From assembly GCA_903848275.1 (NCBI GenBank), contig CAINGB010000010.1:1-47133 (forward strand): a DNA stretch of 47,133 nucleotides, read 5' to 3'. The stretch is from Candidatus Uhrbacteria bacterium. Its GTDB lineage: Bacteria; Patescibacteriota; Patescibacteriia; UBA9934. The notes below the pieces were generated by a model. It was not told the origin of the DNA, searched no databases, and was given only the letters and a program-made list of their open reading frames with translations. The number at the start of each line of letters is the position of its first letter. Within the stretch, counting starts at the first letter, position 1. A program made the translations under genes and the position numbers. This document shows, piece after piece, positions 1 through 47,133 of this stretch.

Positions 1-19
1 ACCGAGCATCGGATACCTC

Positions 20-256
20 ATGCGTTCCATCCCTTTTAGCGCCACTTGTCCCTCCGCGTCCCTAGTCGTCATGGTGAATGAGGAGGGTGAGGTCTTCCCA
101 CCAGCCAGCATCATCCTGCCGGACGGCCTCTACCACTTGGCCGACGGTGACAACGGCCAGCACGGATACTTCACTGTACTGCACGGCTCACCCAGCCGCG
201 CCATGCTCTTCGACGCCATACCCGCCGAACCCACAACCTCTTCTCCTGCGCCGTAG
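20..256 (+). CDS. Small hypothetical protein, member 1 of a local three-copy paralog family (may extend upstream of the window)
   Basis: ORF track. Shares V.VN..G.V...LPDGLY.L.D...HG.F.V..G.PSR with the ORF at 751-1386. Followed by a strong terminator. Confidence 0.55.
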   Translation: MRSIPFSATCPSASLVVMVNEEGEVFPPASIILPDGLYHLADGDNGQHGYFTVLHGSPSRAMLFDAIPAEPTTSSPAP

Positions 257-277
257 CTCAACCTCGGCCCACCTCGA

Positions 278-322
278 CTGGCACTCCCCGATAGATTCCC
301 GGGGGGTGCCAGTTTTCCTTTT
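278..322 (+). terminator. Rho-independent terminator
   Basis: ctggcactccccg-atagattc-ccggggggtgccag followed by ttttcctttt. Confidence 0.8.
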
Positions 323-445
323 ACGTCTAAAACTTGCTAATTTTGCTCACATCTGCTATAAACAGGCTCTGTTTGGCTGTCACTCTGGCGGTCAGCAGGT
401 TCCTAGCAACCCTCAAAAGTCCCTTTATTGGGCAGGTAAGAAGAC

Positions 446-661
446 ATGTCTTTGTTCAGCGGTCAGAAGCGCGTTCGGGCTCATCGTGGTGACTTCAGTG
501 TCATGGTCACCATCGATCAGCAGGGCAACATCACCAACCCCGATCTGCCATTGCGTACGGGCTACTACGTCCTCGAGGAAGACAACCGCACCTTCGAGGT
601 CGGTCGCCACGGCCAGGTCGGGCAAGCTCGTGTGCAGGGCGGTCTTCCGTTCAAATGTTGA
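446..661 (+). CDS. Small hypothetical protein, paralog member 2
   Basis: ATG preceded by aggtaagaag. VMVTIDQQGNITNPDLPLRTGYYVLEEDN resembles the 20-256 and 751-1386 products. Confidence 0.55.
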   Translation: MSLFSGQKRVRAHRGDFSVMVTIDQQGNITNPDLPLRTGYYVLEEDNRTFEVGRHGQVGQARVQGGLPFKC

Positions 662-750
662 CTTTTCCGCCAATCTCAGGCACTATCCGGCCACCAGTCA
701 TTCCGGCTGGCTTCCCCAACCCACTAGCCCTATCGAGGGCGGAGTACAAC

Positions 751-1386
751 ATGCGTACAACCTTCCATGTCACGGATTCCACGGGCCGCACCTACGCGGT
801 CACGGTCGACGGCAAGAACAACGTCACCGTTCTCGGCGACGACCAGTTGCCCGACGGCATCTACCAGCTCCACGCGCTCGACGACGAGCTGGTCGAGCAT
901 GGGCGCTTCTCGGTCGGCAGCGGTTGCCCCAGCCGGGTCGTCCGCACCACGCCCGACAGCCGCCGCAGCGAGCCTGACAGCCTGGCACCGTTGGCCGGCA
1001 ACGCCTTCGCCTACCGCAACTTCCTGCACCGCCTCGAGTACCGCCGCACCATCCTCGATGGTCTGTCCTGCAACCTCTGCAACCAGCTGCACAGCGCCAC
1101 CCAGCTGTCGGCGGACACGTTGCAGGCCTGGCGCCTCGACCTGCAGGAACGTCTGGCCTTCGAGGAGACGCGGTTGTCGAGCCGCATCCTGATGGAGCTC
1201 ACCAGGGAGAGCACCTCCCACGCGTCCCGCACCTACTTCCAGTTCAAGGACCGTCAGCAGGCGCTCGACACCTGGCGTCGTCTCGAGCATCTGCTCGTCT
1301 GGCAGTCGAACCAGCCCGAGGTGGAGAAGTCGCCCGCGCCGCCCGCCGCCACGCTCTTCGGCACCCCGGAGGAAGCCCAGGCCTAG
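751..1386 (+). CDS. Hypothetical protein, paralog member 3 with an added helical C-terminal region
   Basis: ORF track 655-1386. Preferred ATG at 751 after ggagtacaac. N-terminal YAVTVDGKNNVTVLGDDQLPDGIYQL...HGRFSVGSGCPSR. Confidence 0.65.
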   Translation: MRTTFHVTDSTGRTYAVTVDGKNNVTVLGDDQLPDGIYQLHALDDELVEHGRFSVGSGCPSRVVRTTPDSRRSEPDSLAPLAGNAFAYRNFLHRLEYRRTILDGLSCNLCNQLHSATQLSADTLQAWRLDLQERLAFEETRLSSRILMELTRESTSHASRTYFQFKDRQQALDTWRRLEHLLVWQSNQPEVEKSPAPPAATLFGTPEEAQA

Positions 1387-1402
1387 CCACCGTCGGCGTT
1401 CA

Positions 1403-1427
1403 CCACGTCGGTCGCGACCGACCGTGG
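1403..1427. repeat. Palindromic repeat, family P1 (CCACGTCGGTCGCGACCGACGTGG type)
   Basis: ccacgtcggtcgcgaccgaccgtgg. Related copies at 1559, 7695 and 38876. Confidence 0.75.
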
Positions 1428-1441
1428 CGCGTCACCTTAAT

Positions 1442-1476
1442 CAGTCTGTCCCTCGCGGCAGACTGGTTTTGTTTTC
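1442..1476 (+). terminator. Rho-independent terminator
   Basis: cagtctg-tccctcgcgg-cagactg followed by gttttgtttt. Confidence 0.75.
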
Positions 1477-1495
1477 AGGCTGAACACCTTTAGCA

Positions 1496-1560
1496 GCCTG
1501 AGCCTTGTAGGAGCGAGTAACTGCCATATCTCCTATGACGACGCCAACCTCGGCCCTGCC
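1496..1560 (+). repeat. Dispersed ~65-bp repeat, family R1
   Basis: gcctgagccttgtaggagcgagtaactgcc...tcctatgacgacgccaacctcggccctgc, closely matching 42584-42650. The first ~28 bp also match 33279-33306. Confidence 0.7.
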
Positions 1561-1582
1561 ACGTCGGTCGCGACCGACGTGG
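1559..1582. repeat. Perfect 24-bp palindrome, family P1
   Basis: ccacgtcggtcg|cgaccgacgtgg. Confidence 0.85.
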
Positions 1583-1833
1583 CCTGCGCCAGCGCCCGAG
1601 TTCGAGCCCCCGCCAAGCGCAGCGCAGGCGAAGCGAGCGGCGAATAGTCGAGAGCGTAGGCGAGTTATTTTTTTACGAAGCCAAGCGGCAGACTATTCGG
1701 TAAGCGAGCAGTTATCCACAGACAACATGGAGACTTTATTCCTCCTATGTTAGGCTGCTAGTAAGAATTTTATTTACGCTTAGCCAAATTGAATACTTAA
1801 AGTGTTCAGGGGAGGGGATGAACATCAATTGTT

Positions 1834-3141
1834 ATGGCCGAATTTAAACCGGAAATCGAAACCGCTGCCAAAATCAAAGTCATCGGCGTGGGTGGCGGTG
1901 GTGGCTCAGCCCTCAACCGCATGATCTTGGAGAAGTTGCGCGGCGTCGACTTCATCGCCGTCAACACGGACGCTCAAGCGCTCCATGCCAATCTTGCCCT
2001 GACCAAAATCCCTATCGGTAAAACCGCCACCCGTGGTTTGGGTGCTGGCATGAATCCGGAAGTTGGTCGTCGCGCTGCGGAAGAAAATGCCAACGACATT
2101 AGGACTGCTATCGCCGGGGCCGACATGGTCTTCCTCACTTGTGGCTTGGGTGGTGGTACCGGCAGTGGCGCCATTCCAGAAATTGCTAAAATCGCCCGCG
2201 AGGTCGGTGCCCTCACCGTGGCCGTCGTCACCAAGCCTTTCGGTTTCGAAGGCGCCCAGCGTAAACGCATTGCCGACGAAGCCTACGCTGAACTCTGCGC
2301 TCAGGTCGACACCGTCATCACCATTCCAAACGACCGCGTCCTGCAAATCATCGACAAGAAAACTTCACTCCTCGACGCCTTCAAAATTGTCGACGACGTG
2401 CTCCGCCAAGGCGTGCAGGGGATTTCGGAAATCATCACCATTCCAGGCCTCATCAACGTCGACTTCGCGGACGTCAAAGCCATCATGCAAAACGCCGGTA
2501 GCGCGCTCATGGGCATCGGTCGGGCCTCGGGCGAGAACCGTGCTGTGGAAGCTGCCAAGCAAGCCATCGCCTCACCCTTACTCGAACTTTCCATCGACGG
2601 CGCCAAGGGCATTCTCTTTACCGTCACCGGCAGTGCGGACCTCGCCATGTACGAAGTCGCTGAAGCCGCCAAAATCATCACCGGTTCCGCGGACGAAGAC
2701 GCTCGTGTCATCTTCGGTGCCAACATCGACGAAACTTTGCAAGACGAAGTTCGCATCACCGTCGTCGCTACTGGCTTCGACAACCGTGACCACCGCCGCG
2801 CCCCTTCACTGGCTGGCGACGTCGAAATCACGCCACAAAGCAGCTGGAACGCCCCTCGTCGCGATGATTATCGCTCTGCTCCAGCCGTTCCAGCTCGCAA
2901 CAGCTACATGCCGGTCAAGGAATCACCGTTTACTGAACGACGCGTGTCAGTCGCTGAACCAAGTCGCAGCTCGGTTTCGCCCGCCGGGACGCGTGACCCT
3001 TACGAAGAAGATCCTCGTCAGCAAATTCCCGTCTACACGCCACCAACACCACAGCAACCAGCCCAGGTCCAAGCCCAACCCAAAAAAGATGACGACGACG
3101 AGCTTGGTATTCCTGCTTTTATCAGACGCAAGATGATGTAG
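1834..3141 (+). CDS. ftsZ: Cell division protein FtsZ
   Basis: GVGGGGGSALNRM, CGLGGGTGSGAIPEIAKIA tubulin/FtsZ signature; conserved C-terminal tail ELGIPAFIRRK. Confidence 0.98.
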   Translation: MAEFKPEIETAAKIKVIGVGGGGGSALNRMILEKLRGVDFIAVNTDAQALHANLALTKIPIGKTATRGLGAGMNPEVGRRAAEENANDIRTAIAGADMVFLTCGLGGGTGSGAIPEIAKIAREVGALTVAVVTKPFGFEGAQRKRIADEAYAELCAQVDTVITIPNDRVLQIIDKKTSLLDAFKIVDDVLRQGVQGISEIITIPGLINVDFADVKAIMQNAGSALMGIGRASGENRAVEAAKQAIASPLLELSIDGAKGILFTVTGSADLAMYEVAEAAKIITGSADEDARVIFGANIDETLQDEVRITVVATGFDNRDHRRAPSLAGDVEITPQSSWNAPRRDDYRSAPAVPARNSYMPVKESPFTERRVSVAEPSRSSVSPAGTRDPYEEDPRQQIPVYTPPTPQQPAQVQAQPKKDDDDELGIPAFIRRKMM

Positions 3142-3142
3142 T

Positions 3143-3616
3143 ATGTTCTGTCCGGTCTGTAGTGGAAAATCGACAAGAGTCATCGATTCTCGACTTTCGG
3201 CCGACAGCTTAACGGTGCGCCGTCGCCGCGAATGCGAGAAAGCCAAATGTGCTTTTCGTTTCTCAACGGTCGAAGAAATAGAAATCCTCGACGTCACTGT
3301 GGTCAAGCGTAACGGTCGCCGCGAATCCTACAATCGCGAAAAAATCGAAAGCGGCCTCAAAAAATCTTTAGAGAAGCGCCCGTACACCGACGTCCAATTC
3401 CGCACCCTCGTGCACACCATTGAACGCGAAATCCAAAAGGGGAGAGGCTCGGAAATCACCAGCCGCGACATCGGCGCCATTCTCATGGAGCAACTCCGCA
3501 GCTTCGACAAAGTTGCCTATATCCGTTACGCCAGCGTCTATCACTCCTTCGAAGACGTCGCTACCTTCGCGGAAGAGTTGCGCAAACTCGGTGCAGTGGG
3601 GAAGAAGAAAAAATAA
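3143..3616 (+). CDS. nrdR: Transcriptional repressor NrdR
   Basis: MFCPVCSGKSTRVIDSRLS..VRRRRECEKAKCAFRFSTVE zinc ribbon plus ATP-cone region. Confidence 0.96.
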   Translation: MFCPVCSGKSTRVIDSRLSADSLTVRRRRECEKAKCAFRFSTVEEIEILDVTVVKRNGRRESYNREKIESGLKKSLEKRPYTDVQFRTLVHTIEREIQKGRGSEITSRDIGAILMEQLRSFDKVAYIRYASVYHSFEDVATFAEELRKLGAVGKKKK

Positions 3617-3632
3617 CTACAGAAATAAAAAC

Positions 3633-3662
3633 AAAATGATGTTATACTAATGACATCATTTT
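3633..3662 (+). promoter_or_regulatory. Putative pyk promoter/operator: inverted repeat with -10 box TATACT in its loop
   Basis: aaaatgatgt-TATACTaatg-acatcatttt immediately upstream of pyk. Confidence 0.5.
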
Positions 3663-3666
3663 TGTT

Positions 3667-5073
3667 ATGGAGGAAACGCGCACCAAAATAATCTGCACCA
3701 TCGGCCCGGCCTCGAGTTCGGTGTCTATGTTGGTGCGTATGATTAACGCTGGAATGAGAGTTGCCAGGCTCAACTTTTCTCACGGCGATCATCCAAGTCA
3801 CGCCGCGCTCATCAAAACTGTCCGCGCCGCGGCACGCAAGGCTGGTCAGACGGTAGCCATCCTGCAAGACTTGCAAGGCCCCAAAATCCGCGTCGGTGAG
3901 TTGCCAGCCAAGGGCGTCATTCTCCACAAAGCCGAGAAAATAATTCTCACAACATCACTCGTCGCTTACAAAACTGGCGGCGCGATCCCCGTCACTTACG
4001 CCTCGCTGCACCGTGACGTCAAAGTCGGCCACCGCCTTCTCTTCGACGACGGCACCATCGAGGTAGTTGTGGAGAAAGTCCGCGGCCACAATATCACCGC
4101 CAAGGTCAAAGTCCCCGGCGTTCTTACTTCCCACAAAGGCCTCAACTTGCCGGACTCAATGGTCGGCGAGGCCTCATTCACGCCCAAAGATCGCGAGGAT
4201 CTCCTCTTCGGCGTCAGCCAGGGCGTGGACTGGGTCGCGCTCTCTTTCGTTTCCTGCGCCGACGACATCATCACCGCCCGTTCCGTCGCTAAGTCAGCCG
4301 CCAAAGCCGCTGGCGTGCCCGTCCCGCTGTTCTTCGCCAAAGTCGAGCGTCGTACCGCACTCGATAACTTCCCCGAAATTCTCGCTGCTGCGGACGGCAT
4401 CCTCTTGGGCCGTGGCGATTTGGGCGTGGAAGTTCGCCCCGAAGAAGTCCCTGAAATCCAAAAAGATATCGTCGAAGCCTGTCGTCAAGCTGGCAAACCA
4501 GTTGTTGTGGCCACCCAAATGCTCAATTCCATGGTTACCAATCCGCGGGGGACTCGCGCCGAAATCTCCGACGTCGCCAACGCTGTCTTTGATCACACCG
4601 ACGCCGTCATGCTCTCCGCCGAAAGTGCCACTGGCCGTTATCCGGCCGTCACCGTGGCCGCTATGACCGCCGTCATCCGTGAAGCCGAGAAGTCGCGCTA
4701 CGACGACATTCATCACGTCTCACTCCGCGTGCCCGACGTCGCCGAGGCCCTCGCGCAATCAGTTCACGTTCTCGCCGCCAGTGGCCTCATTTCCGCCATC
4801 GTCGTGGTCGCCGGCCAAGGCGTCGTCGCTCAACAAATTAACATGTTCCGCCCCGACGTCCCAGTTTTCATGGTCTGTCCCGACGAGTCGACTGCTCGTC
4901 GCGCCATCGTCGCTTCCGGTATTATTCCCCTCATCATGGCCGACTCTCCCGGTACTCTCATCTCTCGCCTGCAAACAAAAATCCACCACGACAAACTAGT
5001 TCGTCGTGGTTCGCAAATCGCTGTCGTCATCAGTAACGGCGCCGAAATCAAACTCTCTATAGTTCACGTTTAG
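3667..5073 (+). CDS. pyk: Pyruvate kinase
   Basis: TKIICTIGPASSS, LQDLQGPKIRVGELP, GDLGVEV, VATQMLNSMV, MLSAESATGRYP. Confidence 0.97.
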   Translation: MEETRTKIICTIGPASSSVSMLVRMINAGMRVARLNFSHGDHPSHAALIKTVRAAARKAGQTVAILQDLQGPKIRVGELPAKGVILHKAEKIILTTSLVAYKTGGAIPVTYASLHRDVKVGHRLLFDDGTIEVVVEKVRGHNITAKVKVPGVLTSHKGLNLPDSMVGEASFTPKDREDLLFGVSQGVDWVALSFVSCADDIITARSVAKSAAKAAGVPVPLFFAKVERRTALDNFPEILAAADGILLGRGDLGVEVRPEEVPEIQKDIVEACRQAGKPVVVATQMLNSMVTNPRGTRAEISDVANAVFDHTDAVMLSAESATGRYPAVTVAAMTAVIREAEKSRYDDIHHVSLRVPDVAEALAQSVHVLAASGLISAIVVVAGQGVVAQQINMFRPDVPVFMVCPDESTARRAIVASGIIPLIMADSPGTLISRLQTKIHHDKLVRRGSQIAVVISNGAEIKLSIVHV

Positions 5074-5081
5074 GCTAACGA

Positions 5082-5124
5082 CATATTCATCGGACGTAGA
5101 CTCGGTCTACGTCGGATGTATATG
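5082..5124. terminator. Long near-perfect inverted repeat between convergent genes (likely bidirectional terminator)
   Basis: catattcatcggacgtagac-tcg-gtctacgtcggatgtatatg between the pyk stop and the stop of the minus-strand ORF. Confidence 0.5.
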
Positions 5125-5149
5125 GTACGAGCCAATAAAAAGGAATTCG

Positions 5150-5389
5150 TCAATGCGTCAAATTAGCCAACCAGGCCGGCAACAGTGGTAAAACAATCCT
5201 CGACGCAATAAAAATCGCTATCCCAAAAATCACCGTTCCACCAATCGCAATGCCAAAACCATAGACAATCCCGTCGAGCAGGCGATGCATTAGCCGCTTG
5301 CTTGTTTTAATCGAATCGACGTAAACTTTACGGGTCTTGCTGATCTCCTCTACCAACTGCTGTTCTTCACTAGCGAGCGATTTCTTCAT
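5150..5389 (-). CDS. Small single-pass membrane protein, hypothetical
   Basis: 79 aa; hydrophobic segment GIAIGGTVIFGIAIFIASRIVLPLLPAWL. Confidence 0.7.
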   Translation of the reverse strand: MKKSLASEEQQLVEEISKTRKVYVDSIKTSKRLMHRLLDGIVYGFGIAIGGTVIFGIAIFIASRIVLPLLPAWLANLTH

Positions 5390-5413
5390 ATTGTTTCCAG
5401 TATATCACCCATT

Positions 5414-5935
5414 ATGAAACTCATCATCATCAACGGTCCCTGGGGAGTAGGTAAGTCCACCACCGCCGCGCTTCTGCATCACGAATTGCCCGGCTCTTTT
5501 CACCTCGAACTCGACGTATTGCGCCGTTGTATTAGCGGCTACGAACAGGACCGTCAAAAAAGTTTTTATTTCTCACTGACCCTCGCACTCGGCATCATGG
5601 AAACTTGTTTCGCCGACGGTCGTGACGTCATCATCGATAAAATGTTCTTCGACGGGGAAGTCATCGATCAACTCATCACCGTTGCCGCCAAGTTCGACGC
5701 TAGCGTCCACGAATTCATTCTCTGGTGCGACAACCGCACTCTCCTGGAACGCGGCGCCACCCGCGGCTATTCAAGCGGAGTCTTCTCCATCGACAAAGCC
5801 CAGCGCTCCTGGGAACTCATCGCCAAACTTATCCCTCTGCGCCCCACGGCCACCGTCCTCGACACGAACTCTCTCTCACCGGCAGACGTGGCTCAAAAAA
5901 TTATGGTCTACCTCAAAGATATACCTTTGACGTAG
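5414..5935 (+). CDS. AAA-type P-loop kinase-like protein
   Basis: N-terminal MKLIIINGPWGVGKSTTAALL Walker A; 173 aa. Confidence 0.8.
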   Translation: MKLIIINGPWGVGKSTTAALLHHELPGSFHLELDVLRRCISGYEQDRQKSFYFSLTLALGIMETCFADGRDVIIDKMFFDGEVIDQLITVAAKFDASVHEFILWCDNRTLLERGATRGYSSGVFSIDKAQRSWELIAKLIPLRPTATVLDTNSLSPADVAQKIMVYLKDIPLT

Positions 5936-5971
5936 ACACACTTATCCACAGAAAATATCCTTAAATAGCAA

Positions 5972-6096
5972 GAGCGCCCAGATTTCTCTGAGCGCTCGAG
6001 AGCTTCGTGTTGGAGTACCTTCACGAAAGTGAGTCTGGTTGGAGCTGCTAACCTCCTACCTATCCGGGTCAATCGAGTCGACCCCAGCCTAGACTC
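5972..6096 (-). ncRNA. Candidate structured RNA of unknown class
   Basis: Minus strand: closing stem GAGTCTaGGcTGG/CCAACCAGACTC encloses two hairpins (GGGTCGACTCGATTGACCC, GGAGGTTAGCAGCTCC), followed by GAGCGC...GCGCTC hairpin. No coherent ORF. Confidence 0.3.
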
Positions 6097-6438
6097 GTAA
6101 GCATCCTTGCAGGACACCCACATTAGGCAACGCCAGTTTTACCTAGCGTGAGCAGTGGATCTACCAGTATGAGCGCGGCTCAAGCTCGGTCCTGGTGTGA
6201 GTTCATAGTCGAGTGCTATGCGCTCAGCTCATCTTTCGATGGAATGGGTGAAATAGTTGGTAACTTTCGAGGGGCCTTTTGGGCGACAAGATCGTTATGG
6301 TTCCAACCACTCCCTACAAACCCACATTTCCTCGAGGTCTGTAGTAACTTACGGTTACCCGTTAGCTTGGCGCAAGACTACAGGCGAAAATTAGTTAAGT
6401 CAAGCCTAGACACCTAATAAAAAAAACCTAATTAGCTC

Positions 6439-6490
6439 AAAAAGAAAGCCCCCTGCTTTAACGGGTTACCATCCGGTAACCCAACGCAGG
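6439..6490 (-). terminator. Rho-independent terminator for the minus-strand gene at 6557-7657
   Basis: Minus strand: CCTGCgttGGGTTACCggatGGTAACCCgttaaaGCAGG followed by GGGCTTTCTTTTT. Confidence 0.75.
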
Positions 6491-6556
6491 AGGTCTTACT
6501 TCTTCTACCTTTAAGGTATCATAGTCAGTAGCAAGAATCAAGAGCCGTCAATACCT

Positions 6557-7657
6557 CTAAAAATTACTATCAATGCTCGTCACTGCAGCCTTTGCCGTAG
6601 CCGCATCGTAGTCGGTTGACTGATCAATTACGCTACCAATCGAGTAATTGCCGCGGAGAACTGCGGACACGGTTACGAGCGACGCTTGCCAGTTGGTGGC
6701 GTAGTCGGCCTTGACCAGAGCCTCGGTTAAGTAGTGGTGTAGTACAGCACCACGACTGATCGCATAAACCTCATTAGCGCTCGTAAATTTAACCAGCACC
6801 GTGCCTGGATGAAGCGTCACATTTTTGCCAAGCGACAGCGTCGACATAAACGCCGAGCTGACGGTTTTGACGCCACTCCAGTTGCTATACCAAGTGTAGT
6901 ACACGGCTTCGGTGGGGAAGGCGTGACGCTTGCCATCAGTACCTAGGTAATACACAGCGTGGCAATCATCGCTTTTTTTAACATTACTGCCGCAAGCCGT
7001 CTTAATCCTATCGCCAGCAGTAGCCTCGGCTGGAACGCCATAACCCGTTATCGCCACCGTGCGACTGGCTCCGAGAGTCGAATTTCCATCACCATCGGTG
7101 CAACTTACAGCTGCCTGCACTGCGCCATAGCCATCGGTACTGACGGTGTTGAAGGCGTAGTCAGTACTCCAAGTCGCATCCCAAGTATTACCCTGGTGCG
7201 TCAAATCGGCCACGCTGATATGATCCACCATCAAGCGGCACGACGTCACCAGCGCTTCACCTGTCGCCGACACTGTCACCTTCGTCGACACATTGGCCGT
7301 TGCCTTCGAAGTAGAAACCTGCGACACGGTCGGGCCGACGGTATCAATCTCGAAGGTCATTGAGCTGCTGTTACTGATGGCATTATGATTATCGTGGGCT
7401 CGCACGTAAAAAGTGTGCCAGCCGTTCGCTTGTGTCGGCAGAGTATAAGTAAAGACGTTGCCAATCCCGCTGTAACCGCCGGCATCTACGGCTGCGTCAT
7501 ACCAGGTCGCCCCGCTTGGCGCACTCCAGCTGAACGTCGGCGTGGTGTCGTTCGTATACTGGCCGGGGGAGATCGTCAGACTATTCGGTGCGCTAACGGA
7601 GGCAAAAGCCACACTTGGCACAGCGAACATCGCGAGGGCAAGTAGAAGTATTTTCAT
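6557..7657 (-). CDS. Secreted protein with Ig-like region and a C-terminal DDCHAVYYLGTDGKRHAFP domain
   Basis: Signal peptide MKILLLALAMFAVPSVAFA; TNDTTPTFSWSAPSGATWYD fibronectin/Ig-like. ATG at 7657 preferred over the longer ORF start. Confidence 0.75.
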   Translation of the reverse strand: MKILLLALAMFAVPSVAFASVSAPNSLTISPGQYTNDTTPTFSWSAPSGATWYDAAVDAGGYSGIGNVFTYTLPTQANGWHTFYVRAHDNHNAISNSSSMTFEIDTVGPTVSQVSTSKATANVSTKVTVSATGEALVTSCRLMVDHISVADLTHQGNTWDATWSTDYAFNTVSTDGYGAVQAAVSCTDGDGNSTLGASRTVAITGYGVPAEATAGDRIKTACGSNVKKSDDCHAVYYLGTDGKRHAFPTEAVYYTWYSNWSGVKTVSSAFMSTLSLGKNVTLHPGTVLVKFTSANEVYAISRGAVLHHYLTEALVKADYATNWQASLVTVSAVLRGNYSIGSVIDQSTDYDAATAKAAVTSIDSNF

Positions 7658-7693
7658 ATACTGTAATGCTGAGCCAGTTCGCACCTGTTGTCA

Positions 7694-7719
7694 ACCACGT
7701 CGTTCGCGAACGACGTGGT
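7694..7719. repeat. Perfect 26-bp palindrome, family P1 variant
   Basis: accacgtcgttcg|cgaacgacgtggt. Confidence 0.85.
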
Positions 7720-7725
7720 CAATTG

Positions 7726-7769
7726 TAAGTGGTCTACATTCAATGTATACATTGAATGTAGACCACTTA
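7726..7769. repeat. Perfect 44-bp palindrome
   Basis: taagtggtctacattcaatgta|tacattgaatgtagaccactta; overlaps a TTATCCACA box at 7767. Confidence 0.9.
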
Positions 7770-7811
7770 TCCACAGAAAACACCAGAAAAAACAAACGTA
7801 ACGCAGCAACC

Positions 7812-8642
7812 CTAAACACTAAACTCCAAGATCATCGGCAAGTGGTCGGACAAGGGGATGTCTGGCACCTCAAAACTCGTCACCTTCACGCCCGGCGACG
7901 TGAACGTGTAGTCGGCGAACTCTTGGTAACCCTCCGGCGTGTTGGCATACTGCGGCGAGAGCTTCCGGTGGTTACTGCCGCGGGTCGACTTGATGCCGTA
8001 CTCCACCACCAAATTGCGGTATCCAGCTCGTTCCCACATTCTCACCGACTCCGTGTCCGGCATTAAATTAAAATCTCCTAGCACAATCTTCTCACCATCC
8101 TTATCCGCCAAAAAGTCGAGCACCTTCTGCGACTGCGCCAATCTCTTCGGCGAATCGCGCTTACTCCCTGGTTGCGAATTTCCATGCAAGGTCACAATCG
8201 TCACCCCGAAGCCCGGCTTAAGCCGGGCTTCGGGGTTCGGAGCTATAGTTACGTACACAGCATTATGGCCGAGCGTCTCAAAATCCTTGCCATCGTAACT
8301 ATTGAACTCATTATAAATAAAAAAACTACCTTGCGCCTTCACCTCCAACCCCCTCTTATACAAAATCGCATTGCCCATCAACAGCTGTCCCTCATACTCC
8401 GTCGTCATGTCAAAATCCTCTTGCCCGGGCGCAAAAATACCGGCGAACCCAGGCAATGCTCGCCGCAACTCCTCCAAAAAATTTGCCCGTCCTTCATAGG
8501 GTAGGGAACTCATATCTTCGTTCGGATTACTCAGCACCTCCTGCAGACAAAACACATCCGTCGACGCCGCCTGCTCGTTACAAAACTTGATTAGCGCCGC
8601 AAACTCATGTCCGCGAAAAATATTGAGCGAAATTATTTTCAT
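7812..8642 (-). CDS. Endonuclease/exonuclease/phosphatase family protein
   Basis: MKIISLNIFRG, FCLQEV, TLHGNS, VLGDFNLMPDT, SDHLPMILEF. Confidence 0.9.
   Translation of the reverse strand: MKIISLNIFRGHEFAALIKFCNEQAASTDVFCLQEVLSNPNEDMSSLPYEGRANFLEELRRALPGFAGIFAPGQEDFDMTTEYEGQLLMGNAILYKRGLEVKAQGSFFIYNEFNSYDGKDFETLGHNAVYVTIAPNPEARLKPGFGVTIVTLHGNSQPGSKRDSPKRLAQSQKVLDFLADKDGEKIVLGDFNLMPDTESVRMWERAGYRNLVVEYGIKSTRGSNHRKLSPQYANTPEGYQEFADYTFTSPGVKVTSFEVPDIPLSDHLPMILEFSV
8203..8236. repeat. Perfect 34-bp palindrome inside a coding sequence
   Basis: accccgaagcccggctt|aagccgggcttcggggt; encodes NPEARLKPGFGV in the EEP protein. Confidence 0.9.
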
Positions 8643-8645
8643 ATT

Positions 8646-9659
8646 CTATTTACTGACAGCAGCTTCATTACGATCATCGTAAACCGTCTGGCTGACATTG
8701 GCTATCAACTCCTCCAAATCACTCACCATCTCGCCTCGTGTCATCACGCAAATCAAATACGGGTGAGCCTCGTAAACTATCCCACAGTCATGCAATTCAT
8801 GCCCACTTTTGCCATTCTGCAGGGTCACCTTCGCCTCGCCAAACTTATGCGCAATTTTGACATCACTCGGTACACCAGCTCGCAAACCATCGGGGTACGT
8901 CACCCCGCTCAATAACTCGAGTGCTTTCTCTGACATGGTGTCACCCAAGTAACTCGCATTATAAAGCGTGCGGAAAAAACGTGAGTAAGACCTAGCTGAC
9001 AACGTATACTGCTCGGTCATACTCGCTGGGATTGGCACTTGCAAATCACCAAAAATATCATCAAGCACAGCCGTATCGACGTAATTAGTTAACAGTACTT
9101 CCGCCCGATTATCCGAATAGGCGATCATGTAATGCAGCAGCTCGTCGACGGTGTACGTTTCTCCAACGTTCAGGCTCTTCTCTGGCGCAATATCTTGGGC
9201 CATATTCGGCGTCGGATCTGCTGCTACCTCAATCTCTTGTTTTAATATTTCTGGGTGCTGCTCCGCAATCTTTAGGTACGCCATTAGCAGCGGTACCTTA
9301 AACAAACTTGCCGGCCGGTAGGTTTCATCCAGATTGACCGCCGTCCACTGGCCGCTATCCAAGTCTCGAAAGTACATTGATGCCACGTCAACCTGTTCTT
9401 CCGCCTTAGCTGAGTTGATCAATGTCGTCACCTTGGTTTTGAGCGACGCCAGCTCCGGCGTCTCAACAGTTGCGCCAACATCACAGGCTACGAGGGGTTT
9501 TATGTAGCTGTAACTACTGTTCATATCTCGCAGCGTTTGACCACACAACACCGTACTAGAAAGCCGGTCGTTATCAGTCAACGCTGTCACGCCAAGCATC
9601 GCGCCAGCACCAAAGATGAAGGTTAGTGAATAAGGTAATATTGAGCGAAAACGAAGCAT
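8646..9659 (-). CDS. Class A beta-lactamase-like serine hydrolase
   Basis: Signal/TM N-terminus; PASLFKVP (SxxK), YSDN (SxN-like), AHKFGE in the KTG position. Confidence 0.8.
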   Translation of the reverse strand: MLRFRSILPYSLTFIFGAGAMLGVTALTDNDRLSSTVLCGQTLRDMNSSYSYIKPLVACDVGATVETPELASLKTKVTTLINSAKAEEQVDVASMYFRDLDSGQWTAVNLDETYRPASLFKVPLLMAYLKIAEQHPEILKQEIEVAADPTPNMAQDIAPEKSLNVGETYTVDELLHYMIAYSDNRAEVLLTNYVDTAVLDDIFGDLQVPIPASMTEQYTLSARSYSRFFRTLYNASYLGDTMSEKALELLSGVTYPDGLRAGVPSDVKIAHKFGEAKVTLQNGKSGHELHDCGIVYEAHPYLICVMTRGEMVSDLEELIANVSQTVYDDRNEAAVSK

Positions 9660-9719
9660 AATTGGCGGTAAATCAACTAAAACATAGTATCATAGTTCGC
9701 TAAATTTTTCGCCTAGTGT

Positions 9720-10235
9720 ATGCTGTTGTCAAGACCGCTCCCATTACCACAGCTTATGCAATCCTTTGCGCCAGCGCTTGTCATAAAAGAATCGCGTTGT
9801 AAGGGATGCAGTAAACTACTATTTAAATTACACGAGGAAGACGCCGTTTACGAGACCAAATGCAATCGCTGTGGCCTCACAAATTCATTTAGGTCGGTAG
9901 TCATAGAAGATGTTGTCATAACCGATGCCACCGGTCGCATTAATTACGTTAACGGCTGGGCTTCCAGAATCGCCGACTGCAGTATAGGTAATTATATCGG
10001 CCAAGTGTTAATGCTCCCAAATTGGGCAGCGCTCACGGCCTCCCAACCAGATTTTCTCTCTGCTCTAAAAACTGCTACTCTCGAATCCGGTGGACAATGG
10101 TGCGTCATCGAGTCTGCTGATAAATATAAAATCAGTTTCAACTGCGGGGCCTACCTGTTGATAACTACTATCTACTCAGCCGAAAAAGTGCTACAATTTG
10201 TAGTATTCAACTTCCATCGTTTCCCAGAATTTTAG
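9720..10235 (+). CDS. Com-like zinc-ribbon protein with a possible PAS-like C-terminal region
   Basis: RCKGCSKLLFKLHEEDAVYETKCNRCG resembles the phage Mu Com zinc finger pattern; VVITDATGRINYVN is PAS-like. Confidence 0.55.
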   Translation: MLLSRPLPLPQLMQSFAPALVIKESRCKGCSKLLFKLHEEDAVYETKCNRCGLTNSFRSVVIEDVVITDATGRINYVNGWASRIADCSIGNYIGQVLMLPNWAALTASQPDFLSALKTATLESGGQWCVIESADKYKISFNCGAYLLITTIYSAEKVLQFVVFNFHRFPEF

Positions 10236-10279
10236 AATGCCTTTGAGCATCAGACTGATCACGAACTAATCGTGTGTCT

Positions 10280-13200
10280 ATGATTAACTGTTCGGAGGAC
10301 GCCATACACTCCCGCTTTCTCAAACTTCCTCTCGCTAGCCTGCTCATCGGCTTGTCGCTTTTTTCGCCGCTCATCGCTAGCGCGACTACCTATCTTCCAG
10401 GCGCCACTCTCGAACCAGACTGCGCTCCAGGTACTCCTGACTGTGGCGTCTCACCAATCGGCGACGCCCACACTGGCTCCGGCGCTCCAACCTCCACCAC
10501 GCTTGCTACCGGTGCCCTCTACTTCGACACCGCTGGCGGCATTTTCTATGCCTACAACGGCACTGCTTGGGTGAGTGTTGGCAGTGGCACTACTATCTCA
10601 AGCCTCAACGGCCAGTCCGGCGCCTCCCAAACCTTTGCTATCGGTACCTCAGGCACGGACGCCGCCTGGAGTTCTGCCACCAACGTCCACACCCTTAACA
10701 TCCCAGACGCCTCGCTCACCGCCCGCGGCTTAATCACTACCGGCACCCAAACGATCGCCGGCAATAAAACATTTTCAGGCAACACTATCTTGTCCGGCAA
10801 TTTGTCTATCATTGGTGATTTCTCTACCCCACTTGGCACCGAATTAGTCACAACCGGCACGCAAAATGATGTCGCTATCAGTTCTGGTGGATTATTTAGA
10901 TACAACGGTTTAGGCACCGCTGCCTTTTCTGGTTTTGCCGGCGGGACAGACGGTAAATTCATTAGAATAATTAATATTTCGGCTTCGAGCATATCTTTCG
11001 CTAACCAGGATGCAACTTCGGCCGCCGAAAACAGAATCATTACCACTACCGGCAATGCCATAACCATTACTACGAACGGTTCAATTGGCCTCCAATATGA
11101 CGGAGCTGCACAGCGCTGGAGAGTAGTGAATGTACCAGCGAATGCCGCTTCCATTGCTGGCTTTGCTTACGAACAAAACGGTAACGGCTTTGGCGCCACA
11201 GCCGTCCTCGGTACCACCGACGCTAACGCCTTAAACCTTATTACTAGCGGTACAACCCGCTTCGCCCTCGCCGCCGGCGCCTCCACCCTAACCGGTACTG
11301 GCCCAACGACACTCTCCTCGACTGGCACTCTCGCGTTATCCTCTGCTGCCGCTTCAGCTATCGGTATCACCACCGGTACCACTGGCGCTCTCACCCTCGA
11401 CTCTGGCACCACCGGCGGTGTCAATCTTGGTAACGGCGCGGCTTCAAAAATCATCACCATAGGTAACTCTACCGGCACTACGGCGCTGAACCTAAGCAGC
11501 GGCTCGGGCGGCATCTCGCTCGCCGGTAACGTCACTATCCCGAACGGCAATACCTTCTCAACCGGTACCGGCACCACCACCATCAAGTCCACCTCCATCT
11601 CTCTCACTGGCAACGACGCTATCCTAAACATGACGGGCACTGGCATCCTCGGCCTCAACACCACCACTAACCGCGCCATTACTACCGGTACTGGACTCGT
11701 GACTATTGGTGGCAGCGCTCAAACAAATGGTAACCTTACTATAGCCGGCAATCTCTACTTGCCCAAAGGCGCAGATTTCGCCACCTCCGGCACCGTTAAT
11801 AACGTTGACTTTGGCGCTGGCTCGCAATTTCGTTATATTGGTACTCCCCCAACTATTATTACCGGTATCGCTGGCGGTTCAGATGGTCGCCTGATGACTC
11901 TTATCAACTCGGCCGGGGCTGGTGATTTAACACTCAAAAATGCGAATACTGGCTCCTTGGCGGAAAATAGGATAGAAACGGGTACAGCTTCAGATATGGT
12001 CATTCCTGAGGATTCCGCCGTTATCTTGCAATACGAAGATTATGGTACGGGTGAGAAGCACTGGCATTTATTAGCTCCACCATCTAACGTTGCCGCAGTA
12101 GCTTTAGCTGCCTTCTTGCAGGGCGGAAATTCCTTTGGTGCTACAGCCACGCTTGGTACCGACGATTTTTACAACTTAAATCTTAAAACAAACGGCGCTA
12201 CAGCTTTAGCTCTCGATACCTCGGGCAACGCTAACTTAACCGGTGATCTTACTGTTACCGGCGGGGACATTGTAACTCCAGCAGCCACCGCCTTAAATAT
12301 CACCACTGGCACCACTGGCATCCTCACCCTCGACTCTGGCACCACCGGCGCTATTAATATCGGCGCTTCATCGGTGGCTAAAATAATCACCATCGGTAAC
12401 ACTACGGGCGCTACGGCGGTGAATATCGACGCTGGTTCTGGCGGCATTAACTTCGACGGAAATACTACGTTTACGGATGGCAACAGTTTTACCTCTGGTA
12501 GCGGCGCCTTTCATGTAGTCGGTGATTACGCCACGCCAAAGGGCACCGATTATACGACGACTGGCGTACAAAACAATGTTAACATCGGTACTGGCTCGCT
12601 TATTCGCTATACTGGCGCGGGCACGGCCACCTTTACTGGTATTACTGGCGGCACCGATGGCCGACAGGTCCGTATCATGAACGCCTCGGCTTATACACTT
12701 TCCTTTACTAATGAGGATTCTGGCTCGACAGCAGCCAATCGTATTCTCACTTCGGCAGTGGGCGGCACGCTCAATATTCCTGCCGGAATATCTCCCACCT
12801 TCCAATACGACTCTGGCGCCTCGCGCTGGCGTTTAGTGGTGCTGCCAGCCTCTAGTGGCACCATTTCGGGCTTTGCCTACATCCAAGGTGGTAATGCCTT
12901 CGGCGTGGCCGCCAACCTTGGTACCACAGACGCGAACGCCCTAAACCTTAAAACCAATAATGTCACCGCCGTTTCCATCGACACCTCAAGTAACGCCAAC
13001 TTCACTGGCGACATCACCGTCACTGGCGGCGACGTTGTTTCCCCAGCTGCTTCTGCTTTGAATATTACTACTGGAACTACTGGTGTCCTCACTCTCGATT
13101 CTGGAAGCACGGGAGCGGTGAATCTCGGTACTGGGGCAGCGGTCAAGACTATCTCTATTGGTAACACCGCTGGCGCTACGAGAGTTAATATCGATTCGGG

Positions 13201-16200
13201 TACCGCAGGAATTCATCTTCAGGCTGGTGGCTTTGGTTCTACTGGTAACGTAGTAATTGGCCCTGGTACCGGCTCGGCAACTCCAGACTTCTTCGTTCTT
13301 GACTCTAAGAACGACGACGCTACTGATCCCGCCGGCGGTGTTAATGGTGCCAGCTACTACAACACAACAAGCAATAAATTCCGCTGCTATGAAGGGGGCG
13401 GTTGGAAAGACTGCGACTCCACTGGAGGTACAACTACCTTGCAAACAGCCTACAATTCCAGTCCTGCCATTGTTACTTCCTCCTCTCACGATCTAGCTCT
13501 CACCCTCACTTCCGGCAACTTCACTGCCACTGGCGCTGGTGCCGTCAATCTTACGCCAACCACCGCCTCTAGCTTTACCTCTGGCGGCGCTCTTACCTTC
13601 ACTGCTGGTGCCACTTCCACTTGGGGTACCACGGCGGGGGACTTAAAGTTGCAAATTGCTGGTACGAGCACTACCGGCAGCCTGCAAATTGGTGCGGGCG
13701 GTACTGGTTCCGCCACGCCAGACCTGGTCGTCCTCGACACTAAGTCAGCTGCCAGCGGCTCAGGCGATCCAACTGGCACCAAAGGAGCCACTTACTATAA
13801 CATTGCGAGTGAAAAGTTCCGTTGTTTCGAAGGCACTGAATGGAAGGACTGCGACACCGGCGGGGGAGTCGGTGCGCAGAGCCTGAACGGTCAGTCCGGC
13901 GTTTCACAGTCTCTCGTTGTTGGCAATTCTGGCACAGACTTCAATATCGTCTCCGCTCTCGACGTTCACACCTTCAACATTCCCGACGCCGCTCTGACCG
14001 CTCGCGGTTTGGTCACCACTGGCACGCAAAGCTTCGAGGGCGCCAAAACCTTCAACAATAATCTCCTCGTGAACGGCGACACCACCATCGGCAACGCCAC
14101 TGGCGACGCTCTCACCGTCAATGGCTCGGCCATCACCCTGGCAGGCAACAGCTCCGTGTTGAACATGACAGGTACTGGTACTTTAAGCCTCAACACCGTC
14201 ACGAACCGCGCCATCACCACGGGTACTGGTCTCTTCACTACTGGCGGCGGCACCAAGATCAACGGCGATTTAACCTATACCGGAGCTCTCATCAACCCCC
14301 GCGGTGCTGACTTCTCTGTTGTCGGTTCTCAGAACAACCTCGAACTCGGTAGTGGTACCTGGTTCCGTTTTACCGGTGCTTCCCAGATCACAATTACGGG
14401 TATCGCGAGCCCCTCAGACGGTCGCCAGGTTCGCCTTACGAATGCTTCGTCGTCGAACATGGTCTTTGCTAACCAAGACGTTTCGTCGACCGATGTTAAT
14501 CGCATTATTACCCCAGACGGTGGTAACCTCACCATTCCACCTAATGCGACGGCTACTTTCCAATACGACTCCGCTACCCAGCGCTGGCGCTTAGTTATTT
14601 TGCCAGCCTCTAGTGCCACTGTTGCCTCCTTTGCCTACATTCAGGGCGGTAATGCCTTCGGCGCCACAGCCACACTCGGCACTACGGACGCCTACGCCCT
14701 TAACCTCAAAACCAATAACGTCACCGCCCTTGCTCTCGACACTTCCGGCAACGGCAACCTAACAGGCGACCTCACGGTAACCGGTGGCGATATCTCCACT
14801 CCTGCCGCAACATCGCTGAACATGACGGCTGGTACTACTGGCGTCCTTACACTCGATACTGGTTCCACTGGCGCAATTAACATCGGTACCAATTCGAACG
14901 CGAAGATCCTCACTATCGGAAACACATCGGGAGCCACGGCAGTGCACGTCAATTCCGGTTCCGGCAACGTCCTCTTCACTTCCTCCACCACCACCTTCCA
15001 AACCGCCACAGCTACCAACGACAAGCTCGCTCTCGTCCCACACTCGGGCGCCGCTGCTTCCTTCACCGGTAACATCACTTCTGCTGATATCACAGTTGCC
15101 GACAAAACCTGGACTCTCCCTAACCTCACCGGCAACATTCTGCTCGACACCTCCACCTGTCCTTCCACCAGTTCCTTCGCCTGCGGAGCCGGCAACAACA
15201 CTGGCGCCACTCTCACCCTTGGTACGACGGACGCTAACGCCATGATCCTGGAGACTGGTGGCGCTACTCGCTTCACCGTCGCAGCCGGTGCCGCAACTCT
15301 CACTGGTACTGGCACAACATCTGTCACCTCGACTGGGTCGCTTTCCCTATCTTCTGCTAATACTACCGCCGTGAACGTCACGACCGGCACCACCGGTGTT
15401 CTCACCCTCGACTCCGGCACCACTGGCGGCGTCAATCTTGGTACGGGTGCAACCTCAAAAACAGTCACAGTCGGTAATACGACCGGCACCTCAACCCTCA
15501 ACCTCAATAGTGGTTCGGGCGGCATTGCGCTTGGCGGCAACACCACTATTTCCGGCGCCAATACCTTCGCTACCGGTTCCGGTACTACCACTATCAACTC
15601 CACGGCTATTACCTTGGCCGGTGCCAGTGCTGTCATGGATCTCACCAGCGGCACTCTTGGCCTCAACACCACCTCCAACCAGCCGATTAACACGGGTACT
15701 GGTCTCCTGAGCGTTGGCGGCGCCCTGTCAGTTACTGGTGCCCTGACGGTCTCTGACGGTTTTGCTACACCAAAGGGCGCTGACTTCGCTACTACCGGCA
15801 CTGTTAATAATGTTGACTTTGGTAATGGCTCTCTCTTCCGCTACACAGGTATAAATAACGCCACTCTAACTGGTATTGCTAACGGTATTGACGGCAAGCG
15901 TATTAGTATCATGAACGTGTCTAGCTTTAACCTCATTATTGCCAACGAAAGCGCTAGTTCCACGGACATCAACCGCATTCTCACCACAAGCGGCGCCAAC
16001 GTGACGATTCCGTCGCTTTCCACTGTCGGCTTGCAGTATGATGCTGCAGCGACCCGTTGGCGCGTGATTAATATCCCAGTCAGCTCAGCCTCTATTTCTG
16101 CTTACGGCTTCCTCCAGTCCGGCAATGCCTTTGGAGCCACAGCCGTTCTTGGTACCACGGACGCTAATGCCTTAAACCTCATTACGAGCGGCGCCACCCG

Positions 16201-18973
16201 TTTCACTATCGCCACCGGTTCACCAACTCTCACCGGCACCGGCTCCACTATCCACACATCCACCGGTAGCATGACAGTCTCATCGGCGGCCGGAGCTGTC
16301 CTAACCCTCGATTCTGGCACAACCGGCACGGTTAACCTTGGTACTGGTACGGCAGGGAAGACCATCAACATCGGCACTGACAACACCACCGCCGACATCA
16401 TCGGCCTCGGTTCAGCCTTGGATACTCTGACTCTCACCGGCAATTCAAGCTCAACCATCGTTTTGAACGCTGTCACCATTAGCGCAGCTGAACTTGCTCG
16501 TTTGGACGGCCACGACGCTGCCTTGGTCGACACCAACGACGCCGTAGCCACAGCTATTACGGGCACTGGCGCTCTCGACGCCGGTTCAATTACCTCCGGC
16601 TTCGGCGCTATCGACACCGGTGCTGACAACATCACTACCACCGGCACGGTCTCTGCCAATAACTTCGATCGCTCAACCTCTGGCGCTCTCACCTTTGGCA
16701 ACACCAACGCTACCTCAGCTTCCATCTGTAACTCAGCTGGTTGCGATACCGTTACCATCGGCACTAACGCCGACGCTGACACCATCACTATCGGTGATAC
16801 CCTGGACTCCCTGTCATTTGCTTCAACTGGCTTAAACCTCACAATTGGTGGTGCCTTAACCGGCGTCGCTTCCATCGACACTATTGCTACCTCGGCTACC
16901 GCCCTTACCTTCGCTGGCGTTGGTGCAATTTCCTCGACAACGTCCTCCTCCATGACCGTCGACTCTGGCTCAACTGGCTCTCTTCTCCTCGGCACCGGCG
17001 TCGCTGCAAAGACAATAACCATCGGTAACGGTACGGACGATACGTTCTCTCTCAACTCCTCCGCCTTTGTGGTTTCGACCACGGGCGCCTTGACCGGCGT
17101 CACTTCCGTCGACACCATCGCTCACTCGGCAACTGCTATCACCTTCGCCGGCGCCGGTACCATCTCTTCAACGACTACCTCTGCCATCACTCTCGACTCT
17201 GGCTCTTCCGGCGACGTCAATGTCGGCACAGGTGCAACGGCCAAATCAGTTACCATCGGCAACGTCACTGGCGCCACTAGTCTCAACCTCAAGTCCGGTA
17301 CCGGTAACATCCTCCTGACGGTCGACGGCACAGCCTCAAGTGGCATGGTCCGCATTGGTAATAGCGCCACGGCGACCCCAGACTTGCTTGTCCTCGACAA
17401 CGGCACCGCAGATCCAACCGGTGTGAACGGTGGTATGTACTACAGCACCGGCACCAACAAACTTCGTTGTTACGAGAACGGTGCCTGGAAAGATTGTATT
17501 TCAACGGCAACTGGTGCTGGAACAGATATCCAGCACGCTGCGCTCTATGACACCAACGAGGCGTTAACGAACGTGCCGACCGGTGGTGCTCAGGTAACGC
17601 TCGGCACAGTCTCTGTCACGCCAACAACAGCCACTGGCGACATCTATGTCACGGGTTATGCTGAAGTACGAAGCGGTAACAACACCGATCAGCCCTTCCA
17701 GCTGGTGATTGAAACAACAGCTAATTGTACTGGTACTACAGTTGGAAACGCCGACGTAACTTACACTATTACCTCCGCCTCCAGTACAACGGTACATTTG
17801 GGCAATATTCGAATCTCTGGTATCGCTGTCGACGCAGGAGCCTCAGCTCACCCTTACTCTCTTTGTGGCGCGGTGACTTCTGGCGGCGGCGACACGGATG
17901 TATTGAACTGGGGCATTGAAGCCTTGGTTATAGACACCGGTGCTGACTTAGCAGAAAACTATACTTCCAATGACGCTAGTCTTGAAGCCGGCGACGTCGT
18001 TGCTTTGGACGGTAGCCTGCAAACCGGAGTCAAGAAGAGCTCTGGACTGGCTGACTCTGGTGTTATCGGCATTGTCTCTACCCGACCAGGGCAACTCATT
18101 GGTGGCGTCAGTCGCGAAGGTGTCCAGGTCTTGCCGGTCGCTCTAGTCGGTCGCGTTCCGGTCAAAGTGTCGGCTGAGAACGGTGCCATCGCCGTTGGTG
18201 ACTACCTCGTTCCATCCTCAACTCCAGGTATTGCCATGAAAGCTAACGCAACAGGAACTGTTATTGGCCAAGCCATGTCGAGCTTCACCGGTAGCAGCCA
18301 GGGCATTGTCCTCGCCTTCGTCAAAAACTTTGCCCAAACTGGCGGTTCCGTTCTGCTTGGCAGTGTTTCCCCCGACGCCGCTGGTCTCACTGGCTTCATC
18401 ACCACCATCCAAGCCGAAGCTGCTCACGACCCAATCGCCATTCTCACCGCCAAGATTGGTGGCGGTACGGAATTCCTAACTGACTTCGTAGCTGCTCGCG
18501 TCACTGCTATTCGTGGCTACTTCGACGAACTCTTCACCAAGAAAATCCACACGGATCAACTCTGCGTCAAGAAGTCGGACGGCACTGAAATCTGTGTCAC
18601 CGGCGACCAGCTACAAAACGCCGTCGGTGGTACCGTCCAGAACGCTCCAGTCATCGCCCCAGCCCCAGTTGCTACTCCAGTCACTGTTGACGCCCCGGCC
18701 GTCGAACCTGTAAACCCTCCCCCAGCCATGGGGGAGACGGAGGGGGCTAGTACGAACTTGGCAGAGCCTACCGTCGACGTTACTCCCGCCGAGCCTTCGG
18801 CCGAATCAAGTACCTCGCCAGAGACAGCTCCCGCTCCCGAGGCTAGTGCGTCGGCAGCCGAAGCACCAGCCTCTGAGCCAAGTCAAAGCTCAGCTTTGAC
18901 CGCAAACCCAACAAGCGAGCTGAGCTCGCCAGCCTCCGAACCGGCCTCCGCACCTACTCCAGATGGTGTATAA
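10280..18973 (+). CDS. Giant secreted beta-strand-repeat (tail-fibre/adhesin-like) surface protein
   Basis: Signal peptide LASLLIGLSLFSPLIASA; repeated TTGTTGVLTLDSGTTGAVNLGTGAxxKTITIGNTTGAT modules; C-terminal ADLAENYTSNDASLEAGDVVALDGS...IGIVSTRPG module; Pro/Ser-rich tail. ORF track starts at GTG 10274; ATG 10280 preferred. Confidence 0.9.
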   Translation: MINCSEDAIHSRFLKLPLASLLIGLSLFSPLIASATTYLPGATLEPDCAPGTPDCGVSPIGDAHTGSGAPTSTTLATGALYFDTAGGIFYAYNGTAWVSVGSGTTISSLNGQSGASQTFAIGTSGTDAAWSSATNVHTLNIPDASLTARGLITTGTQTIAGNKTFSGNTILSGNLSIIGDFSTPLGTELVTTGTQNDVAISSGGLFRYNGLGTAAFSGFAGGTDGKFIRIINISASSISFANQDATSAAENRIITTTGNAITITTNGSIGLQYDGAAQRWRVVNVPANAASIAGFAYEQNGNGFGATAVLGTTDANALNLITSGTTRFALAAGASTLTGTGPTTLSSTGTLALSSAAASAIGITTGTTGALTLDSGTTGGVNLGNGAASKIITIGNSTGTTALNLSSGSGGISLAGNVTIPNGNTFSTGTGTTTIKSTSISLTGNDAILNMTGTGILGLNTTTNRAITTGTGLVTIGGSAQTNGNLTIAGNLYLPKGADFATSGTVNNVDFGAGSQFRYIGTPPTIITGIAGGSDGRLMTLINSAGAGDLTLKNANTGSLAENRIETGTASDMVIPEDSAVILQYEDYGTGEKHWHLLAPPSNVAAVALAAFLQGGNSFGATATLGTDDFYNLNLKTNGATALALDTSGNANLTGDLTVTGGDIVTPAATALNITTGTTGILTLDSGTTGAINIGASSVAKIITIGNTTGATAVNIDAGSGGINFDGNTTFTDGNSFTSGSGAFHVVGDYATPKGTDYTTTGVQNNVNIGTGSLIRYTGAGTATFTGITGGTDGRQVRIMNASAYTLSFTNEDSGSTAANRILTSAVGGTLNIPAGISPTFQYDSGASRWRLVVLPASSGTISGFAYIQGGNAFGVAANLGTTDANALNLKTNNVTAVSIDTSSNANFTGDITVTGGDVVSPAASALNITTGTTGVLTLDSGSTGAVNLGTGAAVKTISIGNTAGATRVNIDSGTAGIHLQAGGFGSTGNVVIGPGTGSATPDFFVLDSKNDDATDPAGGVNGASYYNTTSNKFRCYEGGGWKDCDSTGGTTTLQTAYNSSPAIVTSSSHDLALTLTSGNFTATGAGAVNLTPTTASSFTSGGALTFTAGATSTWGTTAGDLKLQIAGTSTTGSLQIGAGGTGSATPDLVVLDTKSAASGSGDPTGTKGATYYNIASEKFRCFEGTEWKDCDTGGGVGAQSLNGQSGVSQSLVVGNSGTDFNIVSALDVHTFNIPDAALTARGLVTTGTQSFEGAKTFNNNLLVNGDTTIGNATGDALTVNGSAITLAGNSSVLNMTGTGTLSLNTVTNRAITTGTGLFTTGGGTKINGDLTYTGALINPRGADFSVVGSQNNLELGSGTWFRFTGASQITITGIASPSDGRQVRLTNASSSNMVFANQDVSSTDVNRIITPDGGNLTIPPNATATFQYDSATQRWRLVILPASSATVASFAYIQGGNAFGATATLGTTDAYALNLKTNNVTALALDTSGNGNLTGDLTVTGGDISTPAATSLNMTAGTTGVLTLDTGSTGAINIGTNSNAKILTIGNTSGATAVHVNSGSGNVLFTSSTTTFQTATATNDKLALVPHSGAAASFTGNITSADITVADKTWTLPNLTGNILLDTSTCPSTSSFACGAGNNTGATLTLGTTDANAMILETGGATRFTVAAGAATLTGTGTTSVTSTGSLSLSSANTTAVNVTTGTTGVLTLDSGTTGGVNLGTGATSKTVTVGNTTGTSTLNLNSGSGGIALGGNTTISGANTFATGSGTTTINSTAITLAGASAVMDLTSGTLGLNTTSNQPINTGTGLLSVGGALSVTGALTVSDGFATPKGADFATTGTVNNVDFGNGSLFRYTGINNATLTGIANGIDGKRISIMNVSSFNLIIANESASSTDINRILTTSGANVTIPSLSTVGLQYDAAATRWRVINIPVSSASISAYGFLQSGNAFGATAVLGTTDANALNLITSGATRFTIATGSPTLTGTGSTIHTSTGSMTVSSAAGAVLTLDSGTTGTVNLGTGTAGKTINIGTDNTTADIIGLGSALDTLTLTGNSSSTIVLNAVTISAAELARLDGHDAALVDTNDAVATAITGTGALDAGSITSGFGAIDTGADNITTTGTVSANNFDRSTSGALTFGNTNATSASICNSAGCDTVTIGTNADADTITIGDTLDSLSFASTGLNLTIGGALTGVASIDTIATSATALTFAGVGAISSTTSSSMTVDSGSTGSLLLGTGVAAKTITIGNGTDDTFSLNSSAFVVSTTGALTGVTSVDTIAHSATAITFAGAGTISSTTTSAITLDSGSSGDVNVGTGATAKSVTIGNVTGATSLNLKSGTGNILLTVDGTASSGMVRIGNSATATPDLLVLDNGTADPTGVNGGMYYSTGTNKLRCYENGAWKDCISTATGAGTDIQHAALYDTNEALTNVPTGGAQVTLGTVSVTPTTATGDIYVTGYAEVRSGNNTDQPFQLVIETTANCTGTTVGNADVTYTITSASSTTVHLGNIRISGIAVDAGASAHPYSLCGAVTSGGGDTDVLNWGIEALVIDTGADLAENYTSNDASLEAGDVVALDGSLQTGVKKSSGLADSGVIGIVSTRPGQLIGGVSREGVQVLPVALVGRVPVKVSAENGAIAVGDYLVPSSTPGIAMKANATGTVIGQAMSSFTGSSQGIVLAFVKNFAQTGGSVLLGSVSPDAAGLTGFITTIQAEAAHDPIAILTAKIGGGTEFLTDFVAARVTAIRGYFDELFTKKIHTDQLCVKKSDGTEICVTGDQLQNAVGGTVQNAPVIAPAPVATPVTVDAPAVEPVNPPPAMGETEGASTNLAEPTVDVTPAEPSAESSTSPETAPAPEASASAAEAPASEPSQSSALTANPTSELSSPASEPASAPTPDGV
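18713..18747 (+). repeat. Dispersed hairpin repeat, family R2, in frame inside the giant ORF
   Basis: aaccctcccccagccatgggggagacggagggggc; near-identical copy at 42754-42789. Confidence 0.85.
18882..18929 (+). repeat. Two-palindrome repeat, family R3, in frame inside the giant ORF
   Basis: gtcaaagctCagctttgac-cgcaaacccaacaa-gcgagctGagctcgc. Confidence 0.85.
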
Positions 18974-18998
18974 TGTTTCTAGTTATAATCCGTAATTA

Positions 18999-19505
18999 AT
19001 GTTTATGAGTATTGTCCGTCATCTCCGTTCCGGTTCCGCTATAGTAGCCCACGCCATGAGTCCAAAACGCTTCATTTTAACGCTAATTTTCCTGGTTGCT
19101 GTAGCTGGCGTCGCCGGTTCCGTTTACTTCCACCAGCGCTACCAGGAGCTTAAAGAACATCCAAACGCTGCCGCCGAAGCAGAGAGCTCTAAAATTGTCG
19201 AGGCTATCGGTAAGCTCATCGAACTTCCAGTCGACGAAGCGCCATCGGTCGTCACTATCGTCGACACCACAAAATTGAGTGACCAACCATTCTTCAAAAC
19301 TGCTCAGAACGGCGATATTCTCCTCGCCTACGTCAACTCCAAGGAGGCTATTCTTTACCGCCCATCAACCAATAAAATAATCCAGGTCGCCAGCATTAAC
19401 GTCACGCCAAATTCCGCCGACGTCGCTGCCGACTCGGCCAAGCAAGCCGCCGATACTACAACTACTGACACCACCACACCAAGCACCGACACGTCAGGTC
19501 AGTAG
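18999..19505 (+). CDS. Membrane-anchored hypothetical protein
   Basis: Single TM RFILTLIFLVAVAGVAGSVYF, then soluble domain and Thr-rich tail; close behind the giant ORF. Confidence 0.75.
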   Translation: MFMSIVRHLRSGSAIVAHAMSPKRFILTLIFLVAVAGVAGSVYFHQRYQELKEHPNAAAEAESSKIVEAIGKLIELPVDEAPSVVTIVDTTKLSDQPFFKTAQNGDILLAYVNSKEAILYRPSTNKIIQVASINVTPNSADVAADSAKQAADTTTTDTTTPSTDTSGQ

Positions 19506-19510
19506 TCATT

Positions 19511-20779
19511 ATGCGCCGAGGCTTTGCCATTCTTTTTCTAGCAGGCTTGGGGCTTACCCCCTTGTCTGCTTTAGCCATGTCTGGCAGTGTTCTCGACGCC
19601 CATAAATACGCCTGGAGTAATAACACTGGCTACATTAATTTTGACAACGTTACTATTACCGACAGTTTACTGACTGGCTACGCCTGGTCCACTAATAAAG
19701 GCTGGATAAAATTCAATCCAGCCCTAGGCGGCGTTACTAACGACGGTCGCGGCAATCTTAGCGGCTCAGCTTGGGGCGAACAGCTCGGTTGGATTGACTT
19801 TAGTCACGTTCGCATCGATAACAACGGCCAATTCACCGGTACTGCTACCGGCGACCTCATTGGCACCCTTACTTTCATTTGCCCAACTTACTGCGATGTT
19901 GCTACTGACTGGCTTTATACCTTCAGTAACAACGGCCCTGGAGCGTTATCGGGATCTGGCGGCTATCCACAGCCAGATACCACGCCCACTACCACGCCAG
20001 CACCCACGCCTATCAAAACTATCGATCAACCGCTTGTTGTGCCGCCAGTGGACACTGGTGTTCTTGTCGTCAACACGCCAGTCGGACCAGCCGTGATTAA
20101 CGTGCCACCCGTCCGTGCCGCCAATCCATACACCTACATCATCACCCCCAAACCACTGGTCGACGTCGGCCCCGCCGCTGCTCTTCCTGAGAGCGCCGCG
20201 CTAGTTAGCGGTCATGCCTTTGAGGTTATCATCCAAGACTCCGCTGGTGCGCCAGTTGAAGTTGTCCAACCTTCCATTACCATCACTCTACCGATCGACA
20301 GCACGCTCACGCAAAACCGCACTCTCGGCGTCTACTATTTCAATCCCACCAATCAAGTTTGGGTGCTCATTCCCGACGCTGTCTTTGACCCAACTCAAGC
20401 CTCGTTCCAAACTAACACGCCCGGCACCTTTGCTATCTTTGGCCAAGCACCGGCCGCTCCTGGTCAACCAGCTGTCATCACACCACCAGTTGAGATTACT
20501 AACCGCGTTACGTCAGGCGTTATTCCAACTGTAACTACCACAGTGCCAGTTATCACTCCAGTTTCAGCTCCTAAACCACTAACCAGCCTAATAACTGCCA
20601 TCATCGCCCTCCAAAACATTCTACCTCTAATTATCCGCGGTACTGCTGTGGTTAGTGGGGCGGCCCTTATTGTCGCTTTATTGCGCTTTCCAAGCTCTGG
20701 TTACAATCTGTGGTTGAGACTCTTTAGGCTTTTTAGTCGGGGCAAATACGGAAAGAATCCGTTGCTCAGAAGGAGATAG
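19511..20779 (+). CDS. Secreted/membrane protein with AWSxNxGWIxF repeats and C-terminal TM
   Basis: Signal peptide; KYAWSNNTGYINF, YAWSTNKGWIKF, AWGEQLGWIDF; C-terminal hydrophobic segment. Confidence 0.8.
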   Translation: MRRGFAILFLAGLGLTPLSALAMSGSVLDAHKYAWSNNTGYINFDNVTITDSLLTGYAWSTNKGWIKFNPALGGVTNDGRGNLSGSAWGEQLGWIDFSHVRIDNNGQFTGTATGDLIGTLTFICPTYCDVATDWLYTFSNNGPGALSGSGGYPQPDTTPTTTPAPTPIKTIDQPLVVPPVDTGVLVVNTPVGPAVINVPPVRAANPYTYIITPKPLVDVGPAAALPESAALVSGHAFEVIIQDSAGAPVEVVQPSITITLPIDSTLTQNRTLGVYYFNPTNQVWVLIPDAVFDPTQASFQTNTPGTFAIFGQAPAAPGQPAVITPPVEITNRVTSGVIPTVTTTVPVITPVSAPKPLTSLITAIIALQNILPLIIRGTAVVSGAALIVALLRFPSSGYNLWLRLFRLFSRGKYGKNPLLRRR

Positions 20780-20962
20780 GTTTTCGTCTTACGGCTCGGC
20801 CGCGGCTCTCGGGTCGCCGTCGCTCCCCGAGGCCTGGCCACCAGCTCGCGCTGCTCGTTGGTACTCGCAGATCGCTCCGCTGTTCTCGCCTCGGCGCAGG
20901 CCAAACTGTTGGCCTGCTTCCGTCCCATCAAAAAAATCCAGCCGAAGCTAGATTTTTTTGGC

Positions 20963-21035
20963 GGGACGGACGAGGCTCGAACTCGCAACTTCTGCCGTGA
21001 CAGGGCAGTGCTCTAACCAATTGAACTACCGTCCC
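20963..21035 (-). tRNA. tRNA-Asp (GTC)
   Basis: Minus strand GGGACGGTAGTTCAATTGGTTAGAGCACTGCCCTGTCACGGCAGAAGTTGCGAGTTCGAGCCTCGTCCGTCCC; cloverleaf with anticodon GTC. Confidence 0.96.
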
Positions 21036-21114
21036 AGGTAATTACTAACGGGGCTAGTGTAGCAATTAGTGTCGAATAATGCAAGATGTCGCCGTCTGCC
21101 CATTTTTGGCTAAT

Positions 21115-22878
21115 TTAACTCTCCCTCTTGCCGTGTAACAACATCTCCACGGCGTGTTCCATGCTCCCAGCCGCCGTCACTTCACCACCATTCACAAAGT
21201 AAATTTCGTCAGCATTCTCAATAGTATTCAAGCGGTGGGCGATGATCACGCGAGCCGTCGTGGCTGGCAATTTGGCCAGGATTTCTTCCAACATCTGCTC
21301 CGTCACGGTGTCGATGTTGGCTGTCGCCTCGTCGAGAATCAGCAGTTCTGGCTCTCGGAGCACGGCTCGCATGAAGGCAATCAACTGCTTCTGACCGAGC
21401 GAGAGGGAATCGCCCGAAGTTTCTACCTTGGCCTCCAAACCGCCGTCAAAGCGCGCCAGCAAACCTTCTAGGCCTTTATTCTCGAGCACCATGCCGAGCT
21501 GCGCACTCGACAACTCGCGGTAACCAACATTGCCGTACAAAATATTTTCCCGCACGGTACCAGAGAACAACATCGGTTCCTGCAGAATAAAACCAATCTT
21601 CCGCGAGCGCTCAGCCGGTGTAAACGTCCGAATATCGCGGCCATGCAAATAAACCGTACCTTCAGTCGGGTCATACAACCGGGCCATGAGCGAAGCCGTA
21701 GTCGTCTTTCCACCACCAGTTGGGCCAACCAAGGCATACGTCTTACCCGGCTCCAGACTCAAGTTGATATTGCGTAGCACTCGTTGTTCCGGCGTGTAGC
21801 CAAAGGACACATTCTTAAACTCCAATATTGCCGAGCCCGGCACTTCATCGTTTGCCGCCAATGGCAACACCACCATCTCATTTTTCATCTGCAAAATTGC
21901 GGCAATGCGGTCCCAACCAGCCAAGGCCGTCTGGAACGTCGCCCACAATGATGCGAGCTGTCGTAACGGGTTGTAGAAGCTGGTGACGTAGGACAGGAAG
22001 CTAATCAACAAACCGAGCGTAAAGTCGCCTTGCGTAATTAAGTAGACGCCATAAGCCAGCACAATCAACTGCGCAATGTTGGCGGACAAGCCAAAGATTG
22101 GCGTAAACACGTTGTTGGCAATACCAGCGCCCAAAGCCGCATCGTAATTCTCATTGTTAGCTGTGGCAAAGCGTTGACGGAAGAAGTCGCGGCGATTAAA
22201 AGCGACGACCACTTTAAAGTTATTCAAACTCTCGCTGACTTCGGCTGACAAGTCTCCAGTCGACGTTAACGAAGTAGCATTCGATTTTTTAATCCACGGC
22301 GACAGCAAACGCGTCATGATCAGTAATGCTGCTGCTGGCGCCAAAGCCGCCAAACCTAACTTCCAGTTAATCACGAGCAAACAGACGCCAGCACCGCACA
22401 TAATAAAAATGCTGCCAATAAACTGGACAAGTGTTCGTGAAAAGAATTGGTTTAGCTGATCTGTATCATTATTGATGCGTGATATAAGGTCGCCCGCTTT
22501 ATTCGCATTGAAGAAAGCGACTGGCAACTCTTGCAACTTCTCGAAAATGCTACTGCGCAAACGGAATAGCACACGCTGGCCGACGCCACCCATAAACCTA
22601 GTCTGTGCATAGCTCGTCAACAGGCCGACCAAGTACAAGCCAAGGAGAATGCTAGCAAACGCCAGCACGCCGCTAAATTGCTTGGTGACAATGTAAGTGT
22701 CGACAATGTGGGCAATCAAGAGCGGTGCCACTAGGGTAATTGCCGAGTTGGCCAGCGTCGCGAGTCCAGCATAGCCCAAAATACTGCGCTCGCCGCCGAG
22801 CATCGGCCACAAACTTTTCACCGCTTGCCAAGTGGAAGCATTCTTCTTATTTTTTTCGTCTTTAAGCGCGTAGTTCAT
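21115..22878 (-). CDS. ABC exporter subunit (permease-ATPase)
   Basis: Walker A GPTGGGKTT, signature LSLGQ, Walker B LLILDEAT, H-loop IIAHR; six-TM N-terminus. Confidence 0.93.
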   Translation of the reverse strand: MNYALKDEKNKKNASTWQAVKSLWPMLGGERSILGYAGLATLANSAITLVAPLLIAHIVDTYIVTKQFSGVLAFASILLGLYLVGLLTSYAQTRFMGGVGQRVLFRLRSSIFEKLQELPVAFFNANKAGDLISRINNDTDQLNQFFSRTLVQFIGSIFIMCGAGVCLLVINWKLGLAALAPAAALLIMTRLLSPWIKKSNATSLTSTGDLSAEVSESLNNFKVVVAFNRRDFFRQRFATANNENYDAALGAGIANNVFTPIFGLSANIAQLIVLAYGVYLITQGDFTLGLLISFLSYVTSFYNPLRQLASLWATFQTALAGWDRIAAILQMKNEMVVLPLAANDEVPGSAILEFKNVSFGYTPEQRVLRNINLSLEPGKTYALVGPTGGGKTTTASLMARLYDPTEGTVYLHGRDIRTFTPAERSRKIGFILQEPMLFSGTVRENILYGNVGYRELSSAQLGMVLENKGLEGLLARFDGGLEAKVETSGDSLSLGQKQLIAFMRAVLREPELLILDEATANIDTVTEQMLEEILAKLPATTARVIIAHRLNTIENADEIYFVNGGEVTAAGSMEHAVEMLLHGKRES

Positions 22879-24592
22879 AGGTATTGGTTGAACGCTGAGA
22901 ATCGAAGATTTGCACGTATTCTGGGCTACTCGTCAGCAACTCTTGGTGTGTTCCCTTGGCTAGAATTTCACCTTCCATCAGCAAGATAATCTGGTCGTAA
23001 TGTTCCACTGGTGCAATCTTCTGCGTAATCGAGATAAGTGTCAGGCCAGGATAATTCTTAGCCACATTGGCCAAAATCTTGCGCTCCGTCTGAGCGTCAA
23101 CACGGGCTGTGAAGTCGTCCAAGAACAAGATCTTCGGGTTGAGTGCCAAAGCTCGAGCCAACATAATACGTTGCTTCTGACCGCCCGAGAGGGAACTACC
23201 GCGTTCTGAAACCATGGTCTCCAAGCCCTGCGGCAAAGCCTGAATGAAGTCGTCCAACTCCGCCGTTTGGATAGCTTTTTGCAAGGATTCGTCGGTCACT
23301 GTTTTGCTAAAGGCGATGTTCTCGCGCACCGTGGTATTGAACAGCACGCTGTCCTGAAAGACCAAACCAATTTGCGGGTAGAACGACGCTCGCTCATACT
23401 CGGCTAATTGATGACCATCATAAGCAACCTCACCACTCTTGGCCGTAATCAAGCCCGTCATCACGTTCAGTAATTGCGTCTTACCAGCCGCTGTTGGTCC
23501 AATAATCGCCGTCTTGGTACCGGGCATAATCGTAAACGAAGCATTATCAAGCGCCATGCGTTCGCCATACTGCACGCTGACATTCTTGACTTCAATCAAG
23601 CCAGTCAGCGGCTCCGCTATCGTACCAGCGTCAACTTCATCTGGCGACTCAGTAATTTCGCGAATACGCACATAGCTCGCGTCGGCCTGCGCGATGATGT
23701 TGCTCATAAAGCCGAGCACCAACACCGGGAAGATGAGAATCGCAATATAGCTGGTGAACGCGGCGAAGTCACCGAGCGTCAAGCTGCCCTTCGTGACGTA
23801 GTAACCACCGAGCGTCACCACCGCTAAAGTACCCAAGCTCGACACGAAAGTAATGACCGGAATCATGAAAGAGAACAGTTTAAGAATACCGACGCCGATG
23901 TCGCGTGCCTCAGCGTTGGCCGCCTTAAACTTCACGTCTTCAAAACTGCGGGAGTCGAGTACTCGAATCAGCGCCGCACCCAAAATACTTTCGCCAATAA
24001 CTTTATTCAGCCAGTCAATCACTTCGCGACTCTTTTTAAACAAGGTACGAACTTTGCGCAAAATCACAAAGAACGTCCCGCCGATAATCGGAATAATCGT
24101 CAGTACTACCAAGGCCAAGCGCCAGTCAATACTCAGCAAAATAATCGCGCCACCAATAATAATGACGACGGAGGAAGCGATGGAAACGACCGCCTGCGCT
24201 ACGAACATCTTGATTGCATCGATATCGGACGTGATATTCGTCAGCAACGTCGCCGCTTTCTTATCCTCAATAAACCGATAGCTCTGCCGGGAAATCTTGC
24301 TCACTAATTGTATCCGTAAATCTCTGGCGACTTTTTCGGATGCGAAAGTCTGCACGATACTTTGCAAATAAGTGAAAATAAAAATACCTAAGCTGAAGGC
24401 CGTGAACTGTATAATTAAATTTGGAGTACTCAGGCTGCCGCGCATGAAGCTATCAATCACGCCGCTCACCAGCTTTGGTAAAAACAATGTCAACACATTG
24501 GCTACTAGTGCCAATAGAATCAAACCAGCAATCATTTTGCGGTATGGCCCAAGCAGACTGAAGACGGAAGGTTTTTTTACTTGTTCATTCAT
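22862..24592 (-). CDS. ABC exporter subunit (permease-ATPase), partner
   Basis: Walker A GPTAAGKTQ, signature LSGGQ, Walker B ILFLDD, Gln at H-loop (SITQK); overlaps the next gene by 17 nt. ATG at 24592 (MNEQV). Confidence 0.93.
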   Translation of the reverse strand: MNEQVKKPSVFSLLGPYRKMIAGLILLALVANVLTLFLPKLVSGVIDSFMRGSLSTPNLIIQFTAFSLGIFIFTYLQSIVQTFASEKVARDLRIQLVSKISRQSYRFIEDKKAATLLTNITSDIDAIKMFVAQAVVSIASSVVIIIGGAIILLSIDWRLALVVLTIIPIIGGTFFVILRKVRTLFKKSREVIDWLNKVIGESILGAALIRVLDSRSFEDVKFKAANAEARDIGVGILKLFSFMIPVITFVSSLGTLAVVTLGGYYVTKGSLTLGDFAAFTSYIAILIFPVLVLGFMSNIIAQADASYVRIREITESPDEVDAGTIAEPLTGLIEVKNVSVQYGERMALDNASFTIMPGTKTAIIGPTAAGKTQLLNVMTGLITAKSGEVAYDGHQLAEYERASFYPQIGLVFQDSVLFNTTVRENIAFSKTVTDESLQKAIQTAELDDFIQALPQGLETMVSERGSSLSGGQKQRIMLARALALNPKILFLDDFTARVDAQTERKILANVAKNYPGLTLISITQKIAPVEHYDQIILLMEGEILAKGTHQELLTSSPEYVQIFDSQRSTNTYELRA

Positions 24593-24697
24593 AGATACGC
24601 ACCATCTTACCATTATAAATGTGAAGATGACCACCGCTCGCGCGATGGTCATCCACGGTGTAGCCGAGAGCTTCGGCTACGGGTCACGGGGTGGTCG

Positions 24698-25192
24698 TCA
24701 CCGCGGCTGACAGTCGCCGTCCTGCAGCACCAGGCAGCGGGCCTGGATGTTGGTGCCGCAGTTGATCCGCGTATCGGCGTTGATGTCGGCGTAGGTGCCA
24801 AGCAACGTCGTCCAGTTGGTGTTGACGCCGACCTGGTCGATGCAGTCGTTGAGGTGGACTACATGTAGGCTGCCATCATTCAGCACCTCGACGACGTCAC
24901 CCCAGCGGGTCTGCGGATCGGTCGGCGCGTACACCTCCTTGATCTCGTACGTCTCCCGTCCGTTCTTCGAGGTATCGACGCCTTCGAAGTACCGATGGAG
25001 GACATGCTTGTCGACCGGCGCTGTTGGTGCAGTCGGCGGCTGGGGAGCGGGGGTCGTGTCGGCGAACAGGCTGTTGTAGCCGCTGATGATCTTCTCGCGC
25101 ACCAGGTCGGGCGTTATGCCAACGACCACGATAGTTGAGATGGTGGCCAGGCCTGCTGCCAGACCCAGGATATTGCGGAGGGTATGGTTCAT
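24698..25192 (-). CDS. GC-rich membrane-anchored hypothetical protein
   Basis: ATG at 25192 preceded by aaggagaagac; MNHTLRNILGLAAGLATISTIVVVGITP TM; Pro-rich linker; Cys-containing C-terminus. Confidence 0.7.
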   Translation of the reverse strand: MNHTLRNILGLAAGLATISTIVVVGITPDLVREKIISGYNSLFADTTPAPQPPTAPTAPVDKHVLHRYFEGVDTSKNGRETYEIKEVYAPTDPQTRWGDVVEVLNDGSLHVVHLNDCIDQVGVNTNWTTLLGTYADINADTRINCGTNIQARCLVLQDGDCQPR

Positions 25193-25297
25193 GTCTTCTC
25201 CTTTGAGAAGTCCCAAGTCAGGCGGACATCGCCTCGACTGGACCGAACAATATAGCAAAAATCAGCAAAATAGTCAATTTGCCGTATCCGCACAACA

Positions 25298-25330
25298 AAA
25301 AAAGACGAAGCCTCTCAGCCCCGTCTTTCT
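25298..25330 (-). terminator. Terminator of the infC-rpmI-rplT operon
   Basis: aaaagacg-aagcctctcagcccc-gtctttct; A-run on the plus strand gives the U-tract on the minus strand. Confidence 0.7.
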
Positions 25331-25342
25331 CTAAATCCTCAA

Positions 25343-25687
25343 TTATTTGCTAGCAGCGACTACCTTGCCAAAAATGGTTGGGTGCTTTTCGGCGAGCACA
25401 GCCATGACTTTGCGGTCGATGGTGATGTTGGCCTTCTTAAGCATGTCGATGAAACGTGAGTAGGACAGGCCGTATTCACGCACAGCGGCGTTGATTTTGA
25501 TGGTCCACAAGTTGCGGAAAGTGCGCTTCTTGGCGCGGCGATCGCGGAAAGCGTAGACACCAGCCTTCAACATGGCCGGGCGGGCCAAACGGATCTTATT
25601 CTTACGACCCCACTTGTAACCCTTAACACGAGCTAAGAGGTTGCTGCGGCGTTTTGTATGTTGTGTACCTCGTTTTACGCGTGGCAT
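25343..25687 (-). CDS. rplT: 50S ribosomal protein L20
   Basis: MPRVKRGTQHTKRRSNLLARVKGYKWGRKN...AFRDRRAKKRTFRNLWTIKINAA. Confidence 0.98.
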   Translation of the reverse strand: MPRVKRGTQHTKRRSNLLARVKGYKWGRKNKIRLARPAMLKAGVYAFRDRRAKKRTFRNLWTIKINAAVREYGLSYSRFIDMLKKANITIDRKVMAVLAEKHPTIFGKVVAASK

Positions 25688-25692
25688 AGGGC

Positions 25693-25899
25693 TTATTTAA
25701 CGTGATTATGGTAGGGGAGAAGGGCAGAAATACCCTTGCGGACGGTGCGGGTCAAAGTCACGTCAGTGCGCTTGTTGCGGGTTACTTTACCCGGTTCGCG
25801 TGAGTTGAAGTGGCTTTGGCCGGCCTTACGCTTCTTCATTTTACCAGTTTTGGTAATAGCGATGCGCTTGGCTGAGGCTTTATGAGTCTTAAGGGCCAT
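25693..25899 (-). CDS. rpmI: 50S ribosomal protein L35
   Basis: KTHKASAKRIAITKTGKMKKRKAGQSHFN; directly upstream of rplT. Confidence 0.96.
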   Translation of the reverse strand: MALKTHKASAKRIAITKTGKMKKRKAGQSHFNSREPGKVTRNKRTDVTLTRTVRKGISALLPYHNHVK

Positions 25900-25961
25900 A
25901 AATGTATTGGGAATAGAATGGGCGAAGTCTATGTTATTTATGTAATTTGGTCAAGCACCAA

Positions 25962-26516
25962 TTAGGAGTTACGCGCCAAAATCATGTGAATCTTACCGTC
26001 CTGGTTCTTGAGTGGGGACTCCACCTTCACGTCGTAGCTTTCTTTTAACTTAGCAACGAAGGCGTCAAACACCTCTTTCGCCTTGTCAAAGTGGGCTCGT
26101 TCGCGACCACGGAGAATCATTTCCGCCTTAATCTTGTCGCCCTTCTCAAAGAATTTCTTGCCTTGCTCGACGCGGATGTCCAAGTCGCCGACACCAATTC
26201 TCATCGTGAGGCGGATACCCTTGGTCTCCACCTCCTTACTCTGGGCGCGCTGTTTGCGGGCTTCCTTTTCCTTCTGGTATTTAAAGTGGCTGGCGTCGGC
26301 GAACTTACACACCGGTGGTTCGGCCTTTGGCGACACCTCAATCAAGTCGAGGCCACGCTCAGCTGCCAGGGCCACAGCCTTAGCCACGGTCAAAATGCCA
26401 AGCGGCACACCGTTTTCGTCCACCACGCGTACCTCTGGGACGTCAATTTTCATGTTGACGCGGTACTCGGCGACGTTATATTTGGGTTTTCGTTGACGAT
26501 GACGGTGTATGCGCAT
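25962..26516 (-). CDS. infC: Translation initiation factor IF-3
   Basis: PEVRVVDENGVPLGILTVAKAVALAAERGLDLIEVSPKAEPPVCK. Confidence 0.97.
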   Translation of the reverse strand: MRIHRHRQRKPKYNVAEYRVNMKIDVPEVRVVDENGVPLGILTVAKAVALAAERGLDLIEVSPKAEPPVCKFADASHFKYQKEKEARKQRAQSKEVETKGIRLTMRIGVGDLDIRVEQGKKFFEKGDKIKAEMILRGRERAHFDKAKEVFDAFVAKLKESYDVKVESPLKNQDGKIHMILARNS

Positions 26517-26779
26517 GGCTTCGGGGTTGCCTCGAATAAATATATCTCGCCATTACAGTAGCATAATTGGGCTAATAATTCAAGTGTTTGCCCAACTTTT
26601 ACCCACAACCCAGGCCAAAACGGCCCTAAAATCATTCTTATAGTTGACCAATCGTCAGCCGCCAGGCAACATGGCATCCGTGCCAGTCCTGTGACTCCTC
26701 GATGATTCTCATATCATAGGCCAAGAGAAGGCGACACTCTTAGCCGGCAGGATTTGCACCCTCTTCTCAACCCTCTAAC

Positions 26780-26819
26780 CGAGACGCGCCTCACCTGGGG
26801 CCCGTCTCGCTTCTTTTTT
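26780..26819 (+). terminator. Plus-strand intrinsic terminator with no evident plus-strand gene upstream
   Basis: cgagacg-cgcctcacctggggcc-cgtctcg followed by cttctttttt. Confidence 0.6.
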
Positions 26820-27084
26820 AATCTCGTTTATACACGCTCGGATGACGTCCGATGTCGATCAGTTTTACTGACTGGTCGTCTTGCACCTCAAATTTGACTC
26901 GATAATCACCGGTCACTGAAAACGATCTTAAGCCGAGCAGATTACCAGTCAGTGGATGGTTCTCTAAAACTCGATCAAACGGATTCTGCCTGAACATTTC
27001 AATCCGAACTTCAAATCTCGCCTGTATCTTGGTCGGTAATTTGGCAAAACTTTTATCAAAGACCTTCGTAGAAAATATCCGCAC
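26818..27084 (-). CDS. RelE/YafQ-family toxin
   Basis: FDKSFAKLPTKIQARFEVRIEMFRQNPFD...HPLTGNLLGLRSFSVTGDYRVKFE; paired with upstream RelB-like ORF. Confidence 0.85.
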   Translation of the reverse strand: MRIFSTKVFDKSFAKLPTKIQARFEVRIEMFRQNPFDRVLENHPLTGNLLGLRSFSVTGDYRVKFEVQDDQSVKLIDIGRHPSVYKRD

Positions 27085-27085
27085 A

Positions 27086-27340
27086 CTACTTTCTTAAATG
27101 CTTCATTAAGGCTTTAGTAGTGGTAAACGGTCCGCTTACTTCGTCTTCAGCAGCGATTCGCAATAAGCGAATCTCCTCGGCCACCGTTAAACCATTAGCA
27201 GTCACCACCGCTAGCTCACTATTCATCTCCTTTGTCAGCAACATTTTAATATAAGCTGACGTGTTAATACCTTTATTCGCCGCCAAAGTCTGCAGAGTAT
27301 CACGAAACTTCACGTCAGTCTTGAACGATACGGTTGGCAT
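27086..27340 (-). CDS. RelB/DinJ-like antitoxin
   Basis: PTVSFKTDVKFRDTLQTLAANKGINTSAYIKMLLTKEM ribbon-helix-helix-like; one base from the toxin gene. Confidence 0.75.
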   Translation of the reverse strand: MPTVSFKTDVKFRDTLQTLAANKGINTSAYIKMLLTKEMNSELAVVTANGLTVAEEIRLLRIAAEDEVSGPFTTTKALMKHLRK

Positions 27341-27396
27341 AAAAGTATATTTAGTCTTACTAAGTATACTTTAATCTCTATAGCCTAGTCAATCAA

Positions 27397-27909
27397 CTAA
27401 TCCTTAAAATTCTCCACGAAATACTTCAGCACCGGCAACTGAACAGGGAATACGCTTTCTGGCTTCTCCTCGACGATAGCTCTTAACTCTTCAAGCGACA
27501 CCCACCGTGGGTCCCTCGCCTCGCTTTCTTGAATCTTAACCTCACCAGTCACCTCGCACAGAAAAACAAAACCTATCCACGGTAAACCATTATTAGTTGC
27601 CAGCACTTGTTGGCAAATATAAGGTTTAAAAGCAAAGGCCTGATCATTAGCTCTCGGTTCAACGATTTCCCCGTGATAATCATCCACCAACCGCACAACA
27701 TCCAAATTTGTCTCCTCTTTGATCTCTCGCCGCAAAGTCTCGTAAACATTCTCGTAGGGTTCGATTGCTCCTGCTGGAATCTCGAGCATTCAAGAATAGG
27801 TTGGACTCACTAACGGCTTCCATCTTGTTTGTAGGTAAATTTGCGTCGACCCTTCTTCTTTGCGTATAAGTATCGCAGAAATGATTGCTCTTGGTTGTTC
27901 GTCGGTCAT
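27397..27909 (-). pseudogene. NUDIX hydrolase interrupted by one in-frame TGA (nt 27790-27792)
   Basis: MTDEQPRAIISAILIRKEEGSTQIYLQTRWKPLVSPTYS*MLEIPAGAIEPYENVYETLRREIKEETNL; the halves are in the same frame and the Nudix box is intact. Confidence 0.75.
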
Positions 27910-28186
27910 ATTATTAAAAGAAACCTGTAATCAAGATTTTTTAATGTTGCCTCAATCTGCACCTTAAGCTGAGCTTTACCGTTGCCACCCTTTAAACATT
28001 CTTCGCGACGTTTAGCCTCTTGTTCGGTCAGGTAAGCTTCATGATATATGAGCTTCAGCGGTCGACGATATTTGTGGCCGTCACCTCTCCAGCTTCATGG
28101 AGAGCGAATCTATGCTGGATATCTTTCGTATAACCAACATAAAGCATGCCGTCTTTTTGGCTAAATAAAACATAGGTGAAAAACAT
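27906..28186 (-). pseudogene. GIY-YIG endonuclease-like gene with an internal frameshift
   Basis: MFFTYVLFSQKDGMLYVGYTKDIQHRFALHEAGE, then in another frame GHKYRRPLKLIYHEAYLTEQEAKRREECLKGGNGKAQLK; stop overlaps the NUDIX ATG (ATGA). Confidence 0.8.
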
Positions 28187-28329
28187 ACTTTTGTATTATA
28201 ATACAAAACCAGCCGTCCCAGAATATTCAGGGCGACTGGCGTTGTTTGCCGAATTGAGCTCGACAGAGCGTAGGTGGCCAGCTCAGCTGGCTCACCCTCG
28301 CTGAGCCAATGTTATTTGTTGTCGAGTCA

Positions 28330-28375
28330 GGAAAGCTGAGCTTTCCTCGCATACCGACAACCGAGCTCAGCTCGG
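28330..28375 (+). repeat. Two-palindrome repeat, family R3, abutting the tmRNA 3' end
   Basis: ggaaagctGagctttcc-tcgcataccgacaa-ccgagctCagctcgg. Confidence 0.8.
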
Positions 28376-28376
28376 G

Positions 28377-28777
28377 TGGATCTGGTGGGAGTTGAACCCA
28401 CGTCTGACAGGCATAATCGCAGAGCTTGTTACAAGCATGTCTAAGCTTAATGTTCATGCCGTGGCTAAAAGCTTAGCCAAATACCACGGACCATGTTCCT
28501 ATCCAACGGTTGCGGCTTAGTGATAGGAGAACTAAGCAACCGAGCTAATCTTTATAACACGCGGATCCCAAAGGTTAGCACTTCGGGGCGCATGGGTGAC
28601 ACGCTTACGCGGTGACCAAGGAGAGTGAAGGAGCAGCGGCGAAGACTTTCGCGGCTGAGGCCTTTACCCATGAGAAGGTGTTGGCATTTCTCGATTGCCT
28701 CAGGTGGTGACGCAGTCTGAGACATCTGCGGCTTGACTCTTTTGACCATGGTCCCGCCATCGAAACCGGGCAGACCC
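28377..28777 (-). ncRNA. ssrA: tmRNA
   Basis: Minus strand 5' GGGTCTGCCCGGTTTCGATGGCGGGACC, 3' GTGGGTTCAACTCCCACCAGATCCA; 7-bp acceptor stem GGGTCTG/CAGATCC; CCA not encoded; adjacent smpB. Confidence 0.95.
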
Positions 28778-29235
28778 TAATCTTCTTTCATACGTTGACG
28801 AATCTCGCGGTCGAGGTCCTTTGCCTTGATGGAATCACGCTTTTCGTAAGCGTGTTTCCCGCGGGCGAGGGCGAACTCGAGCTTCACAAGATTCCCTTTA
28901 GTATATACCGAAACAGGCACAATAGTCAACCTTTCTGCCTCATTTTTACCGCGAAGTTTATTGATTTCTTTGCGGTTTACTAGCACCTTCCGGTCCTGCG
29001 TCGGACTGTAGCCAAGTTGGACGCCAGCCGCGGCATACGGCCCAATGTGCATGCCATGAATAATCAGCTCGCCACCTTTACGGCTGTTCTTCACGTCGAG
29101 GAACGCGCCCTTCAGGTTGACGTGACCCATTTTAGCCGCCTTCACTTCGGCTCCCGTCAACACTAAACCACCCTCGAATTTATCGAGTAAGGTGAAGTCG
29201 TAGAGCGCTCGGGCATTTTTAGCGAGTTGTGGCAT
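28777..29235 (-). CDS. smpB: SsrA-binding protein SmpB
   Basis: NARALYDFTLLDKFEGGLVLTGAEVKAAKMGHVNLKGAFLDV...GKHAYEKRDSIKAKDLDREIRQRMK. Confidence 0.97.
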   Translation of the reverse strand: MPQLAKNARALYDFTLLDKFEGGLVLTGAEVKAAKMGHVNLKGAFLDVKNSRKGGELIIHGMHIGPYAAAGVQLGYSPTQDRKVLVNRKEINKLRGKNEAERLTIVPVSVYTKGNLVKLEFALARGKHAYEKRDSIKAKDLDREIRQRMKED

Positions 29236-29266
29236 AGGTCTTTTGTTGTGCTATACTAGCAGCAAT

Positions 29267-30325
29267 ATGGCAGCTCGAAAAGAGATGAAAATAATCACTA
29301 TCTCAACCGGTACCTTGCTGCGGGCAGTTCTCATCGTTCTCGCCCTCGGCGTGCTCTACTTAATTCGCGACATCGTCGGCCTCTTTTTGGTGGCCGTCCT
29401 CATCTCCGTGCTCATCGATCCGTTAGCTGACAAACTGCAACGCGTCGGCCTGCCTCGTGGTTTCGCCGTGGCTCTCATTTACTTGGTCGGTATCGCTGCC
29501 TTGGTGGGCATTCTCATTCTCATGGTGCCACCGCTCATCAGCGAATTCAGTCAGCTCATGGTCACCTTCGCCCCCTTGCTCGAGCATTCACCATTTGCTG
29601 GCATCGATAAGATTTTTACCAGCAGCTCCTTCTCGCAGGGCTTCGGGACCATTGCCAGCACCATTCAACAAGCCGGTCTGCTTCGCTCCATCCCGCAACT
29701 CGCCGGCCTCGCCACCGGTGCCTTTGGTGGCATTCTCGGTATCTTCGTCATTCTCGTGCTCGCTTACTACATGGTGGCCCAGGAGAACATCCTCCGTCGC
29801 GGCATTGCCCAGCTTGCCCCCGCCGAGTATCAACCCTTTGTCAGCCAACTCTTCAATAAACTACGCGATAAGTTGGGCTACTGGCTCCGTGGTCAACTGC
29901 TCATCATGTTCGTTATTGGTCTCCTCGACTTTATCGCCCTCTCCGTTCTCGGCATTCCTTACGCTCTCGTCCTGGCCCTCTTTGCCGCCTTGGTGGAAGT
30001 CGTCCCATTCATTGGGCCTAACGTTTCCGTTCTCCCGGCCATCGTCATCGCCTTCTCAGTTTCCCCGGTTCACGCCATTCTTGTTACCGCCGCCTACTTT
30101 GTCATTCAGCAAATTGAAAGCAACTTCCTAGCCCCAAAAATCATGCAAAAAGCCACCGGTCTCAATCCTATCGTCGTCATCCTGGCTATCCTGATTGGTT
30201 TCGAGCTGGGTGGCACGCTTGGCTTGCAGGGGAGCTTCATTGGTGCTTTACTCGCCATTCCAGTCGCGATGATCTGTTCGGTCTTTATTAACGAAGTCTT
30301 CCGTAATCCGTCAGTAAACGAATAA
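29267..30325 (+). CDS. AI-2E family transporter (start may be 29285)
   Basis: Polytopic; IRDIVGLFLVAVLISVLIDPLADKL, LGIPYALVLALFAALVEVVPFIGP. Confidence 0.9.
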   Translation: MAARKEMKIITISTGTLLRAVLIVLALGVLYLIRDIVGLFLVAVLISVLIDPLADKLQRVGLPRGFAVALIYLVGIAALVGILILMVPPLISEFSQLMVTFAPLLEHSPFAGIDKIFTSSSFSQGFGTIASTIQQAGLLRSIPQLAGLATGAFGGILGIFVILVLAYYMVAQENILRRGIAQLAPAEYQPFVSQLFNKLRDKLGYWLRGQLLIMFVIGLLDFIALSVLGIPYALVLALFAALVEVVPFIGPNVSVLPAIVIAFSVSPVHAILVTAAYFVIQQIESNFLAPKIMQKATGLNPIVVILAILIGFELGGTLGLQGSFIGALLAIPVAMICSVFINEVFRNPSVNE

Positions 30326-30326
30326 T

Positions 30327-30725
30327 ATGGATTCATCCTATCCTCACAGCCATCGCAGTTGGTTTCCCTTTATTCTCATGGGCTTGTCCTTAGCCTTGCT
30401 GGCAATTATCTTTGTCGTCCGCAGTAATAACGACCAAGCTGCCAAACTCAAGGCCGTCACGGACGCAGAATCACAGGCCGCCGCTAACGTACCAACTAAC
30501 GCTGAGTACGAAGCCGGTGTAAAAGCCGTTCTCGCCACTTACGACACCGACCAGAACGCTAGCGCCGCTTATACCTCGCTCATCGCTATGACTGTGCCAC
30601 AGGTCAGCTATCAAGCTGGCCACCTCGATCTCGTTATTGCTTTTGCGCAATTGCAGTCTGGCGACGCTCCAGCAGGGAAGACGCATCTCAACCTGGCTCG
30701 CTCTACTTACGCCTGGCTAAAATAA
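30327..30725 (+). CDS. Membrane-anchored hypothetical protein
   Basis: N-terminal TM FILMGLSLALLAIIFVV; in the operon after the AI-2E gene. Confidence 0.7.
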   Translation: MDSSYPHSHRSWFPFILMGLSLALLAIIFVVRSNNDQAAKLKAVTDAESQAAANVPTNAEYEAGVKAVLATYDTDQNASAAYTSLIAMTVPQVSYQAGHLDLVIAFAQLQSGDAPAGKTHLNLARSTYAWLK

Positions 30726-30731
30726 TCGTTT

Positions 30732-31502
30732 GTGATTCTTCTCCATCGTCTAACTCCTTTTGCTCTTGCTAGCGTGTTAGCCGCTGGTTTTGCTACGCTT
30801 ATTTTAGCTCCTCGTTCACTTCTCGTTGCCGTCCTTTTGCTCTTCGTTATCGCCCCGTTACTCCTAGCGCGTCTCCTTTTGTGGGACTTCAAACGCCCGG
30901 CTTTCTGGGTTTTCTTGGGCGTCCCGATGTTCATGGTCGCTTCGGCTTTCCTCTTCTTCCTCTTCTTGGAGTCCGACGCCGGTAAGTGGCTACTCGCTCT
31001 CAGCGTTGTTGTCTCGGTCGGTCTGTACGCCGAAAATCTCTTCACTTTCTATCATTTACCGAGCGCCTACCAGGCCTATTCCTTGGAATATCTATCTTTG
31101 GTCATTGCTATCGCTAGCGGCTTCTTCTTTACCGCCGGTGCCAACGGTGCGCACCTCTTCTTGCCGGACTATGTGCCACTCTGGATGCCGACGATTATTG
31201 TTTTCATCGCCACGTTCTTATCCACGCTGGCTATGTTCTGGGTGAGTAAAGTTGGTTTTGAAACTGGTCGACGTTATGCCTTTGGTGGCGCCTTACTCAT
31301 GACAGAACTCTTCGTCGCCCTCAGCTTTTTACCGACCAGCTTCGTTACCAACGCGGGAGCTTACGCTATCTTCCTTTACGTTTACTTGGGTCTCATGCGC
31401 GCGCACGTGCTCGAGAAACTCTCCAAACAAGTCGTCCGTCGCTACGCGCTGACCGCCGCCCTGCTCCTCGCTATAATTTTCCTTAGCGCCAAGTGGTTAT
31501 GA
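30732..31502 (+). CDS. Polytopic membrane protein, hypothetical (GTG start)
   Basis: 256 aa, multiple hydrophobic segments; TGA stop overlaps the next ATG (ATGA). Confidence 0.75.
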   Translation: MILLHRLTPFALASVLAAGFATLILAPRSLLVAVLLLFVIAPLLLARLLLWDFKRPAFWVFLGVPMFMVASAFLFFLFLESDAGKWLLALSVVVSVGLYAENLFTFYHLPSAYQAYSLEYLSLVIAIASGFFFTAGANGAHLFLPDYVPLWMPTIIVFIATFLSTLAMFWVSKVGFETGRRYAFGGALLMTELFVALSFLPTSFVTNAGAYAIFLYVYLGLMRAHVLEKLSKQVVRRYALTAALLLAIIFLSAKWL

Positions 31503-32608
31503 TCTCTCGTACTCATCGCTTATTTGTCCTCGGCCTCACTGTCGCCCTATTTGCTGGCGCTTCGGCTGGCCTGGTGGCCACGGTTTTACTTAATTCCAGT
31601 CTCGACGACTACGCTGCTAGTCTCTTTCAAGGCCGGTCACCCAGTGGCCCAACTACGCCACGAGTCAATTTGACTAGCGAGGACAGTGCTCGCGCCGCAG
31701 TTCGGGCTGTCGCCGCTGACAGCGTCGTGCTAATCACCAAGGCCAGCCTTGATACTCGTCAGCCGAGTGCTCTTATTAACAGCAGTGTAGCCCTAGGTTA
31801 CGGTGTTGTGGTTAGTACTGACGGCTGGGTTTTGCTACGCGGCACCACCCTTGCGGACGTCAAAAAAACCTTGCCAAGCGTCGACCTCTGGATCGCTGGC
31901 GTTCGTTATACCCCCACCCAAATTGTGGCAGATACTTTAACCGACGCTGTGCTACTAAAAGTAGACGCTAGCAAGTTGGTTCCAGTCGCTTTTGCCGCGA
32001 GTGAGAGCACGGTTGCCGGAACCGCAGTTTGGGGCGCCACGAACGCTAATGCTTTACTAACTACCACGGTCACTAATACCCGTCACAGCACCGGCCTGGT
32101 AGGGAAGGCGGAGGCATTTGTTTACGACTGGCAACTTGCCGCCACGGAGACCATGTCGCTGCCAGTCTTTGACGGCCACGGCAGTTTGCTGGCACTCACG
32201 AACGGGGACACCGCCTTGCCGCTATTTGCGGTCGAAACTTTTGTGCGTAACACCATTCGGAGCGGCCAGCCAGACCACGCCGGTTTTGGTGCTTACGTCC
32301 TGGACCTCGAGTCAGCCCTGAACCTCGACCCCGCCCTGCGCCAGGGTCAAACGCACGGCGCGCTCATTATCGCTCCAACAATTACTACCTCGGCCATTGC
32401 TAAATCCTCACCAGTTAGCTTGGCTGGCTTAGCAGTGGGGGACATCGTGACCGAAGTCGACGCTAGTCAGGTGGATCACACTCATACTTTAGCCGAGCTC
32501 CTCGCCCTTTATCTCCCGGGCGAAACCGTCAGTATCACCTACGTTCATAACGGCACTACGCAGACCACCACCGTCACCTTAGTCGACGCCGCCAGTTTGC
32601 TATATTAA
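31499..32608 (+). CDS. HtrA/trypsin-like fold protein with PDZ domain, apparently lacking catalytic residues
   Basis: SVALGYGVVVSTDGWVLL, DTLTDAVLLKVD, C-terminal PDZ-like LAGLAVGDIVTEVDASQVDHTHTLAELLALYLPGETVSITYVHNG. Confidence 0.75.
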   Translation: MISRTHRLFVLGLTVALFAGASAGLVATVLLNSSLDDYAASLFQGRSPSGPTTPRVNLTSEDSARAAVRAVAADSVVLITKASLDTRQPSALINSSVALGYGVVVSTDGWVLLRGTTLADVKKTLPSVDLWIAGVRYTPTQIVADTLTDAVLLKVDASKLVPVAFAASESTVAGTAVWGATNANALLTTTVTNTRHSTGLVGKAEAFVYDWQLAATETMSLPVFDGHGSLLALTNGDTALPLFAVETFVRNTIRSGQPDHAGFGAYVLDLESALNLDPALRQGQTHGALIIAPTITTSAIAKSSPVSLAGLAVGDIVTEVDASQVDHTHTLAELLALYLPGETVSITYVHNGTTQTTTVTLVDAASLLY

Positions 32609-32612
32609 TTAT

Positions 32613-33266
32613 ATGAGCACCTCTTCCTCATCTTTTTACCCCTTGCTTCGCAACTGGCGCACGCTCGCCTTTGCTGGTGCTTTTGGCTTGGTGGTGGCCA
32701 TCCTGGTCTCCTTCATTCAGCCGCTTGAATATTCCTCCACCACCCGTCTGCTCATCACTCAGGAACTCGGAGCGGTCGACGCCTACACCGCTAGCCGCAG
32801 CGCGGAGAGCATCGCCGACTCACTCGTCCAGGTGGCCTACACCTCCACCTTCTACGACAAAGTCATGGCCTCGGGGTATCCTGTTGACGAAAGCTATTTC
32901 TCCAAGGACGACATTACCAGACGTAAACAATGGACTGACGCCGTATCCGTCAGCGTTTCTCGGACTAGTGGTTTATTGACTGTCGTGGCCTATCACCCGG
33001 ACGTCACCCAAGCAGAAAACCTGGCCCGCGCCGTGGCTTATGTCCTCAGCACGCAAGGCTGGACGTACACTTCCGGCGGCAACATCGCCGTGCAAATCGT
33101 CGACGATCCACTCGATTCCCGCTATCCCGTCCGCCCCAACCTCCCAGTTAACGGCCTTTCTGGCCTAGTTCTGGGCCTCTTGGCCGGTGCTGGTTACACC
33201 CTCCTGCAAACCGAACGCCTCCGTCGCCGTCACCAAGTTTTCCATACGGACGATAATTCTGGCTAA
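32613..33266 (+). CDS. Wzz/chain-length-determinant-like membrane protein
   Basis: Two terminal TM segments; N-terminal FIQPLEYSSTTRLLITQE; C-terminal DDPLDSRYPVRPNLPVNGLSGLVLGLLAGAGYTLL. Confidence 0.8.
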   Translation: MSTSSSSFYPLLRNWRTLAFAGAFGLVVAILVSFIQPLEYSSTTRLLITQELGAVDAYTASRSAESIADSLVQVAYTSTFYDKVMASGYPVDESYFSKDDITRRKQWTDAVSVSVSRTSGLLTVVAYHPDVTQAENLARAVAYVLSTQGWTYTSGGNIAVQIVDDPLDSRYPVRPNLPVNGLSGLVLGLLAGAGYTLLQTERLRRRHQVFHTDDNSG

Positions 33267-33278
33267 CTTTTTACGCTA

Positions 33279-33640
33279 GCCTGAGCCCTTTAATGAGTGA
33301 GCGACTAATAAACTTTTTAGCAGCTGAAAGGCCAAGTAGCGAGGGGCAGGCCAAAGTCTTTTAGTCGGGTGACGCGAGCCAGGTCCCCTGCCGGGCGCGC
33401 AACGCAGTGAGCACCTGGGAGGGTGGCCAAGCGGCAGGACCCGACGAACTTCGTTACCCCGAGCCTTGGCCGAAGCAGCTATTGACCTCTTCTTTAACCA
33501 TGGTAAGCTGCCACTGTCGTCAACAAATCGATCCCTTACTGGGACCCACTGGAACGGTTCTGCTGCCTCCTCCTCAGCGCAACTCGTCACCTATGGGTCT
33601 TAGCGAGAGATCGATTTTTCTTTATTTTTACTGCCATTTT
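33279..33640 (+). ncRNA. Structured intergenic region beginning with an R1-like repeat
   Basis: gcctgagccctttaatgagtgagcgact start; nested complementarity gtcgggt...acccgac and ccaggt...cacctgg; aaatcgatc...gatcgattttt near the end. Confidence 0.3.
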
Positions 33641-33662
33641 TGCATTTTTAGGCCTTTTACCC

Positions 33663-33691
33663 TTGACACCTTGCCGTATTTTTGCTATATT
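33663..33691 (+). promoter_or_regulatory. Sigma70-type promoter upstream of 33828
   Basis: TTGACA-N17-TATATT. Confidence 0.7.
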
Positions 33692-33827
33692 TCTCGGTTC
33701 ATTGAAAACTCTGTCTAGTCTGGTTTCTGGCTTTGGCCGGGGCAATCCTCAAGTTTGACGTCGCCTTGACGCCGGTCTCGAGGATTTCCCCTCGCCATTT
33801 CCCCAAACCTGCAGACTGGAGTTTTCA

Positions 33828-34871
33828 ATGATCACCCTCATCGCCCTGACCCTCGCCTTCGCCAACCCCACTGCGGCTGGTGAAGCGCCGCCCACCGACA
33901 CCTGCCCCGAGGAGCTCAACGCCGCCAACAAGCGGAACGGCGAGCTCACCACGCGGCTGGAGGAGTGCGAGCAGAAGCTGGAGGCAGCCAAGGCCACGAC
34001 CCCCAAGACGGCTCCGGCCGTTCGGGTCGCGCCCAAGGCCAAGCCCCAGCCCGCTCCCGCACCCGCCGCCGACGACACCAACCCCCCGCCCACGGACCTC
34101 CGTCCCGGCGACGACGAGGACGCGGAAGACGAGGAGATCGACCATCTCTTCGACAGTCCGCCGCCAGTCGCCGCCCCCAACAACTACGTCCTCGTCGCTC
34201 CCAACCCCGGCCCGCTGGTCATGCAAGTGGCCATCGACTTCCCGCAGGAGCGGCGAACCCGTGCCCCGAAGGTCTGTCATCAGCCCAAGGACACGGACGA
34301 GGACGAGGTCCCCGAGAACTCCACGCCTGCGCCGGTTTCGACTGGCAATGCGCGTGCCGAGTTCCTGGTTGGAGTGATGGGTGGAGTCAGCTACGCCGGT
34401 GAGTCCATCAAGTCCGCCGATCACACGGTCGTCGGCGGTGGACTCGAGGTGCCTCTCAGTGCATCGGCCGGCTTCCTCCTCACGGAGAAGAACGGTCTGG
34501 TCATCGGGGGTCTCCTGCACGGTGGAGCTGAGCCGGTGTCGCAAGGCAGCAACGCCGGGTTCGACTTCCTGCTCGGTGGCAGCCTCGGCTGGGCGCAGGT
34601 GATGGTGGGCTTCGGCCCGTCCTTCACCGCCTACCAGTCGTGGGACGGTCAGATGGGGGCCTCGCTGGAAGGCGGGGAAGCCAAGCTGATCGGCCTCGTG
34701 CCACTCGGAGATGCGCGCTTCGGTGCGGACATCTTCCTGGCCGCTGGGGCCAAGGGCGGTGCGCTCATGACAAGCGACTCTGCGCAGCTCGGCTGGGGCG
34801 TCCATCCCTCGCTCGAGGGTGGGGTCACCATCCACTTTGCCACCAAGCGCGTGACCGAGTCTGAGGAGTAG
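33828..34871 (+). CDS. Secreted protein with coiled coil, Pro-rich linker and C-terminal beta-barrel-like region
   Basis: Signal MITLIALTLAFANPTAAG; C-terminal alternating strands AEFLVGVMGGVSYAG...GLVIGGLLHGG...FLLGGSLGWAQVMVGFGPSF. Confidence 0.65.
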   Translation: MITLIALTLAFANPTAAGEAPPTDTCPEELNAANKRNGELTTRLEECEQKLEAAKATTPKTAPAVRVAPKAKPQPAPAPAADDTNPPPTDLRPGDDEDAEDEEIDHLFDSPPPVAAPNNYVLVAPNPGPLVMQVAIDFPQERRTRAPKVCHQPKDTDEDEVPENSTPAPVSTGNARAEFLVGVMGGVSYAGESIKSADHTVVGGGLEVPLSASAGFLLTEKNGLVIGGLLHGGAEPVSQGSNAGFDFLLGGSLGWAQVMVGFGPSFTAYQSWDGQMGASLEGGEAKLIGLVPLGDARFGADIFLAAGAKGGALMTSDSAQLGWGVHPSLEGGVTIHFATKRVTESEE

Positions 34872-34886
34872 TCCTCGCGGTCTCTC

Positions 34887-34925
34887 GGGAGTCCGGCGGC
34901 AGTAGCAATACTGTCGCCGGCTCCC
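34887..34925 (+). promoter_or_regulatory. GCAA-tetraloop hairpin, cassette copy 1 (terminator or leader element)
   Basis: gggagtccggcggcagta-GCAA-tactgtcgccggctccc. Confidence 0.6.
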
Positions 34926-34930
34926 ACCCC

Positions 34931-35080
34931 TCTCAACTCTGTCTACACAAACGCCGTTTTCCTAAACGACTTTTCTGTAGCCATGGTTCCTCTAAAGAAC
35001 CTACGGCGAACGTCAATTTCGGCGTCCCCCTCTCAACCCTCGCCCATCCGGGCACCAGTCAACAACACAGGAGCAAGAAA
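34931..35080 (+). repeat. Leader cassette repeat copy 1
   Basis: tctcaactctgtctacacaaacgccgttttcctaaacgac...cgggcaccagtcaacaacacaggag; near-identical to 35772-35918. Confidence 0.9.
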
Positions 35081-35083
35081 ACA

Positions 35084-35701
35084 ATGCGCAACAACATCAA
35101 CCCCCTGGCTTCGGCCTTCCTCGGTCTCTTCCTCACGACCAGCCCCGTGATGGTGGTTTCCACCCTCACCGGCTGCAGCGAGCAGCGAGACGCCGCGACC
35201 GACGTCCCCATCGTGTCCGGCGCGGACAACGGCGTGAATGTCAGCAGCTTCACCGAGGAGAACTGCTTCCAGGACATGGAGCCCCTCGGCTACGCCTCCA
35301 CCATCGGCATGCCGACGACCATGTTCCACTACGCCGAGGCCGACGCCTGCTACGCCGGCCTCAACTCCAAGGGCGAGTCGGACGACTTGAACCGTCCCGG
35401 CAACCTCTGCGCCGAGGTCGAAGGCGTCAAGATCGCGGAGACCGGCGTCACCTACGTGCTGACCGAGCTCGATCCAGGCGTGGACCTCTCCGACTCCTGG
35501 TACCAGGGCAACTGGTACAACCAGGCGGACAAGACCTGCGACCCGAGCGACAAGGGCAGCTCGTGCTGGGCCACCACCCAGAACTGCCAGCCGTCGAAGT
35601 GGATCAGCACCTACCTCGACACCGAGGGCGTGCTGCAGGCCAACTTCAGCGCGCTGTCCACGCAGGACGGGCTGATCGGCAAGGGCGACTTGGCCAACTA
35701 G
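35084..35701 (+). CDS. Predicted lipoprotein, hypothetical
   Basis: Signal with lipobox LTGC; ATG after acaggagcaagaaaaca. Confidence 0.75.
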   Translation: MRNNINPLASAFLGLFLTTSPVMVVSTLTGCSEQRDAATDVPIVSGADNGVNVSSFTEENCFQDMEPLGYASTIGMPTTMFHYAEADACYAGLNSKGESDDLNRPGNLCAEVEGVKIAETGVTYVLTELDPGVDLSDSWYQGNWYNQADKTCDPSDKGSSCWATTQNCQPSKWISTYLDTEGVLQANFSALSTQDGLIGKGDLAN

Positions 35702-35723
35702 GGGATTAGCCACCCCTCTCGGT

Positions 35724-35759
35724 GGGAGTCGGCGGACGCGCAAGCGTTCGTCGGCTCCC
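35724..35759 (+). promoter_or_regulatory. GCAA-tetraloop hairpin, cassette copy 2
   Basis: gggagtcggcggacgc-GCAA-gcgttcgtcggctccc. Confidence 0.6.
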
Positions 35760-35771
35760 AACCCGACCCTC

Positions 35772-35918
35772 TCTCAACTCTGTCTACACAAACGCCGTTT
35801 TGCTAAACGACCTTTCTGTAGCCATGGTTCCTCCAAAGAACCTACGGCGAACGTCACTTCCGGCGTCCCCTCACAACCCTCGCCCATCCGGGCACCAGTC
35901 AACAGCACAAGGAGTATC
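35772..35918 (+). repeat. Leader cassette repeat copy 2
   Basis: tctcaactctgtctacacaaacgccgttttgctaaacgac...cgggcaccagtcaacagcacaaggag. Confidence 0.9.
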
Positions 35919-35921
35919 AAA

Positions 35922-37058
35922 ATGCACAACATCCCTTACCTCGCGGTTTCCGCGATCATCGCCCTCGCCACGTTCACCGGCTGCACGTACGACAAGTCGA
36001 ACACCACGATCACCGAGATCGCGGACACCGGCAGCGCCACGACCAACGTCCCGCTGACGACCGACAACTCGGACGGCACGGACACGGACACGGACACCGG
36101 CGACACCGACACCACGACCACCACGGACTGGTACTCGGATCTCGACGGCGACGGCCAGGGCAGCATCACCTCGCACATCACCGGCAACAAGCCGAGCGAG
36201 TCGAGCGGCAACTGGATCAGCGTCGGCGGCGACTGCGACGACAGCGACCCGGAGACCTTCCTCGGCGCCGCCCCGCTCGACAACCCGGCGCTCTGCCTGC
36301 AGGACGACGACGGTGACGACTACGGCGCCAAGTCCCCGGACGTCTCGGGCGTGGTCAACGGCACGGACTGCAACGACGCGAATGCTGGCACCCACCCCGG
36401 GGCGGCGGACACGGCGGGCGACGGCGTGGACCAGAACTGCGATGGTGCGGACACGGCGGCCTCGGCCTCCTATACGTACTACCAGGACAGCGACATCGAC
36501 GGCTATGGTGCGCTGGCCAACTGGACGACGACGGCTTCGGCCACCGCGCCCACGGGCTACGTGACCAACTCGACGGACTGCCTCGACACGGACGCGACGG
36601 TTCACCCCGGCGCGACCGAGATCGTGGGCAACGGCAAGGACGACGACTGCAACACAGCCACGTCCGACACCGCGTCGAGCTCGAGCACGGCCCACACGCT
36701 CTGCTTCAAGGGCGTGGACGCCAACGTCGGCACGGTCGAGGTGTTCGTCATGGGCAACTCGTTCGTGGACGCCACCTACTGGCCGGCGGGGGATTGGTCA
36801 ACGCTCTCGACCGCTTCCACCAACCAGTTCGTCACTGTCACCGGCACCACCGAGGTGTGCGGCACCTGGACCAGCTCCGGGTTGAGCCACGGCGCCACGT
36901 TCAAGCAGAACGGCTACGGTCCGTACAGCGGAGCTCTCCGTTGGGTCGTCCAGGCCGCGAGCTCGCCGGTGGATGTCGTGACCCTCACCAAGTTCGATGG
37001 TGTCGCGCCCATGAGCCCGATCCTCTCGGGCAACGACGAGGTGCACACCGTGCCCTAG
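35922..37058 (+). CDS. Predicted lipoprotein with MopE-type metal-binding repeats
   Basis: Lipobox FTGC; DGDGQG, GGDCDDSDPETFLGA, GTDCNDANAGTHPGAADTAGDGVDQNCDG. Confidence 0.8.
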   Translation: MHNIPYLAVSAIIALATFTGCTYDKSNTTITEIADTGSATTNVPLTTDNSDGTDTDTDTGDTDTTTTTDWYSDLDGDGQGSITSHITGNKPSESSGNWISVGGDCDDSDPETFLGAAPLDNPALCLQDDDGDDYGAKSPDVSGVVNGTDCNDANAGTHPGAADTAGDGVDQNCDGADTAASASYTYYQDSDIDGYGALANWTTTASATAPTGYVTNSTDCLDTDATVHPGATEIVGNGKDDDCNTATSDTASSSSTAHTLCFKGVDANVGTVEVFVMGNSFVDATYWPAGDWSTLSTASTNQFVTVTGTTEVCGTWTSSGLSHGATFKQNGYGPYSGALRWVVQAASSPVDVVTLTKFDGVAPMSPILSGNDEVHTVP

Positions 37059-37149
37059 CCCTTCTCCCGGGCCATGCGGAACGGGGATCGGAGCTACGAA
37101 GCTCCGGTCCCCCGACCTCCCAAGTTCTTTGCTACTAACGATTACAAGA

Positions 37150-37220
37150 AGAGACTCTATAACTGAGTAACATTGCTCCGAGCATGTTATTCAACCGTGG
37201 AGTCTCTTTTGTATTTTCAT
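37150..37220 (+). terminator. Terminator with nested two-part stem
   Basis: aagagactc ... gtaacat/atgttat ... gagtctctt followed by ttgtatttt. Confidence 0.65.
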
Positions 37221-37356
37221 TTTCTCTACCCCGCCACCCCGCTACGCTCCCACCCCGCCTTTACAATTTAGCTATATTCCGCTACGGTTAGCCAGCTACT
37301 AGCCCTTTAACAGTCAACAACCAAACTGTCAGCCAAGCGCTGATACGGAGCACCCC

Positions 37357-38871
37357 ATGATCACCTCCCTCGCCCTTTTCGGCCTCGCTTGCACCGACGT
37401 CCTCGTCAAGTACAACAGTCAGTGCCAAGGTCCGCACGACACCTGGGCCGGGTGCGACACGGCCGTCGACACCGGCGACACGGATTCGCCGCCTGACTCG
37501 GATACCGACACGGCCAAGGACTCGGACTCCGACTCCAGCGACAGCCACGAGTCGGACACGGACACGGATTCGGATTCATCGGGTGATACCGACGCCGACA
37601 CGGACACCGATGCTGACACTGATACGGATGCCGATGCGGATACGGATTCCGACACCGACACTGACAGCGACAGCGATTCCGATACGGACACGGACAGCGA
37701 TACCGACACTGACACCGCCAAGGATACCAGCATCGATACCGCGCCAGACACGGACACCGCTGTCCCAATCGACACGTCGGACACTGGCGTTCCGGTCGAC
37801 ACCGCCAAAGATACGAGCGGCGACACCGGTCCCACAGACACTGGCACGTTGCCCATCGATGCCGACGGCGACGGCTACTTCAGCCCAAGCGACTGCGACG
37901 ACACCGACGGCACCATTTTCCCTGGTGCGGTGGAGCTCTGCGATTTCGTCGACAACGACTGTAGCGGCATGGCCGATGACGGCGACTACGACGGCGACGG
38001 TCACACGGTCTGCGACGACTGCGACGACGCCAACCCCTACGAATTCTTCGGCGGGGTGGAAGTCTGCGACGGTTTCGACAACGATTGCGACGGCCTGGTG
38101 GACAACAACGCCACGGACGCCTACAGCTGGTACCTCGACCTGGACGGCGACAGCTATGGCGACCCAGCCACAATTCTCCTCGACTGCGGCGTGCCCTCGG
38201 GCTACATCACAGACGATCAGGATTGCGACGACGGCAACGCTGCCATCAACCCGGCCGCCACGGAGAACCCCTACACCGTGACGGACGAGACCTGCGACGA
38301 CTTGTCCATGAACGACGGGACCGTGTACACCGCCAGCACCGGTGGCACCCTCGTCTTCACGGGCGAGAACCAGTTCAGCAACGCAAATTTCGCGGACACG
38401 TCGGACTTCGCTGGTTGGACGTTGGAGGTGACGCCCGACTGCACCGCGGTTAGCGGCATCGACGACTCCTATGGCCACGTGGCGTCTTCGGACTTCACCT
38501 CAACCATCGGCGGCGTCGCCAACGGGCTCGGCTTTCCAGGTACAGCTGGCATCTGTGATCCGGCCGCTGTCTGCTATCGGTCAGCAACCGTGGCCATGTC
38601 GGTTGGGGACGACTACGCTCTGGCTTTCGACGAGGACAATAGCTACAGCTTTGGACTTTCTCAGCGGGTGTATTTGGCCAGCGACTACGATGCTGGTCTC
38701 GCACCCTTATATCCCAACAGTGCTCCAGCAGGCACCGATCAGCAGATCGTGACGTGGACCCAGGCTTCCCAGACGACCGATGCTTGGATCATTTGCTCTG
38801 GTGGGACAGATTTCGACGACACTCTCGTCTTCTCCCACGTCTACTCCTCCCAGGCCACCGTCACCCCGTAG
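37357..38871 (+). CDS. Predicted lipoprotein with Asp/Thr/Ser low-complexity stalk and MopE-type repeats
   Basis: Lipobox GLAC; DTDTDADTDTDADADTDSDTDTDSDSDSDTDT; DGDGYFSPSDCDDTDGTIFPGAVELCDFVDNDCSG. Confidence 0.8.
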   Translation: MITSLALFGLACTDVLVKYNSQCQGPHDTWAGCDTAVDTGDTDSPPDSDTDTAKDSDSDSSDSHESDTDTDSDSSGDTDADTDTDADTDTDADADTDSDTDTDSDSDSDTDTDSDTDTDTAKDTSIDTAPDTDTAVPIDTSDTGVPVDTAKDTSGDTGPTDTGTLPIDADGDGYFSPSDCDDTDGTIFPGAVELCDFVDNDCSGMADDGDYDGDGHTVCDDCDDANPYEFFGGVEVCDGFDNDCDGLVDNNATDAYSWYLDLDGDSYGDPATILLDCGVPSGYITDDQDCDDGNAAINPAATENPYTVTDETCDDLSMNDGTVYTASTGGTLVFTGENQFSNANFADTSDFAGWTLEVTPDCTAVSGIDDSYGHVASSDFTSTIGGVANGLGFPGTAGICDPAAVCYRSATVAMSVGDDYALAFDEDNSYSFGLSQRVYLASDYDAGLAPLYPNSAPAGTDQQIVTWTQASQTTDAWIICSGGTDFDDTLVFSHVYSSQATVTP

Positions 38872-38875
38872 TACA

Positions 38876-38900
38876 CCACGTCGGTCGCGACCGACTGTGG
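38876..38900. repeat. Palindromic repeat, family P1
   Basis: ccacgtcggtcgcgaccgactgtgg; one mismatch to the 1403 copy. Confidence 0.75.
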
Positions 38901-38902
38901 CT

Positions 38903-38956
38903 GGCCGCCTTTTTCACCCTCTAACCGGGGTTGGGAAGGCGGCCTCCTTCTTTTTT
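38903..38956 (+). terminator. Rho-independent terminator
   Basis: ggccgcctt...aaggcggcc followed by tccttctttttt. Confidence 0.75.
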
Positions 38957-38968
38957 AGGCTAATTTCA

Positions 38969-39015
38969 GCCAAAGCTGAGCTTTGGCCGCAAACCAACAA
39001 TCCAGCTGAGCTGGA
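38969..39015 (+). repeat. Two-palindrome repeat, family R3
   Basis: gccaaagctGagctttggc-cgcaaaccaacaa-tccagctGagctgga. Confidence 0.85.
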
Positions 39016-39040
39016 CAAAACCCCCAATATTTGCTATACT
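39012..39040 (+). promoter_or_regulatory. Candidate promoter overlapping the end of the R3 repeat
   Basis: TGGACA-N17-TATACT upstream of the CDS at 39154. Confidence 0.5.
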
Positions 39041-39153
39041 TTCCGGTCGGCTACCCAGCCGAGCACGGGTTCTAAACCCATGCGTTTCCTCCGTTTTTAG
39101 CTCTTTTCAGTCAACGTCAACAACCCCCAGCCCTCACGGGCAAAGGAGCAACC

Positions 39154-40962
39154 ATGCTCATCTTCTTCCTCACCGCCTGTTCCGGCGGCGTCACCTCACC
39201 CATCGACACCGGCAACGTCGAATGCGGCCATGGCACCCATCTTCTCGATGGCGAGTGCGTGGCCAACGACGACACGGCCGCGGACGACACCAACTCCGAC
39301 TCCACGGACACCAACGTGGACACGGACACCGGCGCCCAGGTCACCACCTACTGGTACCTCGACAACGACGAGGACGGTTGGGCCGGTTCGGGAACCAAGC
39401 TCCCCTATGACCCGGGCAGCGAGTTCTACATCGCTGTCACGGACGCCAGTACGTACACCTTCGACTGCAACGACTACGACGCGGCCATCAACCCGGGCGC
39501 CATGGAGATCCTCGACGACGGCGTCGATGAGAACTGTGACGGCTACGACAGCCAGGCGACGTGGTACGCGGATGTGGACGGCGACGGTGCCGGTGATTCG
39601 GAGAACTGGATCATGGGCACGGCAGCGGACATCGCACTCTACCCGGGCAACTGGGTGGACAACGCGAGCGACTGCGACGACACGGACCCAAGCGTCACGA
39701 GCGGCTGGATCTTCTACGCGGACGTCGATCTCGACGGCTACGGGGACATCTACGCCACCACGGACGAGAAGGCCTGCACCGCGCCGGACGGCTACGTCGA
39801 TGACGCCAGCGACTGCGACGACACGAGCGCCGCCATCAACCCGGCGGCAAGCGAGATCTGCGACGGGTTCGACGACGACTGCGATGGCAGCGTCCCGAGC
39901 GACGAGCAGGACTCCGACGGCGACGGCCTCTCCACCTGCGCGGGCGACTGCGTGGACACCAACAACTTCATCAACCCCAGCGCGAGTGAGATCTGCGATG
40001 GGCTGGACAACGACTGCAACGGCACGGTCGACGTCGGCGCCACGGACGCCACCAACTGGTTCTACGACGCAGACCTCGACGGTTACGGCAACGTGACCGC
40101 CATCGTCAGCCAGTGTGACCAGCCGGCGGGCTACGTGAGCAACAACACCGACTGCAACGACGCGAGCTCCGGGGTCAACCCGAGTGCGAGCGAAGTCTGT
40201 GACGGTGTGGACAATGACTGTGACGAGTTGGTGGACGACGCCGACGCCTCGGTCAACGGGCAGAGCGTGTGGTTCCAGGACGCTGACGGCGACGAGTACG
40301 GCAACGTGGGTTCGCCCAAGTTGTCCTGCTCCCAGCCTTCCGGCTACGTCAGCGACGACAACGACTGTGACGACGCCGTGGCTACCACTTACCCTGGTGC
40401 TCCCACCGTCTGCGCGGCCGGCGTCGATGCCAACTGCGACGGCAGTGACGACTCGGTGGACGGCGACGGCGACGGTGTGCTCTCCTGCGACGGAGACTGC
40501 AACGATGCCAACGCCACCATCTACCCCGGCGCGAGCGAGTACTGCAACGACGTGGACGACGACTGCGACGGCAGCGTGGACGAGAGCGCGGCCGACGCCA
40601 GCACCTGGTACCAGGACGCGGACAGCGACAGCTTCGGCAACGAGGCGGTCAACGTCAGCCAGTGTGACCAGCCCGCGGGCTACGTCAGCGATGCAACGGA
40701 CTGCGACGACGCGAGCAATGGGATCAACCCCGGCGCGAGCGAAGTCTGCAACGACATCGACGACGACTGCGACGGCTTGACCGATGACGCTGACCCCAGC
40801 ATCACCGGCCAGACCACCTGGTACTACGACGGCGATGGCGACACCTACGGGAACGCCAGCGACAACGTGACCACGTGCGACCAGCCGGCTGCGGACAGCC
40901 ACGGCAAGTTCTACGTCCCGGACGGCACGGACATCGATGACGCCGACAAGAACGTCCACTAG
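39154..40962 (+). CDS. Predicted lipoprotein with many MopE-type metal-binding repeats
   Basis: MLIFFLTAC lipobox; repeated DCDDxSxxINPxAxEICDGxDNDCDGxVD and WYxDxDxDGYGN. Confidence 0.85.
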   Translation: MLIFFLTACSGGVTSPIDTGNVECGHGTHLLDGECVANDDTAADDTNSDSTDTNVDTDTGAQVTTYWYLDNDEDGWAGSGTKLPYDPGSEFYIAVTDASTYTFDCNDYDAAINPGAMEILDDGVDENCDGYDSQATWYADVDGDGAGDSENWIMGTAADIALYPGNWVDNASDCDDTDPSVTSGWIFYADVDLDGYGDIYATTDEKACTAPDGYVDDASDCDDTSAAINPAASEICDGFDDDCDGSVPSDEQDSDGDGLSTCAGDCVDTNNFINPSASEICDGLDNDCNGTVDVGATDATNWFYDADLDGYGNVTAIVSQCDQPAGYVSNNTDCNDASSGVNPSASEVCDGVDNDCDELVDDADASVNGQSVWFQDADGDEYGNVGSPKLSCSQPSGYVSDDNDCDDAVATTYPGAPTVCAAGVDANCDGSDDSVDGDGDGVLSCDGDCNDANATIYPGASEYCNDVDDDCDGSVDESAADASTWYQDADSDSFGNEAVNVSQCDQPAGYVSDATDCDDASNGINPGASEVCNDIDDDCDGLTDDADPSITGQTTWYYDGDGDTYGNASDNVTTCDQPAADSHGKFYVPDGTDIDDADKNVH

Positions 40963-40982
40963 GGGTAACGCCCCTAAACCTT

Positions 40983-41030
40983 CGCGCGCAGACATCCCTC
41001 ATTCGGGAAGTCTGCGCGCGATTCATTTTT
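40983..41030 (+). terminator. Rho-independent terminator
   Basis: cgcgcgcagac-atccctcattcgggaa-gtctgcgcgcg followed by attcatttttt. Confidence 0.8.
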
Positions 41031-41047
41031 TATGGTAAAATAATCGT

Positions 41048-42589
41048 GTGCAGAATCTCCGCGACATTTATCATCTGTCGGAAGAGCGAACACGCTTCGC
41101 TGTTTTTGGTTTAATCGGTTTACTCCTCGTCGGCCTGGCTGGCATTGTTTGGTTCTCGCCCACGTTGACGTTGGCTCTCATGGCCGCGCTCATCATTATC
41201 TTCGTCAGTTTCGTTAGGCCAACTTGGACGCTCTACGGCCTCATGCTTTACCTCCCGTTTGAACCGTTCATTCTCAAGTGGGTACCAGACAACATTTACG
41301 TTTACGCCCGCTATTCCTCGGAGCTAATCGTCTATCTCCTTGTCGCCGTAGTTCTCTGGAAGCTCGTGTCGGGTGCACAAAAATGGCGCCGCACACCAAT
41401 CGATCTCATCTTCGGCCTCTTCTGCTTTCTCTTGCTGGCCAGCACTTTACTCAACCTCCACGATCCGCTCACTTCCATGCTCGGCCTCCGTCAAATCCTG
41501 CGTTTCGTTCTTCTGTATTTCATCACCGTTCAACTCCAGCCGAGCGCCAAGTTCATCAAAATCGCCATCGCCTCACTCCTCGCGATCGTCATGTTACAAA
41601 CCGCCCTCGGTTACGGCCAGGCCATCGTCGGCGACAAACTCGACAGCTTCTTATTGCCAAGCGAACACCGCGAACTCGGCGCCTTGCAACTCACCGCTGG
41701 CACCGTCGAATTCTGGGACCCGGGTCAACGCGTCTTCGGCACCATGGGTCGCTACGATCAGCTTGGCACCTTCATGGCCCTCGTCTTGTTGCTACTCGTC
41801 GCCTGGCTCTACGAACATCGTGACGCCGCCATCCCCCGGCGTTACTGGCTAGCTCTCACTGTCGCCCTCCCAATTCTAGCTCTCACTTATTCTCGTTCCG
41901 CCTGGTTCGGTTTTGTCCTCGGCTTTCTCTTCATTGCCATCTGGGCCAAGCGCGACAGTCGAGTCATGCGGGGCAGTGCTATCGTCGTTGGCCTACTCGC
42001 CGTTTATCTCGCAGTGACGGGTCTCGCCGTCAATTCTCTCATCGACGTTCCTGGTCAAACTTTTGCCAATCGTTTTTTCGAAACTTTCTCCGCGGAGCGC
42101 TGGACCGGCGAATACTTCGGCCTCGGTCGCGTTTACTGGTTTGCTAAAACTGTCACCACCGTTGTCCCCTCATCACCGCTCTTCGGCTTCGGGCCGGCCA
42201 GCTACGGCGGGGGAGCAGTCGCCGCGGTGGCCGACACTCGCGTTTACGACAATCTCGCGTTACCCTTCGGCGTCTACGGCACAGAAGGCTACATTGACAA
42301 CAACTGGTTCAGCCTCTGGGGCGAAACTGGCACCCTCGGCCTCGTGGCTTACGTCGCCATGTACGTGACTCTTTTCCTCCTCTGCCTCAAGTTCTGGCGT
42401 CGGGCCACCTCCGCTGAAGACAAAGCCCTCGCCCTCGGTGTCGCCGCTGTCATGTTGGCCGTCGCTCTCAACGCTTTCCTCGCCACCTTCTTGGAAGCCC
42501 GCACCCTCGCCCCGTACCTCTGGATCCTCGCCGGTTTCGTCACTGTCCGCGCTGACCTCACGAGCCGACATTCAACGGTAAGAGCCTGA
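41048..42589 (+). CDS. O-antigen ligase/polymerase-like polytopic protein (GTG start)
   Basis: About a dozen TM segments with a large extracytoplasmic loop; TYSRSAWFGFVLGF, GFGPASYGGG. Confidence 0.85.
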   Translation: MQNLRDIYHLSEERTRFAVFGLIGLLLVGLAGIVWFSPTLTLALMAALIIIFVSFVRPTWTLYGLMLYLPFEPFILKWVPDNIYVYARYSSELIVYLLVAVVLWKLVSGAQKWRRTPIDLIFGLFCFLLLASTLLNLHDPLTSMLGLRQILRFVLLYFITVQLQPSAKFIKIAIASLLAIVMLQTALGYGQAIVGDKLDSFLLPSEHRELGALQLTAGTVEFWDPGQRVFGTMGRYDQLGTFMALVLLLLVAWLYEHRDAAIPRRYWLALTVALPILALTYSRSAWFGFVLGFLFIAIWAKRDSRVMRGSAIVVGLLAVYLAVTGLAVNSLIDVPGQTFANRFFETFSAERWTGEYFGLGRVYWFAKTVTTVVPSSPLFGFGPASYGGGAVAAVADTRVYDNLALPFGVYGTEGYIDNNWFSLWGETGTLGLVAYVAMYVTLFLLCLKFWRRATSAEDKALALGVAAVMLAVALNAFLATFLEARTLAPYLWILAGFVTVRADLTSRHSTVRA

Positions 42590-42750
42590 GCCTTGTAGGA
42601 GTGAGCGACTGGCAGGGTGGTCCTCTGACGACGCTAGCCTCGGCCCTGCGCCACCGCCCGAGTCAGACGAGGTGAGACGGGTGGTGCGGTTGACGAGGTG
42701 CAGCTAGGAAGAGGATCACCTTGTCAGTTGCAAGCGACGAGCTACTAACT
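42584..42750 (+). repeat. R1 repeat plus long self-complementary region
   Basis: gcctgagccttgtaggagtgagcgactgg...tcctctgacgacgctagcctcggccctgc; actggcagggtggtcctct pairs with agaggatcaccttgtcagt allowing G-U. Confidence 0.65.
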
Positions 42751-42753
42751 TAC

Positions 42754-42789
42754 AACCCTCCCCCAGCCATGGGGGAGTAAGGAGGGGGC
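42754..42789 (+). repeat. R2 hairpin repeat containing the Shine-Dalgarno of the next gene
   Basis: aaccctcccccagccatgggggagtaaggagggggc; ATG follows at 42794. Confidence 0.85.
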
Positions 42790-42793
42790 CATT

Positions 42794-44008
42794 ATGAAAA
42801 TTCTCCAAGTCCACAAATACTTTCACGAACGCGATGGTGCCGGCCGCTACATGCTCGGCCTCATGCGTTTGCTAGAAGGCGCCGGTCACACGGTCGCTCC
42901 GTTCGCCATGCAAGGCCCGGATAATTTGCCGACGCCCTGGAGTAAATATTTCATTTCCCATTTGGACACCTCGCGCGTCACTTTCGGCTTTAATGCTTTC
43001 AAGCAATTCACCCGCGCCATCTGGTCGCACCAAGCCGCTAAGAAAATGGACGCCATCCTCCACGCTTTCGAGCCCGACGTCGTCCATGTTCACAATATCT
43101 ACACCCATCTTTCTCCGTCCGTCATCGCCGTCGCCAAACGTCGCGGCGTACCCGTCGTCATGACCGTCCACGACTACGCTCTACTTTCAGCCGATTACGC
43201 ACTCTGGGACGTTAGCCGGCCTTTGCCATTCGCTATTCCCAGCTTTTGGACGACGCTAAAAACTCGTTTCATCAAACACTCTTACCTCGCGACCGGCGTC
43301 AACGAGGCCATTCTCCGCCTCCATCGCCTGCTCAAGCTTTACGACGGCAGTATCGATCATTACCTTGCTCCGTCCGAGGCTATCAAACGCGCCCTCTTGC
43401 TCCTCGGTGTTCACGAGTCGCGCATCACCGTGGCCTATCCGCCCATCAGCATTCCAGCGCGCAGCGTCCGGAAAGATAAAGGATATATATCATTTGTAGG
43501 TCGCCTCGAGCGTTACAAAGGCGTGGAAACCCTCATCGCCGCCATGGAATCCAAGCGTCTAGCCAAAACCCAACTGCGCATCATTGGCACTGGCCCCGAC
43601 GAGGCTCGTCTCAAAAACCTCGCCAAGGGCATGACTAACGTCACTTTCGTCGGTTTTGTGAGCGGCGCAGCCCTCTGGGCCGAATACGCTGGCGCTCGGG
43701 TCAGCGTCGTACCAAGCCTCTGGTACGAGCCATTTGGTCTCGTCGCCCTCGAAGCCATGGCGCGCGGCGTACCGGTTATTGTCAGTAATCGCGGCGGTTT
43801 GCCGGAGATTGTGGAGGACGGTGTCAGCGGCCTCATCTATAAAGCTGCGGAAGCGGGGGACTTGGCACTCAAGCTCTCACTAGTCATCGACAACCCCAAA
43901 CTAGCCAAAACCCTCAGCACTGGCGCCAAAAAACGCGCCAAAGCCCTAGGAAACCCACAAAAACACCTCAAAACCGTCCTTGCTGTCTACACCGCTGCCT
44001 GTGGATAA
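42794..44008 (+). CDS. GT4-family glycosyltransferase
   Basis: DVVHVHNIYTHLSP, FVGRLERYKGVETLIAAM, PSLWYEPFGLVALEAMARGVPVI. Confidence 0.93.
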   Translation: MKILQVHKYFHERDGAGRYMLGLMRLLEGAGHTVAPFAMQGPDNLPTPWSKYFISHLDTSRVTFGFNAFKQFTRAIWSHQAAKKMDAILHAFEPDVVHVHNIYTHLSPSVIAVAKRRGVPVVMTVHDYALLSADYALWDVSRPLPFAIPSFWTTLKTRFIKHSYLATGVNEAILRLHRLLKLYDGSIDHYLAPSEAIKRALLLLGVHESRITVAYPPISIPARSVRKDKGYISFVGRLERYKGVETLIAAMESKRLAKTQLRIIGTGPDEARLKNLAKGMTNVTFVGFVSGAALWAEYAGARVSVVPSLWYEPFGLVALEAMARGVPVIVSNRGGLPEIVEDGVSGLIYKAAEAGDLALKLSLVIDNPKLAKTLSTGAKKRAKALGNPQKHLKTVLAVYTAACG

Positions 44009-44060
44009 CTTCTGGTTTTTGCATTGACCAAAGCCCGTTTTTGGGCTAAGGTACTCAGTT

Positions 44061-45224
44061 ATGCAAATTGCCATGATAGGACAAAAAGGAGTTCCGAGCG
44101 CTTACGGCGGTATCGAAACTCACGTCACCGAACTCGCGACCCGCTTGGTCCGCGAAGGCTTTGCTGTGGTCGCTTACGGCCGTAATTGGTACAGCGCCAA
44201 AGCTGCCAACGACCGCTACAACGGCGTCCGTCTTATCCTCTTGCCATCCCTCCATACCAAGCATTTGGACGCCATTTCTCACACTTTGCTGGCCACCTTG
44301 CACGCCTGTTTTATTGTCCGTCCTGACATCTATCACTTCCACGGCGTCGGTCCGTCCCTCTTGTCCTGGATTCCCAAAATCCTTGCGCCAAAGGCTCGCG
44401 TCATCGCCACCCTTCACTGTCTTGACCGTCAGCATAGCAAGTGGAACGTCGTTGCTCGCCTCATGCTCAAACTAGGTGAAAAAGCCTGTCTCACCTTCGC
44501 TGACGACTGCATTGTGGTCAGCCGCACCCTCCAAAAGTACACCGCTGCCGAATACGGTCTCCCTTCCACCTACATTCCAAACGGCATCACCCCACGTCGC
44601 ACCACGGCCGACATCTTGCTCTTGAATCCTTTCAACTTGCAATCCTACCACTACGTCGCCATGGTTTCTCGTTTGGTGCCACACAAGGGCGCTCACACTC
44701 TCATCGACGCCTGGCAAAAAGCTCGCGTCTTGAATCCGGCTGTCATGCGTGATCTCAAGTTGGCCATCGTCGGCGACTCGGCTTTCACGGACAGCTACGT
44801 CAAGTCTCTCAAAGTTCAAGCCATCAACGATCCGTCCATCATCTTCACCGGCTACCAACAGGGCGAGACGCTCGAAGCCATCTTCACCGGCGCGCGCTTT
44901 ACCATCAACCCAAGTACTAGCGAAGGCTTGCCCATCGCTGTCCTCGAAGCCATGAGTTACGGTAAAGCCGTTATCGCCAGTGACATTCCAGCCCACCTGG
45001 AAATTGTCGCGGACTACGGTGTGCCATTTGCCACCGGCAACGTGGACGACCTCGCTCAAAAAATTGTCGACTTAGCTAGCGACCCCATGCAGGCTGCCTC
45101 TCTCGGCCACTTGGCTCGCACCTTCGTCGAGCAGGACTACAACTGGGACGACCTCGCTCTCCAAACGGTCGCTCTCTACAGTAAACCCCAACTCGCCGCC
45201 GCCGCTATCCTTGCCACCGAATAA
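44061..45224 (+). CDS. GT4-family glycosyltransferase (GQKGVPSAYGGIE N-terminus, rhamnosyltransferase-like)
   Basis: MIGQKGVPSAYGGIETHVTELATRL, RLVPHKGAHTLIDAW, PSTSEGLPIAVLEAMSYGKAVI. Confidence 0.92.
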   Translation: MQIAMIGQKGVPSAYGGIETHVTELATRLVREGFAVVAYGRNWYSAKAANDRYNGVRLILLPSLHTKHLDAISHTLLATLHACFIVRPDIYHFHGVGPSLLSWIPKILAPKARVIATLHCLDRQHSKWNVVARLMLKLGEKACLTFADDCIVVSRTLQKYTAAEYGLPSTYIPNGITPRRTTADILLLNPFNLQSYHYVAMVSRLVPHKGAHTLIDAWQKARVLNPAVMRDLKLAIVGDSAFTDSYVKSLKVQAINDPSIIFTGYQQGETLEAIFTGARFTINPSTSEGLPIAVLEAMSYGKAVIASDIPAHLEIVADYGVPFATGNVDDLAQKIVDLASDPMQAASLGHLARTFVEQDYNWDDLALQTVALYSKPQLAAAAILATE

Positions 45225-45225
45225 C

Positions 45226-45256
45226 GAAATCGAGTCTCACCCGAGACTCGATTTTG
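45226..45256 (+). terminator. Rho-independent terminator
   Basis: gaaatcgagtct-cacccg-agactcgattttgt. Confidence 0.75.
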
Positions 45257-45270
45257 TATTTTTAGACTCA

Positions 45271-45302
45271 GACTGGGGTCAGGTCGTCGATCGTCTGGTT
45301 TT
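45271..45302 (+). repeat. GACTGGGGTCAGGTC direct repeat copy 1 (REP/Y1-transposon-end-like)
   Basis: gactggggtcaggtcgtcgatcgtctggttttt; second copy at 46844. Confidence 0.7.
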
Positions 45303-45450
45303 TTTCAAACCGTGACATTTTGCCACGGTTTAGTTGAAGCCTGTATCAGTTGTCCGATATTTTCGGACAACTCATGCGTCTGTGGATAACCAGGTTGCGT
45401 CCCCCCCCCTCTACTCTATGCTTCTCATATAATTTCTTCATTGACGATAT

Positions 45451-46017
45451 ATGGGCATCGATAATCGTGATTCTAATAAGGGCGAGGGTAATATTGATTT
45501 CGCACAAGGCTCAAAACCATGGTTATTTAAAAATGAAGGACGAATTTTAGCAAAAATCGCAGCAATCCGTGGTGAAGAAACAAAAAAATTTAATAAATAT
45601 AACGAAGATGCTGTTAGTCATTATAATAAACTAACTCCGGAACTTAGAACGCAATTCGGACATGGGGACCAACCACCAGTTCCTCTAGAATCAAAAATGA
45701 CTGATGAACAGCTACGTGAACAGGCAATAGTTGAAATTTGCCGTGATGAAGACCGCGAGGCATATGTAGCTTCTGGAGAGCCTATGCGTTTAGCAGATCA
45801 GTCAGTCCAAGAGTCATCATTGACTAAAAATTTATCCGACGAGGATCAAAAACCTATAATAGAAAAAGTTGCAGCCTTATTGAGTAAAAGACCTTTATCT
45901 GACCCCGGGCATCCAATGACGAAGGGCGGTGATAGTTATAGGTATGATAGAATAATGGAAAGTTATAATTATCTAATCGGGCAAGCAATTAAGGAATTGA
46001 AAACCGAAACCAGTTAA
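45451..46017 (+). CDS. AT-rich hypothetical protein
   Basis: 188-aa ORF; TATAAT at 45428-45433; composition differs from neighbours. Confidence 0.55.
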   Translation: MGIDNRDSNKGEGNIDFAQGSKPWLFKNEGRILAKIAAIRGEETKKFNKYNEDAVSHYNKLTPELRTQFGHGDQPPVPLESKMTDEQLREQAIVEICRDEDREAYVASGEPMRLADQSVQESSLTKNLSDEDQKPIIEKVAALLSKRPLSDPGHPMTKGGDSYRYDRIMESYNYLIGQAIKELKTETS

Positions 46018-46026
46018 AAATAGTGT

Positions 46027-46863
46027 ATGCCTTCCCCCGACGAGCAAAATCATGCCGAGGCTGCAGCCGCCGACAAATTCAACGCCGAGCAGGCCGCCCG
46101 TCGCCAAGCTCTCATCGACGCCAAAACTGCCGCCATCCACCAGCAAAGTCCAGAGTTATCGCCAGCCATTGCCACCCAAACAGCTATCAAAGAAGCCGAC
46201 GCCAATCAGCCTATTGAAGGTTCGGTTAAATTTAAAGTGGGCGGAATAAAATTACGCCAATACGAAATTCGCGGTGAATCTCCGGAGGTCATGGCTAAGT
46301 GGAAGGGCGAAGTCACGGCTGTACTCGACAGCTTAAAAGACGCCATTGCTACTGGTGATTTCGCTAAACTTGTTGAAGTCTCTCAAGAGAAAATTCATAC
46401 CGATGACATCAAAAAAGGTCTCGCCAAACTCGAATTACAGTCAGCAGAAACGGGCATTCCAGTCGACGAGGAAGCGCAAAAACTGCTAGCTATCGGTCTC
46501 TGGATCCAGCGCGAACAGGGTGGCAAGTGGAAGTCGGGTGTTGTCGAACTAAAAACCGCTGGTCGCATTCTCACCGGCAGCTCACAATTAGCCGACGCTT
46601 TAAGTCCAGAGAATGATCCAAGCTGTCTCGAAATCTCTCACCTCGTGCAGGCCATGGCTCGCGAACTGGGCATCAAGGGTCAAATCAAAACCGTCCCACG
46701 TCTCGGCGTCGACCATCGCTATTTCGCTGCCGACTCGGGCAAAATCATGGACTACTGGTGGTTACGTAACACCGGCGGCGTCGCTCTTAACGAACAGGCT
46801 TTCAAAGATGCCCAACTAGACGCTAAAACTCAAAGTAAGAATCGACTGGGGTCAGGTCGTTGA
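46027..46863 (+). CDS. Hypothetical soluble protein
   Basis: 278-aa ORF with codon usage like the backbone genes; the last codons lie in the direct repeat. Confidence 0.7.
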   Translation: MPSPDEQNHAEAAAADKFNAEQAARRQALIDAKTAAIHQQSPELSPAIATQTAIKEADANQPIEGSVKFKVGGIKLRQYEIRGESPEVMAKWKGEVTAVLDSLKDAIATGDFAKLVEVSQEKIHTDDIKKGLAKLELQSAETGIPVDEEAQKLLAIGLWIQREQGGKWKSGVVELKTAGRILTGSSQLADALSPENDPSCLEISHLVQAMARELGIKGQIKTVPRLGVDHRYFAADSGKIMDYWWLRNTGGVALNEQAFKDAQLDAKTQSKNRLGSGR

Positions 46864-46876
46864 TTGTCGGTTTTTG
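46844..46876 (+). repeat. GACTGGGGTCAGGTC direct repeat copy 2
   Basis: gactggggtcaggtcgttgattgtcggtttttg. Confidence 0.7.
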
Positions 46877-47133
46877 CATTTTATAAGCTCATTCTTCACC
46901 ACCTTCTCCGCCACCAAATCCGGCAATCTCCCCGCCGGTATTTTCAGTTCCGCGAGTACTGGCAAATCCTCGACGCTAATATTGCCGCTAAACACCTCAC
47001 CCAAAAACTTCATGCCACCCGCTCGGTGCGCCGCCTGCACCGCCATAAAACCGCTACGGTAAACATGGTCGCGGTAAAAGCCGAGGCCAGCCTTATTCGG
47101 CGCCGTAATCCCGCGGTAAGCCCGCACGCACAA
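46852..47133 (-). CDS. Hypothetical protein, truncated by the window end
   Basis: Open to the right edge; stop codon lies inside the direct repeat. Confidence 0.6.
   Translation of the reverse strand: MCVRAYRGITAPNKAGLGFYRDHVYRSGFMAVQAAHRAGGMKFLGEVFSGNISVEDLPVLAELKIPAGRLPDLVAEKVVKNELIKCKNRQSTT

What the first reader, a model, noticed from the sequence alone, without database searches (positions are those of the whole stretch)
28770..28790. smpB stop codon overlaps the tmRNA 5' end: possible self-limiting trans-translation circuit
Minus strand reads GAT TAG|GG TCT G. The G of the smpB TAG stop (nt 28777) is predicted to be G1 of the tmRNA acceptor stem (GGGTCTG pairs with CAGATCC at 28378-28384). 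If smpB and ssrA share a transcript, RNase P cleavage at the tmRNA 5' end would leave smpB mRNA ending ...GAU UA with no stop codon. That product is a natural trans-translation substrate, so tmRNA maturation would limit SmpB production. smpB-ssrA adjacency is well known; the zero-spacing overlap and the feedback idea are my reading.
Basis: partly seen in the sequence, partly recalled or inferred. Interest (0 to 1): 0.85.

Follow-up and report, generated by a model that had tools for sequence, protein, structure and literature searches.

The report
Interlocked smpB and tmRNA genes
In this Patescibacterium the gene for the rescue protein SmpB ends on the first base of the gene for its partner, tmRNA, and seems to carry that gene's promoter inside it, so making mature tmRNA should cut the stop codon off SmpB's message; this was known only from Carsonella but recurs across Patescibacteria.

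Summary
smpB (29235-28777, minus strand) ends in TAG, and the G of that stop is G1 of a tmRNA that Rfam places at 28777-28374. The acceptor stem is 7/7 paired with the G3-U70 alanine signal, and the tag frame is conserved in relatives. RNase P cleavage before G1 would leave smpB mRNA ending ...GAU UA.

The feedback idea is not new. Hudson, Lau and Williams (2014, PMC4131195) stated it for Carsonella and found it nowhere else. Here smpB runs into tmRNA in 12 Patescibacteria genomes of nine families, plus one further contig. Both species of the window's genus that have the genes overlap, at -1 and -8.

Two results qualify the idea. Overlap is no commoner than for ordinary coding gene-tRNA neighbours in these compact genomes (12/143 against 2/49). 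And ssrA has a predicted promoter inside smpB (TTGACT-18-TATACT, 28929-28900). The codons that spell it are kept in 99/109 linked smpB genes of the class and in 0/21 unlinked ones (P = 5e-17).

Most likely this is a compaction-driven interlocked gene pair: tmRNA comes mainly from its own intragenic promoter, and the smpB mRNA it matures from becomes non-stop. A selected feedback circuit is possible but unproven.

The parts
28777..29235 (-). smpB, 152 aa, stop TAG at 28779-28777
   Evidence: PF01668 E = 1.3e-42; ORF
28374..28777 (-). ssrA (tmRNA); A73 at 28377 followed by CC at 28376-28375, terminal A of CCA not encoded
   Evidence: RF00023 89.2 bits, full length
28777..28777 (-). shared base: G of smpB TAG = G1 of tmRNA; predicted RNase P cut between 28778 and 28777
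   Evidence: acceptor pairing and T-stem register
28771..28777 (-). tmRNA acceptor 5' strand GGGTCTG (G3 pairs with U70)
28378..28384 (-). tmRNA acceptor 3' strand CAGATCC
28605..28685 (-). tag reading frame ANTFSWVKASAAKVFAAAPSLSLVTA* (resume codon at tmRNA nt 93)
   Evidence: same frame in the congener G003 (ANTFSRVKASAAKAFRVPSLSLVAA) and similar tags in other relatives
28900..28929 (-). predicted ssrA promoter inside smpB: TTGACT-N18-TATACT, 10 of 12 consensus matches
   Evidence: codons kept in 99/109 linked and 0/21 unlinked ABY1 smpB genes
28778..28893 (-). predicted 5' leader (about 116 nt, 3' part of smpB) of tmRNA precursor from the intragenic promoter; start site inferred, not mapped
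   Evidence: inference from promoter position; -10 to G1 distance 122 nt here, 105-137 in overlapping or near-zero relatives

Best explanation
smpB and ssrA are interlocked. ssrA is transcribed mainly from its own sigma70-type promoter embedded in smpB codons 103-112, giving a tmRNA precursor with a leader of about 116 nt. Transcripts that start upstream of smpB run through both genes, because the smpB stop codon shares its last base with tmRNA G1 and no terminator can intervene. Ribosomes that reach the stop before tmRNA is folded and cut terminate normally. Once RNase P cuts before G1, the smpB mRNA ends ...GAU UA, later ribosomes stall on it, and trans-translation tags the new SmpB and removes the mRNA. 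So each co-transcript gives one tmRNA and a limited amount of SmpB. The arrangement most likely arose by genome compaction and is tolerated; whether the resulting negative feedback matters to the cell is open. Shown by sequence: the overlap, its recurrence, and the conserved promoter-like codons. Inferred: promoter activity, co-transcription, RNase P cutting, stalling and tagging.
For: Overlap. Recurrence: gap -1 here and in G288 and L162; -8 in G003, G114, G131, G270, G329, G382, G400; -10 in G318; -12 in G155; -21 in G357; exactly 0 in nine more. Own-genus retention: G000 -1 and G003 -8. Promoter inside smpB: 99/109 linked against 0/21 unlinked in ABY1, P = 5e-17; TTG is 105/109 at this Leu against 23% of Leu codons in the same genes. 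Within genus g20 linked G037 has TTGACA...TATACT, while unlinked G043 and G051 have CTCACG/CTCACC...TACACC/TTCACC. Four genomes with the signature but no tmRNA hit all proved to have tmRNA just downstream on the same strand. Three linked genomes of family f131 without the signature have TTGACA-17-TATTTT or TATATT between the genes instead. RNase P processing of the tmRNA 5' end is established (PMC3985003).
Against: No transcript data exist for this organism. Overlap frequency does not exceed the coding gene-tRNA baseline (12/143 against 2/49, P = 0.52), so no selection for overlap is shown. Many relatives have gaps of 4-150 nt or unlinked genes. Some linked smpB genes lack the promoter signature without an obvious replacement (e.g. 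G389 and G351; G369 of family f131), and only some unlinked tmRNA genes show a good promoter near G1.
Confidence: 0.65

Rival explanations
1. Selected feedback circuit: the overlap is maintained because non-stop smpB mRNA lets tmRNA-SmpB activity limit SmpB synthesis, as trans-translation limits ArfA.
For: Overlap kept at different registers in both species of the genus that have the genes and at -8 in three genomes of genus g266; recurrence in nine families. ArfA and its non-stop mRNA are a working precedent (PMC3985003).
Against: Frequency equals the coding gene-tRNA baseline; most linked relatives do not overlap; a conserved ssrA-only promoter means tmRNA supply need not depend on smpB mRNA.
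Confidence: 0.2
2. Pure compaction without consequence: nearly all tmRNA comes from the intragenic promoter, smpB is translated and terminated before tmRNA folds, and cut smpB mRNA decays before it is translated again.
For: Conserved near-consensus intragenic promoter; coding genes also abut or overlap tRNA genes in ABY1 (FemAB at -10, Wzy_C at -47, several at 0).
Against: Every smpB mRNA with a stop codon still has to be a tmRNA precursor, so some cutting into non-stop mRNA is expected if RNase P acts normally.
Confidence: 0.35
3. Stop codon completed after cutting, as in animal mitochondria: RNase P leaves ...UA and 3' adenylation makes UAA.
For: The window's remnant is UA, so one added A would restore a stop. 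The tRNA punctuation model is described in papers found (e.g. PMC4493943; found, not read).
Against: Other overlapping lineages leave remnants that A cannot complete: C in G003, A in G131 and G270, AG in G318, none in G155 and G357.
Confidence: 0.05
4. The conserved codons inside smpB reflect protein or codon-usage constraint, not a promoter.
For: The site encodes the conserved LT-VP-S-YT segment; in the window alone a 10/12 match arises in 3% of synonymous shuffles (59 of 2000).
Against: Unlinked orthologues keep the amino acids but not the codons (0/21); intergenic promoters appear where the signature is missing in f131; the signature predicted linked tmRNA in 4/4 genomes.
Confidence: 0.07

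Closest known systems
Carsonella ruddii smpB-ssrA overlap (Mao et al. 2009; Hudson, Lau and Williams 2014, PMC4131195)
   Same: smpB coding sequence runs into ssrA so that tmRNA maturation should give a non-stop smpB mRNA; the same feedback is proposed there.
   Different: Carsonella is a decayed endosymbiont whose SmpB has lost the tail and central loop. Here SmpB keeps a normal-length tail, the overlap recurs in many Patescibacteria, and an intragenic ssrA promoter is predicted. The 2014 survey found the overlap nowhere else.
ArfA non-stop mRNA control by trans-translation (E. coli)
   Same: A ribosome-rescue factor made from an mRNA that a nuclease turns non-stop, so its product is tagged while trans-translation works.
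   Different: ArfA mRNA is cut by RNase III and ArfA is the back-up factor; here the cut would be by RNase P and the target is SmpB itself.
tRNA punctuation in animal mitochondria
   Same: RNase P cuts inside or next to the stop codon of the upstream message.
   Different: There polyadenylation completes the stop; most overlaps here cannot be completed that way.
E. coli smpB-ssrA locus (PMC3946193)
   Same: Same gene order; ssrA has its own RpoD promoter (TGGTCA-18-TATACT).
   Different: In E. coli the promoter lies in the spacer between the genes; here it is predicted inside the smpB coding sequence.

Membership tests
tmRNA (RF00023) | Full-length covariance model match above gathering score | tested here: met
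   89.2 bits against 47, positions 1-374
tmRNA (RF00023) | 7-bp acceptor with G3-U70 and T-arm | tested here: met
   GGGTCTG/CAGATCC, T-stem GTGGG/CCCAC
tmRNA (RF00023) | Tag reading frame starting with Ala and ending hydrophobic | tested here: met
   ANTFSWVKASAAKVFAAAPSLSLVTA*, conserved frame in relatives
tmRNA (RF00023) | Aminoacylated and active in tagging | not testable with these tools
   needs RNA or protein work
SmpB (PF01668) | Pfam match and C-terminal tail | tested here: met
   E = 1.3e-42, residues 5-151; tail KRDSIKAKDLDREIRQRMKED aligns with relatives
Carsonella-type smpB-ssrA overlap | smpB stop codon inside or sharing a base with the mature tmRNA, same strand | tested here: met
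   G of TAG = G1; gap -1
Carsonella-type smpB-ssrA overlap | tmRNA maturation yields non-stop smpB mRNA | not testable with these tools
   follows from RNase P cutting before G1; not measured here, and stated as expectation in the 2014 paper
ArfA-type autoregulation by trans-translation | Protein level rises when trans-translation is lost | not testable with these tools
   needs tmRNA-defective strain
Mitochondrial-type stop completion | Remnant U or UA that adenylation turns into UAA in all overlapping cases | tested here: not met
   true for the window, false for G003, G131, G270, G318, G155, G357
sigma70 promoter (intragenic, for ssrA) | -35/-10 hexamers at consensus spacing, conserved beyond protein constraint and only where ssrA follows | tested here: met
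   99/109 against 0/21; 4/4 predictions
sigma70 promoter (intragenic, for ssrA) | Start site and activity | not testable with these tools
   no transcript data

The most novel reading that the evidence does not exclude
In Patescibacteria smpB and ssrA form a selected, self-balancing unit: ssrA fires from a promoter written into smpB codons, and tmRNA maturation by RNase P removes the smpB stop codon, so each long transcript yields one tmRNA and a capped amount of SmpB that rises when trans-translation fails.
Probability: 0.15. Interest if true: 0.75.

Novelty: new variant of a known kind. Interest (0 to 1): 0.5.

Why it matters
The published view is that smpB-ssrA overlap, and the feedback it implies, is a curiosity of half of the Carsonella strains. 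Finding it in nine families of Patescibacteria, with normal SmpB tails, makes the feedback idea testable on intact genes. The promoter written into smpB codons would be a clear, phylogenetically controlled case of dual coding, and it tells experimenters where to look for the tmRNA start site in a phylum with almost no transcript data.

Tried and rejected
Selection for the overlap from its frequency: rejected as evidence, because coding gene-tRNA neighbours in four ABY1 genomes overlap about as often (2 confirmed of about 49; two further calls of 96 and 133 aa look like spurious ORFs). Stop completion by adenylation as a general rule: rejected (remnants differ). A promoter close upstream of G1 in overlapping genomes: none convincing in the window (best 6 of 12). 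The generic promoter scan alone was uninformative (3 found, 1.4 expected); only the linked/unlinked comparison made the intragenic promoter credible. A regex search for downstream tmRNA missed cases and was replaced by Rfam positions and protein alignment.

Full report
What is there. The window is contig C10 of a genome whose close relatives are titled Candidatus Uhrbacteria (Patescibacteria). On the minus strand smpB (29235-28777, PF01668) ends ...GAA GAT TAG, and Rfam places a full-length tmRNA at 28777-28374 (89.2 bits). The last base of the stop is therefore G1 of tmRNA. The register is secure: GGGTCTG pairs 7/7 with CAGATCC, which directly follows the T-stem, G3-U70 (the alanine signal) falls in place, and an unconstrained fold pairs the same stem. 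The tag frame ANTFSWVKASAAKVFAAAPSLSLVTA is conserved in relatives, so this looks like a working tmRNA. ARAGORN misses it.

Is it more than a one-off? I measured the distance from the smpB stop to G1 in 115 genomes where both genes lie on one strand (111 within 150 nt) and know by coordinates of about 32 more with larger gaps. Twelve overlap: -1 (window, G288), -8 (G003, G114, G131, G270, G329, G382, G400), -10 (G318), -12 (G155) and -21 (G357). A thirteenth, at -1, is a Parcubacteria contig (L162). They fall in nine families. Nine more have a gap of exactly 0, where the cut would fall right behind the stop codon. The tmRNA 5' sequence GGGGxTGA explains the recurring registers: TAG can share G1, and TGA at tmRNA nucleotides 6-8 is the next stop in one frame. 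In the window's genus the only other species with both genes, G003 (SmpB 65% identical), overlaps by 8.

Baseline. In four ABY1 genomes 150 tRNA genes gave about 49-51 cases with a same-strand coding gene within 150 nt upstream. Two are confirmed overlaps (a FemAB protein at -10, a Wzy_C protein at -47) and four have a gap of 0. That is not different from 12 of 143 (P = 0.52). So compaction alone can account for the frequency. The finding is real but gives no statistical evidence that the overlap is selected.

The promoter inside smpB. The window carries TTGACT-18-TATACT in smpB codons 103-112 (28929-28900). A generic scan would not make this credible, but a comparison does. In class ABY1, 99 of 109 smpB genes with ssrA downstream on the same strand keep TTG (Leu), ACN, TAT (Tyr) and a codon ending in T at these positions. 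None of 21 smpB genes whose ssrA is elsewhere or on the other strand does (P = 5e-17). TTG is used for 23% of Leu codons in the same genes but for 105 of 109 here. In genus g20 linked G037 has TTGACA...TATACT while unlinked G043 and G051 have CTC...TAC or TTC. Outside ABY1 17 of 25 linked and 0 of 4 unlinked genes carry it. The signature also predicted correctly: four genomes with it but without a tmRNA hit under strict filters all have tmRNA just downstream. That same search also found linked tmRNA in genomes without the signature (family f131 and G387), which lowers the ABY1 fraction to about 102 of 117; three of the f131 genomes have TTGACA-17-TATTTT or TATATT between the genes instead. In genomes with near-zero or negative gaps the -10 box ends 105-137 nt before G1. 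I infer that ssrA is transcribed from inside smpB with a leader of about 116 nt.

How it most likely works. No terminator can lie between the genes, so an smpB mRNA that reaches its stop codon continues into ssrA. RNase P processing of tmRNA 5' ends is established (PMC3985003). After cutting, smpB mRNA ends ...GAU UA and ribosomes should stall with two bases in the A site, a trans-translation substrate. Because the acceptor stem needs the 3' end of ssrA, ribosomes close behind RNA polymerase can terminate before the cut; later ones cannot. This would cap SmpB per transcript. All steps after the sequence itself are inference.

What is known. Hudson, Lau and Williams (PMC4131195) describe exactly this overlap and feedback for Carsonella, credit Mao et al. 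2009 for the overlap, and report that they found it nowhere else. Their set was 2031 complete genomes from November 2012. ArfA is the functional precedent for a rescue factor on a non-stop mRNA. In E. coli the ssrA promoter lies in the spacer (PMC3946193). My literature searches covered only open-licence papers; I found no report of an ssrA promoter inside smpB or of this overlap in Patescibacteria.

Verdict. Observation confirmed; interpretation partly supported and already proposed elsewhere; new here are the wide recurrence in Patescibacteria and the predicted intragenic ssrA promoter. Limits: metagenome assemblies without transcript data, related genomes counted as separate points, and a modest tRNA baseline.

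Noticed in passing
G001, G002, G017, G024, G029, G030, G032, G036, G073, G089, G097, G100, G129, G188, G200, G316, G330: These 17 Patescibacteria genomes show neither smpB (PF01668) nor a tmRNA hit; G100 is a single contig rated 100% complete while two species of its genus have both genes, and G001 and G002 are in the window's own genus. The 2014 survey found no bacterium lacking both. G380 keeps only an interrupted smpB fragment. The strict tmRNA filters can miss divergent copies.
   Followed up: partly
L012, L022, L025, L074 upstream of tmRNA: In several relatives of the same family a long palindrome (GGGCCTGCCCCGTCGCTCGCGAGCGACGGGGCCTGCC in L012) sits flush on the tmRNA 5' end and contains its first nine bases, so the precursor could form a hairpin that competes with the acceptor stem.
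   Followed up: no
L407:1033-2010, L390:704-2047: Other coding genes run into tRNA genes in ABY1 (FemAB by 10 nt, Wzy_C by 47 nt), so RNase P may make several natural non-stop mRNAs in these cells.
   Followed up: partly
window 34000-42000: Stretch of 60-65% GC against about 52% around it, with several Asp-rich MopE-type metal-binding repeat proteins (35922-40962; PF11617); possibly acquired DNA or a chimeric join.
   Followed up: partly
window 10274-18973: A single ORF of 2899 aa made of many degenerate repeats, likely a giant surface protein.
   Followed up: no
L431, L434, L436, L437, L440: tmRNAs of family f131 and of G387 are missed by the strict genome search although they score 53-85 bits in a direct scan.
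   Followed up: partly
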